This document shows, piece after piece, positions 1-64,000 of a stretch of DNA of 64,000 bases. The stretch covers positions 1 through 64,000 of the forward strand of contig MU119288.1 of the NCBI GenBank assembly GCA_014904845.1, in the 5' to 3' direction. Below the pieces are notes generated by a model, which was not told the origin of the DNA, did no database searches, and worked only from the letters and a program-made list of their open reading frames with translations. A program made the translations under genes and the position numbers. This stretch comes from Acephala macrosclerotiorum (taxonomy: Eukaryota > Ascomycota > Leotiomycetes > Helotiales > Mollisiaceae). Within the stretch, counting starts at the first letter, position 1; every line of letters begins with the position of its first letter.

Positions 1-730
1 TTTTTTTTTTTTTTAATAAAATAAAATAATTAATATTTTATATTATTTTCAAAATTTTTTTTTTTAACGTTTATATTTAAAAATAATATTACTATTACAA
101 AAAAATATTTTTTCGTTTTTTTATCGAAAATTTTTTTATTTAAAATTTTATTTGCTTTTTTTTTGTCAAAAAAAAAAACGTTTTATAAAAAATCGAAAAA
201 AATAATTTTATTTTTTATATTGTTTTATTTGTATTTTTTTTTTAAATTAAAAATAAAAAGAAATTTATTAAAATATAAAAATTGTTTATAAATTTTAATA
301 TTATATTATTTTTTAATAATATTAATATTTAGTTTTTTATATTATATTTTTTTTTTCGATATTTTTTTAATTTGAAAATATATACGAATATAATAATTTT
401 TAGTAATTTAATATAAATAAATTTTTAAAAAAAAAAATAATTATAATTGTATAAATAGAATTGAAAATTTTAAAATTTTAAAATACGTTATTTTACGAAT
501 TATTATTTTTGTATTCAATTTATATTTTTATTATAATAATAAATAATTATTTTAAAAAAAAAATTTTTATATTTAATTTCGTATTTAATTTTTATTTATA
601 TAATTATTATTTCGACAAATTCGAAATTTTATTTAATAATAATAAACAATTAAAAAATTTCGACGTTTATAATAATATTATTGAAATTTCGAATTATATA
701 CGTAAAAATAATATAATATTTCTATCGATT
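1..730. other. AT-rich, RIP-degraded DNA; no gene
   Basis: Composition is almost entirely A and T with long homopolymers and stop codons in every frame. The only longer open frame (509-733, +) starts at TTG and is low-complexity Ile/Asn/Phe/Tyr residues, as expected from random AT-rich DNA. The few C and G that remain are often in CpG or CpA. This is what saturated RIP leaves in ascomycete transposon blocks. No telomere repeat (TTAGGG/CCCTAA) is present at the left edge. Confidence 0.85.
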
Positions 731-951
731 TAATCAAATAATTACTTAAGAAATCGATTAAATAATTCGAATTATAATTTTTATTACTTTTAATAATAAT
801 TATTTAAATGTTCATTTTTTAATCTTATGTTTATTTTATTTAATTATATAAATAAATAAATATCTTCTTTAAAAAAAAACAAATAAAATTGAATTATTAA
901 TATTAAATTAAAATTTTAATATTTTGTGATTTGTTTTTAAATATATTAATA
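731..951. repeat. Left repeat (putative LTR) of the outer element
   Basis: Direct repeat partner of 14,528-14,746, collinear over its whole length with scattered transitions and small indels. The left boundary is where similarity to the second copy starts (ATTTAATCAAAT in both). The right boundary is where the copies diverge, after TATTAATA. Confidence 0.55.
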
Positions 952-2923
952 TTAATCAATAATTGATTTAATCGTTCGATTATAAAATAATAAAATTACT
1001 TACGAAAAAGTATTTATTAAATTAATTCGTATAAAAAACTTTTAAAATTGTATTAAAAAAAAATCAAATTTTATTAAATTTTTAAAAAAATAAAATATCG
1101 TAATATAATTACGTTATTGTAATATAATACGTTTTATTTGATTTTATATTCTATTGCGTATTAATAATAAATATTTAATTGTAATTTGTTTATTATTATT
1201 AGAACAATTTTTTAAATACTTTATAAAACTCGAAAAAAATTTTAAAATTTCTCGAATACAATACGAAATTCGAAATTATTAAAAACATTTTTTACGAGTA
1301 CAATATAAAAACTCATCGAATTATAATATTTATCGAGTACGATACGATTTAATAAATTATTTTTAACGAGTAAAATTAAATTTTTTTAAAATATAATTTT
1401 AATTAAAAAAAAGATTTATTATCGATTTTTTCATTTTTCGATTTAATACAATATATAAAAAAAATAAATTCAAAAAATCACGAAATAAAAAAAGAGAAAT
1501 AATAATTTATAATATAAATTCATTTTAATATATTTTAATTAAATCGCGAATTAATTTATACAAATTTTATAAAATATAAAAATTTATTTGTAAAAAAATT
1601 TTCAAAGTAATAAAATTTACATTTTATTATTATCGAGTAAAATAATAATCGCGAAAACGTTAAAAATAATTATTTAAAAAATAATACTATTAAAATAATT
1701 TGAATTAAAAATCGAAAAATTAAATATAATAAAAAAATTCAATTTATAAAAAAATACGATTAATTCGATCGAAATAAAAAAAAAAAATCGAATATTTATA
1801 AATAAAATATTTAAATATAAAAATTTCAATAAAATTAAAAATTATTAAATTTTATTAAAACTATTAATTATACAAAAATTATTATACGAGAAATTTCAAA
1901 TAAAAATATTTTTAACGACGTTTTTAAAATTTATAATATTTGATAAATATTTTTTAACGTCGAAAAAATTTTTATTATTTAATTCGATTTCAAAATCTCG
2001 ATATTTAATATTAATTTTATTATTATTAATATTATTAAACGAGTCGATATTATTAAAAAATAAAAAATTGTTAAAAAATTTTAATTGAATAATATTTAAT
2101 TTTATTTGCGAAAATTAAATAATATTCAATTTCGATAAAAAATTAATTATTTTTATAAAAATTTATAATAATAAATTCAAATATTACAAAAAAGAAACTT
2201 ATTAAATATATTAATATAAGTATTTAAAGATTTATATTCAAAAACAAATATTAAATTTAAAAATTATTATAATACGTTTTCGATTATATTTATAAATAAA
2301 ATTAATAAATTTTATTATTAAAAACTCATTAAAAAAAATTTGTTTTTTAATAAAATAATTAAAATCGTAAAATCGAATTTTGAGATTAAAAAATATTAAA
2401 ACAAAATATTTAATTAATAAAATACGATTATATTTATTATAATTCGAATATAAAATTCAAATAAAACGATTTTCGAATATTTTGAAATATTATATCAAAA
2501 ATTGATTTAAAAACAATTTAATTTACATTCGAATATACGAATAAAAACTATTATACGAAATAAATTTTATTACGTTTATTGAAATGTATTAAAATATTAT
2601 TAAATACTTTTTCGATTTTTAATAAATTTTCAAATTATATACGAAAACGTTTACAATATAATTTTATTTCAAATAAAAATAAAAACAGTTTTTAAAATTT
2701 TTATAATTGAAAAAAAAAATTTTATTAAAATATAAATAAATTATATTTTGTAAATTGTAAATATTTCGATAAAAATACTCGATATAATAATTGAATTAAT
2801 TATAAAAAATCGATAATATATTAAAACGAAAAAAAATACTTCGTTTATAAAAACTCGAATTATTAAAATATTTATTATACGTTAAAAAAAAAAAAAAAAA
2901 TATACGACGATTTTAAAAAATTG
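952..2923. other. AT-rich, RIP-degraded DNA; internal part of outer element
   Basis: About 2 kb of A/T-dominated sequence without an open frame or recognisable protein similarity. By position it would be internal sequence of the outer LTR element, left of the nested insertion. Nothing else is seen. Confidence 0.6.
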
Positions 2924-2928
2924 AAATT

Positions 2929-3135
2929 TGTTAATATTATAGAAATACTTATTACTAGTAATAAATCAAAAACGAAATAAATAAATAAATTAAATAATTC
3001 GTTAATTAATTATTAGTTCTAAATCTAATAAACGCACAAAAGTTGAAAAATATAATCTCAACTCTAGCGCAAATAGCGCTAGTCTCTATTTGGTCTAGTA
3101 CTGCACGTGACTACTAAATTAATATTGTACTTATA
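2929..3135. repeat. Left LTR of nested retrotransposon
   Basis: 207-bp repeat starting TGTTAATATTA and ending GTACTTATA. Most differences from the right LTR are C/T or G/A transitions (for example GTCTCTATTTGG here against GTCCCGATCTGG at 9,215), this copy being the more AT-rich of the two. Confidence 0.82.
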
Positions 3136-6100
3136 TTAGTAGTTCTTTTTTTGTGATAAAAATTGATTCAATTCAATTATCTAAAAAACGCTATTATTTT
3201 TTTTTTTATCGTAATTCGTTAATACGTAAAACTTACTAATATTCTAATGTAAAAATCATGTAATTAAACTTTGAAAACAATACTAGTAAATTAGTACTAT
3301 TCTCGAAATTCGTCGAAGATTATAAGCGCCGAAATTAAAATAATTCTTCTTTTTTTGATCTTATAAATCAAATAACTACAAAATTCGAAATACAACGCAA
3401 AAATTACTTTTTTTCTATTTTTTCTTTTAATAAATATTTTTTTTAATTCTTTGTATTGTTTTTACCGTTTTCTTTTTTTTAATCTATTTTTTTATTCGAA
3501 TCTTAAAGTAATTCGTATTTAGAAATTTTTTCAAAGTCTTATTAAATATTAATTTTATTATAATATTCATTGGATTATTTTAATTATTGATTTATTAAAT
3601 TTTTTACAATTTTTTACATTTATACAATTGACGAAAAACTATAATATCGATTATAAAACGCTTTTTTTTGATCGTTTTTAACTTGATTAAATACTCGTAT
3701 AACGAATATAAATTTATATAAACAATTATCGAAATTTTAATAAAATCGAATTATTAAATAATCATATTAATAGTAGATTTGATTACAATCGCTATATCGA
3801 CTTTTTTTACTATACTATATATCTCAAAAATTAAAACGCTTTTAGTAACGCGTTTACTTTTAATAAAATTATAATAAATAAAAAAAATTTTAATTTCGAA
3901 TTTTTTATCGTTCAATTAATATTTATTTATTAGAATAATTTCATATTCAATTTAAGAATTAAAATCTTTATTGTTTACAAATAAACTATCAATAAAAACG
4001 AAAAATTTTACTGTAAATAAATCGAAAACAATATATTTGAATTCTCGATTCAAATTCTTAATTTATTATTTTAATTTTTTATTTAACGTAGCAATTTTTT
4101 TCTTCGTTAAATTTTAATATTAAACAATAATAAACAAATCGAAAATTATTTCAAATTAGTAAATTATAGTAATATAAACTCTTTTAATTCATTGTTTTTA
4201 ATATTTAATTTGAAAATTAAATAATTTAATATTTATTAATTTAATCTTCTTATTTTAATCTTTTTATCGTAATTAAATCGTATTTTCGAATTGAATTAAA
4301 ACGTATCTATTAAAAATCAATAATATTTCTAGTATTAAAACTTTTTTAAGTTTAATCAAAAATTTAATTTTATTGAATTCGTTTTTTTCGAAAATAAAAA
4401 TTTTTTTCTTTTACTAATATAAACGTATTATCAATTTGCATTTCAATAATTTCGAAAATTTCTTTAATAATCGTAATTAAAAAGTAAAAATCGTATATTG
4501 ATATAACTATAAACAATTTCTTTTTATAATACTTGTAATACGTAATTTATTAATATATTTTTATTTTCGCAATTTTATACAAAGACTTCAAAATAATTAT
4601 AATCGTATTTAGTAAATATAAATAGCGAATTATTTTCGATAAACGTATTAATATAAATCGTTAGAAATTTGTCGTAAATTAAATATAAATTTGAATAATA
4701 TTACGAAATTATATTTTAATTTTTTTACTTGGAAATTGAACTAAAAAAAGTATTAAAACAACAATCAATCGTTAATTAGTTTTTTGTATTGTTAAAAATT
4801 GCATAAAAATCAAATTTTTTTTTTTATTGTTATATTTTTGAATTATTAATCTCGATTTCTTGCAAAAAATATCAATAGTTTTACTTTTAATTTTATTGAT
4901 TAATTTCGAATTAAAAATTCGAATTTTAATATATTTATTAAAATCGTATTAAACGAAACTAAAAAAATTTTTTGTAATCAAATTATCGATTTTTTTTTTT
5001 AAAACGTTTTAAATAATTATTCAAAAATTGTAATTATATTTTTTTTTCGTAGTTTTAATAATAATTCTATATTGCTCTTTTTTTTACTTGTTATAAAAAC
5101 TATAAAAATTTTAATTTTTTCGATAATAGTAATAAAAAATTAATCGTTGAAATCTTTATAATTTTTTTTGTTGTTTTCAATAAAATTATAGTATTTATTT
5201 TATTTAAATTTTTTATTGTGTACGTTTTTGTTTCGTGATTTTTTTAAGCGTTTTCAATTACGCTTTTTAATTAGTTCTTCGTTTATTTCGTTCGATTAAA
5301 AAAACAAATTTTTTTTTTTTAAATTTTTTTTTAAATTTTTTTGATTATTAGTTCGATTATAAATTTTTAGTATTTTTTTTTTCGTATAATAAAATTTAAT
5401 AATCGTTAAACGAAATTTAATCGATTCGTAAAATATATCGATCATATATATTTTTTTATTAATTACTAGTAATTTATATAATTTTTTTTATTCGCTTTTT
5501 TTATATCAAATGTATACTTTAAATAAAATCGACAAATTTAATATAAACTTCGTATTTGAATCGTTTCTCATTAAAAACGCATTATTAATTTAGTATTGAA
5601 TATATAAACAATATACTTTCTTAGTAATTACTCGAATTGTTTTAATTCTTTTAATAATTAATAGCAATAGTACGTCATTACTAGTCATTTTAAAATATAC
5701 TTTAAAAATTAATAATATAAATACAATATCGTTCGATTTTATCGAATTATTAACAGTTTTAATTACTATTTATAAAATTATATTTTTATCGATTTGTTTT
5801 TCAATTAATTCGTTGTAAATAATTTTATAAACTCGACGTAATAAAATATAATATTTTTTTACTTTTTTCACATTATTATAAGTTTCAATAAATATTTTTT
5901 TGATTTCAATCGCTATTATTTTAATATTTTATCGAAATTCTATAAACGAGAAATTCTTTTCTATATTATAAACAATATAATTCAATAATTTTTAATATAT
6001 ATCGATTTAATATATACGTAATATATTTTATATTGTTTTTACAAATATATTTTTCATGAATTTAATAATTTGAAATATTATAAACGAATTTACTATTTAC

Positions 6101-9061
6101 AAAATTGATTTTTTATTTAAATATAAAATGTCGATAATAATCGAATAATTGAACTTATAATTATTTTATAAAGTAAATTTGAATTTTTTAAATAATTGTT
6201 TATATATTTAATAATAATAATAATACTTAATAAAATGTTAAATATATTTAGTATTTATATTATAATCAATTTATTGAAAAACTTTTATAAGACGTTATAT
6301 TAATAAGTAATCAAAACGTCTATACAATTAATATAATTTTATATTAATAAAATAATTTCAAATTAGATTTTTTTTTGATTAATATAATAGTATCTATAAA
6401 TAATTTTATTTTTTTATAATAAAAACGATTTTATTTCTTTGAATCAAAATATTCTTTAGATTATCGAATTTTATATTTATAGTATTTATATTTTGAATAC
6501 AAAATAAAAAAAATTTATTTGTAAAAACAACGTAAAAAATAATAATATTTAATAAAATATTAATTCGAATAATTTTTTACGATAAAATAATATTTTTATT
6601 AAAGCGAATTTTACGAGTTTCGATCGTAAATATATTCAATTAAACGCTAATATCAAGTTTTTATAGTACTATAAATTGCGATTAATCAATAATTAATATT
6701 TCGACGATTTTATTATTTGATATAATCTTTTGAAAAATCTTTAAAAAATATCGATTTTCAAAAGTAAAAAATAAATATTGATTCGATTCGAGTAATTTAA
6801 ATTGTAATAATAAAATATTGAATATATTTTTTTTCGTAATAATATAACGAATAAATTAATCATTTAAAATAATTATTATTTGTATATTATTAATCTTTTT
6901 AAACTCGATAAAATAATTCTTATTTTCGTTCTCTATTTTTATACTTATTAATAATTGATCAATTTTTATTATTTAATTATTTTTCAATAAACTTTTTATT
7001 TTTTTGACTTTAGTAAAAAAACTCTAATAATAAACTATTATAATATCTCGATTTACCGTATATTGAATTTACTATTGAAACTTTGCATATATTTATTATC
7101 GTTTTTTTATCGTATATTTTATTAATCAATATCTCGATTTACTATAAATATAGTATTTCTTTTAATATAATTCTCTTTAAAATCTATAATTTCTACGATA
7201 TTTATTTCGAAAAATTTTTCGATCTCAATATTCTCGATTTTATACTCGATCGCGTTCTCTATTTTATTCTTTATAAATACAATCGATCCAATTTTAATCG
7301 AACTCATTTTTTTTTTGATTTTGAAAAGTAAAATCTAAATTATACTATTGTATTTCACGTGATCGCGTCGCAATACTTACTATTAATCGCAATTCAACGT
7401 AAACGCTTTCAAAAATACTAGCGAATTTATAAAGAATAAAATTACATTTTTCAATATTTCAATAAACGCTAAAAATTTGATTTTACAAATTATATTCCGT
7501 TTAATATTTCGATAATAAATTTAATTAAATCTTTTGAAATTAATCGAAAAATATTTGTAAATATTTTAATTTAATTTTTATTAAATTAATCGTAATAATT
7601 TTTATTAAAATTGTTTCTTTTTATAAAAATATATATAATTAATAATTTTTTTTAATCTCGAAATAAATTTTTATTATTGTTATTAATATAATAAAATCGA
7701 AATTTCTTTTTAAAAATCTATTGAAATAAAACGCGTTTATACGTTTTATAAAATTAATAAAAAATGTTTTATTGTATTGATTTTGAAATAATTTGATTTT
7801 ATTATAATAATTATAAAAAATCGATAATTTGCGATTAAAAATATCGTATAATTTTTTATTATACTTTTTATTATCGATATAAATCTTTATTAAATTCGTA
7901 AGTAATTTAATAAAAATACTTTGTAGATTATTATATTAATTCGATTATTATTGAGAAGATTACTAGTAGATATATTAAGTATTTTGTATTATACTAAATA
8001 AGTTCGTATTTGTAAAAAAAATTGTAATAAAAAAAATATAAAAAATATTCGTAAAAATAATCGTATTCGTAGTAAAGAAATTCGTACTAGTAATTGAAAT
8101 CGTAAAAATAATTATACTTTGATTATTGAATACTAATACTAAAATACTTTGATTTACTAGTTGAATTAATCGATTTTATCGAGAGAAAAAAATTTTATTT
8201 TTCGATTGATCGACGATTTTTACTTGTATTTATTTATAAAACTTTTTTTATTGAAAAACTTTTTTCAAATTATCAATAATAAACTTTTTATCTTTCGATA
8301 TTCAAACTTCGTAAATACATAAAAAATCTTATAAACAGCGTATAAAATCTTTGTATATTAAACGTAAAATTTCTTACGAGCAATTTTCAAAATTTTCTTA
8401 AAAGTATTTCTATAAATTGCAATCAAAATATCTTTTTTTTTTATATATTTCAAAGCGATAAAAAATATATTTATTTAATATTATTTCGTTAAAATTTTTA
8501 TCGTTCGTAAAATTGAAATTTTTTCTCTATTTATTTTTATCGTAAAAAAATTTAATTTTAAACAAATTTACTATTTTGAGAAATAATTGTACAATAAATA
8601 ATAAAAAAATTGAAAATTTTAATTTGAATTCGAATAAATATTATTATTAATATCTATATATTTTTAATCAAATAATAAACAAAAACGCAAAATTTTTTTT
8701 GAGAATTCGTTTTTAACGTAAATTCAAATAAATTAATACAAACTTAAAATCGCTCTCGCGCTTTTTTATTCGTTTTTCGTAAACGTTATTATTTTACGTA
8801 GTAAACGTAAACTTAAAAATAAATACAAACTTAAAATCGTTTTCGCATTATTTTTTTTAAATTTTTAATAGTCTCAATATTTTCAGTGCATTTCTACAAA
8901 AAAATTCTTATAGATTCTCGTTCTTTCGAAAATACGTTAATTATTCTAAGTACTTTTTTACAAAAAACAAACTATTTAAAAAATTTATTTTCTTTTGTAA
9001 ATCAATTTCTTTTAAATAGAAATTTAACTATTTCGTAATTAATTGAACAACTATTGATCAA

Positions 9062-9269
9062 TATTAGTATTACTAAAAATAGTTATTACTAATAATAAAT
9101 TAAAAACGAAATAAACAAATAAATTAAATAATTCGTTGATTGATTATTAGTTCTAAATCTAATAAGCGCACAAAAATTGAAAAATATAATCTCAACTCTA
9201 GCGCAAGCGGCGCTAGTCCCGATCTGGCCTAGTACCGCACGTGACTACTAAACTAATATTGTACCTACA
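9062..9269. repeat. Right LTR of nested retrotransposon
   Basis: 208-bp partner of the left LTR, ending GTACCTACA immediately before the target-site duplicate AAATT. It keeps more G and C (GCGCAAGCGGCGCTAG) than the left copy, so the two LTRs were mutated unequally. Confidence 0.82.
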
Positions 9270-9274
9270 AAATT

Positions 9275-12200
9275 ATTCGATAAAAATAAAATAATTCAAT
9301 TTATAATTAAATTCGAAAAATTAAATTTCAATATTATTAAAAAATACAAATAATTTTTTATTAAAATTATTAAAAAAAAGAATTTATTTAAAAAATAATA
9401 TTATACAATTAATTAATTATTTTATAATATTTTATAATATAATTAATAAATTTAAAATTATTAAATTATTTAATTATTAATCAATTTATTATATAATATT
9501 GAATATTATAATATAATTAAAATTATTATGTATTAAATATTTTTATAAGTATTATAATCGATATTAATACAATTTAATAATTTATTATCGACGAAAATCA
9601 ATATTTAATTTTTTAATAAATTTAAAACGTTAAATTAAACGAATTTAAAATTAAAAAAATAGTAATTAAATTTGAAATTAACGAAATTTCATTTTTTAAA
9701 ATTATTAATATCGATATATTAATTGAACGTATTACGTTTTATGTGATTTTAATAGACGTATTTTTTTTACTTTATTTTTAAAATATAAATAAATTACGAA
9801 TTAAATTCAATAATTTCAATAATATATTTATTTAAAATAAACGATATATATTTATTATTAAAATATTTAAATATTTTTAAATATTATTTGATTTACTTGA
9901 AAGTTTAATCTATAATAATTATAAAATTTTTATAATAAAAATCGATTTTATTATTTATTATTTAATTGAAACGAAATTCAAATAATTGTATAAACGCTTT
10001 AAGTATTTATCGATTGTTAAATTCGCGCGAGTATTAAAACGTAAAAAATATTTTATAAATTTCAAAGAAATTAAAAAAATAATAAAATTTCATTAATAAT
10101 ATCAAATAAATCATAAATTTTTTAATTATTTCAAGTTTATATTACGCGACGATTATAATTTTAATTATTTCGTTTATTTAAACGTATTATAAATCGATAA
10201 AAAATTAGTATTTTAAATTGTAAACAAAATTATAATATTTTAAATTGCGAGATTTTTCGTTAATATATCGATAAAAAAAATATAAAACGTTTTTCAAACG
10301 TATTAAATTAATATTTATTTTGAATTATTAATATTTATTATTTATAATTTTAGAACGAATTTCAATTTTAAGAAATTTCGCGATAACGTTAAAAATATAA
10401 ATATTGATTTGAAAATTATATTAATAAAAATTTATAATTCGATTGATTTAATAAAAAAATACTACGTTTTATTAAAACGTACGTATAATATATTATTTTA
10501 AGAGTTTTTCGATTTGTAAAAAAAAAAGTAATTTCAAATAACAATTAAAGTAATTAATAATACAATAATATTAAATAATATTATTTTTATATTTTTTATT
10601 TTTAATGTTTATTTTCGAATATTATAATAAAACGCGTTTATAGTATTAATTGTTATTAGAATTAAAACGATAAAAAATGTAATAATTATAATTCGAAAGT
10701 ATTATATTATTCGCCAAATTAATAACGTTTTACGAATAAAAAATAATTTATAAAATTATTATTTGATCGATTTATTTTTAAATTCAAACGTATTTATTTA
10801 AAAAGAAAACAAAAAATAAAAAAAATCGTATACGTTTTTAATAATAAATAAAAAAATATATTAATTGTAATTATTAAATAAATTAAAAAAAATTTATAAT
10901 ATTGTAATAAAATTATTTTATTAAAATTTCAAATAATTCGAAAAACGATTAAAAATTATTTATTAAAAGAAAATTTATTAGAAAATTTAAATTCAAAGTT
11001 AAACTTTTTTAAAAAAAATTCGAAATTAAAAGAAAATATATTCGATTTATTTTATTCGATTAAAATTTTTTTATATATTTTAAAGAAAAATTTACGTTTA
11101 TTTCGAATTGTAATAAAATCTTTTTTTTATATTTCTAATTTCGATAAATATATTTATATAACAATTTATATAAATATAAAAACTTTCAAAATTTATTTAA
11201 TTAAAAAAAAAACTAGAAATAAACAATTGTTTATAAATTTTCGCGTAAAAAGAATTATTATTATTTTAAATAATTTGTTTATAGTTTTTCATAGAAAAAA
11301 AATTAATAAATTGATCGTAAAAAAAAATTTTAAATTAATTTTTAATAATTCGAAAAAAATTGATAATTAATAAATTTTCGATTCAAAATTAATAAATGAA
11401 ATCAAAAATATAAAAACGATTATTTTATACGAAAAATTTCATTTTGTAATTTAAATATTTAATAATAAAAACAAAAAAATAATATTAATTCAATTTTTGA
11501 TTATTTAACGCGTTAATCAATAAATTATTATCGTTTTAATTTTATTTTTTAAATTTAAAAAAATTAGTTTTTATTTGAAAAATATTATTTAAATATATAT
11601 ATAATTAATAATTTTATTAATACGTATTATTTTTATTAAATTTTCGAGAGAAATAACGAATAAATTTTTATTAAACGTTATTTTCAAAGTAATTAAATTT
11701 TTTTACAAAGTTTTAAAAACGAAAATATATTAATATAAAACGTATAATATTTATTATAAAAACAAATTCTCAATAAAATTTTCAATTTTCGATTTTTATT
11801 TACTTATTACAAAAAGCAATCATACTTTATTCGAAATAATCAATATATAAATCGATAATACGTTTATTTTAAAAAATTAAATTTTTATAAAATTAAAAAA
11901 TTTTAAATTATAAAAAATCAAATTATTAATTAAATTTATAGAATTTTTTACGTTGAATATTTTATTATTATTTAATAAATACAAATTAATAATAAATAAA
12001 ATTAAAAATAAAATTGTATTTTTATAAAAAAAAAAAAAAAAAACATTTAAATTTAATTAATTCGAAATTAAATTTTTATAAATAAACGTATTTCGAGTAA
12101 TATATTTAAAAAATATATATTAATTTTATTTATTAATTGAAAATTGCATACGATATATTAATAATAATTTAATATTAAAATCTCAAGAAAAAGTAAATTA

Positions 12201-12540
12201 TAACGTTAAATAAATAATTATAATAATAAATAAATAATTTTGATTATAAATTTCGATTTTTTTATTTGAATTTATATTTAATAAAAAAATTTTTTTTGTA
12301 AACGATTTTTTTGTTATAAATAAAATTTTCAATTCGTAAATCGAATATATTATCGTTTTTAATAATAAAATTTATAGCGATAAATAATTCGAATTACAAA
12401 ATAATTTAATTTATTAGAATTTAATAAAATATAAAAAAATTATTTGTATTATTTTAATTTTTGAATTATATATAATAATAATAAAAATCGATATAAAAAT
12501 TTCGATTTTTATTATTTTTAATTTTATTATAAAACGATTA
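9275..12540. other. AT-rich, RIP-degraded DNA; no gene
   Basis: About 3.3 kb of A/T-dominated DNA between the nested retrotransposon and the Tc1 element. Stops occur in all frames and no protein similarity can be read. It would be the right-hand internal part of the outer element. Confidence 0.65.
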
Positions 12541-13920
12541 CAGTTACCTCGGTTAAGTTCCCGTGATTTTAACTTTAAAAGCGCGTTTTTTCGCGATCGC
12601 GTTTTATCACTCTTATTTAAACTTCTCAAAATGCTACTTCAACGTACTTTTCTCGGGCCAATTGATAGCAATATCCCTCGCAAAGGGCTACTCTTTGAAT
12701 TCGAAAGAGACCGGATTATTGGTATGCACGATGGCGGCGCAAAGAAGGCTGTAATCCAGCGCTTCTATTTTTACTCTTATTCTATTGTCTCGAACACTAT
12801 CACAAAAGAAGCATTACGCGATAACGGTTACTCACAAATCAAATCCGGCAAATCAAAGTCTTATTCTCCTGCCGAAGAACGCTTTGTGCTACGGCATGTT
12901 CGAAAATTCTCGAAGGATATATATGCAGAAGTCATTAAGACATGCTCGATCACATTTAAAAAGGATACGGTGAAGAAGATCTTGAAAGAGCATAGAATCA
13001 AGAATTGGAAGTGCAAACGGCGACTATTTCTTACTCAAAAGAATGCCAATAAGCGATTTGCTTGGTGCCTTGCGCATCGGTATTTGAATGCAAAGAAATG
13101 GAGAATGCATATGTGGAGTAATGAGTGCTCTTGTAAGCGGAAGCGAGGAAAACGGGACGAATAGTGCTTTCGAATATCAATAGAGAAATAGCAACCAAAA
13201 ATGGTTCAAATCTACGGAACGAATAAGAATATGAAAGTTATAGTCTGAGTATACTTTTGAAACCTCGGGCGGTCTAACCTTTATATTATAGATCGAGATT
13301 TTGAGAGTCAAAAGTATAAGTATTCCGCTAATTCTTATATCGAGGTTTTAAACGCAGAACTTGCTTCAATTCACGAAAAACTCGATCTAAAGTATCTATT
13401 CATGCAAGATAATGCTTCTATTCATTGTGCTAAGAAGGTCAAGACTTGATTTAAGGCCAAAGAAATCAGACAGCTCATGGACTGACCTTTTTACTTCTCA
13501 GATTTGAATTTAATCGAGCATATTTGGTGGCACTTAAAGACTAAGTGCTATGAGATGTTTTCTGAGATTGCAGTAAACAAATCGAAGTCAGAACATGCGC
13601 GACAGAGATTGGAATCTTGTCTCTAAGCGGCTTGGGATACTTTAGACTAAGAATTGTTTGATACTTTGAGTGCAAGTATGAGTGCTCGCATAGAAGCTAT
13701 TATTGAGGCCAAAGGGTAGCACACAAAATATTGAGCTCAATTTTGAACATTTCCGAGGGATTTTTGTATCGTTAGAGAGAGAATATATAGGCGCATTAAT
13801 AGTATCAATCAGATCTTAATTTGAACTACAATTAGTGAAATTATGTAAAGTTTAAGTTTTTGAAAAAATATAGAGTGTAGAGTCAAAAAAAAAATCACGG
13901 GAACTTTATTCTAGGGACTG
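12541..13920 (+). mobile_element. Tc1/mariner-family DNA transposon, inactivated
   Basis: A 1,380-bp element starts CAGT and ends ACTG, each flanked by the TA target dinucleotide (12,539-12,540 and 13,921-13,922), the Tc1/mariner insertion signature. The terminal inverted repeats are imperfect over about 30 bp with an identical inner block AAGTTCCCGTGATTTT. GC content is clearly higher than the surrounding AT-rich block, so it inserted after most of the RIP damage. It encodes a broken Tc1-like transposase. Confidence 0.9.
12631..13734 (+). pseudogene. Tc1-like transposase relic (DDE family)
   Basis: The first frame opens at ATG 12,631 and runs 177 codons before TAG at 13,162. It contains the helix-turn-helix region and the block AHRYLNAKKWRMHMWS typical of Tc1 transposases just before the first catalytic Asp. 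That Asp reads Asn (WSNEC, codon 13,120-13,122). Downstream similarity continues through stops: FMQDNASIH (second catalytic Asp), then SDLNLIEHIWWHLK with the catalytic Glu about 35 residues later, and a C-terminal AKG-stop-HTKY. Several stops sit where Tc1 proteins have Trp (TGG to TAG). A transposase that lost catalysis by Asp to Asn and several nonsense changes cannot be autonomous. Confidence 0.88.
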
Positions 13921-14527
13921 TAAAATTGAATTTAATTTTCGTAATTATTTATATCGATTTTTTCTTTTTTTACGAGTATATAATTAAATTCGATATTATT
14001 AAAAAAAAGCGTTTTATAATCGATATTATAATTATTAAATAATCGTACGAACGTAAAAAATTTTTAAAAATTCAATAAATTATTAAAAATAGTAATTCAA
14101 TTAATATTATAATTAAATTTAATATTAATAAATTATTTAAATTACTCGTTAATATTAATTATTTTAATATTAAAATACAAAGATAAATATAACGTTTTAA
14201 AGTTTAAAAATTAATCGATAAAAATAAAAATAATATTAAAAAAAAAAACGTATAATTATTGTTTTAATATTTTTAATATTCTCAAAAATAAAATTTTCAA
14301 TTGACTCGAAGATTATAAATATCGAGTTTAAAAAAAAAAATTTAAATTTAATTTAATCGATCAAATATTATAATACGTAATAATAATTAATTTATAATTA
14401 AATTTCTTTTTAATATTCGATAATAAAATAACGTATTAATAATCGTAATAGTATTTTTTTTGGATTTTAATTTACGAGTTAAAAAAAAAGTTTTTTTTTT
14501 CAAAAAAAAAATTTATTAATATTAATT

Positions 14528-14746
14528 TAATCAAATAATTATTTAAAAAGTCAATTGAATAATTCGAATTATAATTTTTATTACTTTTGACAATAATTAT
14601 TTTAGTATTCACTTTTTAATTTTATGTTTACTTTATTTAATTATATAAATAAATAAGTATTTTTTTTAAAAAAAAAAAAAAAATTGAATTATTAATATTA
14701 AATTAAAATTTTAATATTTTGTAATTTGTTTTTAAACGTATTAATA
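14528..14746. repeat. Right repeat (putative LTR) of the outer element
   Basis: Direct-repeat partner of 731-951. Shared blocks include AATTCGAATTATAATTTTTA, TTATTTAATTATATAAATAA and AATTAAAATTTTAATATTTT. Similarity stops after TATTAATA. Confidence 0.55.
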
Positions 14747-17460
14747 TTTAATATTTCGTATTTTTTACTCGAATTAATTAATTTAAAAATAATAATAATA
14801 TATTTTCTTTTAATTAATAACGAAAAATTTATTTTTACGAGATTAATTTCAAATATTATAAGATTTTTAATAACAAAAACAAATTAACTCGTTTTTTTAA
14901 ACATTTTATAAAAATTGTTTTATAAAATTAATATTTTTTAATATTTTTTTTATTATAGCGATTTTAGTATTTATTAAAATCAAATAATAAACGTTATTTT
15001 TTTATTATTAATTAATAATTATTGTAATAAAATTCAATGTTTTTAAAATATTAATAATTATTTTTATTTTTTTTTGGAATTTTTAAAAACGATATTATAT
15101 TTTTAAAAAAATTTCACGATAAAATTTCGTTAATAAAATTATTATTTTTAATATTGAATTATTATTTCAAAGTTTTATTTTTCGATTAATTCACGTTTAT
15201 TTTTTTTCGTTTTTCGTTTTAAACGTTTTATGAAATTTATCGTTATAATTTAATCTTTGAATATTTTTTTTTTATTTTCGTTTTTCGTCGAAAATTTTCT
15301 CGTGTATTTTAAATTTTATTTTTCGATTTATTTATTATTATTATATTTATTATTATTATATTTATTAATAATTCTTTATAAAACTTATTAATAATCACTT
15401 TATTAAAACTTTAAATATTAATATTATTATCGTTAAAAATATATAATAATAAATTCGATTTTTTTAAATAATAAATTAAATAAATTTTTGAATTTTTTAT
15501 ATATTTTTAAAACGTTGATTAAAATTATAATTAAAGAATTTTTTAATTATTTGTTTTATAATTTAATTATATTAATATCGATTATTTTTAAATATAAACG
15601 ATTATAAAAATCGATTACGATTTTAAAAATTATAATATTATTAATTGTTTTTTAATAGTAATATTTATAATTAATTAATTTATTTATAAATAAATAATAA
15701 TCTACGAAAAAATAATCAATAAAAAAATCGATTTTTTTATTTTTTATTCGTTTGAAATATTTAAAATAATATTATTCGTTTTATTAATCGTTGTATATAA
15801 TATTGATTTTTATTGTATTTTTTTAAACGATTAATAATATATTTTGCGAGAATTTAATCGACGTTAAATTATATAAAATTTTATATTTTTTTTTTTTATA
15901 TTATTATATTTTTTTTATTTATAATTAAAAAAAAAAATTTATTTATATTCTCGTAAAAAAAAAAATTAATTTTAATTTTAATTTATAGAAATTATAATAT
16001 TATTCAATTTTTAAAATATTTTTATTATATTAATATTTAAATCGATTTTTAAATCATTAAATAATACGAAAAAAAAAGAAAATTTTTTTAGTTTTTTAAT
16101 AAAATTGTTTATTTGAATTGAAAATTTTAATACGAATATTTATCGAGTTTTTTAAATTTAAATAATACGTAAAATTGAAAATTGAAATTCGATATAAATT
16201 TTTTTAATAATTGTATATATTTTTTATTAAATTTCTTTTATAAGTAATTCGAATAAAATAAAAAATAATAAATTATTAATTGCGTTTAAAATTATTTTTT
16301 ATATTATAATATTCAAATATTTTTATCGAATTTTTAAATATTTTAAATCGTTAATTTTATTGTATTATTGTTTTTTTTTTTATATTTATATATAGTAATC
16401 GTTTTTTCGTATATTTTATTATAATTGTAAATAAATATTTTTATCGATTTATAATCGATTTCTTTAAAAATTCGTTTTTTGATATATATTAAAAAATCTT
16501 TTATAAATTCGCGTTTTTAATATTATTTATTTAATTTAATTTATTTAATCAATTTTTTAAATATTTAATCAAACAAATTTATATACGTTTTTATTATTAA
16601 AAGTTTTTTTATAAATTGATCAATAATTTTATATAAAAATTCTATATTTATTTAATAATATTTTTAATCGTATTCGTAAATTTTTTTTTTAAAATATTGT
16701 AAAATTCTTTTTTTAAATAATTTTTAATATTGTATTTTAATATAAATTAAATTTATTCTTTGTAAATCGAATTAATATATCGTAAAAATTGTATTTTTTT
16801 AATTTTTAAAATAATTTTATAATTTTTATATATATTATTGTATTATTTCAAAAAAATCGTAATTACAAATAATTTGCGAATTATAATTTTCAAAAAAATT
16901 AAAATTAAAATATAAAATAATAAAATAATATTATTTTTTAACGTTATAATTTTTTTTTTTTTGTATTAAAATTTTTTTTTTATATTTTAATTTCTACTAA
17001 AAATAAAACTAATTATTATAAATAATCGTTATAAATTTCTTTTTTTCTTTTTTATATTCGTTTTAATATTAATTATTTCAAGTAATTCAATACGTAATTT
17101 TTATAAATTAATATTTTTTTATAATTTTACAATTTTATAATCAAATTATTTAATTTCAAATAATACAATTAAAATAAAAAAATTTTATTAATTAATTTTC
17201 AATTTTCGATTTCTAGTAATTTAAATTTCTTTTTAATAATAATAAAAAATAAAATATATAAATCGTATATAAACAATTCTCAACGAAATCTATTAAAACA
17301 ATTTATATTTTAACGTCGTTTTATTAATATAAAAAAATAATAAAATTAAAATAAAAAAATTTAATCGTAAATTAATTCGTTTTAATTAGTAAATTAAATT
17401 CATTTGAAATAATTCGTAATTCGTAAATCAATTAATCAATTAATCAAAGTAGAAATAGAA
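14747..17460. other. AT-rich, RIP-degraded DNA; boundary with gene-bearing DNA at about 17.46 kb
   Basis: Same composition as the left part and no open frame. Composition changes abruptly near 17,460-17,500, where ordinary GC content begins. No gene, RNA or repeat could be recognised here. Confidence 0.8.
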
Positions 17461-17499
17461 AAAGTTCTTGATTAATCTATAGTAAGCGAAAGCTCCTTA

Positions 17500-17646
17500 T
17501 GTACTAGAAGACACGTGACCAGTACTGCTCTCGAAACTAGCTATTTACAAGGATTTTTGAAAGGAGAGTATATAGTCCCACCACACTAGTCACGGTTGCG
17601 TTCGGCTCTACGCTCGAGATTGTTGTGAGTTGGTCCCCACCTGGTG
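17500..17646 (+). repeat. Possible LTR relic at the AT-rich/GC boundary
   Basis: The stretch begins TGTACTAGAAGACACGTGACC and contains a TATA-like GAGTATATAG followed by a pyrimidine/GC-rich leader. This resembles the layout of the other LTRs in the window (TGT...CACGTGAC...). No second end, no target-site duplication and no partner copy was found, so the call is weak; it could equally be the promoter side of a lost gene. Confidence 0.25.
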
Positions 17647-17674
17647 CAGGCTCAGGATTGCGGAGCTGCCGCCT

Positions 17675-18790
17675 TTATTCTGCGATAAATTCGTCCACAA
17701 ATCTTTGAAATAAGGCTAGTTGTGACACCGAAACCGCTTCTGTGTCTTGGGCAATTTGCGGTCGCAGAGGTGGCCAGGAGCCCGTTGCGGGAGACGAAGA
17801 AAATCTGGGCTCTGGATTGGTATAAGGAGCTGCCTGATGGGCCTTCGGAATTTTGGCTGTCTCTGTAGGTCCTTCTTTTATTTCGGAGATGTATGCCGTG
17901 AAGCCATTCAGATCCACAGCTTCTGTATTGCAGCCATGATCCAATAAAGATACTACTGCCCCATTGGCATCATATTGTGATGCGCAAATTAAATGTGTTC
18001 GCCCATGACGTGATTCGACAGCTTCCGCATTAGCACCAAACTCTAGAAGCAATTGGATGATATTAGGGTGATTGAAAGACGCGGCAAAATGCAAGGCTGT
18101 CATATCAAACTGTGCCACAACGTCGAGATTTTCAATATAACTGTGGTCCATGAGAAACTGGATGCACGGGTTATTTCCAATTGATGCAGCACGACGAAGC
18201 AGCAGGGCGTCCATAAGATTGACTTCAAATATATGGAGCACAGAAGGACATCTCCAGAGGATATTGTAGCCGAGGATATTCCGAATGTCATTTGAGACAT
18301 GACCAACGGCAGCGTGTTCAACGCCACCATGCGACTCGGTACCTGTATCAGTGGAAGCCCCGTTTCAAGAAGCAATTTGAAAGAAGCAATTTGAAAGAAG
18401 CTTTATCTCTATTGATAGCTGCAAGTTGAAGTGGGGTGTAGTGGTTCTCGTCCTTAGCGTTCATATCCGGGCGGTTTGGGTGGTCTAATATTAAACGTAT
18501 TACCCGCTCCACTCTGTCTGCTACTGCGCTGTGAATAATGGATGTACCGCAGCTAACTTCAAGTGTCGATGCCAGCACTCCGTGGCGAAGAAATATTTCA
18601 GCCATATCCCACACTTTACTTTGTCCGCACTGCGCAGGTGTGCAATGGGGTAAAATCAAGGGCTACCCTAGCTTTACTCTTGATATCGATCCTTGTTTTA
18701 GCTTTTAGAAGGGTAGAAGGGCAATCTTCAACCCCGATGAAGCGCAACAGAGCCAGAGTCATATCTTTGTGTATACCGGCCCTTTATGTT
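17675..18790 (-). pseudogene. Ankyrin-repeat protein relic
   Basis: Minus-strand frames encode consecutive ankyrin repeats (TALHFAASFNHPNIIQLLLE, GRTHLICASQYDANGAVVSL, YTPLQLAAINRDKASFKLLL) and end with a plausible C-terminus at 17,675. The reading frame is broken at least three times: near 18,620 (TPLHTCAV continues in another frame than the next repeat), at 18,369-18,396 where a 14-bp tandem duplication of GAAGCAATTTGAAA shifts the frame, and by a further 1-nt shift just downstream. Ankyrin repeats of this kind form the C-terminal half of fungal NACHT-ankyrin proteins. Whether this was the tail of the NLR to the right or a separate gene cannot be decided, because 18,791-19,400 is non-coding. 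Confidence 0.75.
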
Positions 18791-19400
18791 TAAGGAGTAT
18801 TGTAAGAGGATCAATAACACGTTAGCTGCTATCATGACTTTTCAAGAGGGCATGGTGCTGTAACAGCTAAGGTACATAGAGCGATCAGCACGACCAGCCT
18901 ACACGAGCTCTCCTTGACTTTGCTAATCCAGCACTTTGCTAGTGTGGCAAGAGCGACCCTATCCTATCTCTGACATTAACCTCCATTTACCTGTGATCGT
19001 TAGTCTAGTAGCGCTGGATAGGGCACCGAGGGATGACTGACAACTTTTCTCCCCGTGCATGCCACTCTTGGACCACTTTGCTATCTGCAAAATAAGAGCA
19101 TGTAACAGACCATCGAGGTAAGATCGAGCTCTAGGATTTAGTTTGCTTAATCTAACCCCCGAAATACTCGCCTATCCATGGAAGCTTGTAAACCTAAATA
19201 ATCTTAAGATTTGCACCTTTAACTTCGTAATAGTACTTCCCCCTCTACCCCTTAAGTAAAAACGATAAAATTCCGAACTTTCAAGCCTCCATATCTCGTA
19301 TATTAAAATCCAAAACACTTTCTACGAGCTCATCTGCATCTTTCCTCTCTGTCTAGCATATATACCATAGCACTTTATTGCCTTCGCCTAGCATGTTCTT
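18791..19400. other. Intergenic spacer; no gene seen
   Basis: About 600 bp with normal GC but stops in all frames and no ankyrin-like residues. It separates the two ankyrin blocks. No promoter or repeat is evident. Confidence 0.55.
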
Positions 19401-22400
19401 TTACCCTCTCAGCTTTACCCAAAACCATTCCGTAAGCACGTCTACTTCGAGAGAAGCCATTCTCTGGCTCCTTCGACTTGCCTCCCCACAAACTTTCTGA
19501 AGCACCCGCTGTCTTACTCGGCTGCTTTCGTCGCCGCATTTGTATTTTAGAAGATCATCCCATTCTTGGCCCAGCGGATCAATCTTAGCGCCATTTAGAA
19601 GAAGGAACTTCAATGCGATTATATCCATAGATCTGTTAACAGCTACAAATGTGTGCACTGCATTTCCATATGGTTCAGCTCTAGCGTTAATCTCGGCCCC
19701 GTTCTCGAGTAACAGCTTCATCTTTCTGTCCACTGGTCCCAAGCTGCGCTCGCTAGCGCCGTTTTACCATCGCCATCGCGCACATTCACGTCACATCCGA
19801 GTTGTAGGAAACGCCTTATAGAGTCGCTATTATTCCAATTTCCCCCTGCATCGCTTTAACAAGTGGGTAGAAGTCCAGCTTTTCGCATTTCTCAACAGCT
19901 TTGGGTAATTCCAATAGTATTTGAACACATTGCCCTGAGGTTCCCTTCATCGCAGCCATTAAGGCACACGAGTAGCCCTTGTTCCCTATGTAGGGATTTG
20001 CTCCTTTATTAAGCAGGAGTCACACAATGGATTCGTGACCGCTACGCGCAGCTGCATTTGGAGCTGTTCCAAAATCACCTCCAATTTTATTAACAGTTAA
20101 CAGCCTCCTGTCTAGCACGAAAGATGATAGCTGAGGCCATCCTTCTTTGGCAGTGTAATACAAAGGAGAAGGGGTTGAAACAACACACCATACCCCCGGT
20201 GGCGCCCTATAAAAAATTGGAAATTTGACTCGGCCAGAGGAATGGCTCGCTCTGTGGCGTAAGGGTACGAAGAATCAACTCTTGTAAAGGTGGTTGAGGC
20301 CATTCTTTGGGCACAGTTTCCGCATGCCCAAGACCATAACTCACAGGGTATCTCCACAGAGGGAAACTCAAGGCTTGATAAAATGTTATGGCCTTGTGGT
20401 TCAAGTATCCGTTTTTGCTGATACGTAAATGGTAAAGAAGTCACGACTCTGCAATTAGAACATCGGCTTTGGGTTCTTCGAGTGAAAAGTACAACGCCAT
20501 TGCGCTATACTAGATAGTTGGTAAGTCCAAAGGCTGCCCGTTTCTAGTGCGGTCGGCAACACGGGTTTTGAGATATGCGGAAAGACTGCCTCGATGCGAT
20601 CAGATATCAGATATTCCTTAACTGAGAAATGCGCGAACCGGACGATACGATTGTCTTGCGTTGGAACCCCGTCTGCTGCCGATCCATCACTCGTCTCGGC
20701 GGAGCTTCCATCTTCATCCTGATAATCTTCATCCAACACAGAAGGCGCTGAGGCAAGTCTTATTGAATTCGACGAATCTTTGGTCTGGTCCTCTTCCTCT
20801 TCCTCCTCCTCATCATCATCGACGGTAACGAGGCCAGTCAAAAGATGTAACAAATTCTCTGGCCTGTGGAGCCTCCCCTCTTTATCGAATGGCGGATCGT
20901 CTCTCGGGTCAATAATCATGGCTTCTGCAAGCTGGCTCAATGTCAGCGGCTCGAAAGAAAAAGCCAACCAATTCAAAGCACGGATAGTCCTTCCCCATTC
21001 AAACGAGTCAGCGTTCCAATTGATTAAAGCTCGATTATAGGTCTCCTCAAGGCCAACAGGTAGGTTCAATAGCGCTTTCTCTATATCTCTGTTGATTGAC
21101 TTCCTTTTAAGGATTTCAATCTGCATAGCAACGTATTGAAACCTAAAATGGTAGTTCGAAAGCTAAGAATAGAGTCATTATAACAGTCCTCACCGCAAGG
21201 TGTACCACGGTCTCAGCGTAGTAGGTCTTGTCTGGAAAGTCTGTGTGTATTGGTGCGTCTGTCTGTCTAAAGAGTTGAGAGCTCTAGAGAGCTGTAAATA
21301 AGGTAGGAGCTAGGTGGAAGCTAGTGCACGTGACCACCCTAACAGTCATTCTGCACTTACATCCTATCTGCCTTCTCCAGCAAAACCCTTTTCGCTTCTT
21401 GCTTGATTTTCGGGGGCCAAGCCTTTGAGCTAATTGTTTAATCTATGAATGCTCCAATATCCCTATCAACATCCTCTCGTCTGCGTTCCAGATCAATACG
21501 GTTTAATGTGCGGAGCATGGAAAGTGGTTTTAGAGCACCATCGATGTCCTGTTCTTTTCGACTTGTAAGAAGAATATGAAGATTGTCTAGCGTCTTGAGG
21601 GCATTTATAGATTGCATCTAAAACCAGATAGACATTCTGGAAGTCCGGTATGATAGCCAGTAAGGCTTTTTTCCAGGCTCTCCATGTCCGGCATTTGGTT
21701 CACAACTCGAAATCGCCTGAGATCTTGGACTGGCCTCGGAGTATCGGGCCTTCGACCAGAAAGTTGCACAATAAGTGATCGAAGCATGTTCACGACAGTT
21801 TGTTCCTCTTGATCAGTAAAGATGAAATAGTAATAGGCTATAGCGGTGTAGAAATCGGAGTCATGCGTCTTTTCGAGGTGATGAATGGCTGTAGAGCTGA
21901 GTATTCTAGTCAGCATTACAGACTACGAGATTGAGAGCGGCAGTGGGCGTACCTTAGAATGGTCTTTCCACCACCAGCTATAGATAATTTATGTCCATCA
22001 TCAGAGGAAGGTCCCAGATTATCACAAAAACAAAGACAAAATATGAAAAAAACATCTATTACCTTTGCCATGAAGCCATAGAAGACTGTTGGGGTTTTGT
22101 TTTCCAGTTTGTGAAAATCACATTATCCTTCATGAGCCACTAGACGATGTTTGAATCAGTCATGTTTTGACAGAACAAATAACAGAGAGTAGAACAGATA
22201 GTGCTTCCATTGCCAGTTAAGGCCCCATGTTTCTTACGTGCAGAATTGTAATTTGTAGATGGGTCAACAGCAGACAACCAATCAAGCAGCATTCTCCGCT
22301 CGCTGTTGTTTTGAGCGTCAATGAGGACGGTGCGCACTCGGGATATTTCCTTTTCAATTGCCTCCGGCATCTTCATCCGTTCTTGGTAGTGGGATAATAG

Positions 22401-22999
22401 CATCCCAGGTCTGCCATTTCACCATGTTTCCTGCAACTTTGATAACCATATGCTTCGAAAGAAATTGAACAAATGTGGCTTGGAATGTCAACAATTCGAC
22501 GTATAGAGCTTTCAGAGCATCGCAGTATGCCATATGCGATGATGGAGGATTTTGCTCAATTCCGTGGACGACTTTCGATTCGTAGCGGCGGCGGTAAAGT
22601 TCCTCTCTGATATGGCACTACAGATCAACACCGGAGTCAGTTCAACTATAAACAAGCTGTGGGCATCCGGGACGGAGGTAGAGGGTTGACAGGAAGAGTT
22701 ACGACTCACCTGGCTCAGAATACTTGAAATGGTGTCTAGACCCTTGACGTGAGAAGCTGCTTGTTTTGAGGGGTTTAAAACAAGCTAGAATTATTAGCGT
22801 GCATCTTTGGGAAGATCGAGTACTTTTCGAAGTACTTACCGGAAGCAACAAACAAACACCTGCCCATACGATTGAGCCTGTCGGAGAAGTTTCCAAAGCT
22901 GTTCCCACATAATCCTTTGCCCACTCCACGACCCCAACAGCAGGCTCAATCAGATCCTCCACTACCAATTCATGACCTTTGAACTTCAACTTCCACGTA
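19401..22999 (-). pseudogene. Degenerate NACHT-ankyrin NLR (fungal STAND) gene
   Basis: Read right to left, the minus strand gives the order of a fungal NLR. First comes a NACHT_N-type region (FKGHELVVEDLIEPAVGVVEW, then REELYRRRYES, ALYVELLTFQATF, LLDWLSAVDPSTNYN). Next is the P-loop, readable as WLHGK-AGGGKT once a 22,040-21,980 intron is removed, then YYYFIFTDQEEQTVVNMLRS, NLHILLTSRKE, the winged-helix segment (LLNLPVGLEETYNRAL, ALNWLAFSFEPLTLSQLAEA, FAHFSVKEYLIS), and ankyrin repeats ending at 19,401. An acidic DDD/E run encoded by a CTC/CAT microsatellite lies in a linker. Frame breaks occur near 22,400, 22,085 and in the 19.7-20.4 kb part, and the N-terminus is cut by a junction with a dipeptidase gene. 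Such proteins sense non-self or xenogenic cues; this copy is very likely dead. Confidence 0.82.
21179..21344 (-). mobile_element. Solo LTR inside an intron of the NLR relic
   Basis: The intron 21,143-21,360 (donor GTAAGTGCAG, acceptor CATTTTAG on the minus strand) is 218 nt, whereas others here are about 50 nt. It holds a 166-bp insert flanked by GTCAT at 21,174-21,178 and 21,345-21,349. On the minus strand the insert starts TGTTAGGGTGGTCACGTGCA and ends GTTATA (CA to TA). Removing insert plus one GTCAT copy leaves a 47-nt intron. The GTCACGTGC motif near its start resembles the minus-strand start of the LTRs at 2.9 and 9.1 kb. Confidence 0.65.
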
Positions 23000-23006
23000 A
23001 TCTTAC

Positions 23007-23640
23007 CTTGCACGAAGATCATACATCTGTCTAATGGTTCCAAGAGAATCTGCAGCTCCTGGTGAGCATATTCTCTTTGGGTGGGATGATGGGGTTCTCA
23101 CTTCCAACTTGGTGACCACCTTCAATGCCAATCATGATGGCAATACGGCCATTCTTATGGGCTCGGCGAGCACAACTAGACGTGTCGCAGCACTGGAAGA
23201 CAGAAGGGTACTCATCGATGGATCGTCTTGCGATATCTATCCGCTCCAGCGCGTCTCGAACCACTAACCGGTATTTATGAGTAGATATCCACCTTTTTTG
23301 AATATCAACTAACGGACGGGTCATCGATGCCAACACCCGGCTCCTCACACTCCACGAACACACTCCAAAACTGCCCGCCTATCTGACCTTCCCTCATTAT
23401 TTGAACATCGATATGCCCAAGCAGATTGTCATTGAGATTGAAAGTTCCATCGTACATCTTACCATAGAGCTCGATCCGAATTAGATGTGGCAAATCATTG
23501 TGACCATCTAGTAAAGGCGTGGTCGACAGAACATGCTTTGTTCGAGCAGTATAGTCTGCTGGATCGATGGGTACTCTGGCTGGTTGGAGAAAAGAGAGTG
23601 GCAAACTGATTGTTCTCACTACGAATGCCAGAAGAACCAA
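23007..23640 (-). pseudogene. 5' fragment of a membrane dipeptidase (peptidase M19) gene
   Basis: The minus-strand frame encodes a hydrophobic N-terminal segment (LVLLAFVVRTISLPLSFL), then STTPLLDGHNDLPHLIRI with the M19 metal-binding His-x-Asp, GGQFWSVFVEC, RDALERIDIARR and IGIEGGHQVG. After a candidate intron (GTGAGAACC...CACCAG) it continues with ADSLGTIRQMYDLRA. M19 enzymes are zinc hydrolases of about 400 residues cleaving dipeptides; only the first ~190 residues are here. There is no in-frame ATG (TAG closely precedes the hydrophobic segment), so either a first exon is missed or it is lost. The fragment stops at a donor-like GTAAGA, 10-15 nt before NLR sequence begins. Confidence 0.75.
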
Positions 23641-24791
23641 ACGCCATCTCTTAAACTAGCTTTCTGAATGAGAATCGTTTGTTGAAAGAATGATTGCTTG
23701 TGACTGAGCAAGTCCAGAATCGTCCAGAAAGGGAGGCTTTGGCTGGTCGACGTCAGTAGTTGGAGAAGGCATTCACTGAAGAGGTTCAGTCGAAATTACA
23801 ACAGAGCCAGAGGATACAGGTAGGATCTTCAAACATCAGACATAGCACCAAAGATCTCTCAAAGTCCGAGCACTCGCTGTATCCCACTTCTGCGTCAAAT
23901 AGAAGGTTCTTTACTTTCACACCTCAAGCTCTACCAATTTACAACGCAAATTCAAGAAGGTCATCCAATGCATAGACCATATTTCCGAGACTCCATCATG
24001 GAGATTATTCCCGCCAGTTGCAAAATACGTCTCCAGAATCACGTCTTCCAAAACCCCGCAAAACCCAGGCCTGAGGCGTTAAGATAGGGTTACAGGGGTT
24101 TCGCTTACGGCGGGGCTTCAGGGGTAGCGAGCCTTTGCTCAACGCATAGCCTCTGAACTATCCCACTCTCCGAGTATTTAGGAACGCGGCCTCCCACTTT
24201 CACTTGGATGTCACGGGCCCATGCCTTTATCACCAGGCTTCACTTTAAAAACAACGAGGTCTCCCTCCCTTTGGCATCGCTTCTGGTCCTCAACTCGATG
24301 CCGGGTTCCGTCTTGGTACTTCTCAGATGGCCTCGAAGATGGCGTATTTTGTCAGCTTACTCCTCTTCGGATGTCGATAACCGTGTTAGGAACATGGATT
24401 GGGTACGTGTTTTTTGCGGCGTAGAGTTCATTCTTGGAATTTTTGGTTAAGCTGTGGAGACTCGGTATCTTCCCGTTTCTCCTTTCTTGCTTCACAGCTA
24501 TCTTTGCGCAGGTCAAATGGCCGAGTCCGATTTCACGCTTGTGGGCCAAGCCCCAAAGCAATCATCATGTCGAAATCATAGCTCAAAATACGTGATAACA
24601 GATGCACGACAATCATGCAGGAACTATTCTTGTTGGGATTGTCCGTTTTTTTATTTGGACTTACAGCGATTGCTCGGCCACCCGGCTTCTGTATGTTTAG
24701 AATTCTTAAATACTTTGAGAACATCTCTAGAGCAGCTCAAATTACTACTCGGGCAGGATTGTAAGAACTTTTTCATTCACCGCCAGATAAC
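23641..24791. other. Intergenic region; no supported gene
   Basis: Several short frames overlap each other on both strands, none recognisable and most lacking ATG starts. The 24,050-24,210 part is GC-rich with CCCCG/AGGGG motifs and would be upstream of the transporter relic at 24,792. Nothing else can be supported. Confidence 0.5.
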
Positions 24792-24995
24792 ATGTCGGAA
24801 TCAAGCAAAGACGTTGCGGCAAGTGTTCATTCGCTCTCAGAAGCCTCTCTGGCAGTAAAATCTACTGCGGAGAAGAAGCTCGTGCGAAAATTAGATCTGG
24901 TCTCGATGCCCCCTTTGAGTAATTTCAATCTCATGCATATCATTCCGGAATGCCCTCTAACTTCTAGGCAGTGCTCGCATACTTTACTCACACAC

Positions 24996-25015
24996 TTGAT
25001 CGGGCTTGATCGGGC
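24996..25015. repeat. 10-bp tandem duplication (TTGATCGGGC x2)
   Basis: Perfect adjacent copies at 24,996-25,005 and 25,006-25,015 inside the transporter relic. One copy restores the expected LDRANLGNA reading; two copies shift the frame by one base. Confidence 0.9.
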
Positions 25016-25160
25016 AAACCTTGGAAATGCTAAGACTGGGGGCTGGAGGCTGATCTTGGTCTCGTTGGGAATCAGTTCTCGTTACTTCTGATTCTTTTCT
25101 ATATACCGTATGGGTTGTTCAACATTCCTGCGACCATGTCAGCGAAGAAATTCAATCCTG

Positions 25161-25190
25161 CAGTTGTGATGCCACCAGTTGTGATGCCAC
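25161..25190. repeat. 15-bp tandem duplication (CAGTTGTGATGCCAC x2)
   Basis: Perfect adjacent copies at 25,161-25,175 and 25,176-25,190 in the transporter relic. The length keeps the frame but duplicates five residues (VVMPP/VVMPL). Confidence 0.9.
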
Positions 25191-26428
25191 TTGTCGTGGG
25201 GATGTAGGGTACATTGGCAATGGCTTCCGCAGCAGCAACGAACTTCGGCGGAATACTAGCTTGTCGCATCTTGACGGGAGCAGTCGAGGCGGGATTCCTT
25301 CCTTGTGTGATGTTCTATTGCTCTCTGTTCTATACTAGGAAGGAATTGGCATTGAGGATATCGGCGTTTGGTATGATGGGCTTCGTTGCTGGTGCTGTTA
25401 GTGGAATCATGGCATACAGTGTTTTCCAGTGGCACAAGGAACTGAAGGTAAGGAGTCACTATGAATTTGCCAGAATTACGTCCTGACAGTACTAGGGTTG
25501 GTAATACCTATTTTTGATCGAAGGAGCGCTGACTGTCGGGATCTCCATTTTTCAACTTTTTCTGGCTCCCACGCAGCGTACCAACTTCTCGCTGGTTTAC
25601 CGAGGGCGAAGTAAAATTATCAGTCACGACTCGACCAAGATACTTCTCACGAAAAAGGATTTATCTGGGCAGATGCAGTCAAAGAATTCAAAGACTGGAA
25701 AATGTGGACTTTTGGATTCATGGCTCTTATGTATGGCATCGGTAGCAACAGCAGCTCCAACTTCTTGCCAGTAAGTCAATCCTTCGTGATTCTGCAATTT
25801 TCCGGACACTGATTATAGTCCCAGACCATGGCGAAACGCCTTACAGTCGACACCGCAAAAGCGAACCTTTACACAGTTAGTCCTAATCTAACTGCAGCCT
25901 TCATTCAATTGACAACTTCCTGGCTTTCCGACTACTTTCAACAACGTGCCACTTTCTCCGCAGGTGCTCTTGTCTCCCTCATCAAATTCATATTGTTAGG
26001 AACACTTGATCTCGTTCACCACGTGAAGGTTGAATACTTCATCACAGTATGTCTCCCGACCCGCATTTTTTATGTTCAAGCTAACTTATGAAGTATCTCA
26101 TCACATTCGGAACATTCACGCCCGGGATCTTAGTTCCCGCATGGGTCGCATCCACACCCACACGACGGCAGGTCGAGTAACAACTCTCGGGCTACTTTTT
26201 ATGGGGCAGAATTTGGCTGGTATCATCTCTTCGGCAGTTTTCAGAGCTCAAGATGCACTGATCTACAAACTTGCTCTAATTACGGTAGCGGTTACTCAAG
26301 GAGTCTTCATTGCGTTTTGTCTGCTTCAAAGACAGTACTATGCGAGGATCAACAAGAAGCTTGACAATGGCGAGATTGGGCAGGTTACTGGTATGGAGCT
26401 CAATCCAGGGTTTAGATATGCTCTTTGA

Positions 26429-27165
26429 AGCGAAATGCGATGTTGGAGTCACTCTTGAAATGGTCTCGCCATCCCTGGAATAACCTATCTGTCACTCCTA
26501 GTTGATTGATGTCTCGGCTCAGCTCGGCGATAGAGATTGCCGGTTGATAAATGAAGTTTACGTCGTCTTTCAACGACTAGGCTTTCTCAATAATCGAATG
26601 AAATGTACAGTACACTTGGCGGGTACCTGATTTCTGAAAACGTCTTGCTTGACTTCGAAAGTTCCATTGATTCGGAAATCGGTGCATAAGCGGGTATGAG
26701 CCATCTCCCAGAAAGCGAATTTGCGGACCCTCTCGTAGAGTTTAAACCGGAGTTGAGCATAATAATACTATTGCGTAAGGTTAATAAGGGGAACGTAAAG
26801 ATGCACGCCTCGCCTCGCCTCGAACCAGAGGTTCCAACTCAAGCATTAAACCATGTTAGCCAATCTAGCTGCACTATCAATATCTAGGTGCATATCCCTA
26901 TTCTTAGTCGCAAAGCCTTGCCGTAATCCGACTCTAGAACTTGAAAGATTGCGAAATGTTTCTTTCACATGTCGTGATTCGGTTTCGAACCCCGCTCTGT
27001 AGGTACAATTATTTCTCTACTATAGTTCGAGCACATCGGTGTGGCTCTACATCGACCACGAGTTGCGCCTTCATTTTTCATGCTTTCTTATTCTCAAGTA
27101 TATCCTATTCAGGTTGATAATTTTCAGTCCTCACCTTCGTCCTTCAGTCCAAGCCAGTTCGAGCA
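26429..27165. other. Intergenic region; no gene seen
   Basis: Between the transporter relic and the P450 relic. Only short unrecognised frames. The 100 bp before ATG 27,166 are CT-rich (TCCTCACCTTCGTCCTTCAG), a common fungal promoter/leader feature. Confidence 0.5.
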
Positions 27166-28886
27166 ATGGCGATTCATCTGGAAGAGCGTTATATGTTCCT
27201 CTTGCCCCTCGCGGCCTCGATCATCCCCAGTGTTGTTTACTTCCTGTCAAATGAACTTGTGCGATACAGAGCTCGTATCGAAGGTCTCAAAGGGCCCCGT
27301 GGTCTTCCTGTTGTAGGAAAGTTGTATGAAGTATTTCGACCTCCATATCATTCCAGAAAGTCCTCATGCTAAGGGTTCTTTCAGCTCCATAGTATCTCAG
27401 CCTCGGAACAATATCGCATCTGGACTGAGAAGTATGGTCCTGTCTTCCAAGTTCAGCTTGGCAATGTCGCAGTCGTGATTGTCAACTCTGCCGCAGCGGC
27501 GAAGAATCTCTTCTCGACTCAAACCTCAGCCTTGAACTCTAGGCCTGTGTTCCACATCTTTCACAAGGTATATTCTAAAACATTTTTCAGAATATAATCA
27601 GATATCGACTGAATAAACCTAGGTTGTGAGCAAGAATTTGCTGAGTATAGGTACCTCGCCTTGGGATGATAGCTGTCAGCAAAGAAGGAAGGCAGCTGCG
27701 ACCGCATTGAATCGATCAAAGACAGAGGGTTACTTGCCTGTGAGAATCTTTGGTATTCACAATTTCAGAAAGTCACTGAAATATGAAGATTCTCGATCTC
27801 GAAGTCACAGAATTCATCCGCGACCTTTACGAAGAAGGCAAAGGCGGGTCGCTCGCCATTGATCCCACAGAAATTACCCACCGCTTGTCTTTGAACCTGG
27901 GTCTTACTCTCAATTATGGCTTCCGGTAAGTTCACAAATTCTTTCGAGTCCAAATGGCGACTAACCCACTTCATCCCAGAGCGGATTCGACAAAAGCTCT
28001 TCAGAACTCACCTCTTCTCCAGGAGGTTATCCACATCGAAACAGAGATCGGAAAACTGCGGTCGGTAGGCATGAATTACAGCAACTATGTTCCCGCTCTA
28101 CGTATCCTGGATATTATCAAAAAAACTCTTCGCATCAGTCCCGGCCCCGTGTATAGCAGGGATATTGGAAGGAGGAGATTGCGGTACGTTTCTCCATTTT
28201 AAGGAAGCGAATGATAATAGTGCTAATGCTGAGACAATAGATACAACAAAGTGCTTTTGGATGAACTCAAACAAAGAATCGAAGAAGGAACAGACAATCC
28301 TTGCATTCAAGGCGGGGTTTTGAAAGATCCCGAAGCAAGCAACTTGACAGAGGAAGAACTTATCAGCATCAGCTTGAGCATGATGGCTGTACGTCTCTGA
28401 ATCCCCTCTCCATTATCGTATATACTGAACTTCCCAAGGGCGCGGAAACCACAACATCGACAATAGGGTGGGGAATCCTCCTCCTCGCCCATCGTTCCGA
28501 CATTCAAACGCTCGCTTACAACTCCATCCTTAAGTCTGGCATCGACCCTTCCAATGGTCCTGCAACCGTGACTCCATTCCATTCCCAAATCTGAATACTT
28601 TTTTTGCCTGAGATGGCTGGTACCAAACGCGCCGAGCCATTACACTTTTGGATATGGTGGGAGGATGCGCGTTGCGAGTCATGTTGCAAATCAAGGATTG
28701 TATATGGCGTTTCTGCATCTGATTGCCACGTATGAATTGTTGCTCGGGGGTGAGACTGATCTGGATGTAATTGATCCATTGGAGGGGATCGAGGATGTGC
28801 ACGCGACAAGAGCGGGGCCGAAGGGTGTGAAGGTGATGTTTGTGCCGAGACAGGAGAAGGGGGGATTGGAGAAGCCTGGCGCATGA
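27166..28886 (+). pseudogene. Cytochrome P450 (CYP620/O-methylsterigmatocystin-type layout), pseudogene
   Basis: The start is ATG 27,166. An N-terminal anchor (MFLLPLAASIIPSVVYFL) is followed by the proline/glycine hinge KGPRGLPVVGKLYE. Clean short introns lie at 27,331-27,384, 27,568-27,622, 27,740-27,788, 27,926-27,979, 28,184-28,240 and 28,389-28,438, and through all seven exons the frame is open. Exon 7 contains the I-helix motif A-GAETTTST (AGxET). After ILKSG the gene breaks: the K-helix ExxR and about 100 residues are missing. The heme-binding loop reads FGYGGRMR, with Arg (CGC, 28,668-28,670) where the axial Cys should be. A 1-nt shift precedes it. The first 330 residues look intact, so the damage is local and probably recent, but the product could not bind heme normally. 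The CYP family name is a guess. Confidence 0.85.
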
Positions 28887-28981
28887 AAAAGAGAAATGAT
28901 ACAGGGACTTTAGTTGAATCGCCGAAGTGAAGAATGGAGGCTAGATCACCACCTATCGGGGTGCTATTTTCACAGATGTTG

Positions 28982-30994
28982 TTAGTTAAATGAAGACATG
29001 CTTCCTCTTGCTTGATCTCTTCTTACCATCTGTTGGTCTCTCTGGAAGAGTTTAACTCTCTCTGAGCTGTAGAACTTAGATGCCTCCAATGCCTTCCAAT
29101 CTTTATCAAGAGTTGGCCAATACAGCTTGTTGATGACCACCAAAACCTTGACATAGAATCCTTTTGTTTGGGCGACAACCTTCAATAGTGACATTAAGAA
29201 AGTGACTTTCCGCACGCTTTCCTCTCTGCATCTGTCAATCCTGTCGAGCACGATGTAAATGCGCTTTGCGTTTCTGGGAAGCCGCAGAACGTGAACCATG
29301 ACATCCACGAGGACATCCAAATCCAGCATTCGGATGTCTTTTCCCTCAAGTTGAGCAGATAGCGATGGGTAGGATTCGTCTTGGAGGATTTGCGGTTCCT
29401 TTTGAAGGAATTGGTAGAGAATGCTGGCCAGTATCTCCTGGGGCAGGACATCTTTTGCTTGCCACGATGATTCTTGGCATAAATAATGCACAACCGACTC
29501 TCCGCTACCCCTCAGATCATTCGCGAGACCCATCACGGCAGGAGATAGCCATGACAGGTCATCTCGTTCCAGCGTGCTAGGTTCATTACGGCCAGCAAGG
29601 ATGAGCAGCTGTGAGATGTTGCTTTGAGACCAAACTTTCATTTCTTCGAATGAGGATAACAGTTCTTCAGTGGAAAGCTGTTCCACCCGCTCATCTGTGG
29701 CGAAGTTCTGAAGGATGCTTCCGTAGTTCGTGAGCGATGCCTTGAGATCCCGTTCTTGGGAAGGAGACTGCGCTAGGTAGCTTCTGAATTTGATCAACCG
29801 CTCATGCGAGGCATCCGCAATTAGTTCTGCAACAAGAAGGATATTGAGTTAGCGGTAAGCTCTTTCGCAAAAACTTGAAAGTCAGGACCTACTGTCTAGC
29901 TGTCTTTTCTGGTCTGTGTGGGACAAAAATTAGCTTGGGCGAATCTCAAGCTGAGAGTAACCAACCTTCAGCAAGCTTCTTCAGCTTGTCGACATTGACA
30001 CTCAGCAGCAACTCGCATTGGTTCTTCACAGCAAGAAGGTCTTTCTTGAAGTTTGAATTCGGAGCATAGAACCCCTGCTTGCCACTTAAGGATCTCCCCC
30101 ATCTCTCTGGGCTGCTATTAGATGACTAAAACTTGACAAATGTTTTCAGAAGTGCTTACTGATCCCATGGTTGGCGATGTAGTATTTGGCAGTCTCTCTT
30201 GAGAAGTAAATGACGCCTTTGTAAACAGCAGCTATCTTTCTTCCCAAGACAGCATTCCGATAGATCTGTTCGTACACGATCATACTGGGTAAGTATTCCT
30301 TGATATCCTCAAGCGTGTCCGTCAGTTCATCCTCAACCTTTTGTTTCACTGCCACCACCTAGAGTATATTAGCATTATTTAGAGCAAGTGGGCGAATTCA
30401 AGGGGACCCACCGTAAACAAAATGTTCAAAGTCTCATATGCCATGCCAACAAGGCCAGGGTCAGCTGACCCAGCGATATCAACAACACCCTTGAAAGCGT
30501 GCAGCCATGAAAGAAATGTGACTGCAAATTTTTGGACTCCATGTCCAAGTCTCCTGATACCATGAGCTCGTTTCTGAGAAAGGTCAGAGCGAGCTCGTAC
30601 AGCTGTTCCGAGTGCGTTGATGGTCGAGAAGGGCTCCACGAAGTTGTACGCTTCCTCGAATGATGCAGAACTTGACAGAGCTTCCTGAATTGTTGGCAGT
30701 CCTTTCGATTGCTCCCCTTTCTTGTCGCCTTTTGTTTCGTTAATGTTGGCGAGAATCCAAGTACGGAACTCATCTCGACCGCTTTGGACTTCTTCTAGGT
30801 TTTGCCTGATGTTGATTCGTATTAGCAATGTGTAGAGATTGATTCGACGCCCTTCGTAGGCATAATGTTTGATCACACGTGAGAAAGTTCATAGTGACGT
30901 ACTTTGAGCTCTTGGTTGGGAACCATTCTCCCGTTTCATCTAGAACGCTGTCCCCATTCGTCCTCTTCTGCAAACCACGATACTCCGACATCAT
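28982..30994 (-). CDS. Fungal STAND-like protein with DUF7708-type N-terminal region
   Basis: Likely start ATGATG at 30,994 (MMSEYRGLQKRTNGD); stop TAA at 28,982. Six exons of about 560 residues in all are joined by introns near 30,900-30,808, 30,416-30,360, 30,156-30,105, 29,964-29,913 and 29,892-29,828. Exon 2 carries the pattern VEPFSTINALGTAVRARSDL, KRAHGIRRLGHGVQKFA, FKGVVDIAGSADPG, seen in the N-terminal (DUF7708-like) region of many fungal STAND proteins. The next exon has AAVYKGVIYFSRETAKYYI. The C-terminal half has LILAGRNEPS, LANDLRGSGESVVHYL in place of a P-loop, and RIYIVLDRIDRC resembling Walker B. No intact GxxxxGK[ST] is present, so nucleotide binding is doubtful. No frame break was found. 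The family is assigned from memory of motifs, and the exact acceptor sites are tentative. Confidence 0.65.
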
Positions 30995-31561
30995 CGTTCC
31001 TTTTCCATCCAGAACAGAACGCCCATCGTGGAATGAAGTTCGGTTCTTCAGCCTGCACTAGGACGGGACAATCCAGACTTTTGTTCTCACGGACGGATAA
31101 TGGTTCCGATTCCAGAATAATTTTCGCCCCCAATGCTGACTGCACAAGCATGCTGAAAGACGTAAAGGATCATCCAATCCTCGTTTATCATTGGCTGTCG
31201 AGTACGATCAGGCGAATGAACATGGATCTATGCGAGGTTGGCGGCTTTTGCAACTTTGTCCCCACCCGGCGAGCGTAGCGAAGAGGTAGATCGATAGTCG
31301 CCATCTGTTCATGAAGCTGAAGCCATTTTATTCAAACCCAAGCCTCGAACAAGCCATCGGCAAGATCCGGCCTCTCAAAATTCGAGATTGAGCAGTGAGG
31401 GTTGCATCCTTTGATGTGACCAGGATGTTGAAGCGGGGCTGTGTATGGGGGCCAAAAGTCCAGGGAACGCAATTCTGCAAGCGTCAGCAGCGCATCAGAT
31501 AAATATATCGATAGGACCAGAGCCTCGCCCGTCAACTTCTTTTTGACATTGAGATTCAATC
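30995..31561. promoter_or_regulatory. Divergent intergenic region between STAND-like and AAA ATPase genes
   Basis: The two genes diverge from this 570-bp interval. It has overlapping short frames on both strands, none recognisable. No TATA box or repeat stands out. Confidence 0.4.
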
Positions 31562-34483
31562 ATGGCGGAAAGCACCACCGTCCCAGCCCCTGCCGTGGAA
31601 GCCACTGCGCCAGCGGTGAATGGAGGTCCACCACCAGGTAGCCCCCCCGCGCCATTCTCCCCCATCTCTCCCCAAGGACTTCCTCCTCTGCAACCAGGAA
31701 TGCCCATGGGGCCTCCACCAGGACTTCCACCTGGATTCATTCCTGTCGCATTTCCACAGGAATTGAATTACCTTCGAGAACAGCACCGAAAGTATACAGA
31801 GCTTCTGGAGAGAAGGAATCGAGAGCTTGAAGCGCGTGTAGCCAATGGCGGTAGAAGGATAGGTCGGAAGGTAAGCTCTCCCTCGTAGATGGTCGTGAAG
31901 AAATATACTAATATCTGCAAAGAGATCCGGATCTCGATCTGGGTCCGACAGTGGCAGCGATCGAAGTGTTTCTCGGTCCTCAGTAAGTACTAACATTCCA
32001 CATCACATCCTCACCGTCACAGCTTATTCATCGCTGGAAGTCCATGGTTGACTATTTTTAGGCCAAAGACAAGAAGGATGAAACATCTAACAAAGACGGC
32101 AAGCCTCCCCAATACAGGATAACGTATTGGGAGGAAGTAGGTGATGGTCGATGGGACGACGTACCAGAAGAGGACGTCGACAAGAACGAAAAGAAGACGA
32201 AGAAAAAGACAGCGAAAGTCGAATACGCCTTCACCTATCGAAAGTTCCGAGGAAAGGATGCCGATCCTCCGGAAGTCGTGTTTGGTCCCAGGATGTGCTC
32301 TCTATTCCGCAGGCTGCTTCCCCACTTCCCAGAGCATGACTTAGACATCGAAGATCCCATATTCGTCTCTCCGTATCCTATGTTGATCTATAATTGGGAT
32401 CTTCTGGAGAAAGAAGCAAACAAAGAGACCGAAGACGTCGAAGAGAAACAAGACCTCGAGAATCTGAAAGTGATGATGCAGATTATGTCGACGAACTCTG
32501 GAGACCCAAAGTTGGATACATATTTCCGCAGTCGAAGCGCAAATTTGAAGAATGGCAAGATCACGTACGAGACTGTATGGACGCTTTTCCCACCAGGTGA
32601 GATGGTCATATCCAGGCCGTTCCTCGAAAAAGATCAGCTTTTCATCGTCCAAGATTGCCTCCGTTACGGCTGGCCGTTGATGGAAAGCAATCGTCGACGA
32701 AAACCAGCTCCGTGGACCGTCATTTGTTGGTCCTATGATTGGGACGGCGCATACTTCGATCGAAAGCCTTTCGAGTTCCACAGTACGTGAAATTCTGCCC
32801 TTTGATTGAGGAGATATTCAGAGCCGAGCTCTTCGCGAGCTGCAAACTCGACTCCTAGATTATACTTGAAATGCCATACTGATCTATCTATAGTCGAGTA
32901 TTTCTCAGGCACACGCTTCATTAACTCATTGAACATCTATCCAGTGAACTTTTATCGTGAGCCTGGGACCGACGCGACCTGGGAAGTGAGCTTAAAGCCT
33001 ACATTGATTGAGAGAGGGAAGAGGTTTAGAGAAATTTGCGTTGCTCCCAAAGGTTCGCGGATGTTCGATTACAATGGCTTAGCGCTCTCTCGTGGGAGGG
33101 GTATTTCGGCGCAGGCTACGCCAGGTGAGGAGTCGCCCATTCCTGGAGGTTATGGTGCGGACGGATTGAGTGGAGATTATTGGGACGAGTTCTCTTCAGA
33201 ACCTCCAGTGTTCAAAACACCATCGACCAAAAAGACCCAGGTACGATCCACTCGTCAATTTCAAAAATTTAACCACTGACTGTTGTTGTTTTAGGTGAAA
33301 GGGACTGTCATGGTAGATTTCGAGGCCTACGTTCAGCACGCCTCAATCAACGTTCCGCTAGGATCATTGGAACCATCCATTCGCGAGAGCGAATGCGGAT
33401 GCTCAACGTGCCAGAAGAACGACATCCTACGTAAAACTCTCAAATTTGATTATGACAAGGTCAAGGCTTCGGTGCCGCTCGATAAGTGGGAAGAAGACCA
33501 ACTTCTGATCTGCCCTCCACGTGTCATGGGCTACGCGATGCGTCCCGGACAGTGGGCGCAGTTGCAGGTTGAGGAGGTGAAGACTGCAGTGATCAATCCC
33601 GAAGCAGATGCTTTCGATCACAAGCTTTCGTTGAATGAGAAGACCAAGAAGCTCATCAAGGACTTAGTTGTCAATCATGAGAAAGGCAAGAAACGTGATG
33701 GAAAAGGACTTGATGATCTCGTTGAAGACAAGGGCAAGGGATTGGTGTTATTATTCCACGGTATGTTAATGCCCCCAAGCTAAACGAGATCAAGAAGTGA
33801 TGAAATTTCCAGGTCCTCCAGGCGTAGGAAAGACGCTCACAGCCGAAAGCGTCGCAAAGTCAACAGGAAAGCCACTATTCTCGATTGGTGTCTCTGATAT
33901 CGGTGTCAATTCACGAACAGCCGAGAAGAACCTACGAAGGTTCTTCAACCTTGCGACTGATTGGGAGGCAGTCATGCTCATCGACGAAGCAGACGTCTTC
34001 CTCAACAGCCGTGGTCAAGGAGAGACCAACCTGGAAAAGAACGCACTCGTCTCTGTCCTGCTTCGCGTTCTGGAATACTATGAAGGTATCCTCATCCTCA
34101 CAACGAATCGAATCAACTCTTTCGACGTGGCAGTACAATCCAGAGTTCACCTCGCTGTCAAATACCAGAATTTCGACGAGACCCAAATTTCTGAGATCTA
34201 CTCTATCTTTCTCAAGCAGGTCAAAGACGACGACAATATTGAGGACTGGGGTGAGATACGAGGCTGGATCAAGATCGAGAGTCGAAGCTCGAAGTTTAAT
34301 GGTCGTCAGATTCGAAACATTGTTTCTGCTGCTTTGGGTCTGGCTCGAGCTGAGCGCAAAAAGCTGAACTCGCAGCATCTGGATACCATTGTACGGAAGA
34401 CCGGAGAGTTCCACGAAGAGCTCGCGGAGCAACGCAAGGCGTACGAGATGAAACAGTTGGCAAGAGGATACGGTGAAAGGTAA
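31562..34483 (+). CDS. AAA-family ATPase with N-terminal fungal (DUF7025-like) region
   Basis: ATG 31,562 to TAA 34,483 in six exons (31,562-31,870; 31,923-31,982; 32,062-32,782; 32,894-33,240; 33,295-33,760; 33,813-34,483) gives about 857 residues with no frame break. The N-terminus is Pro/Gly-rich with a coiled segment (YLREQHRKYTELLERRNREL). The middle has the DUF7025-like blocks FGPRMCSLFRRLLPHFPEHD and EYFSGTRFINSLNIYPVNFY, then ICPPRVMGYAMR. The C-terminal AAA module shows Walker A GPPGVGKT (split by the last intron between HG and PPGVGKT), Walker B AVMLIDEADVFL, a sensor-1 LILTTNR and arginine-rich SRVHLAVKY. It is a soluble-looking ATPase; its substrate is unknown. The third intron (32,783-32,893) is homologous to an intron in the sugar-transporter relic. 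Confidence 0.9.
32783..32893 (+). repeat. Introner-like intron copy A (111 nt)
   Basis: Intron GTACGTGAAATTCTGCCC...CTATCTATAG in the AAA ATPase gene, splitting an Ile codon in phase 1 (A/TC). It aligns along its full length with the 111-nt intron at 44,240-44,350 in an unrelated gene; about three quarters of positions agree by eye. Other introns in this gene are 49-79 nt and dissimilar. Confidence 0.8.
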
Positions 34484-34877
34484 ACATATGGAGTGGGATG
34501 TTGCATGGCTTGTAAGCGAATGTACGAAGACTTGGACAGAAAATTATACATGAAGTCGCTTGATTTATGATTGAAACTAGACCATGCAGAAATCGGACTA
34601 AGAATATCTCCAAACAAACTCCGCCCATAAATAAATGCCGGCGACGGCAATCATGGATGCTAAGAGGCATCGTCCCAAAAGAGAAACACCCGTAAGCTCG
34701 AAATGACCAATTCCTCTCGCCTGCAAGAGTCGATGCCTTCAAGCTCGTCATCAAGACCTTGAAAATCCTGCGCCATTTCACTTCCTAACAAGATCGCTAA
34801 CCTGGATGATTGTTAACCTTGATCTGAAATGTTAGACTCTGGAACTTACAGGCAATGAGGAATCGATCAGTTGGCTT

Positions 34878-35590
34878 TCAGGGCTCTTCAAGATCGGTGG
34901 CAGGAGTGGCAACCGCAGGTGGGGGTAGAGCAGGAGAGATTCGAACCATGGCCACACTGTTGTTGGCAGTCTTGACATCCGCGGGGCCGGTGGGCGGACG
35001 GTTGAATTTCGACAAAACACTTTCCGGAGGAGGGGTTCTTGATCCACCGGAAGGGAGAGGAGAGTCATCTGATATATCACTCCCACTCTCATAACAGGAG
35101 TCGTTGCCATCCGAGAAGTCCCCGATTTTCTCTAGGAAATGACCATCATTGTAACCTAGAGCTTGTTCGAGGAGTCCGCGGCCTGCATCTTGAACTTCAG
35201 TCCTATCTCCATTGGCTTGACCATGATTGAATGCAGGAGAGGAGTCGATGCCCAGATCTTGGATGGAGCGCGATCCACCTTGACGAAGGCGGCTTGTTGG
35301 TGTAAAACGATGGATCTCGGTGAGCGAAAGCTGACGTCTAGCCGGAAGCCTATGATAGGAGCCTTGGTCAAGTCGATAATCAAGTGCACTTTCTGTATCA
35401 TCAAAGTTCTGGAATCCACCGAAAGGGAGGGCAAAGGTATGATCCACGCGAACCTTGGTGGCCTTGCCCAAGCATTTTCCGCCTTCAAGCCAGTATCGCG
35501 CTCGTCCATTGGCGTTAGCCTCGAGTTGCAGCTTTGAGTTGAAGTTGAGTCCAAGGGGACTGTAACGTTTCTTGTCGTTACTTATTTCCC
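34878..35590 (-). CDS. Hypothetical low-complexity protein, gene model incomplete
   Basis: A minus-strand frame is open from about 35,590 to the stop at 34,878 (about 235 residues). It includes LNFNSKLQLEANANGRARYW, FALPFGGFQNFDD, a Ser/Asp-rich stretch and a Pro/Ala-rich tail (ISPALPPPAVATPATDLEEP). No ATG opens this frame upstream before a stop, so at least one 5' exon is needed; candidate exons at 35.6-36.25 kb read SRRGIVKPGTTDAQADAHF and RTLRGSSVARDSESSLLSIM, but I could not join them in frame. No domain is recognised. The end abuts the 3' side of the AAA ATPase gene (tail-to-tail). Confidence 0.4.
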
Positions 35591-36896
35591 CAGAAGTGCA
35601 CTGTCGATGTCAGTTCCAGTATTTCCTGAAGGTTCAGCTCCTTGTACAAAATGAGCATCTGCTTGAGCATCAGTTGTCCCAGGCTTCACTATACCACGAC
35701 GATGACTGGGTGAAGGTATGCTCTATGCTCCAGCTAGATAGGGGTAGGACAGCAAATACAGAAACATTCCCCCAGGCGAGCCTTCCACGGCGGTAAATGT
35801 ATCATGCATCCGACCCCGGGTGTGTTGAGCAGTAAAGGAGGCTTGGTTGCAGAAACAGTATCTATAAATGAAACAGAGCGTAGCTCGCGCGATTGAAAAC
35901 TGCAATGAAAAGTTCGAGAAGAAAGGGGAATAGGTACTGCTGTGAGAGCACCTTCTACCCGCGAACTCACTTATAACCTCATGGAGACAGTCTAAGAAGT
36001 CGAAGTCACACTACAACAAGATATGCACCCAACACAGGGTATTCTTAGTCTCCGATTTTCCCATTCTTCCAAACTTCGACGTGAACATACTGTCAAAGAC
36101 ACCGCTGGAAATTCTGTGAGAGCGTTCACTCCACCTTCGAGCCATGATTGATAGTAAAGAAGATTCAGAATCCCGGGCAACGCTCGAGCCTCGTAGTGTT
36201 CTCATCCTCAAATCATGCACCTTTGTTACATCAATCTCGGCCACAACCCTCCCTGAGAAGCAGCTCAGATAACGCGATCATATCTTTTTTAAAAAAAGAA
36301 AAGAAAAAAAAGTGAAACAACAAATCGATGCTCTGAAAGGAGCTGGACGAACTCGAAGAGTACGGAGTACATCTAACACCTCACCCTAGCTGGTGGCTCA
36401 ACATCCGGCCGATGGACTTGGAGGAACAGGACACAGGTTCAGCCAACTGCTCGCCTTAGGCCAACTTTAGGCAATCAATGAATTAAGAATTCGACATGGC
36501 AGATATGAAAGAAGATAGAGAATCCCCTGGGCTGGAAAGAGAAAGAAGCAGGAAGAGAAAACCTTGAAGAGATCGACAATAGAGGCACTATATCGCGGCC
36601 GAGAGAAAGTGCTTCCCCAGAAGCCACTTGCACCACGGGAGTGACGAATGAGGCGATACCCGTGAGCCCCGACCTCTATTACCAAGCATATCCGACGAAG
36701 CTGTCAGTCGTCCATGAGCCAATAGGGACGCGTGTTTCAAAGGCAGTTACTCCGAGATCATGAACTTCTGCCGTGTGTCGACGCCGTATAAAGGTTTGCT
36801 GTCGCCTATGTTGAGAAGCCCCTCTTCAACACAAAGCTTCGACTTCTCGCTCTTCAGTTTATTCACTAATCTGTTGCTCTTCTGAAAACTTTCTCC
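35591..36896. other. Unassigned region, possibly 5' exons of the hypothetical gene plus a promoter
   Basis: Minus-strand frames at 35,734-35,970 and 36,011-36,244 could be exons of the gene ending at 34,878. 36,250-36,890 contains a run of A/G (TTTTTTAAAAAAAGAAAAG near 36,290), purine-rich stretches and a CT-rich leader before ATG 36,897. No other feature is seen. Confidence 0.35.
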
Positions 36897-37998
36897 ATGT
36901 CTCCATTCAGTGCACCACTAGCGGAGTAGAAGTCGTCGCAGCCTTTTCTAAAGCCGTAAAAGATAAGACCTGTGCGTCCTCTCCTCCCTCCACAACATCG
37001 ATCACTGAAATCCCCAAGTCGTCATCACAGGCCCCTCAGCCAGCGGCCTCGGCGCCCAAATCGCTATCTTCCTCGCCTAAGGCCACCCCGCCAGCATCCT
37101 CCTCGGCCGCACTCCATCAAAAGTTGACCCCGTATTCGAAGAGATCAAGAACATCAGTTCCTCAACAAACGTCCAATTCATCCCTCTCGACCTCACACGA
37201 TTCTCCTCCATCAAGACCGCCGCCACAGTGATCTTAAGACCGTGGACAAGATCGACGCCCTGATCAACAACGCCGGCATCATGGTCTCATATCCTACACC
37301 TCGACAGCAGACTGTGTAGAAGCACAATTCGGAAGCAACCACATCGGGCATTTCCTTCTCACCAACCTCCTTATACCCAAGATCCTCACTGCAGGCCCAG
37401 GAGCCAGGATCGTGAATCTATCCAGCAACGGATACCAAGTTGGCGAGGTGCGATTCGACGATTATAATTTCTCCGATGGGAAAGAATATAATGTTTGGAT
37501 GGCATATGCCCAATCCAAGACTGAGAATATTTTGTTTACCGTGAGCTTGGCGGAGAAGTTGAGTCCGAAGGGGATAAGTGCTTTTGCTGTTCATCTGGGG
37601 GTTATTTGGACGAATTTGGGGGCTCATGTTCCAGGCGAGGAATGGCCTGTTTTTAGGAAGACGTTTGCTGATCGAGGTATACGCTTACTTCCTTCCGAAT
37701 TTGACGTTACAACTCATAGGTCCAGGCTTCCACTTAACTATAGGCATTAACAAGGATGTCGCCCAAGGAAGATCATACACCCTCACTGCAGCCTTGGACC
37801 TGTCACTTGAAAGTGAGTGCAACTCTAGATGATACTATGGAAACAAAACTGTCGCTAAGGTTAGAATATTCAGGCGCTTACCTGAGCAGCTGCGCTCCGG
37901 AGGAAACTCCTGAATATGCTAATAGCTCCGAGAACGCGCAAAAATTGTGGGAGTTGAGTGAGAAGATTGTGGGCAGAAGTTTGACTTATGAAACGAGA
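36897..37998 (+). pseudogene. Short-chain dehydrogenase/reductase (SDR) pseudogene
   Basis: Starting at ATG 36,897 an intron (about 36,972-37,018) is followed by VVITGPSASGLGAQIA, the SDR cofactor motif TGxxxGxG. NVQFIPLDLTRFSSIK, DALINNAGIM, ARIVNLSSNGYQ and YAQSKTENILF (Tyr-x3-Lys) follow, and the C-terminal block is NAQKLWELSEKIVG. The pieces lie in different frames: shifts occur near 36,925, 37,225 and 37,290, TAA interrupts the frame after IAIFLA near 37,078, and TGTGTAG interrupts later. The family is a classical SDR of about 320 residues similar to retinol-dehydrogenase/WW-domain-oxidoreductase-like fungal proteins; the substrate cannot be inferred. Confidence 0.78.
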
Positions 37999-38734
37999 AC
38001 ATGGAAATTAGCATTTGCGATTTCCCAGCCTCGAGTAGACTTTCTGGGCAAAATTTTCTTGCACCAGGACGTTCGCAGTTCGAAATACCTTTCCTGGCCT
38101 AGGACAGCTAGAGAAAGTCTATGGAAGGCTGGGAGACTAAAGACGCTGATCGGAATTGAAAGTGCAGTGGATATGTTGAGTGATAGGAAGGGATAGAAAG
38201 TGTAAACAGATCAGGTATATATTTCCCCTCTATACCTCCGTGTTCATGTCACCATTCCTCGGGGGAAGCGCAAATATTCTGGCTTTGTCTCCAGTGGAGG
38301 ACTCCTGTCTGCCTCATCAACTTCGGCAATCGAAGCTTCGATGGTCGATGCTAAAGGTAACCGAACCGTCGTCTAGAGTATCCGCTGACCCCACAATTGG
38401 CTTGCTCGTCGCTGCTTCATCTTCGTGTTCTCTCGTGTGCGCATCCTAGATGTCCAAAGGTAGCGCAGAGATCGATGCCTCAAGTGTGCGGAGAAGTTCT
38501 CGAACAGAACAGCGTTGTCTGGCACGGACCTAGTCATGTGTTCCTTGCGCTGCAATGTTGCCGAGGAGTGAGCAGCGTTTTGTCGCGTTGTTATGGCGAG
38601 TCTCTACTAATCAGAGAGCATAGGAAGGAGTAGGTAGGTTCGTAGAATCGCAAGGAAAGGGAGGTTTTAGAATAGAGATGGAGGTGGGGGCTCCATTGTG
38701 CTTTCCAGAACATGCCCTTTGAGCTGGAACTTGT
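37999..38734. other. Intergenic region; no supported gene
   Basis: The SDR frame runs on to about 38,196 without SDR similarity. The remainder shows only short overlapping frames. No repeat or RNA was recognised. Confidence 0.45.
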
Positions 38735-41700
38735 TCAAGTGATCCTCCTATTCTCTGGGATAGCCTCCAGCCCAAATGCCGTCCTGATAGACACAGGTGA
38801 CAGCACAATAGTATCATCGACGTCACTTTTTTTCGATGGATGAGATTTCCACCCGTCATTAGATCTCTCCTCGCCATAAGGAGGAAGACTTGCCCCTCCT
38901 AGATTACGCAGGATATCCTCGCAATTAGCGTCGAAGCGCAGATTCCACAGCCGAATACTAGCCATGAACTTCTCGGTCGCTTCTAGCTGTCTGTCTCGGC
39001 CAAATATGGAGTCAACGAATTCGGTCCCAGCATTCTTGCCGAGCTGTGCCGAGTCGTTCCCTTTCTTCTTTCCTGCTTTAAGCATAGGCTCCTGGCAAGA
39101 TTTCAGAAGTTTCTTAAGCTTGTTAAAGAGCCTCTCCCCAGATTCGATAAAGTCGTCGACCATCTCCTTGTCCTCCGACCTGCGAACTCGGTCTATAGAT
39201 TCCTCGGCACGCTTGACCTTTCCAGCTAGTTGGATCAGAAGAAGCCATAGCTCACCTGACATGTCTGCGATTGGTGTGGCCGGGCCGTGGTGGTAGACTG
39301 TCCAGTCGTATATCCACTTGCCCAGAGAATTCGCATCGAACACGCTTCCGAGGAGCATAATCGGTTCTTCAGTAGGATCCCAATTTTTGATCGAGTAGCC
39401 GGGAGGAATTCGATGCCTGCGTGCATCCTCTTCAGTTGCTTTTCGGGTGAGTGGAGCTTTCTTACTCTGGGCCGGTTGGGTGTATGGTCGTGCTGGTGTC
39501 GAAGATCGGCGACGTCGACAAGGGGCGTCGTTATACGATGGCCTGGAGATCAAAGAGTTAGCTATTGCGGTTCTTTTGCTCCTCAAAGGTCATATTCACT
39601 TACTGCTCCCACTGTTTCGGCTTTGGGCAAACTTTGCCCTCATGCATCACGAAGTCATATTCAGGATCACCGCGGTGTATGTGTGCAGCAGATCCATAAG
39701 TCGGTGGCAATTTAGCGTTTAGAGAGAAATAATATGGCGAGCATAGGCGGTAATCACTATCACGAGCTGCACCATGCCCACGGTATCTATAACCTGACCT
39801 CTTAGTCTGCGAATTATATGCGCGGTAAATTACCCCATCGATCAGGTAATCCACATACTCGTTTGCGTTCTTGTTAGGCTCTCCGGAAGACGCTCCAAAG
39901 TATGGAGAATTTCTCTGCTGAGGACGTCGTGGCGTGGGCGAGTTGTATTGGTAGTTTGGATGGTAGTTGTATTGTCCTCTAAATTGTGCCCCTGGCTTGG
40001 ATTCAGGGGTGCCCGTCAATTTGTTTAGATTGCTGTCATTCAAATTTCCAGAATCATCTTCACTGGCATTGTGCGATTCCACAGACACGGGTTGAGCACT
40101 CGATGAGGACAGCTTTTGCTTTTTCTCCCAACGAGGAGAAGACCAGGAAGCTCGTTTGCCATTGGAACTGGTGCATACAGTTGTCCTCTGTATGGTAGAT
40201 GTGCGAGGGTTTCCAGCTTTTGATGAATGACTGGGGCGCCGTGATGACGCACTCATTCTCGTCTGACTGAAAGATCGTTTAAGCAAGTCGACATACGTGA
40301 AATATTGCGATTCGGGTTCTTCTTTGATGAATTGCACTCTCCCTACGATCTTGCTACGAAGGTCGAATTCTGCTATGGGTCTGGGACATGAGATTATGGC
40401 GAACGGCACAGCGGATCGTTTTTGGTACAAACGTTTCTCTAGCTCGAGGCGGAGGTCCCGGACCATGCGCCATTGCTCAATGTCTGAAAGACGACCTCCG
40501 GCAATCTGCTTCAGACGACGATTCTGCTGAGCATCACGATGAAGGAAAGAGTCCACGATGTCTTCCACTCGACTCGTCCTGATTTTCCGCTCGCTGTCGG
40601 TTGTGTCAGACTGCACGCGATCACCCGACGAACCTGGAGAGACTGGATCAACCGAGTTCGTGATAAGTTTGTCCTCGAACTTCTGCCGCCAATAATCCTG
40701 AACAGCGGACGGGTCATCTCGGACCTCGCTACCGCAGTCTATATGAGCAATATCCGAGGAGCCTTCTGAGCGGGCCGGACCCGACGTTGCATTCTCGTCG
40801 ATGAAGCGAAGTGACTCCTCGTCTGGCTTTTTCGGACTGGTGGCGTAGCGTTGCGTCCACAATTTTGCGGCTTCGTGAAAGCCCTCTGGGTCCTCGACAT
40901 ACTTTTGTGCGATCTCGGGTACCAGTGGATCATGAACGTTGGGGGACGCGAGCAGTCCACAAATCGCGATGAGAAGTGCAAGTAAAGACCACATATCTGG
41001 CGATGTTCGTTGTGACCAAAGAGCTGTGCTTTCCGCGAAGTGGCCCCTCAAAGAGGGGGGTACTTTCGAAGGATTCCATTTCTGTTCATAATCTGCACAC
41101 AAGGCACGAGTTCTTGGATCAATGTTTGGGTGGTATATCTTTGTATGGAAGCGCAAGGTAGGGGCACCCGGTGGGGTCTTCTGAGATGCTGTCACCAAAA
41201 TCCAGAAGATACCGCCTTGGTAAGCTGTGTCAGGAGGCCCTTCGATGCTGGCTAATATTTTTCCAAGATCATCTCCGACAGGCGTTGCACTGACGAAGGG
41301 AACATGAGCTTTTCGAATCAGCTTCAGTTCATGGAACATTCTCTTCGCAACCGAAGTGCTGTTATGCGCTTGGACAACCAATTTTGGTCCAATGTCGATC
41401 CAGTAATAAAGGTCTGAATCAGCGATCTCCGCCATCGCGTCACCGTCATTAGCATCACCAGTCTCGAAGCTCAGCATCCTTGGTGCTGATCGCGACCTTC
41501 CAATCGTTTCGGCGAGCCATCGTTCGTGCTGTGGAGTATCTCTCGATGACGCGGGGGTTCCGAGGTCCTCCGAAATATCCATATCAGAAAAAGACATGGT
41601 TCCGTCTAAGTCGAAGCTGCATTGCTTGTGCATATCAATGCAGTTCGAGCATGACAGTATTCCTTCTGTGGTAGAGCACGAGAGCTTAGCATCTTCACAT

Positions 41701-42588
41701 TCCGCGCATGACCGACTGTTCATGATACTGTTGGGCATGGACTCGTCAACGTCCATTTCGTCCACAGTCTCAAGGACGTGTTCGGACGGCTTTGTCTTGG
41801 CAGTGTGGAACGAGTACGTCGAAGCATTGCTGCGAGGTTGAATGGCCCTCTCGGCATCCACCATCGATGCAATCACCACGGAGAGTCTCTTACTGGCAGC
41901 ATCCGAAACAGTCTTGTGGATGGAAGAGCCAGAGTGATGTGAAGTAGCCTCCTTAAGGAGATCCAAATCCTCTTCGTTTGTGATTGTATTGATCGCTTCG
42001 TGGATACGAAGCGCTTCGTAACGCTGCTGGACTACGCCAAGAGACGTTGTGACCTGATACAAGCCGTCTAGTAGCGTCGCGTAAGGCCCATATCGTCGTT
42101 CTTCTTGTGGACTTCTGTTTTTGTCCTTTCTGCACTCGAACTTTTAATCTCTCAAAAGACTTCTGGAAAATCCGAGTCCCGCGAAGAGTGGTGAGACCTT
42201 CTCAAAGACCAGACCCGTTGTAACGTCATATTTTCCATCAATCGCGGCCACGCTGTCTAGAAGCTGTCGAATGTTGTCCAAAGCTCGGACTTGTGGAAGG
42301 TCAAGACGGGTGTTGTATGGTATGGTAGGTTCGTGATCGAATCGCCCAGATGGCAGACCGACAGACTCTCCCCATAGTTCGAATCGTAGTCGTTGCAGAC
42401 CAAGCTAGACACGAACCTTTGATTAGCAACGAACGTAAAGCTTTCAAGAGGTCTAATTTTCTTACCAATGCAGATAATTCCTCATGTTCCCTGCTACAAT
42501 CCCTGGCAGAGACAACGACGTCAAAAACATCTACGCATGCGGAATACAAGGCTGCGACGCCAAGTGCCAAACCAACAGCTTCAGCCAT
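38735..42588 (-). CDS. HeLo - Zn2Cys6 - ubiquitin-conjugating (E2) fusion protein, two probable frameshifts
   Basis: ATG 42,588 (good context AAATGG) opens a HeLo domain: MAEAVGLALGVAALYSACVD, intron ending GTGTCTAG, then RLRFELWGESVGL and VRALDNIRQLLDSVAAIDG. Near 42,150-42,070 the frame shifts twice (FERLKVRVQKGQKQKS lies in another frame; TAA at 42,144-42,146). An 820-codon frame (42,062-39,600) follows. It has a perfect binuclear zinc cluster CX2CX6CX8CX2CX6C (CAEC...CSNC...C, residues ~119-148), then a UBC fold (~236-410) with HPNI, a Cys nine residues later (ALCADY, ~322) as candidate catalytic Cys, an insert, and LLASPNVHDPLVPEIA. A 59-nt intron (39,542-39,600) joins it in phase to a C-terminal domain (PTEEPIMLLGSVFDANSLG, KWIYDWTVYHHGP) ending at 38,735. 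HeLo domains act in fungal cell-death and incompatibility proteins; E2 domains carry ubiquitin. The role is inferred. Confidence 0.75.
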
Positions 42589-43686
42589 TTGTCATTAGAG
42601 CATGGTGTATACAAAAGGGATGGGCATCGAATAGGTATGGTTTCCGCTGCATTTCTAGCAGTCGGGAATGGATGGGAAACTATTGAAAGAGATGGAAGCC
42701 GTGGAGGGAAAGAGGTGTTGTACGTGCTGGCAAGTGAAGTGCAAAGACGCTGCGCCACCTTGTGGTTCTGGACGAACGGCTGATCAGAAGGCTGACTGAG
42801 GAATTCTCTAAATGTACAAGTCAAATTAACATAGAAGGAATATTATAATCTTCCAACGAATCCCAGGTGTAGATTAAAGTAAAGACTTGACGTTGTTTTC
42901 GTCTGAATGCTGCAACAGCTTCTGCAGCGACGAACAAGATGCCCAGCAAGTGGGTCTACAGTCACGTGTACCTTTCTTTTCCACCGTCCCTTTTGTGTCG
43001 CTTTTCTTGTATGCAACTTCTATTTCTCTCAATCTAAGCCCCTTGATTTCTCATTTTGGCCTTCCAAAGCTCTCCATGATCCCGCAAACGCTGCAGTGCA
43101 AGGCCACCCGTTCGTATCCTCCTCAGTGGCCACGAACCTTATACCTGTTCATCGGGAGCTTCATTCCGATACGATAGGCCTGATTGAGGCTTCTCCCGGA
43201 ATCATGGGTAGTAATTGCATTTTCCAAAGGTCATTGGCTACAACTTCACAAACCGCTTCTCCAGACTCCATATCCTCAGGACGTGATATCAAAATTTCAC
43301 TCCACCACTTTCTCAGCATACAATCTATGGCGCTCAGAGAACCCTAATATGGCACATTCTGGAGAACTCTTAGTAGGCAAGATTCTTATTGGCCGTGGCG
43401 ATAGCAAAGTTGCAACGGTGCTGCCGGCGAACGTGGACAGTATGCCGAACTTCTCCACTTCACCAGTGTTATCCTTCAACTCTTCTCACGCGACCATTCA
43501 CGATCAGAAGATTTCTTGACAACCATGCCTACTCTTATCAACGGCCATGCTTGGAATCGATAGAGCTCCGTGGTTGTCCAAGCAATTGGACGCGACCGTG
43601 ACCTGATATATCTCTACGATGTCGCCCCTGAAGATGAGGTTTCTCCTCTCCTTCAACCGTCCGGAAGCGCGACGTGATATCTCACG
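42589..43686. other. Upstream region plus an unrecognised coding relic (+)
   Basis: 42,589-42,830 would be the promoter of the HeLo-E2 gene. From about 42,990 to 43,674 the plus strand shows coding-like pieces in three frames (for example HPFVSSSVATNLIPVHREL, HSGELLVGKILIGRGDSKVA, VVVQAIGRDRDLIYLYDVAP before TGA at 43,674). They look like one gene broken by shifts, but I do not recognise the family. Confidence 0.35.
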
Positions 43687-45546
43687 ATGGGCTTCTCAAT
43701 CAAAGATGTTAATGTTGAAACTCCTCCTAAGGATATTGCCGAGGGCGTCACCAAAGAGATTGGTGGTGATGCCCGCCAGGCGACCGAGATCGAGCACCAG
43801 ATGACATTCTTCGAGGCCGTCAAATTATACCCTGGTGCCGTCGGCTGGTCAATCTTCTTCTCGCTCGGTATAATAATGACTGCCTTCGATCCTCAATTGC
43901 TAGGAAACCTATACGCGACTCCGGCTTTCCAGAAAGACTTCGGGTATCTCTTCGAAGGGACTATATCATCAGTGCAGCTTGGCAGACTGGGTTGGGTATG
44001 GGAAACCCAATTGGGCAATGTGTGGGAGCTCTTGGCGCGGCGTATCCAATGGAATGGTTTGGCCGGAAGAAGGTATACACATTTCTGGCCGAATTCAGAC
44101 GATTTTTCCTGACAATAACAGACATTTGCTGCCTGTGTTGCCCTTACAGCAGGGTGTATCTTCATCCAATTCTTCGCACGATCGCTCAACGTCCTACTTG
44201 CAGGCGAACTCCTTGGTGGCCTCATCCTCGGTACCTATGGTAAGTGAAATCGTGCCCTTTATTTGAAGGGATATTCGCAGTCAATGTATTCGCGAGTACT
44301 ATGATGCGACTCCTAAATCATACTTCAAATCTCACACTGATCTAATGTAGCAACAATCGCTCCAGCTTACGCATCTGAAGTCTGCCCGATCGCCCTTCGT
44401 GGCGTCTTGACAGCCTTCATCAATCTCTGCTTCGTTATAGGACAATTGATCGCCAATGGAGTTATCGCCGGTACCTCACAGCTAGACACCCATTGGGCCT
44501 ATTCTGCCCCTTTCGCCGCGCAGTGGTTCTGGCCTTTGGTCATTCTCATTGGGATGCCATTTGCACCTGAATCTCCTTAGTAGGTGCGAAAAAGTCGAAT
44601 TAAGGATGCGGAGAAGTCGCTCAAGAAATTGTCTTTCTCTGGTTTCAATGTCAAGCCAACATTGGCTATGATCATTGAGACTGACCGCCTGGAGTTGGAG
44701 ATGGAGACGGGTACCACATACTGGGACTGCTTCAAGCCTATTAACCGTCGTCGGACGGAAATATCTGTTGGGGTTTACACCATCCAAGTCTTCAGCGGTA
44801 TCTATTTGGTAGGATATGCCACATACTTCTTCCAACGTAAGTGTCCATTCAGATATCTGAGTTCTCTTCAGCGTCCGAGACTTATCGAACGCGCAAAGCT
44901 TTACTAACACATCCTAGTGGCCGGCCTCCCTACTGACAAAGCCTTCGACATGGGCGTTGGCTACCTTGCAGTAGGCTTCGTTGGCACCCTTGCTTCATGG
45001 TTCCTCCTCTCCAAAGTCGGTCGTCGCCGCATCTACATCTACGGTATCGCCGTTCTCACAGTAATGATGTTCCTGATCGGCTTCCTTGACTGCGCGCCCC
45101 ACTACTCTGAGCGTCCCGGCATTATATGGACCCAATCCGTTTTCATGATCATCTGGAACGGTATCTACGATTTGACGATTGGTCCTGTATGTTTCGTGAT
45201 CATTTGTGAGGTGTCAGCGACGAAAGTTAGGGCAAAGACTATTACGATTGCAACGGCTGTTCAGGCAGTGATGGGCATTGTGATGACGGTTGCGATTCCG
45301 TATATGATCAATCCTGATCAGGCAAATATGAGAGGGAAGCTGGGATTCTTTTTTGGTAAGCTCTGAGCATGATATGTGTTGGCACTGGATATGAGCTAAT
45401 AGCACCAAGGTGGATTGTCGCTCATCTCATTCGTTTGGGCGTACTTCCGTGTCCCTGAGACTGTCGGACGGACGTATGAGGAGCTCGACATCATGTTTGA
45501 GAGGAAGCTTCCCACAAGGGCATTCAAAAATTATAAAGTTGTTTAA
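43687..45546 (+). pseudogene. MFS sugar (maltose/alpha-glucoside-type) transporter, lightly damaged
   Basis: ATG 43,687 to TAA 45,546 in five exons with introns 44,073-44,121, 44,240-44,350, 44,837-44,917 and 45,356-45,409. The protein (about 520 residues) has the fungal alpha-glucoside permease pattern: WSIFFSLGIIMTAFDPQLLG, EWFGRKK, LAGELLGGLILGTYATIAPA, EVCPIALRGVLTAFINLC, TTYWDCFKPINRRRTEI, SKVGRRRIYIYG and the C-terminal VPETVGRTYEELDIMFE. Damage is limited to a 1-nt loss near 43,961 (GGACTATATC for expected GGACTTATATC) and two adjacent stops TAGTAG at 44,578-44,583, where this family commonly has two Trp residues after SP. Everything else is open. It would have been a proton-sugar symporter of the plasma membrane. 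Sequencing error is possible for the 1-nt change but unlikely for the double stop. Confidence 0.88.
44240..44350 (+). repeat. Introner-like intron copy B (111 nt)
   Basis: Intron GTAAGTGAAATCGTGCCC...CTAATGTAG in the sugar transporter, splitting an Ala codon in phase 1 (G/CA). Same length as copy A in the AAA ATPase gene. Conserved blocks include TGCCCTTT, GATATTC, TTCGCGAG, CGACTCCTA, CATACTT (TATACTT in A) and ACTGATCTA. The branch-point-like CTGAT lies 10-15 nt before the acceptor. Confidence 0.8.
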
Positions 45547-46343
45547 ATCTTTGAGCTTCGTGGCGTCAATTTGTCGGTGGGGACCGCTTGAGTTGTGTCT
45601 GAGCTTGAGAACAGACACATACCAAATGAATAATAATGTTTGCAAATATGATTGAATCATTTATCCATTGAACCCAACCCTTCCTTTTCAGTTGTTTCTC
45701 ACTGCCCGTCTCAGCCATTTCTCCACAGTGAATGCGAACCCTTTTGAGAAGACCATGAGCTAAAGCACGTGACTGATGGTATGAATTCCACGCCCTTTCA
45801 TCTCTTTCTTATAATGTGATTTCCCAACTAAATTAGTTCCACAATATGTATAGCTTCCTAAGCCAGTAGAATAGATAACACGACTCCGCTGTTCGAATTT
45901 TCATGTGAGATTACATGCTGGCGCCGCTATTTTGGCGTTGTTGCCCATTTTTATCTTATATTCGCGAGCTTTCTCTTCCTCCTTCGTCTCAGCACAAGTT
46001 TCCGCATACTCGTCAACAGCCTTTCGCACACCTAACCGCAAAGTTGTGGGATAATGCTGCGATTTCTTTCTTTTGTTTGATTAAGCAGCAGCCTGCTACA
46101 CTGTCTAAAACGGCATTGATAGCTGCTACTAGAGCTTCACCATCCCCCTCGTCTTACTTCCTACATCACCGTCATCGAGCCACGTCGTACTCACCCAGCT
46201 GTCGTTTTCCAGTCGATTTTTGACCTTGGACCAACTCCTCTGCCAAGACATTTTGACGATCCGAAAGTTAAGCTCAGGTGTGAGCGAATCCAACCTCAAA
46301 CTGAGCTGGAAATTTGTTTCCGCTTCCTGTCTTCGATGATACC
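45547..46343. other. Intergenic region; no supported gene
   Basis: 3' side of the transporter relic and 5' side of the HET gene. A Ser/His-rich frame at 45,915-46,223 opens with ATG but is unrecognised and overlaps no other coding signal. CT-rich sequence precedes ATG 46,344. Confidence 0.4.
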
Positions 46344-48109
46344 ATGAGGCTCCTCGATTCGAAAACCCTTGAGTTCCACGAATTCATAGGCTCAAATGCG
46401 CCGCTATACGCTATCCTTTCGCACACCTGGGAAGATGGCGAAGTATCTTTCCAGGAAATGTCCGTCGATATCGAACGACCGTCTACTAAGCCGGGGGTTC
46501 AGAAGATCAAAAACTGCTGCGAGCTTGCGCTTTCAGATGGCTTTCAGTATATGTGGATTGACACATGCTGCATCGATAAGACGAGCAGTGCAGAACTCTC
46601 TGAAGCCATCAACTCAATGTATCGGTGGTATGAACAGTCGCGCGTATGTTACGTCTTTTTGACCGATGTTCCTGCAGACGGAGATATCCACCACGAGCAT
46701 TCGGAATTTCGGAGAAGCCGATGGTTCGGAAGGGGTTGAACTTTACAGGAGCTAATTGCACCTTCGAGCGTGGTATTCTACGGACGAGAATGGAACGAGA
46801 TCGGGACCAAAAGTAGTCTGCAACAGCTCATCGTCGAGGTCACCAACATACATTACGAACTTCTTTCGGGTAAAAGGCACCTGTACGACTTCAGCGTCGC
46901 TCAAAGAATGTCCTGGGCGTCCCATCGAGAAACAACAAGACAGGAAGACATCGCTTATTGCCTAATGGGGATATTCGAGGCGAACATGCCCTTGCTATAT
47001 GGTGAAAGAGGTAAAGCCTTCCTCCGGCTACAGGAGCAGATTTTGAACACATCGGGTGATGATAGCATACTAGCCTGGACAGGATCCATACTTCGAGGCA
47101 ATTGCCTCGCAGCCTCTCCGGCAGCGTTTGCAAGTTCTGGGAACTTCATCTACACACCTTCTCCCCCCGGAATCTCAAAGTCGAGTCATGCCCTCACCAA
47201 CAAACGTCTCTATATAGAGGCTAAGGCACTACGAAAGGGAAATTCGAGCATTTGCATTGTCTTGAATTGCAAAGATCGCGTCAGTCAATCTCGACTTGGA
47301 ATCAGGTTCCAGCAATTCTCGCCGGGAGAACCGTATGTCAGAACCACCTGGGAGAAACTTCACTTCGTAACGGAGGATGCATTGCAAGGAGAAGAAGCGT
47401 CGACAGTTTCAATATATTTGCAGGTTATTCCGCGAGCGTTACTTTTCGAGGTCCTTGAGAAATCGATTTTTGCTTGCCATGTGGAAACAAGAGGCCTCCA
47501 AGAAATGGAATTACCTTTGTGGGTAGTCATAGGCACTTGGAACAGGAGTCTGGCGAACTGAGAATCATTTCCCCATCTGAAGAGCTTTCACACACGACTA
47601 CATCTACCTCACCCTCGACTATGTTTTGGTTGACCGCGGACGGATTTTCTTCGACCACTTTGCGTTTCTACTGTTCCAGTACAGACTCCTACTTCGATGT
47701 TGTGCTGCTTCGCTACAGAAACGGCAATCAAGGACCATGGCCTCCGACATCAGTCAGCATACACAAAATTCCCACAGTCGAGAGTAAAAAGTGGCCTCTT
47801 CATAGAAAATTCGAGACAGGATCAAACGACCCCGATAGAACAAACTGGCATGACCCGTCAAAGACGGTATGGATCAAAGTTGGAATACGACCTTATGGTA
47901 AAAGTCGGGACAAGGTCGTGCTCCAGACTCGTGCGAACAAAACGTTTTCTTCAACCAAGGACGAATTCGAGTACGATGGCATTGATCATATCCCCGAGGA
48001 TGCTTCTAGGAGAAAGACATCCTCAGTCGCGCAGGTTTTCAAGCTCAGCATTGATTGGGACGCCCCCGGAGATCACACGCGCTATGAACCTTTAGGCCCT
48101 GTACTCTGA
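46344..48109 (+). pseudogene. HET-domain (heterokaryon incompatibility) protein, one nonsense and one frameshift
   Basis: ATG 46,344 starts MRLLDSKTLEFHEFIG. The three HET-domain motif blocks are clear: YAILSHTWEDGEVSFQEM, YMWIDTCCIDKTSSAELSEA and SRWFGRG-stop-TLQELIAPS. The stop (TGA 46,737-46,739) replaces the almost invariant Trp of RGWTLQEL. The frame then continues (AQRMSWASHRETTRQEDIAY, CLMGIFEANMPLLYGERGKA) to about 47,510, where a shift moves it to a frame ending at 48,109. No intron is needed. HET proteins trigger programmed cell death after non-self recognition, usually under control of an NLR or HeLo partner. The C-terminal 350 residues have no recognised domain. One Trp codon change plus one shift would suffice to silence it. 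Confidence 0.88.
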
Positions 48110-48589
48110 CGACTTCCAAACTTCACATTCTTTTTTCGCCCGCACATGATACATAAGTATTCTTCAAAATTCGAGCGAATAAGAAGCTCTGAAATCTTAT
48201 TTGAAGAAGTGCTGGAGTAACTCACCGTGAGACACGAATTGTCTCCGACGTTTGGTCATTGGGTCGATTCGTGGTGGTGGTGGTGGTGGTGGTGGCTGAT
48301 GAGTTCTGCACGGCGAGGTGGCAGTGCAGCACACCGACATTGAGGCTACTAAGTACTGTCATTTCCCCTCCTCTATCAACTTCCCAGCACCATTCTTTCA
48401 CCAAGAGAAACTCGGAAACATGGACATTTTGGAACCTTAAGGGAGGCCCCCAAACCAATCCCGAAACATCAATTCGAGCGCCATATCTCTCCACTCCTCT
48501 CGACTCCAAAAAAGCGCAGATCCGTGTTGTGCACCTACAACCTGTGCTGGCAACGACAATATTTGCTGCGCCCTGGAGGTTATTGACTT
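48110..48589. other. Spacer with a (GTG)8 microsatellite
   Basis: Between the two HET relics. Contains the perfect trinucleotide run described separately; otherwise only short unrecognised frames, the plus-strand part after 48,420 possibly being the degraded 5' end of the second HET gene. Confidence 0.4.
48271..48295. repeat. (GTG)8 microsatellite
   Basis: Uninterrupted GTG repeated eight times plus one G at 48,271-48,295, upstream of the second HET relic. Confidence 0.95.
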
Positions 48590-48806
48590 GGATGATACAA
48601 CGAGACAAGAATACTATGCCCTTTCGTACGAATGGGGTGATGCAGATGCATCGGGATGTGAGATCCTCTTGAATGGAGTGAGATTTGCAGTCAGGACTAA
48701 TCTTTGGTAAGCATTATGATATGTAAGAGAAGAGGACAAGTACATCACGATTTGGATCGATGCTTTGTGCATTGAGCAGGAGAATGGAACGGAGAGCAAC
48801 TATCAA

Positions 48807-48867
48807 GTAGGTTTCATCTTGCCCTTTTTGGTGGCCTTGAGTGGCAAATGCACTAATCATTTAATAG
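48807..48867 (+). repeat. Possible shortened introner-like intron (61 nt)
   Basis: The intron begins GTAGGTTTCATCTTGCCCTTTTT, which resembles the first 23 nt of intron copies A and B, and ends ACTAATCATTTAATAG, with a branch-point/acceptor layout like theirs. The middle is absent. Short similarity, so coincidence is possible. Confidence 0.3.
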
Positions 48868-49274
48868 GTTCAACGGATGAGCAGAATATATTCGAAAGCA
48901 CTTAAAGTCATTGCATGGCTTGGGGCGGAAGATCTCAGCTTCCCTAAACAACCGTCTAGCGCTAAAACTTATGCCTTTGTCCGTCTGATGACTTGAACTA
49001 TTCTTGCTCTGGACGACTAGCTTCTGCTCGTATCACCAAGTCTAAACTCGAAGCAATAATTTAGAGGTCTGATGAGCAATCGAGGCTGAAGTCGCTTGCG
49101 GCCATCCAAGCGCAGACCCATTGAGACCGCTTGTGGATTATCCAAGAACTCATACTTGCAAGTGATATCGAAATCCGGTGCGGAACACACACTATCACGT
49201 GGAACTGTCAGTTGCTTGGTAAAGACTGCATTGGTGGTGAAAAGGGCTACAGAAGGCCTTTATATACAAAATAG

Positions 49275-49296
49275 GGGGGTGGGGCACCCCACCCCC
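49275..49296. repeat. Perfect GC hairpin (10-nt arms, 2-nt loop)
   Basis: GGGGGTGGGG at 49,275-49,284, then CA, then CCCCACCCCC at 49,287-49,296. The arms are exact reverse complements. It lies in the decayed part of the second HET relic. Confidence 0.9.
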
Positions 49297-49575
49297 TTAA
49301 TGAGGCCGGTGGCACCGCTATGTGGTCCCATGTCTCAACTGACAGGAACTCTTTACACGAGGCGTTTCTTCTTGTCGAAACACATCGACCTGAGATGTTG
49401 TTGCGTCGCTGCATCTACGGGCTAATTCAAGAGGAGAGGTTGTGTAGACAGTACTTTCGCCTGGTTGATACTCGAAGCCTTTTAAAGCTCTTTGAGAACT
49501 TCAGCCAGTCGGAGTGCTCAGACCCACGAGACAAGGTGTGCGGTCTGTTATCGGTGGTTCCACCATGCTGCTGAG

Positions 49576-50381
49576 AAGCAGTTAAAGTGGGCTGCAGGGG
49601 GGCAGCCTATGAAATTGGGATGCTGATGATGGCTCATGAGTTGAAACGTCTTGACCACAAAGGACGGTGAGGACATTCGTGGCTCGAAAACATGATCAGT
49701 CATCTGGGAAAACGTCAACTGCTCGAGCCTGCAGCAGGAGGGGATTTGCCGATTTCTGGATTCTCTTTCAGACAGAATAGGCGACGGCCATTAAAATCCG
49801 GTGCAGCCTTTTGGGAGAAACCTCTGGCGTGAGGAAACACGAGAAAGTGGAGATTTCTGATGTCGGAATATAGTAGTGTCGCATGGCCATCTGAGGTACA
49901 AAGCGAGAGCGATAAGATCACGGTTCATACCGCCAATTCAATTGAGCCTAAGGACTTGGTATATCGTATAGATATCCGTAACTCCCTGAGCCTCTGATGA
50001 GGAAGTGGGGTCGTCTACTGATGATAGGGTGGGTGTAGAATCTACTTTTCCCTGATGATCCGCGTCTGCTTCGGCCCACTTCCCTAACACATCACCCAGA
50101 CCTTGTACGCGCACGCTACAGAGACAGATTACATCTTTACATTTCCGCGCTCTGTTCTTTTGTTAAAATTTGCGAGGGAAATGTTGAGTTCAGATGCGTG
50201 TCTGTCGCTTGAAGAAGATGTCACCTGCTCGCAAGTCTCTCACTGAAGTGCTGATATCAGGTCAATCATCACAGTAGCCTAGCTAAAAGCATCGCCATTC
50301 TCGTGTAAGATCTAGCAAACCCTGTCCAAGCTGCGCGTGACAACAATCCCCAAGTTCTCTTGCTGTCACAAAATAAGAGCT
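49576..50381. other. Intergenic region; no gene seen
   Basis: 800 bp between the HET relic and the oxidoreductase gene. Only short unrecognised frames on either strand. Confidence 0.5.
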
Positions 50382-52564
<2,183 letters not shown>

Positions 52565-53868
52565 ATGCCAAGAATTTTCAAGAAACTCGCCACAACACTT
52601 CGCAACCGGAACCACCAATCACCCATGTCTGCCTCACCTCGAGTATTCGTGACCGGAGTCTCGGGATACGTCGGAGGACATACCGTCCTTCGCATATTCG
52701 AAAAGCATCCGGAGTGGCATGTTGTACTTTTAGTCCGAAACGAGGAGCAGAAGAAGACCGTTCTTGCAAAATGGCCACAGGCTGAAGTTGTCATTGGTGA
52801 CTTGGATAACAAGGCGTTGATGATTAGCGAAGGGTCGAAGGCGGATGTCGTTCTTCGTATGTCGACTCCCCCAATTTTCCTTGGAACGAGTGCTAACCAA
52901 AGGAGCAGAAGCTGCATCCTCTGATCATATCCCGGCTGTTAACGCGCTCATCGAGGGGTTGAGCCAGAAGAAACCTAATCCTGGGTATTTCATCCAAGTC
53001 ACTGGAACTGGAATACTCAATGATGTCCCGAATGGCTTCGGTACGTACTACATCCATGATCCCCGCAATTTCACTGATTGTCGGTAGGAAATCCGTCAGA
53101 CAAGGTCTACCATGATATTGCCGACCTGGCAGAACTAACCTCGCTTCCGCTCGAGAACCATGTTCATCGCGATGTTGAAATGGCAGTCCTTGATGCACAG
53201 AAGAAGTTCAAGGTCCCAACAGCAATCCTGTCCCCTCCAACGATTCATGGTATTGGGAAAGGACCAGTGAAAACTCGCAGCATTCAAATCCCATTCATGG
53301 CTGAGTCTGTCTTGAAGCGGGGTAAAGGTTTCCAGATTCTCGAGGGACAGAACATTTGGGATGGTGAGCATAATACATTCAGAGTTCTCGGACCTCGACT
53401 AACATGAATTCCTAGCTACGCACATCGATGATGTTGCTTCAGCATTCATCCTGCTCGCTGAAGAGGCTTTGAAGCCGAATGGTGGAAAGGCCCAATGGGG
53501 TGACAACGGTTATTACTTCGCCAGCGGACCTGAATTTGTAAGCACCCGCTCCTATCATTGACACAAATGGCTAAATCTAACTTGCTTAGAAATGGGGAGA
53601 AGTAGCAACTGCAATTGCCAACTTTGCCGCTAAGGACGGCTTGATTAAGTCTACCGAGGTCGACAAGCTTTCTGTAGCTGATGCTTCAGCGCTGCACCCA
53701 TGGGCTCCTCTGATCTGGGGGGGCAATTGCAGGAGCAGATCTGATAGACTGCTTCAACTTGGATGGAAGCCGCAGGGACCAAGTATCTTTGAGAGTATCC
53801 CATCAATGGTCCTGCAGGAATCGAAGACCTTGGGTACCCAATCTTCCACCCTGACCTTCGACAAATGA
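52565..53868 (+). CDS. NAD(P)-binding epimerase/reductase-like protein (atypical SDR)
   Basis: ATG 52,565 (a second ATG at 52,625, just before the Rossmann strand, is an alternative start) to TGA 53,868 in five exons (52,565-52,856; 52,909-53,040; 53,088-53,363; 53,416-53,537; 53,590-53,868) gives 366 residues, all in phase. RVFVTGVSGYVGGHTVLRIF carries the Rossmann GxxGxxG motif; DLDNKA and ADVVLQAASSDH follow as in extended/atypical SDRs. VPTAILSPPTIHGIGKGP and ATHIDDVASAFILLAEEAL are typical of the nucleoside-sugar-epimerase-like group. The classical Tyr-x3-Lys is not seen; HRDVEMAVLDAQKK occupies the equivalent place. It would be a soluble NAD(P)-dependent reductase of unknown substrate. 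Divergent pairing with the old yellow enzyme suggests co-regulation. Confidence 0.88.
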
Positions 53869-54146
53869 AGAGGAACCAAGACAATATTTGGCAGAAAGGA
53901 CCAGCAGGGAAAGCGTCGCATGTAGCTAGGAGTTTTTGATATTGAAATCATCGAAAAGACAGCATTTTCATTAGTGATGGAAAGAATAGCGTGCAATTGG
54001 TGGATAGTGCTGACACACCCTACCGCGGTATCAATGGTGGGGTTCAGCAGTGAAGTATCGCTGCACCTCACGGCAAGTGCCTTCATCTACTGTCGCATTA
54101 ATCATCATTGCTTGCATCACGATAGAGTTGCCACTCTAAGATCTCC

Positions 54147-56434
54147 ATGAATTCAATCGAAGTTGATGATCCAGGAGCTGTCTCACTCCACGCCAAGCCG
54201 TGTACGATCTGTCGTCGAAGAAAGGTCCGCTGTGACAAACTGCGACCGTGCAGCAACTGTGTCCGAAACAAACAAGTCTGTACTTACGAGACTTCAGACA
54301 GCAGGAACGATGGATCAAGACCGGAAGCAAACTCGCCTCAACCCGGCGATAATGATCTTCGCGAGAGGTTGGCGAGGCTGGAGCATTTGATGGCGACGAT
54401 GATGGTTTCGAGGGAAGAGAATGCGACATCGACGTCCCGAGGGAGCCCTGAAGCCGCTGACCAGCCCCCGCTAAACAATTCTGCTAGAAAATCGAGTTCC
54501 CCAAACCCGCAAGGACTTCCAGCACACTCTCACAGACCAAGCACGTCCAGAGTTGTTAATACAGATGTTCCAACCGGACAAATCGTATTCCAGGAAGGAT
54601 ACAGTGGTTATTACGATCTCGACTTCTGGCCGGGTTTGATATTCGAGGTATGCCGAGAGTGCATGACTTCATCCCAGAATCTAGCCGCGACTAAAATCTG
54701 TACAGATCGAAGACCTCAGACAACTCTTCGATGTTGCTCCAGCAGGAGACTCGACCTCCCAGTGGGCGTCCTACTCTGCTGTTGGTCTCTCCACGCCTCT
54801 TTCAGTGGCAGACCTCGTTTTGGCTCACCCCACCATCGAGGAGTCGAACATATTATGCAAGTACTTCTTCGAATGTGTCAACCCTTTCGTGCGTGTTCTG
54901 CATCAAGCGTTGTTTGCGAGAGACTTGGATCAATATCGTCGTGGTACTTTCATCAATCCTGCAGAGTTCGAGTCACTTTTGTTTTCGATATATACCCTCA
55001 CTGTCAGCAGTCTTCGACCTGAGATAGTTGAGAAAGCGTGTGGTTGTTCGAAGGGCTCTTTGTTGGCTCGATTCAGATATTCTACTCAAGTTGCGTTAGC
55101 CAAGATCAACTTCTTGCAGAGCAACAAAGTGGATACTATGAAGGCATTGCTCCATTACATCGTATGCAATCAGTCCTTTGGAAGCAGAAGCACATTTCTG
55201 ACTAGGATCTTCTAGACTTTCCTTTTCCAGCAGAACCTCTACAAAGATGGTGTTACTCTTCTCGGATCTGCTGCACATCTTGCGCGTAATTGGGGCATAC
55301 ACAAGGACCCGAGCCATTTCCCTTTCTCACCATGGGTCTTCGAAATCCGGAGACGTAAATGGAACCATCTTTGTGTTCTTGATGCAATAGCCTTGACGTC
55401 GTATGGAGCTGAGTCATGTCTGCCGGCAACGTCAGATGCGAGACCTCCGCAGAACGCCAATGACAGTGACTGGCATGCAAGCCGATTTGCTAAGCCGTCC
55501 TCGGTACCGACCAGTGTCGTAGGTTTCAAGGATATGACTTTCGCTCTTGTTCATCGAGAACTCGCAGATATGTCTCGAGAACTTACTAGGATACACTCCC
55601 ATGACCTCAATCTGATGGGTGCCATTGTCAACCAGGTCGAGGAGAGTCTTACGCAGAAGTACTTGATAGCCATCGACACTAGCAGGCCATCGCAGACCAT
55701 TGTGGCTGCTCTGATCCAAGTCCGACTAGCCAGTACACGATTATCAATACAGCATCGCCGAGCAATGAACTCTGATTCTGGAATTGAGAAAGAGAAGTCA
55801 GCAATATCCCCGAAGTCCTTGCAGAATGCTTACTTTCGAACAGGGTTTTCACTTCTGCAATCGAGCTTCTCGAAGCGTATGAATATCACTCCGCCACATA
55901 TGCTCCTTTGAGCTGGGAGTGGGTATTCCAAACCACTGTACCTTGGCTCGCTCTCGCCATCGTGTTGACAGAGCTGCCGAAGTCCACGCAGCAGACAGAT
56001 ATCGAGCGTGCTCAGCTCCAAATCGAGAATTATTTCCACCGCTTCTCCGACCCCTCAGTTCCAGTCTCCAGCACACCAATGTGGAAGATGCTCGTAGGGC
56101 TTCGGAAACGTATGCAGGAGGATCCTGGCCCATCTCATATCCCAGTAAGCAGTGTGAGGGGCAGCGTTAGTCCTTCGCCAGGTTCTGGAGCTGGTCCTTC
56201 GGCGCTGGTGTTTACCGATGACTTGATGGTAGATTTCGGGAATGAAGGACCAGCAGATACAAGATTCTGGAACAATGATCAACTAATGATGCAGGATGGG
56301 CAAGGATTTCCATGGTGAGTAGTTGCTGCTCTTCTGCCGAGGGTGATTTTGCTTACCAGTGCTGCAGGCTGAGTGATCAAATGTCGTTCAACAACGACAC
56401 GACTTTCACCGGTTACCGGCATCCACCATCATAG
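54147..56434 (+). CDS. Zn(II)2Cys6 transcription factor with fungal_trans domain; one probable frameshift
   Basis: ATG 54,147 starts a protein with CX2CX6CX5CX2CX6C (CTICRRRKVRC...CSNCVRNKQVC, residues ~19-45), a short coiled linker (LRERLARLEHLMATMM), and a fungal-specific factor domain (PTIEESNILCKYFFECVNPF, VRVLHQALFARDLDQYRRG, LYKDGVTLLGSAAHLARNWG, SYGAESCLPATSDARPPQNA). Introns lie at 54,648-54,705, 55,162-55,215 and 56,315-56,367; the last exon ends at TAG 56,434. Near 55,795 the frame changes (PEVLAECLLSNRVFTSAIEL continues in another frame), so about 170 C-terminal residues are shifted; a short missing intron or a sequencing error are alternatives. It may regulate the two genes to its left, judged only from proximity. 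Confidence 0.82.
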
Positions 56435-58920
56435 TGACAATGAAAGTTACGAAATCGACAGATTTACAGAAGCGGTAATGCTGTTAATGTGTTTGGTGGG
56501 GTATGGTTGTCTTTTAATCAGCTGCTTTACAAATGTTTGTGCCTTGCTGGTCGTTCAGTAAGCGACATCTTCGACGACTAAAGCAAGACGTCTCATTCGC
56601 TCCTTCGATTTACGGCCTCACGGCCTGGCTTGGAATCTTCTTTCTGCTATCTACCTTCGCTCCTTCCTTGATCACCTTGTACATTTCCTTGACGTGACTT
56701 TCGCTGTGCCATCTACAAGTAAATGCAACTTCTAGTAACAACAAATCCATTTTATTTTCTCGAACCTTTCGCCTGTCCTCGATGTCCCTGTAAGCCACCG
56801 TTATTCATACTCCTTTCCACCCTATTTCACAGTCTGGCAACCGTTGGGAGCTCCGCCCCTAGCTCCTGGGATGATACGGCCAAAGTAGTGCGTGCCAATT
56901 ACCCCGCCATTGACCCCGCATTCCAGGCATGTTGACTTTTGCAGGGCATCCACAATCTGGGGATATGAACGAGCCTGATACTGTTGAACGGAGGTGTTTT
57001 TGGCTTGATCAATTGATTGATTGAATCATTATTTTGCAGTCCGAATGCCCCCTTTTATTATGTCCTGCCGATCATCGTTTCAGAGTGAGGCATCGACCCC
57101 TGACTTGCGACAGATACGGCGTCCTGAATAATTCGAACCGTCGAAGGTGCTTTACACGGGCAACGGCACCGATCACAAACAGTCGAACGTAGTTCGCATA
57201 ACCTCGATTGCGGGAATCATCGAAGCACCGACACATACCTTTCTCAGTGGATTCGATCCCACCAAGGAGCAGAACGAACGTGCAAAGCTTCCAATGCCGA
57301 CACAACCTTCACCCTCTATGACGCCCTGTTCCAAGCAATTTAGAGCTCCCCAAGCTCTCACATACCTCCTCGCGCTCTCTCCGGAATCATAGCCTCCTTC
57401 AATGCCGTCGAGCCCGACTCCCTTTCCGAAACTACGTCGTCCAGACAATCTGCTACAATCCCCACGTTAAAAACTACCGACCCAGCAATGCCAGAGACAG
57501 GGCCGGCATCCAAAGCAGCTTCTACAAATTACGACGCGGCGTGTTGGCAGCTTTCAGATTTGAGCTGTCGTCGCTTTACTCGCTGTTACTGAGGCGGTCC
57601 AGCTTCCCTTTCGGTCGCAGCAACTCATCTAACAATATCACTCAACAAAAGTCCTCAGCAGCACTTTCCCGCTCGATCCTACTCCCGACTTTCCTGCTCC
57701 GACCGCCAATGGTGGTCGTCTAGATCTGCACTCGCGCGTCGATAGCCGTCAATAGGATATATCCTCCGAGTTCCCTCTCCAAACGCCAATGGTAATCGAT
57801 CAACCTTGCAACCTCGAACAGATAGCCGCTAAGAGGGTTGTGTCGACCTACCCAGGACCGTCTTGATTCCCAACTACCGCGAAATAGTCTGAATATTAGT
57901 GGTAGTAGTAGGACTTATGAAACACATAAGGAGGGTCAAGTCACGTAAGTTCGTGGTTCTTTCCACACAAGAGGAAGCTCAGCTCAACTGATCTGGAAGC
58001 AGTTTCGGGAACAACGGGATTGGCAAGTCTAGAGGCAAGTCTGACTCGAATTTGAGTTGTAATTGGTCAACCCTGCAGCTGGGAGGGGGCTAAAGATCTC
58101 GAGATACTGGCCATGGCAGCAACATGGTGCTCGTATCTTCGAAGTTGGTGCACATCGGTGATCCTTGACTCTCGACCTTGTACGTAGTAGAATAGAAGTG
58201 AAAACAGAATAATAGACTACCAGAACTTAAACTAGGTTCTCCTGCCCATTATTTGACTATGGATTGCATTATCTGTCAAACCTTAGATATGGCAGGAACA
58301 GGCTTGCAGGCTTCTAAAACTGTGGAGAGACAGCACTGCAGAGTTCCCACACGTGATGGGCTGCGCGTAGGTACCAAGACGAGACTGCCGGTTCCGACAA
58401 TCTCCAAACTTCTCTTTCCAAGATCGACACATCTCTGCTCCTCCACATCACGAACCTTTACTCGATGCAATATCACAAGCTCTACCATAGATGCATGGAT
58501 CAAGGTACGTAGCTTGGAGAAAATCCCCCGTCTTTGAGCTTGCTGCGCGCGCGCTTTAGCTGCAAGCTCGAGAAACACGATCGACGACGCGATGCAAATG
58601 GGCCAGTACGCTGACGCTTGTCCGCTTCAGATCGACCCATAACGCTTCCCGCACGGTCGAAGCAAGTTGCTCTTGCTCTTAACTCTTACAAACAAACCTC
58701 CTAAAAAAAATTTAGATGGCAATATGCGCCTTCGAAAAGCTACGCCGTTTGTACCACCGAATCCGCCCATCCAAGTTCGAGAACAGATCTCCTGCTCTGA
58801 CTTTCCTCTCCCACTGCCAATGGAAGGTGGTGGAATTTGCAATCTCGTGTCAACGATCGACGGAGATGAATAGCAGAGGTATTCACTCGAATCTTGGGTC
58901 ATGGGATCACAAGCTCCCAG
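56435..58920. other. Unassigned 2.5 kb with coding-like relics
   Basis: No complete gene is supported. Pieces with a coding look are 56,850-56,935 (+, SSWDDTAKVVRANYPAIDPA), 57,290-57,540 (+, RALSGIIASFNAVEPDSLSE in one frame, RNYVVQTICYNPHVKNYRPS in another) and 58,253-58,537 (+). I do not recognise any family. They could be the remains of one gene broken by several indels. Confidence 0.35.
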
Positions 58921-59220
58921 ACGGTGTATAAATAGTTCTGCTGACGCGATTTTGTGGTAGCAGGGTTCTTGATAGCTTGTCATCTTTTCTGTATGGCTTG
59001 GTGAGTACGCCGGTTCTTCTCTCTCGCACTTTCCTCTACCGTGCTTCCCGCCTGTTGCATCGTCTGCTTCATCGTGCAGGGAACGTGATCCTTCGCTTCC
59101 CCAAGGGCCAAAGAGATGAGCATTTTTGCCTGCTAGCAAGTGCTACACTGCTGTCAACTCGTGGGGATCACCCGAAGATTGACAACGGTTTTGCTGACCC
59201 CCCTCTCTTCCAGATCCCTT
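58921..59220 (+). repeat. Promoter/leader repeat, copy 1
   Basis: TATA box TATAAAT at 58,927-58,933, a donor-like GGTGAGTACGCCGG near 59,001, CACTGCTGTCAACT at 59,146-59,159 and an acceptor-like CTCTCTTCCAG near 59,214. The order and spacing match copy 3 upstream of the DUF1996 exon. No open DUF1996 frame follows this copy. Confidence 0.5.
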
Positions 59221-59640
59221 GGGAACCAGGGACTTCAGCCAATTATTGCCCGAGACTTCGAGCATGCAGTTATGGATGAGGATAGGAAGCAACCTCTCCA
59301 CACCCTGGATCCGAGTCGAGTCGCCGTTCATCTGAGTTTGGTGGATATGAAGTCGTTGATGACGAGGGTAACGTTGTTAACACAGAAGAATATGAGATAG
59401 AAGCCGCCTTGGGACACCGAAACCAAGAGACAAAGAAGATCGGGGGGCACAGAAGAAGACGAAGTACTACCTCGCTCTCCATACCTCTTCTAGGCTAACA
59501 AAGGAATCTAGTTCCACCCGCAGGCAAAAATCGACAAGATGTGGAATGACATACCTCTTTGCGACGACCAATGGCTGGTGAATTGCGTCCTGGGGCGGAT
59601 TACGGCAAGGTCCCTGCAAGTGTGCTTCGGTAAGGCTGCC
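59221..59640. other. Region after leader copy 1; no supported gene
   Basis: Short overlapping frames only; nothing resembling the DUF1996 exon that follows copy 3. Confidence 0.4.
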
Positions 59641-59960
59641 GATCGCTAGTATAAGAAGGCTCCCTGACACCGTTTGGAAAGGACATAAAGTTCGCATTTC
59701 TGGTTCTTCGTTGTTACAGTAACACTCTGTGAGTACGGCAATTCACATCTCCTATCCCCTATCTTCCAGCTTCATCATTTCACCTCTATCCCACACGGCA
59801 TTCCAGAGCCGAGATCATTCTCGAGTTTCCTCCGGTAGCTTTTTGCTGCCATGAGCCACGCTGTTGCCAAGCTGTGAATCATGATTGGGTGGCTATTACT
59901 TCGATCTCTCTTCATACTTATTGCTGTCGATGCAGCTTCTCCTCCTTCCACGCCAACTTC
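59641..59960 (+). repeat. Promoter/leader repeat, copy 2
   Basis: TATAAGAAGG at 59,650-59,659, TTCGCATTTCT starting exactly 41 nt after the TATA box, then GTGAGTACGGCAATTC as a donor-like site, and TTTTTGCTGCCATGAG. It matches copy 3 through several blocks. No coding exon follows. Confidence 0.6.
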
Positions 59961-60430
59961 TATGATCAAAATATTAACCACATCATAGTGAATTGAGTGC
60001 CACCGAAATCTACATCCAAAAGATCAGCATCTCAGAGATTGTAGACAAGCTTCGTCCTTACAGTGCAGCACCAACCAAGCCAAGCAGTGGATCAGAGATT
60101 CTCGCCAAGTTCCCAAACATCTGGCAGGACTTGACTTCTTCCATCGAAGGAAGTACACTGTCGGAAACCACACTGTCCGGATCTTTGATCTCAGATCTGG
60201 AAGCTTGTCCGAACTGCTTGCAGTCCAAAAGCAGGCATACCAGGAACCAGGAAAAACTCTAATGATAACGTTCACGACTGCGAAGCGCCTTTCGATGTTG
60301 AAGTGAAAAGATCTTTTCATCTTCTTCATTACACAACGGGATCAGAGATAGTCGCTTGACTAAGTTGGTGTGGCGTTACTGCAGAGCTCACGTCATCACC
60401 GCTTTGCTTAGTAAGGTCTACCTGGCTACC
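59961..60430. other. Unassigned region between leader copies 2 and 3
   Basis: A plus-strand frame around 59,993-60,262 (TEIYIQKISISEIVDKLRPY, EACPNCLQSKS) has no ATG start in good context and is unrecognised. It may be the decayed coding part that followed copy 2. Confidence 0.35.
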
Positions 60431-60770
60431 GAATAATATAAAAAGGTTCTCTAACACTGTTTGTGAAGAACACAACCTTCGCATTTCTATCTCTTCGTCA
60501 TTAGGGTCCTGCGGGTACGTTGATTCCTCCCTTTCATCCTTTCCATCTGGCGCTTCGACGGCCTATCCCGCCGAGAGATCATCATTATCTCGGTGCTTTT
60601 GATGCCAAATCGTGAGAAGAGACGTTTGTTGCCAACCATGACACTATTGTCAACTTTCAGTAGGCCTCCGAACGGATGAGACTGTTCTCTCCCTGCTATT
60701 TATGAATGGAGCTTAACAGTGCTGACTTTGAATTTCTTGCAGGTCCCCTTCTTCTCTTCGTGTTGAAGAA
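60431..60770 (+). promoter_or_regulatory. Promoter and leader intron of the DUF1996 fragment (repeat copy 3)
   Basis: TATAAAAAGG at 60,437-60,446; TTCGCATTTCT begins 41 nt later, as in copy 2; a donor-like GGGTACGTTG at about 60,519; CACTATTGTCAACT near 60,650; and an acceptor TTTCTTGCAG about 30 nt before ATG 60,771. This suggests a 5' UTR intron of about 220 nt. Confidence 0.55.
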
Positions 60771-61016
60771 ATGAATTACAAGAACAGTGTTGGAGCTTTG
60801 CTCTTCTCTGGTGCCCCGGCTGCAGCTTTTTGGCGTATGCCTTGCAGAGCCCGCTCAGGCCTTGCTCGTATTGATCCCCTTGTCAGCAATGGAACTCTCT
60901 CTGAGCATGCCCATGCGATTAGTGAGTCTGATGATAAGCTCCATCTCAATCTGTCAATGCGGGGTCCACCGCCAACCATGTATCCGAAACACAAAGGGCT
61001 TGCCAGGTGACAAGAA
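60771..61016 (+). pseudogene. DUF1996 secreted protein, N-terminal fragment
   Basis: ATG 60,771 begins a signal-peptide-like segment (VGALLFSGAPAAAFW) directly followed by WRMPCRARSGLARIDPLVSN and LSEHAHAI, the hallmark start of fungal DUF1996 proteins (secreted, often with WSC domains, about 350-500 residues). After HAI only about 30 further residues are open (MRGPPPTMYPKHKGL) before TGA at 61,008-61,010. The rest of the domain is absent downstream, so this is a truncated copy or a lone first exon. Confidence 0.7.
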
Positions 61017-61929
61017 CGAGCATGGGGGTTTGAGTATGACGGGACTGGCGAATCATAGCCAGCCTACCATGCTTTAAAGTGTAAGCATATCTGGTCCTTT
61101 GGTGAAGAGCGAGAAGTGGTGGATGAGAGCTTCCATGTTCTCCTTCATTGCAGCTCGGGGTGGAGGAGAGATCTTGTAGTCCTCAACTCGACTCTCTCTA
61201 CTAATACATTCCCTAGGACCTCCTCCAGCTCCGGCCCCGCAAGAACTCAGTCTCGCAAAAACCAAGGCATTCGAAGATGCGCGCAAAGTCCATAACACTC
61301 CGAAGAGCCACATTCCCACCGCCTTTATCCCACCCCGGAAACCCATGCTGGCCTGAGAACGATCGGGTGCCGTGAAAGCACAATCGTGGTGTACCGAGTC
61401 TGCGATTCCTCATGCGGGAAGGGACTGCCTTTGAAGCGGTCGAGACCAAGAAGCAGAGACAAAACAAGAGGAAGGCTGAGAGAAGAAGGTTGAGAGAAGA
61501 AGGCCGAGAGAAGAAGGCTGTAGGAGAAGCGCCCTGTCGTCCGCTGAAGATATAAGTCAAAAGGGTGGGAACGATGGGAGAACTTCTAGCTATACCGTTT
61601 CGAGAACATCCAGAAGCCGGGTAGGCAAGGACTGAGACGACTTAGTCTAAGAGCCGGTGGCATCAAATCTCACCTCTCGACTTTCAGTTCACTTCCCCGA
61701 CAGCAGCCTCTTCTTTCAGAATTGCTACCTCCCATCATCGATCCTTACTGTTTAAGTGATTCGACAGCTCGGGGAGGAGGAATCGTCGAAAATTCGCGAA
61801 GGCATCAAGAGGAAGCTTATGCGCGACCATTTTTACCTCGAATATTCGCGAGTTCGAGGGCATATTTCATAGATTTGGAATTGGACTTGCCAAGTTGAGA
61901 CTCGAATCTGATCCGAGTAGGAACTGGAC
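61017..61929. other. Unassigned region with a 14-bp tandem array
   Basis: A coding-like plus frame around 61,215-61,345 ([36 protein letters not shown]) is unrecognised and ends at a stop. The 14-bp array is listed separately. The rest has no supported feature. Confidence 0.4.
61472..61521. repeat. 14-bp tandem array (AAGGCTGAGAGAAG, 3.5 copies)
   Basis: Units at 61,472-61,485, 61,486-61,499, 61,500-61,513 and a partial 61,514-61,520, differing only at positions 5-6 (CT, TT, CC). Confidence 0.9.
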
Positions 61930-61943
61930 TTGGCCAATACTGC

Positions 61944-62606
61944 CTATAATGCTAGTGGAACCTTGAGCTCCTGCTGGCTTGATGTCGGCGGAAGCTTCAG
62001 AAAAGTCGAGGAGGCACTTTTGAAAATCTGTGAAGCCATCAAACTGTGGGGACGCTTTAAAGCGCGAAGGCTGGCGACAAGCCCGAAAAGAAGGATCCAG
62101 CCCTTCTTGATGGTGGCTTGCACCACCCTCAATCGCAGTAACGATACAATCACACTCGACAAACCATATCTCCAGGCACTATTGCGTTCAACTCCTCCAG
62201 CTCGTCCCTGGATCGTCAAATCTCTGTGCCTTCTCCCATACTTGACCTCTACCAGTAGTCTTGAAAAGACCAAGAAGAAGAGAAGAAAGAGATCCCAGCG
62301 GTCGGTCGCCCTCTCGAACGTCGAAGAGGGCGCCAAGCCAGGGGAACTTGCCCTTCCCCTGGGAGACTTCAAAGTCTTCGGCCGCTTCCTCGAGTAGATG
62401 CACAAGCCCTTAGTCATCAGCAAAGGTGACCAACGGGCATGATGGAGGAGTTTTATGAGATGATACTTCTCACCTAAGACAGCAGCCAGCGTGCCATGAA
62501 CGCTGCGGCGTTCACTACCACTGCTTCCTACGAACCCCTCCTGGCCGGATTCTTGCACCTCATGCGAGGTAACCCAAGATAAGTTGGTACAGATAACGGT
62601 CTGCAT
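61944..62606 (-). CDS. Unrecognised open frame, 220 residues (doubtful gene)
   Basis: An ATG-started minus-strand frame with a hydrophobic stretch (DLFLLFFLVFSRLLVEV) in the middle and Ser/Arg-rich ends. An overlapping plus-strand frame (about 61,922-62,397, no ATG) is also open, so at most one is real. Codon choice does not decide between them by eye and no domain is recognised. Low confidence that either is expressed. Confidence 0.25.
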   Translation of the reverse strand: MQTVICTNLSWVTSHEVQESGQEGFVGSSGSERRSVHGTLAAVLGEKYHLIKLLHHARWSPLLMTKGLCIYSRKRPKTLKSPRGRASSPGLAPSSTFERATDRWDLFLLFFLVFSRLLVEVKYGRRHRDLTIQGRAGGVERNSAWRYGLSSVIVSLLRLRVVQATIKKGWILLFGLVASLRALKRPHSLMASQIFKSASSTFLKLPPTSSQQELKVPLAL

Positions 62607-64000
62607 GCCAAAGAATGTCGCGCCTTTCGGCTAATTACCCCCTACGCTTCTCAGCATGATCTTGCCAACGTCGGAATCGCTGTCATGGCGCAGTATCACA
62701 GTAATCCTCGCTCGCTGGAGATGCATCGAGAGCTTCTTTGAGGCCTTGATACAGAAGCGCAAGACTCGTCGTGTTGGCGATCCATACGCCATCGACACGT
62801 CTGATGAGGACGAGGGGCTGTTCACATCAGCTGGTGTTGGCAAGCCAAAGCCCGTTGAGGAAGATGGGAGGGCTTGGCTGGCTTTCTCCGATCATTCAGG
62901 CTCCAATGATTCGTACCCGTTCCCCATCTTGCCAGACTCGATGCCTGTACTGGCGGCATTAACTGGATCTGTATAAGTACATGGCCTGGAAGCTGTCAAG
63001 AATGTCGCCTCGGCCCATGACCACAGTGGCATATTGAGAGTCGGATGTCCCAAACATGAGGATGGATGATTTCCTCAACTGGGGCGGTGACAATATCCGT
63101 GGCATGCTACCTCCGGAAGAGGTCAATTTGCGCGTGCTCCTCGTCAATCCTCCAGCGTAGCACGGAGCCGATGGCTCTTGTCGAAGCCAGAGCCTACCAG
63201 CGACTCTTCCAGGTCGGTGAGAATTGCCTCAAGCACTTCTACAACCCAGGGCACGACCGTGGCCGAAGGGAGGCTATATTGGCACTGGAGGACATTTTTC
63301 CATCGCTCAGCTTGCAACCTGGTCTTCAGGAAAGATTTGGCGTGGATACTATCCGCATCCTCAACCTAGATCTTCAGTTGTTGGACGTCTGCTGCCCCTA
63401 GGCTGCGGCCGATATCTCAGCCATGCCAGGGCCGATCATGCTCGTTGGATTGCGCAAACCAGCCCAGCTGCGGTGGTGATGAGATGGGTGGCAATCAGAA
63501 GGATGAGGGCAAGAAGGGTGATTCCAAGAAGGCCTATGTCGAGGAGGTTGACGATATGAAGGGTGATGAGAAGAAGGGTGGAGGAAAGAAGAGTTGCTTC
63601 TCCTTACTACATTCCTCGTCGACTCGATGTATTCTCAATAACCATATGCAGGCGAAGCCTATGCCAGAGACCCAGGAGAAGAACGTTTCATGACCGAGCT
63701 TCAGATGAGACAAGAACATGTAGAGCAGATTATGAGCCAAACCATAAAAGAGCCCGGCCAGGTTAAGCCGCCAAGCAGACCAACTACCTACATGCCCGCA
63801 AGTATGGCTGATGTAAGCCCGAGAGTCTCTTCTCCTGTTGTCGTTCAAGGATACTGCTGGCTTGGTCCAGAATATGCAGGTCTGTTACTTCCAACCAGAT
63901 GGTGAATAGCTGAGGGGAACTGGGTGGGTTGAAGAGACGTCGGGCTGCTGGTATGGGGGGGTGCTAGGGGATCAGGGAGAGCGGGAAGTCAAGGTGTGTA
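62607..64000. other. Unassigned right end, coding-like relics on the plus strand
   Basis: Plus-strand pieces 62,656-62,976 (RKTRRVGDPYAIDTSDEDEG, GRAWLAFSDHSGSNDSYPFP), 63,060-63,155 (DDFLNWGGDNIRGMLPPEEV) and 63,170-63,401 (AYQRLFQVGENCLKHFYNPG, LALEDIFPSLSLQPGLQERF) look protein-like, lie in different frames and may be one decayed or intron-containing gene running beyond the window. I do not recognise it. The stretch 63,480-63,600 is rich in AAGAAGGGTG repeats encoding Lys/Gly/Asp. Confidence 0.35.

Follow-up and report, generated by a model that had tools for sequence, protein, structure and literature searches.

Within a 64,000-nt window of the Acephala macrosclerotiorum genome, i.e. the whole stretch of DNA that was analysed, an intron of a DUF7025/AAA-ATPase gene (copy L001) and an intron of a sugar-transporter relic (copy L009) were predicted to be homologous, which raises the question of whether they are introners, understood as spliceosomal introns that would copy themselves into new genes, and how such copies find their sites. 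The lengths and phase 1, the latter derived from the best joined frame, agree with the original prediction for both introns, which start with GT and end with AG (Table 1). The identity of about three quarters from end to end, which had been estimated by eye, was only recovered when gaps were allowed (74% in a gapped multiple alignment), while 56 of 111 positions match in the ungapped register. The local alignment score was 99, compared to a maximum of 36 in 2000 dinucleotide shuffles. L001 represents a 127-nt form lacking 16 nt and L009 carries a separate deletion of its own; since each was shortened by a different deletion, the shared length of 111 nt is a coincidence. The codon A|TC that is split by L001 encodes an isoleucine, which is also present in the nearest homologues. 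The copy in the transporter relic is old and diverged, and its flanks do not match the CA|T motif described below. The predicted neighbouring introns are indeed shorter (54, 49 and 81 nt), and their proposed unrelatedness holds for the 81-nt intron, the one neighbour searched, which has no match in the genome besides itself.

Table 1 Features of the two introner-containing genes in the window (all positions refer to the 64,000-nt stretch).
Feature	Position	Strand	Remarks
Introner copy L001, subtype A, GTACGTG...CTATAG	32783..32893	+	111 nt, phase 1, at CA|T
Exon end CA 5' of L001	32781..32782	+	left half of subtype-A target motif
First exon base T 3' of L001	32894..32894	+	right half of subtype-A target motif
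Ordinary predicted intron, same ATPase gene as L001	33241..33294	+	54 nt
Ordinary predicted first intron of transporter relic	44073..44121	+	49 nt, by eye
Introner copy L009, GTAAGTG...AATGTAG	44240..44350	+	111 nt, phase 1, at ATG|CAA
Two in-frame TAG codons side by side, transporter relic	44578..44583	+	
Ordinary predicted intron of transporter relic	44837..44917	+	81 nt, negative control

Pattern searches followed by profile confirmation revealed an introner family of at least 99 copies in the 69.7-Mb genome. Three patterns gave 53, 61 and 83 matches, compared to 2, 1 and 0 in the respective reversed controls, and the profile search, from which 8 duplicate loci had been removed beforehand, confirmed 96 of the 100 loci examined (L059, L061, L064 and L106 were unconfirmed) as well as all three loci fetched later. 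The pattern with 53 matches contained CA and is hence biased toward a CA flank; every copy assigned to subtype A in the tree was, however, also found by the flank-free patterns with 61 or 83 matches, as judged by comparing the lists by eye. The core pattern was not found elsewhere than in introns, its four exact matches all being located at known copies, and no Rfam match was obtained at the gathering threshold in positions 17,500-64,000. The elements are 111-137 nt long and start with GT and end with AG at the profile ends in 86 of 99 copies, the other 13 lacking an intact GT or AG; a branch-like CTGAT or CTAAT is visible in most aligned copies, and the 3' site is TAG. L001 is identical to copy L003 on another contig over all 111 aligned positions and differs from it by the 16-nt deletion, from which we conclude that L001 is recent. 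Close element pairs have unrelated flanks, as illustrated by L001 and L002, which are 99% identical and lie at unrelated sites. These results support the assignment of the observed introns to an introner family, and the presence of many copies in many genes, together with near-identical recent pairs, bears out the proposal of a family that is active or was so recently; that no further copies would turn up genome-wide can be dismissed.

Insertion was seamless at all three sites examined, where alignments with homologues are ungapped, without a residue gained or lost. At the L001 site, the one site for which relatives were compared at this level, the open reading frame (ORF) of three relatives (P0004, P0005 and P0006) continues through the insertion point and the intron is absent, so that this intron is not an ancient one conserved in position; the same sequences diverge from the coding sequence at the ordinary 54-nt intron. 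No target duplication was detected when words of length 2-10 were compared at offsets -4..+5 and -6..+4 in 53 copies, the best whole-word excess being 8 compared to 3.6 expected, for 2-mers. Likewise, no terminal inverted repeats were seen upon inspection of the aligned ends, and no consensus pairing was obtained.

The copies interrupt unrelated genes, as judged by their joined host proteins, and do so nearly always in sense orientation; once they are removed, the frame is open again. In 89 copies (7 of 96 were left out of this test), the joined exons are open on the shorter side for a median of 54 codons, compared to 32 and 26 when frameshifted and 24 in antisense. In 74 of 92 copies, the best frame upstream is also the best one downstream, where one third would be expected, and the sense coding score was not above the antisense score in 16 of 92 copies, some of which are clearly sense genes (4 of 96 copies left out). 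Pfam families were identified in 9 of 10 joined proteins scanned, and a domain above the cut-off spans the junction in 5 of 10. The GC content of the flanks is 44-55% throughout the 99 copies, none of which is located in AT-rich DNA. Splicing from mRNA is indirectly supported by identical ORFs that span the junction at two of three junctions searched, found in short contigs of unstated type: P0001 (809 aa) and P0038 (259 aa), which lie on contigs of at most 2,955 nt and of 1,380 nt, respectively, are both 100% identical across the junction with a continuous ORF. At L055, the identical match P0163 begins exactly at the junction, as would an unspliced ORF.

A conserved hairpin, for which folding had been suggested as a check, was not supported. 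RNAalifold returned no consensus pair in 53 copies, and folding z-scores of six copies ranged from +0.31 to -3.04, with L001 and L009 near zero. An 8-bp stem is present in most long copies (91.4% paired); it was rejected as a conserved or required feature because its covariation does not exceed that of shuffles and the nearly identical L001 and L002 lack the 3' arm.

Beyond what the original prediction had claimed, the exon flanks show an insertion motif that is specific to the subfamily. When copies were grouped by intron base 7, a rule picked after inspection of the data, CA|T surrounds 28 of 56 G7 copies (mostly GTACGTG; random mean 1.7), and T|G surrounds 17 of 28 A7 copies (GTATGTA-type; random mean 1.9), counts which were reached by none of 5000 resamplings; the 13 of 99 copies without intact ends are excluded, and 2 of the remaining 86 have another base at position 7. 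Earlier subtype sets of 52 and 28 copies had been assigned by eye from the tree. CA precedes 39 of 56 G7 copies, with about 5.5 expected. The motif represents a preference, as half of the G7 copies are not exactly at CA|T, and off-type words occur (T|G in 6 of 56 G7 copies, CA|T in 1 of 28 A7 copies). Insertion is seamless yet motif-bound, and the word depends on the subfamily. A third motif, C|AYGG, considered for copies with GTATGTAATATTC, was discarded, since L077, L085 and L089 fit and the fourth, L109, fails. We also rejected a guide-like base pairing of elements with their own targets, its top excess of 0.26 equalling the maximum of 40 permutations. At one stretch, an element-target identity excess of 0.40 compared to 0.22 was noted, which is confounded with subfamily and from which no conclusion was drawn.

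We are highly confident that these introns form an introner family, for which we favour RNA-borne, seamless insertion with element-dependent target recognition. Each copy carries its own GT 5' site, CTGAT-like branch site and TAG 3' site; since a copy brings its own splice signals, a new insertion could be removed and the host protein would be unchanged. Most likely, the excised intron RNA would be reinserted seamlessly, on the sense strand, into transcribed coding sequence, and would become fixed in DNA, be it through reverse splicing into DNA or through insertion accompanied by reverse transcription. Some property of the element would direct the machinery preferentially to a short word already present in the exon, which is CA|T in the GTACGTG-type subfamily and (A)T|G(G) in the GTATGTA-type one. 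Tentatively, and at a much lower level of confidence, we propose an ascomycete introner whose RNA, probably within the splicing machinery, recognises an exon word of 3-4 nt differing by subfamily (CA|T or AT|GG) by guided reverse splicing, following a logic like that of group II intron-exon recognition.

Which other processes could generate this pattern? That the introns resemble each other by chance, or are ancient and conserved within duplicated genes, is practically negligible as an explanation: we found no support for either, and the shuffle and reversed-pattern controls, the unique control intron, the unrelated host proteins and the relatives without the introner all argue against them. 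A non-autonomous DNA transposon is possible, but doubtful; it would insert seamlessly at a short word without target duplication, its GT and AG ends would be due to chance, and sense copies in exons would be what selection left over. A target with a specific sequence is more readily attributed to an integrase or a transposase than to plain reverse splicing. Helitrons have 5' TC and 3' CTRR ends and insert between A and T. The subtype-A target, which parts A and T, partly fits this; the ends here are, however, GT and TATAG, and subtype B parts T and G. Most introner families outside the ascomycetes do bear marks of DNA transposons (PMC9860276), but in this family the target duplication is absent in 53 copies, inverted repeats were not seen and none of 99 copies lies in AT-rich DNA. 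Moreover, among the 92 copies judged by their coding scores, none was recognised as antisense or intergenic.

Selection could also have produced the motif from random insertions by retaining well-spliced exon contexts. This is unlikely, even though the flank bases correlate with intron bases 4 and 7, which are part of the 5' splice site: at the same loci, 25 introns predicted to be ordinary are nearly free of flank preference, with an information of 0.24 bit at most, and raising CA from about 5.5 expected to 39 of 56 copies would require the loss of most insertions. The usual exon context CAG| pairs with U1, and CA| and T| differ from it. Template switching at short homologies between donor flank and target, by which a subfamily would inherit the flank word of its founder, would account for subfamily-specific words at both ends; we consider it very improbable, since flank agreement in subtype A is not higher between more identical elements (0.55 at the motif and 0.24 at other positions for pairs >95% identical, compared to 0.57-0.68 and 0.25-0.29 for more distant pairs).

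The family can be compared with several known systems. Introner-like elements of Dothideomycetes, known for example in Fulvia fulva, Dothistroma septosporum and Zymoseptoria tritici, are likewise described as GT-AG introns that recur in near-identical form in unrelated genes and exceed ordinary introns in length, with recent species-specific gains and seamless insertion (PMC4457414); going by that description, the family differs from them in its helotialean (Leotiomycetes) host, its subfamily-specific exon word and the unsupported hairpin, where the Dothideomycete type has a stable conserved structure. The ascomycete families of Gozashti et al. 2022, to which the present one may already belong, are also genic and without target duplications or inverted repeats, so that such introners were already known, and the Alternaria example appears to multiply by direct insertion; the main-text passages describe no insertion word for them, whereas one is seen here (PMC9860276). 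Sister stwintrons of Hypoxylaceae and Xylariaceae share seamless, sense-only insertion into coding exons without target duplication, but consist of nested [D1,2] introns whose termini are symmetric and which are described explicitly as free of exon-flank bias (PMC8469720, PMC9024468, PMC12403724), in contrast to the introns reported here, which appear to be single GT-AG introns and show a strong flank bias. Introners of Micromonas and Aureococcus are mobile introns in many genes, too, but as DNA transposons they are described with target duplications and/or inverted repeats and a splice site co-opted from the target, which were not seen here (PMC9860276, PMC12403724). Ascomycete introner sites have been described as seemingly random within exons, and in the part of the open-access literature that was searched, we found neither a Leotiomycete introner family nor an ascomycete insertion word. 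The aspect that looks new is therefore the choice of target, which is seamless but bound to a motif that differs by subfamily.

For the movement of ascomycete introners, which lack the marks of DNA transposons, a subfamily-dependent word offers a direct handle. It excludes blind insertion at repair sites as the sole rule and allows the landing sites of new copies to be predicted, and swapping intron ends between subfamilies could reveal the bases that set the target. In addition, the family provides an example of very recent intron gains in the genome of a Leotiomycete.

Both introns of the original prediction are present as 111-nt, GT-AG, phase 1 introns. The proposed end-to-end identity of about three quarters holds in a gapped alignment (74%), whereas 56 of 111 positions agree without gaps; the local alignment score of the pair is 99, compared to a maximum of 36 among 2000 dinucleotide shuffles. 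Their same length is accidental, since L001, the copy in the AAA-ATPase gene, corresponds to a 127-nt form minus 16 nt, while the second window copy diverged with a different deletion. The neighbouring intron is indeed unrelated: in a genome search, the transporter gene's ordinary intron of 81 nt matched only itself.

Coordinates of introner copies and associated features (window positions unless a contig or copy is named).
Feature	Position	Remarks
AT-rich block	1-17,500	mostly 10-16% GC, one 2-kb bin 29%, adjoining normal DNA 45-53%; looks like repeat-induced mutation
Inverted pair in AT-rich block	3,482-3,736 and 13,934-14,188	255 nt, 74%
L001 introner	32,783-32,893	AAA-ATPase gene
Ordinary intron	33,241-33,294	AAA-ATPase gene
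Sugar-transporter relic	43,600-45,400	adjacent TAG codon pair at 44,578-44,583, frame change upstream
Second window copy	44,240-44,350	at ATG|CAA
L046 introner	1,559-1,633 (minus strand)	75 nt
Copy pair	G000:C193:100,698 and 102,133	same strand, 1.4 kb apart, perhaps one gene
New places from two more queries	C166:61502 and C57:127371

The genome-wide search for further copies (69.66 Mb, 778 contigs) yielded at least 42 matches with L001 as query (40 of 76 candidates scored), at least 40 with the 127-nt form (40 of 86 scored) and only 5 with the second window copy. A pattern including CA, allowing up to 3 mismatches, returned 53 matches compared to 2 for its reverse, and patterns of the 5' and 3' parts returned 61 compared to 1 and 83 compared to 0, respectively. 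A profile search (E below 1e-4) confirmed 96 of 100 non-duplicate loci and all three later loci, from which we conclude that the family comprises at least 99 copies; two more queries added two new places among the candidates scored (40 of 93 and 40 of 95).

The copies, mostly 121-129 nt long, run from GT(A/G)NGT(G/A) to CTGAT(C/T)TATCTATAG, with a GCTCCTCA-like repeat as the place of length variation. L046 has lost its core by internal deletion and is close to the length of ordinary introns, seemingly an intermediate on the way there. The GT or AG end is mutated in L057, L063, L102 and L111 (AT, CT, AT and AA). A conserved hairpin was not recovered: RNAalifold on 53 copies gave zero consensus pairs, and the covariation of a GAGCCGAG/CTCGGCTC stem, which is paired in 91.4% of cells, was not above shuffles. 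Single folds of six copies had z-scores of +0.31 to -3.04 (+0.31 and -0.54 for the window copies).

When the element was removed, the open frame on the shorter side had a median of 54 codons, compared to 32 and 26 in the shifted frames and 24 in antisense (89 copies). In a codon model, the best upstream and downstream frames agreed in 74 of 92 copies, where chance would give one third. The sense score exceeded the antisense score in 76; the remaining 16 include plain sense genes, for example L070, which encodes an enoyl-CoA hydratase, and L082, whose product is transporter-like. Among 10 joined proteins scanned against Pfam, a domain above the cutoff spanned the junction in five and one below it in two, a domain ended before or started after the junction in two, and one had none. 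The 64 copies with agreeing frames and a winning sense score comprise 38 in phase 1, 21 in phase 2 and 5 in phase 0. Flank GC is 44-55% in all 99 copies, and thus no copy lies in AT-rich DNA.

P0001, an 809-aa ORF whose contig is no longer than 2,955 nt, is 100% identical to the spliced ATPase protein across the L001 junction, and is best explained as putatively transcript-derived, since the genomic gene has at least two introns in the same span. P0038 likewise matches the joined L070 protein. At L055, the identical match starts exactly at the junction, where an unspliced ORF could begin at GTG, and is therefore no evidence for splicing. Homologue alignments are ungapped at all three sites: FEFH|IEYFSG faces FEFDIEPFSG and FEFNIEPFSG at L001, GIV[M]EAAS retains M in 11 of 11 rows at L070, and IPDS[M]SFE lies opposite related residues at L055. 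No codon was gained, which argues that the element did not bring in its flanking word; the ATG|GAG site at L070 is clearly old.

The hydratase is 83% identical to that of Mollisia scopiformis, and most of its best matches that carry a species name are helotialean. The nearest relatives of the ATPase and the L055 enzyme are from Pseudogymnoascus (73%) and Penicillium (70%), respectively, the L055 gene probably being patchy. We regard a helotialean host as moderately well supported. Three ATPase relatives (P0004, P0005 and P0006; 75%, 76% and 74% class) run uninterrupted through the L001 site and leave the coding sequence exactly at the start of the ordinary intron, like unspliced genomic ORFs, which indicates that they carry this intron and lack the introner. 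L001 and L003 do not differ at any of the 111 aligned positions, and L002 and L004 are 99% identical to L001; in four close pairs, flank similarity was not above low-scoring local matches. Copy number, the near-identity of copies and the absence from relatives bear out the suggested recently active intron family, which is very probably an introner family.

Tree order and flanks separate two classes. By eye, subtype A (GTACGTG-type, n=52) has C at -2 in 41 copies, A at -1 in 47 and T at +1 in 33, and subtype B (GTATGTA-type, n=28) has T at -1 and G at +1 in 22 each, and A at -2 and G at +2 in 16 each. Under a simpler rule based on intron base 7 (56 G-type, 28 A-type), and compared to 5000 resamplings in which positions of matching phase were drawn at random from the exons concerned, CA|T flanks 28 of 56 G-type copies (random mean 1.7, maximum 8) and CA| 39 (mean 5.5), while T|G flanks 17 of 28 A-type copies (mean 1.9, maximum 8), with AT|G at 12 (mean 0.4). 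The classes differ in A at -1 (Fisher p = 4e-12). Among ordinary introns predicted at these loci (n=25), no flank position carries more than 0.24 bit. Exceptions are T|G at 6 of 56 G-type copies, CA|T at 1 of 28 A-type copies and the site of the second window copy. Copies with GTATGTAATATTC lie at C|AYGG in L077, L085 and L089, not in L109, making this a possible third target word.

Inheritance of the word from the donor site via longer homology is at odds with flank agreement, which does not rise with element identity. A target choice guided by the element itself is possible, but less likely than not. Potential base pairing of each element with its own target did not exceed the level seen in permutations. 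For the spread, we lean slightly towards an RNA-borne route rather than a DNA transposon.

Excerpts of PMC9860276 describe ascomycete introner families as outliers that have neither inverted repeats nor target duplications, a section heading of PMC9024468 states no insertion-site bias, and a passage of PMC12403724 reports no nucleotide bias in the exons bordering 288 stwintrons. The present family, which may be among the ascomycete families already counted, resembles those described there in being seamless and without duplication, but differs in having an insertion word that varies by subfamily, a feature which other literature may have noted. The introner family is real and recently active, and represents a known kind of element with a new property.
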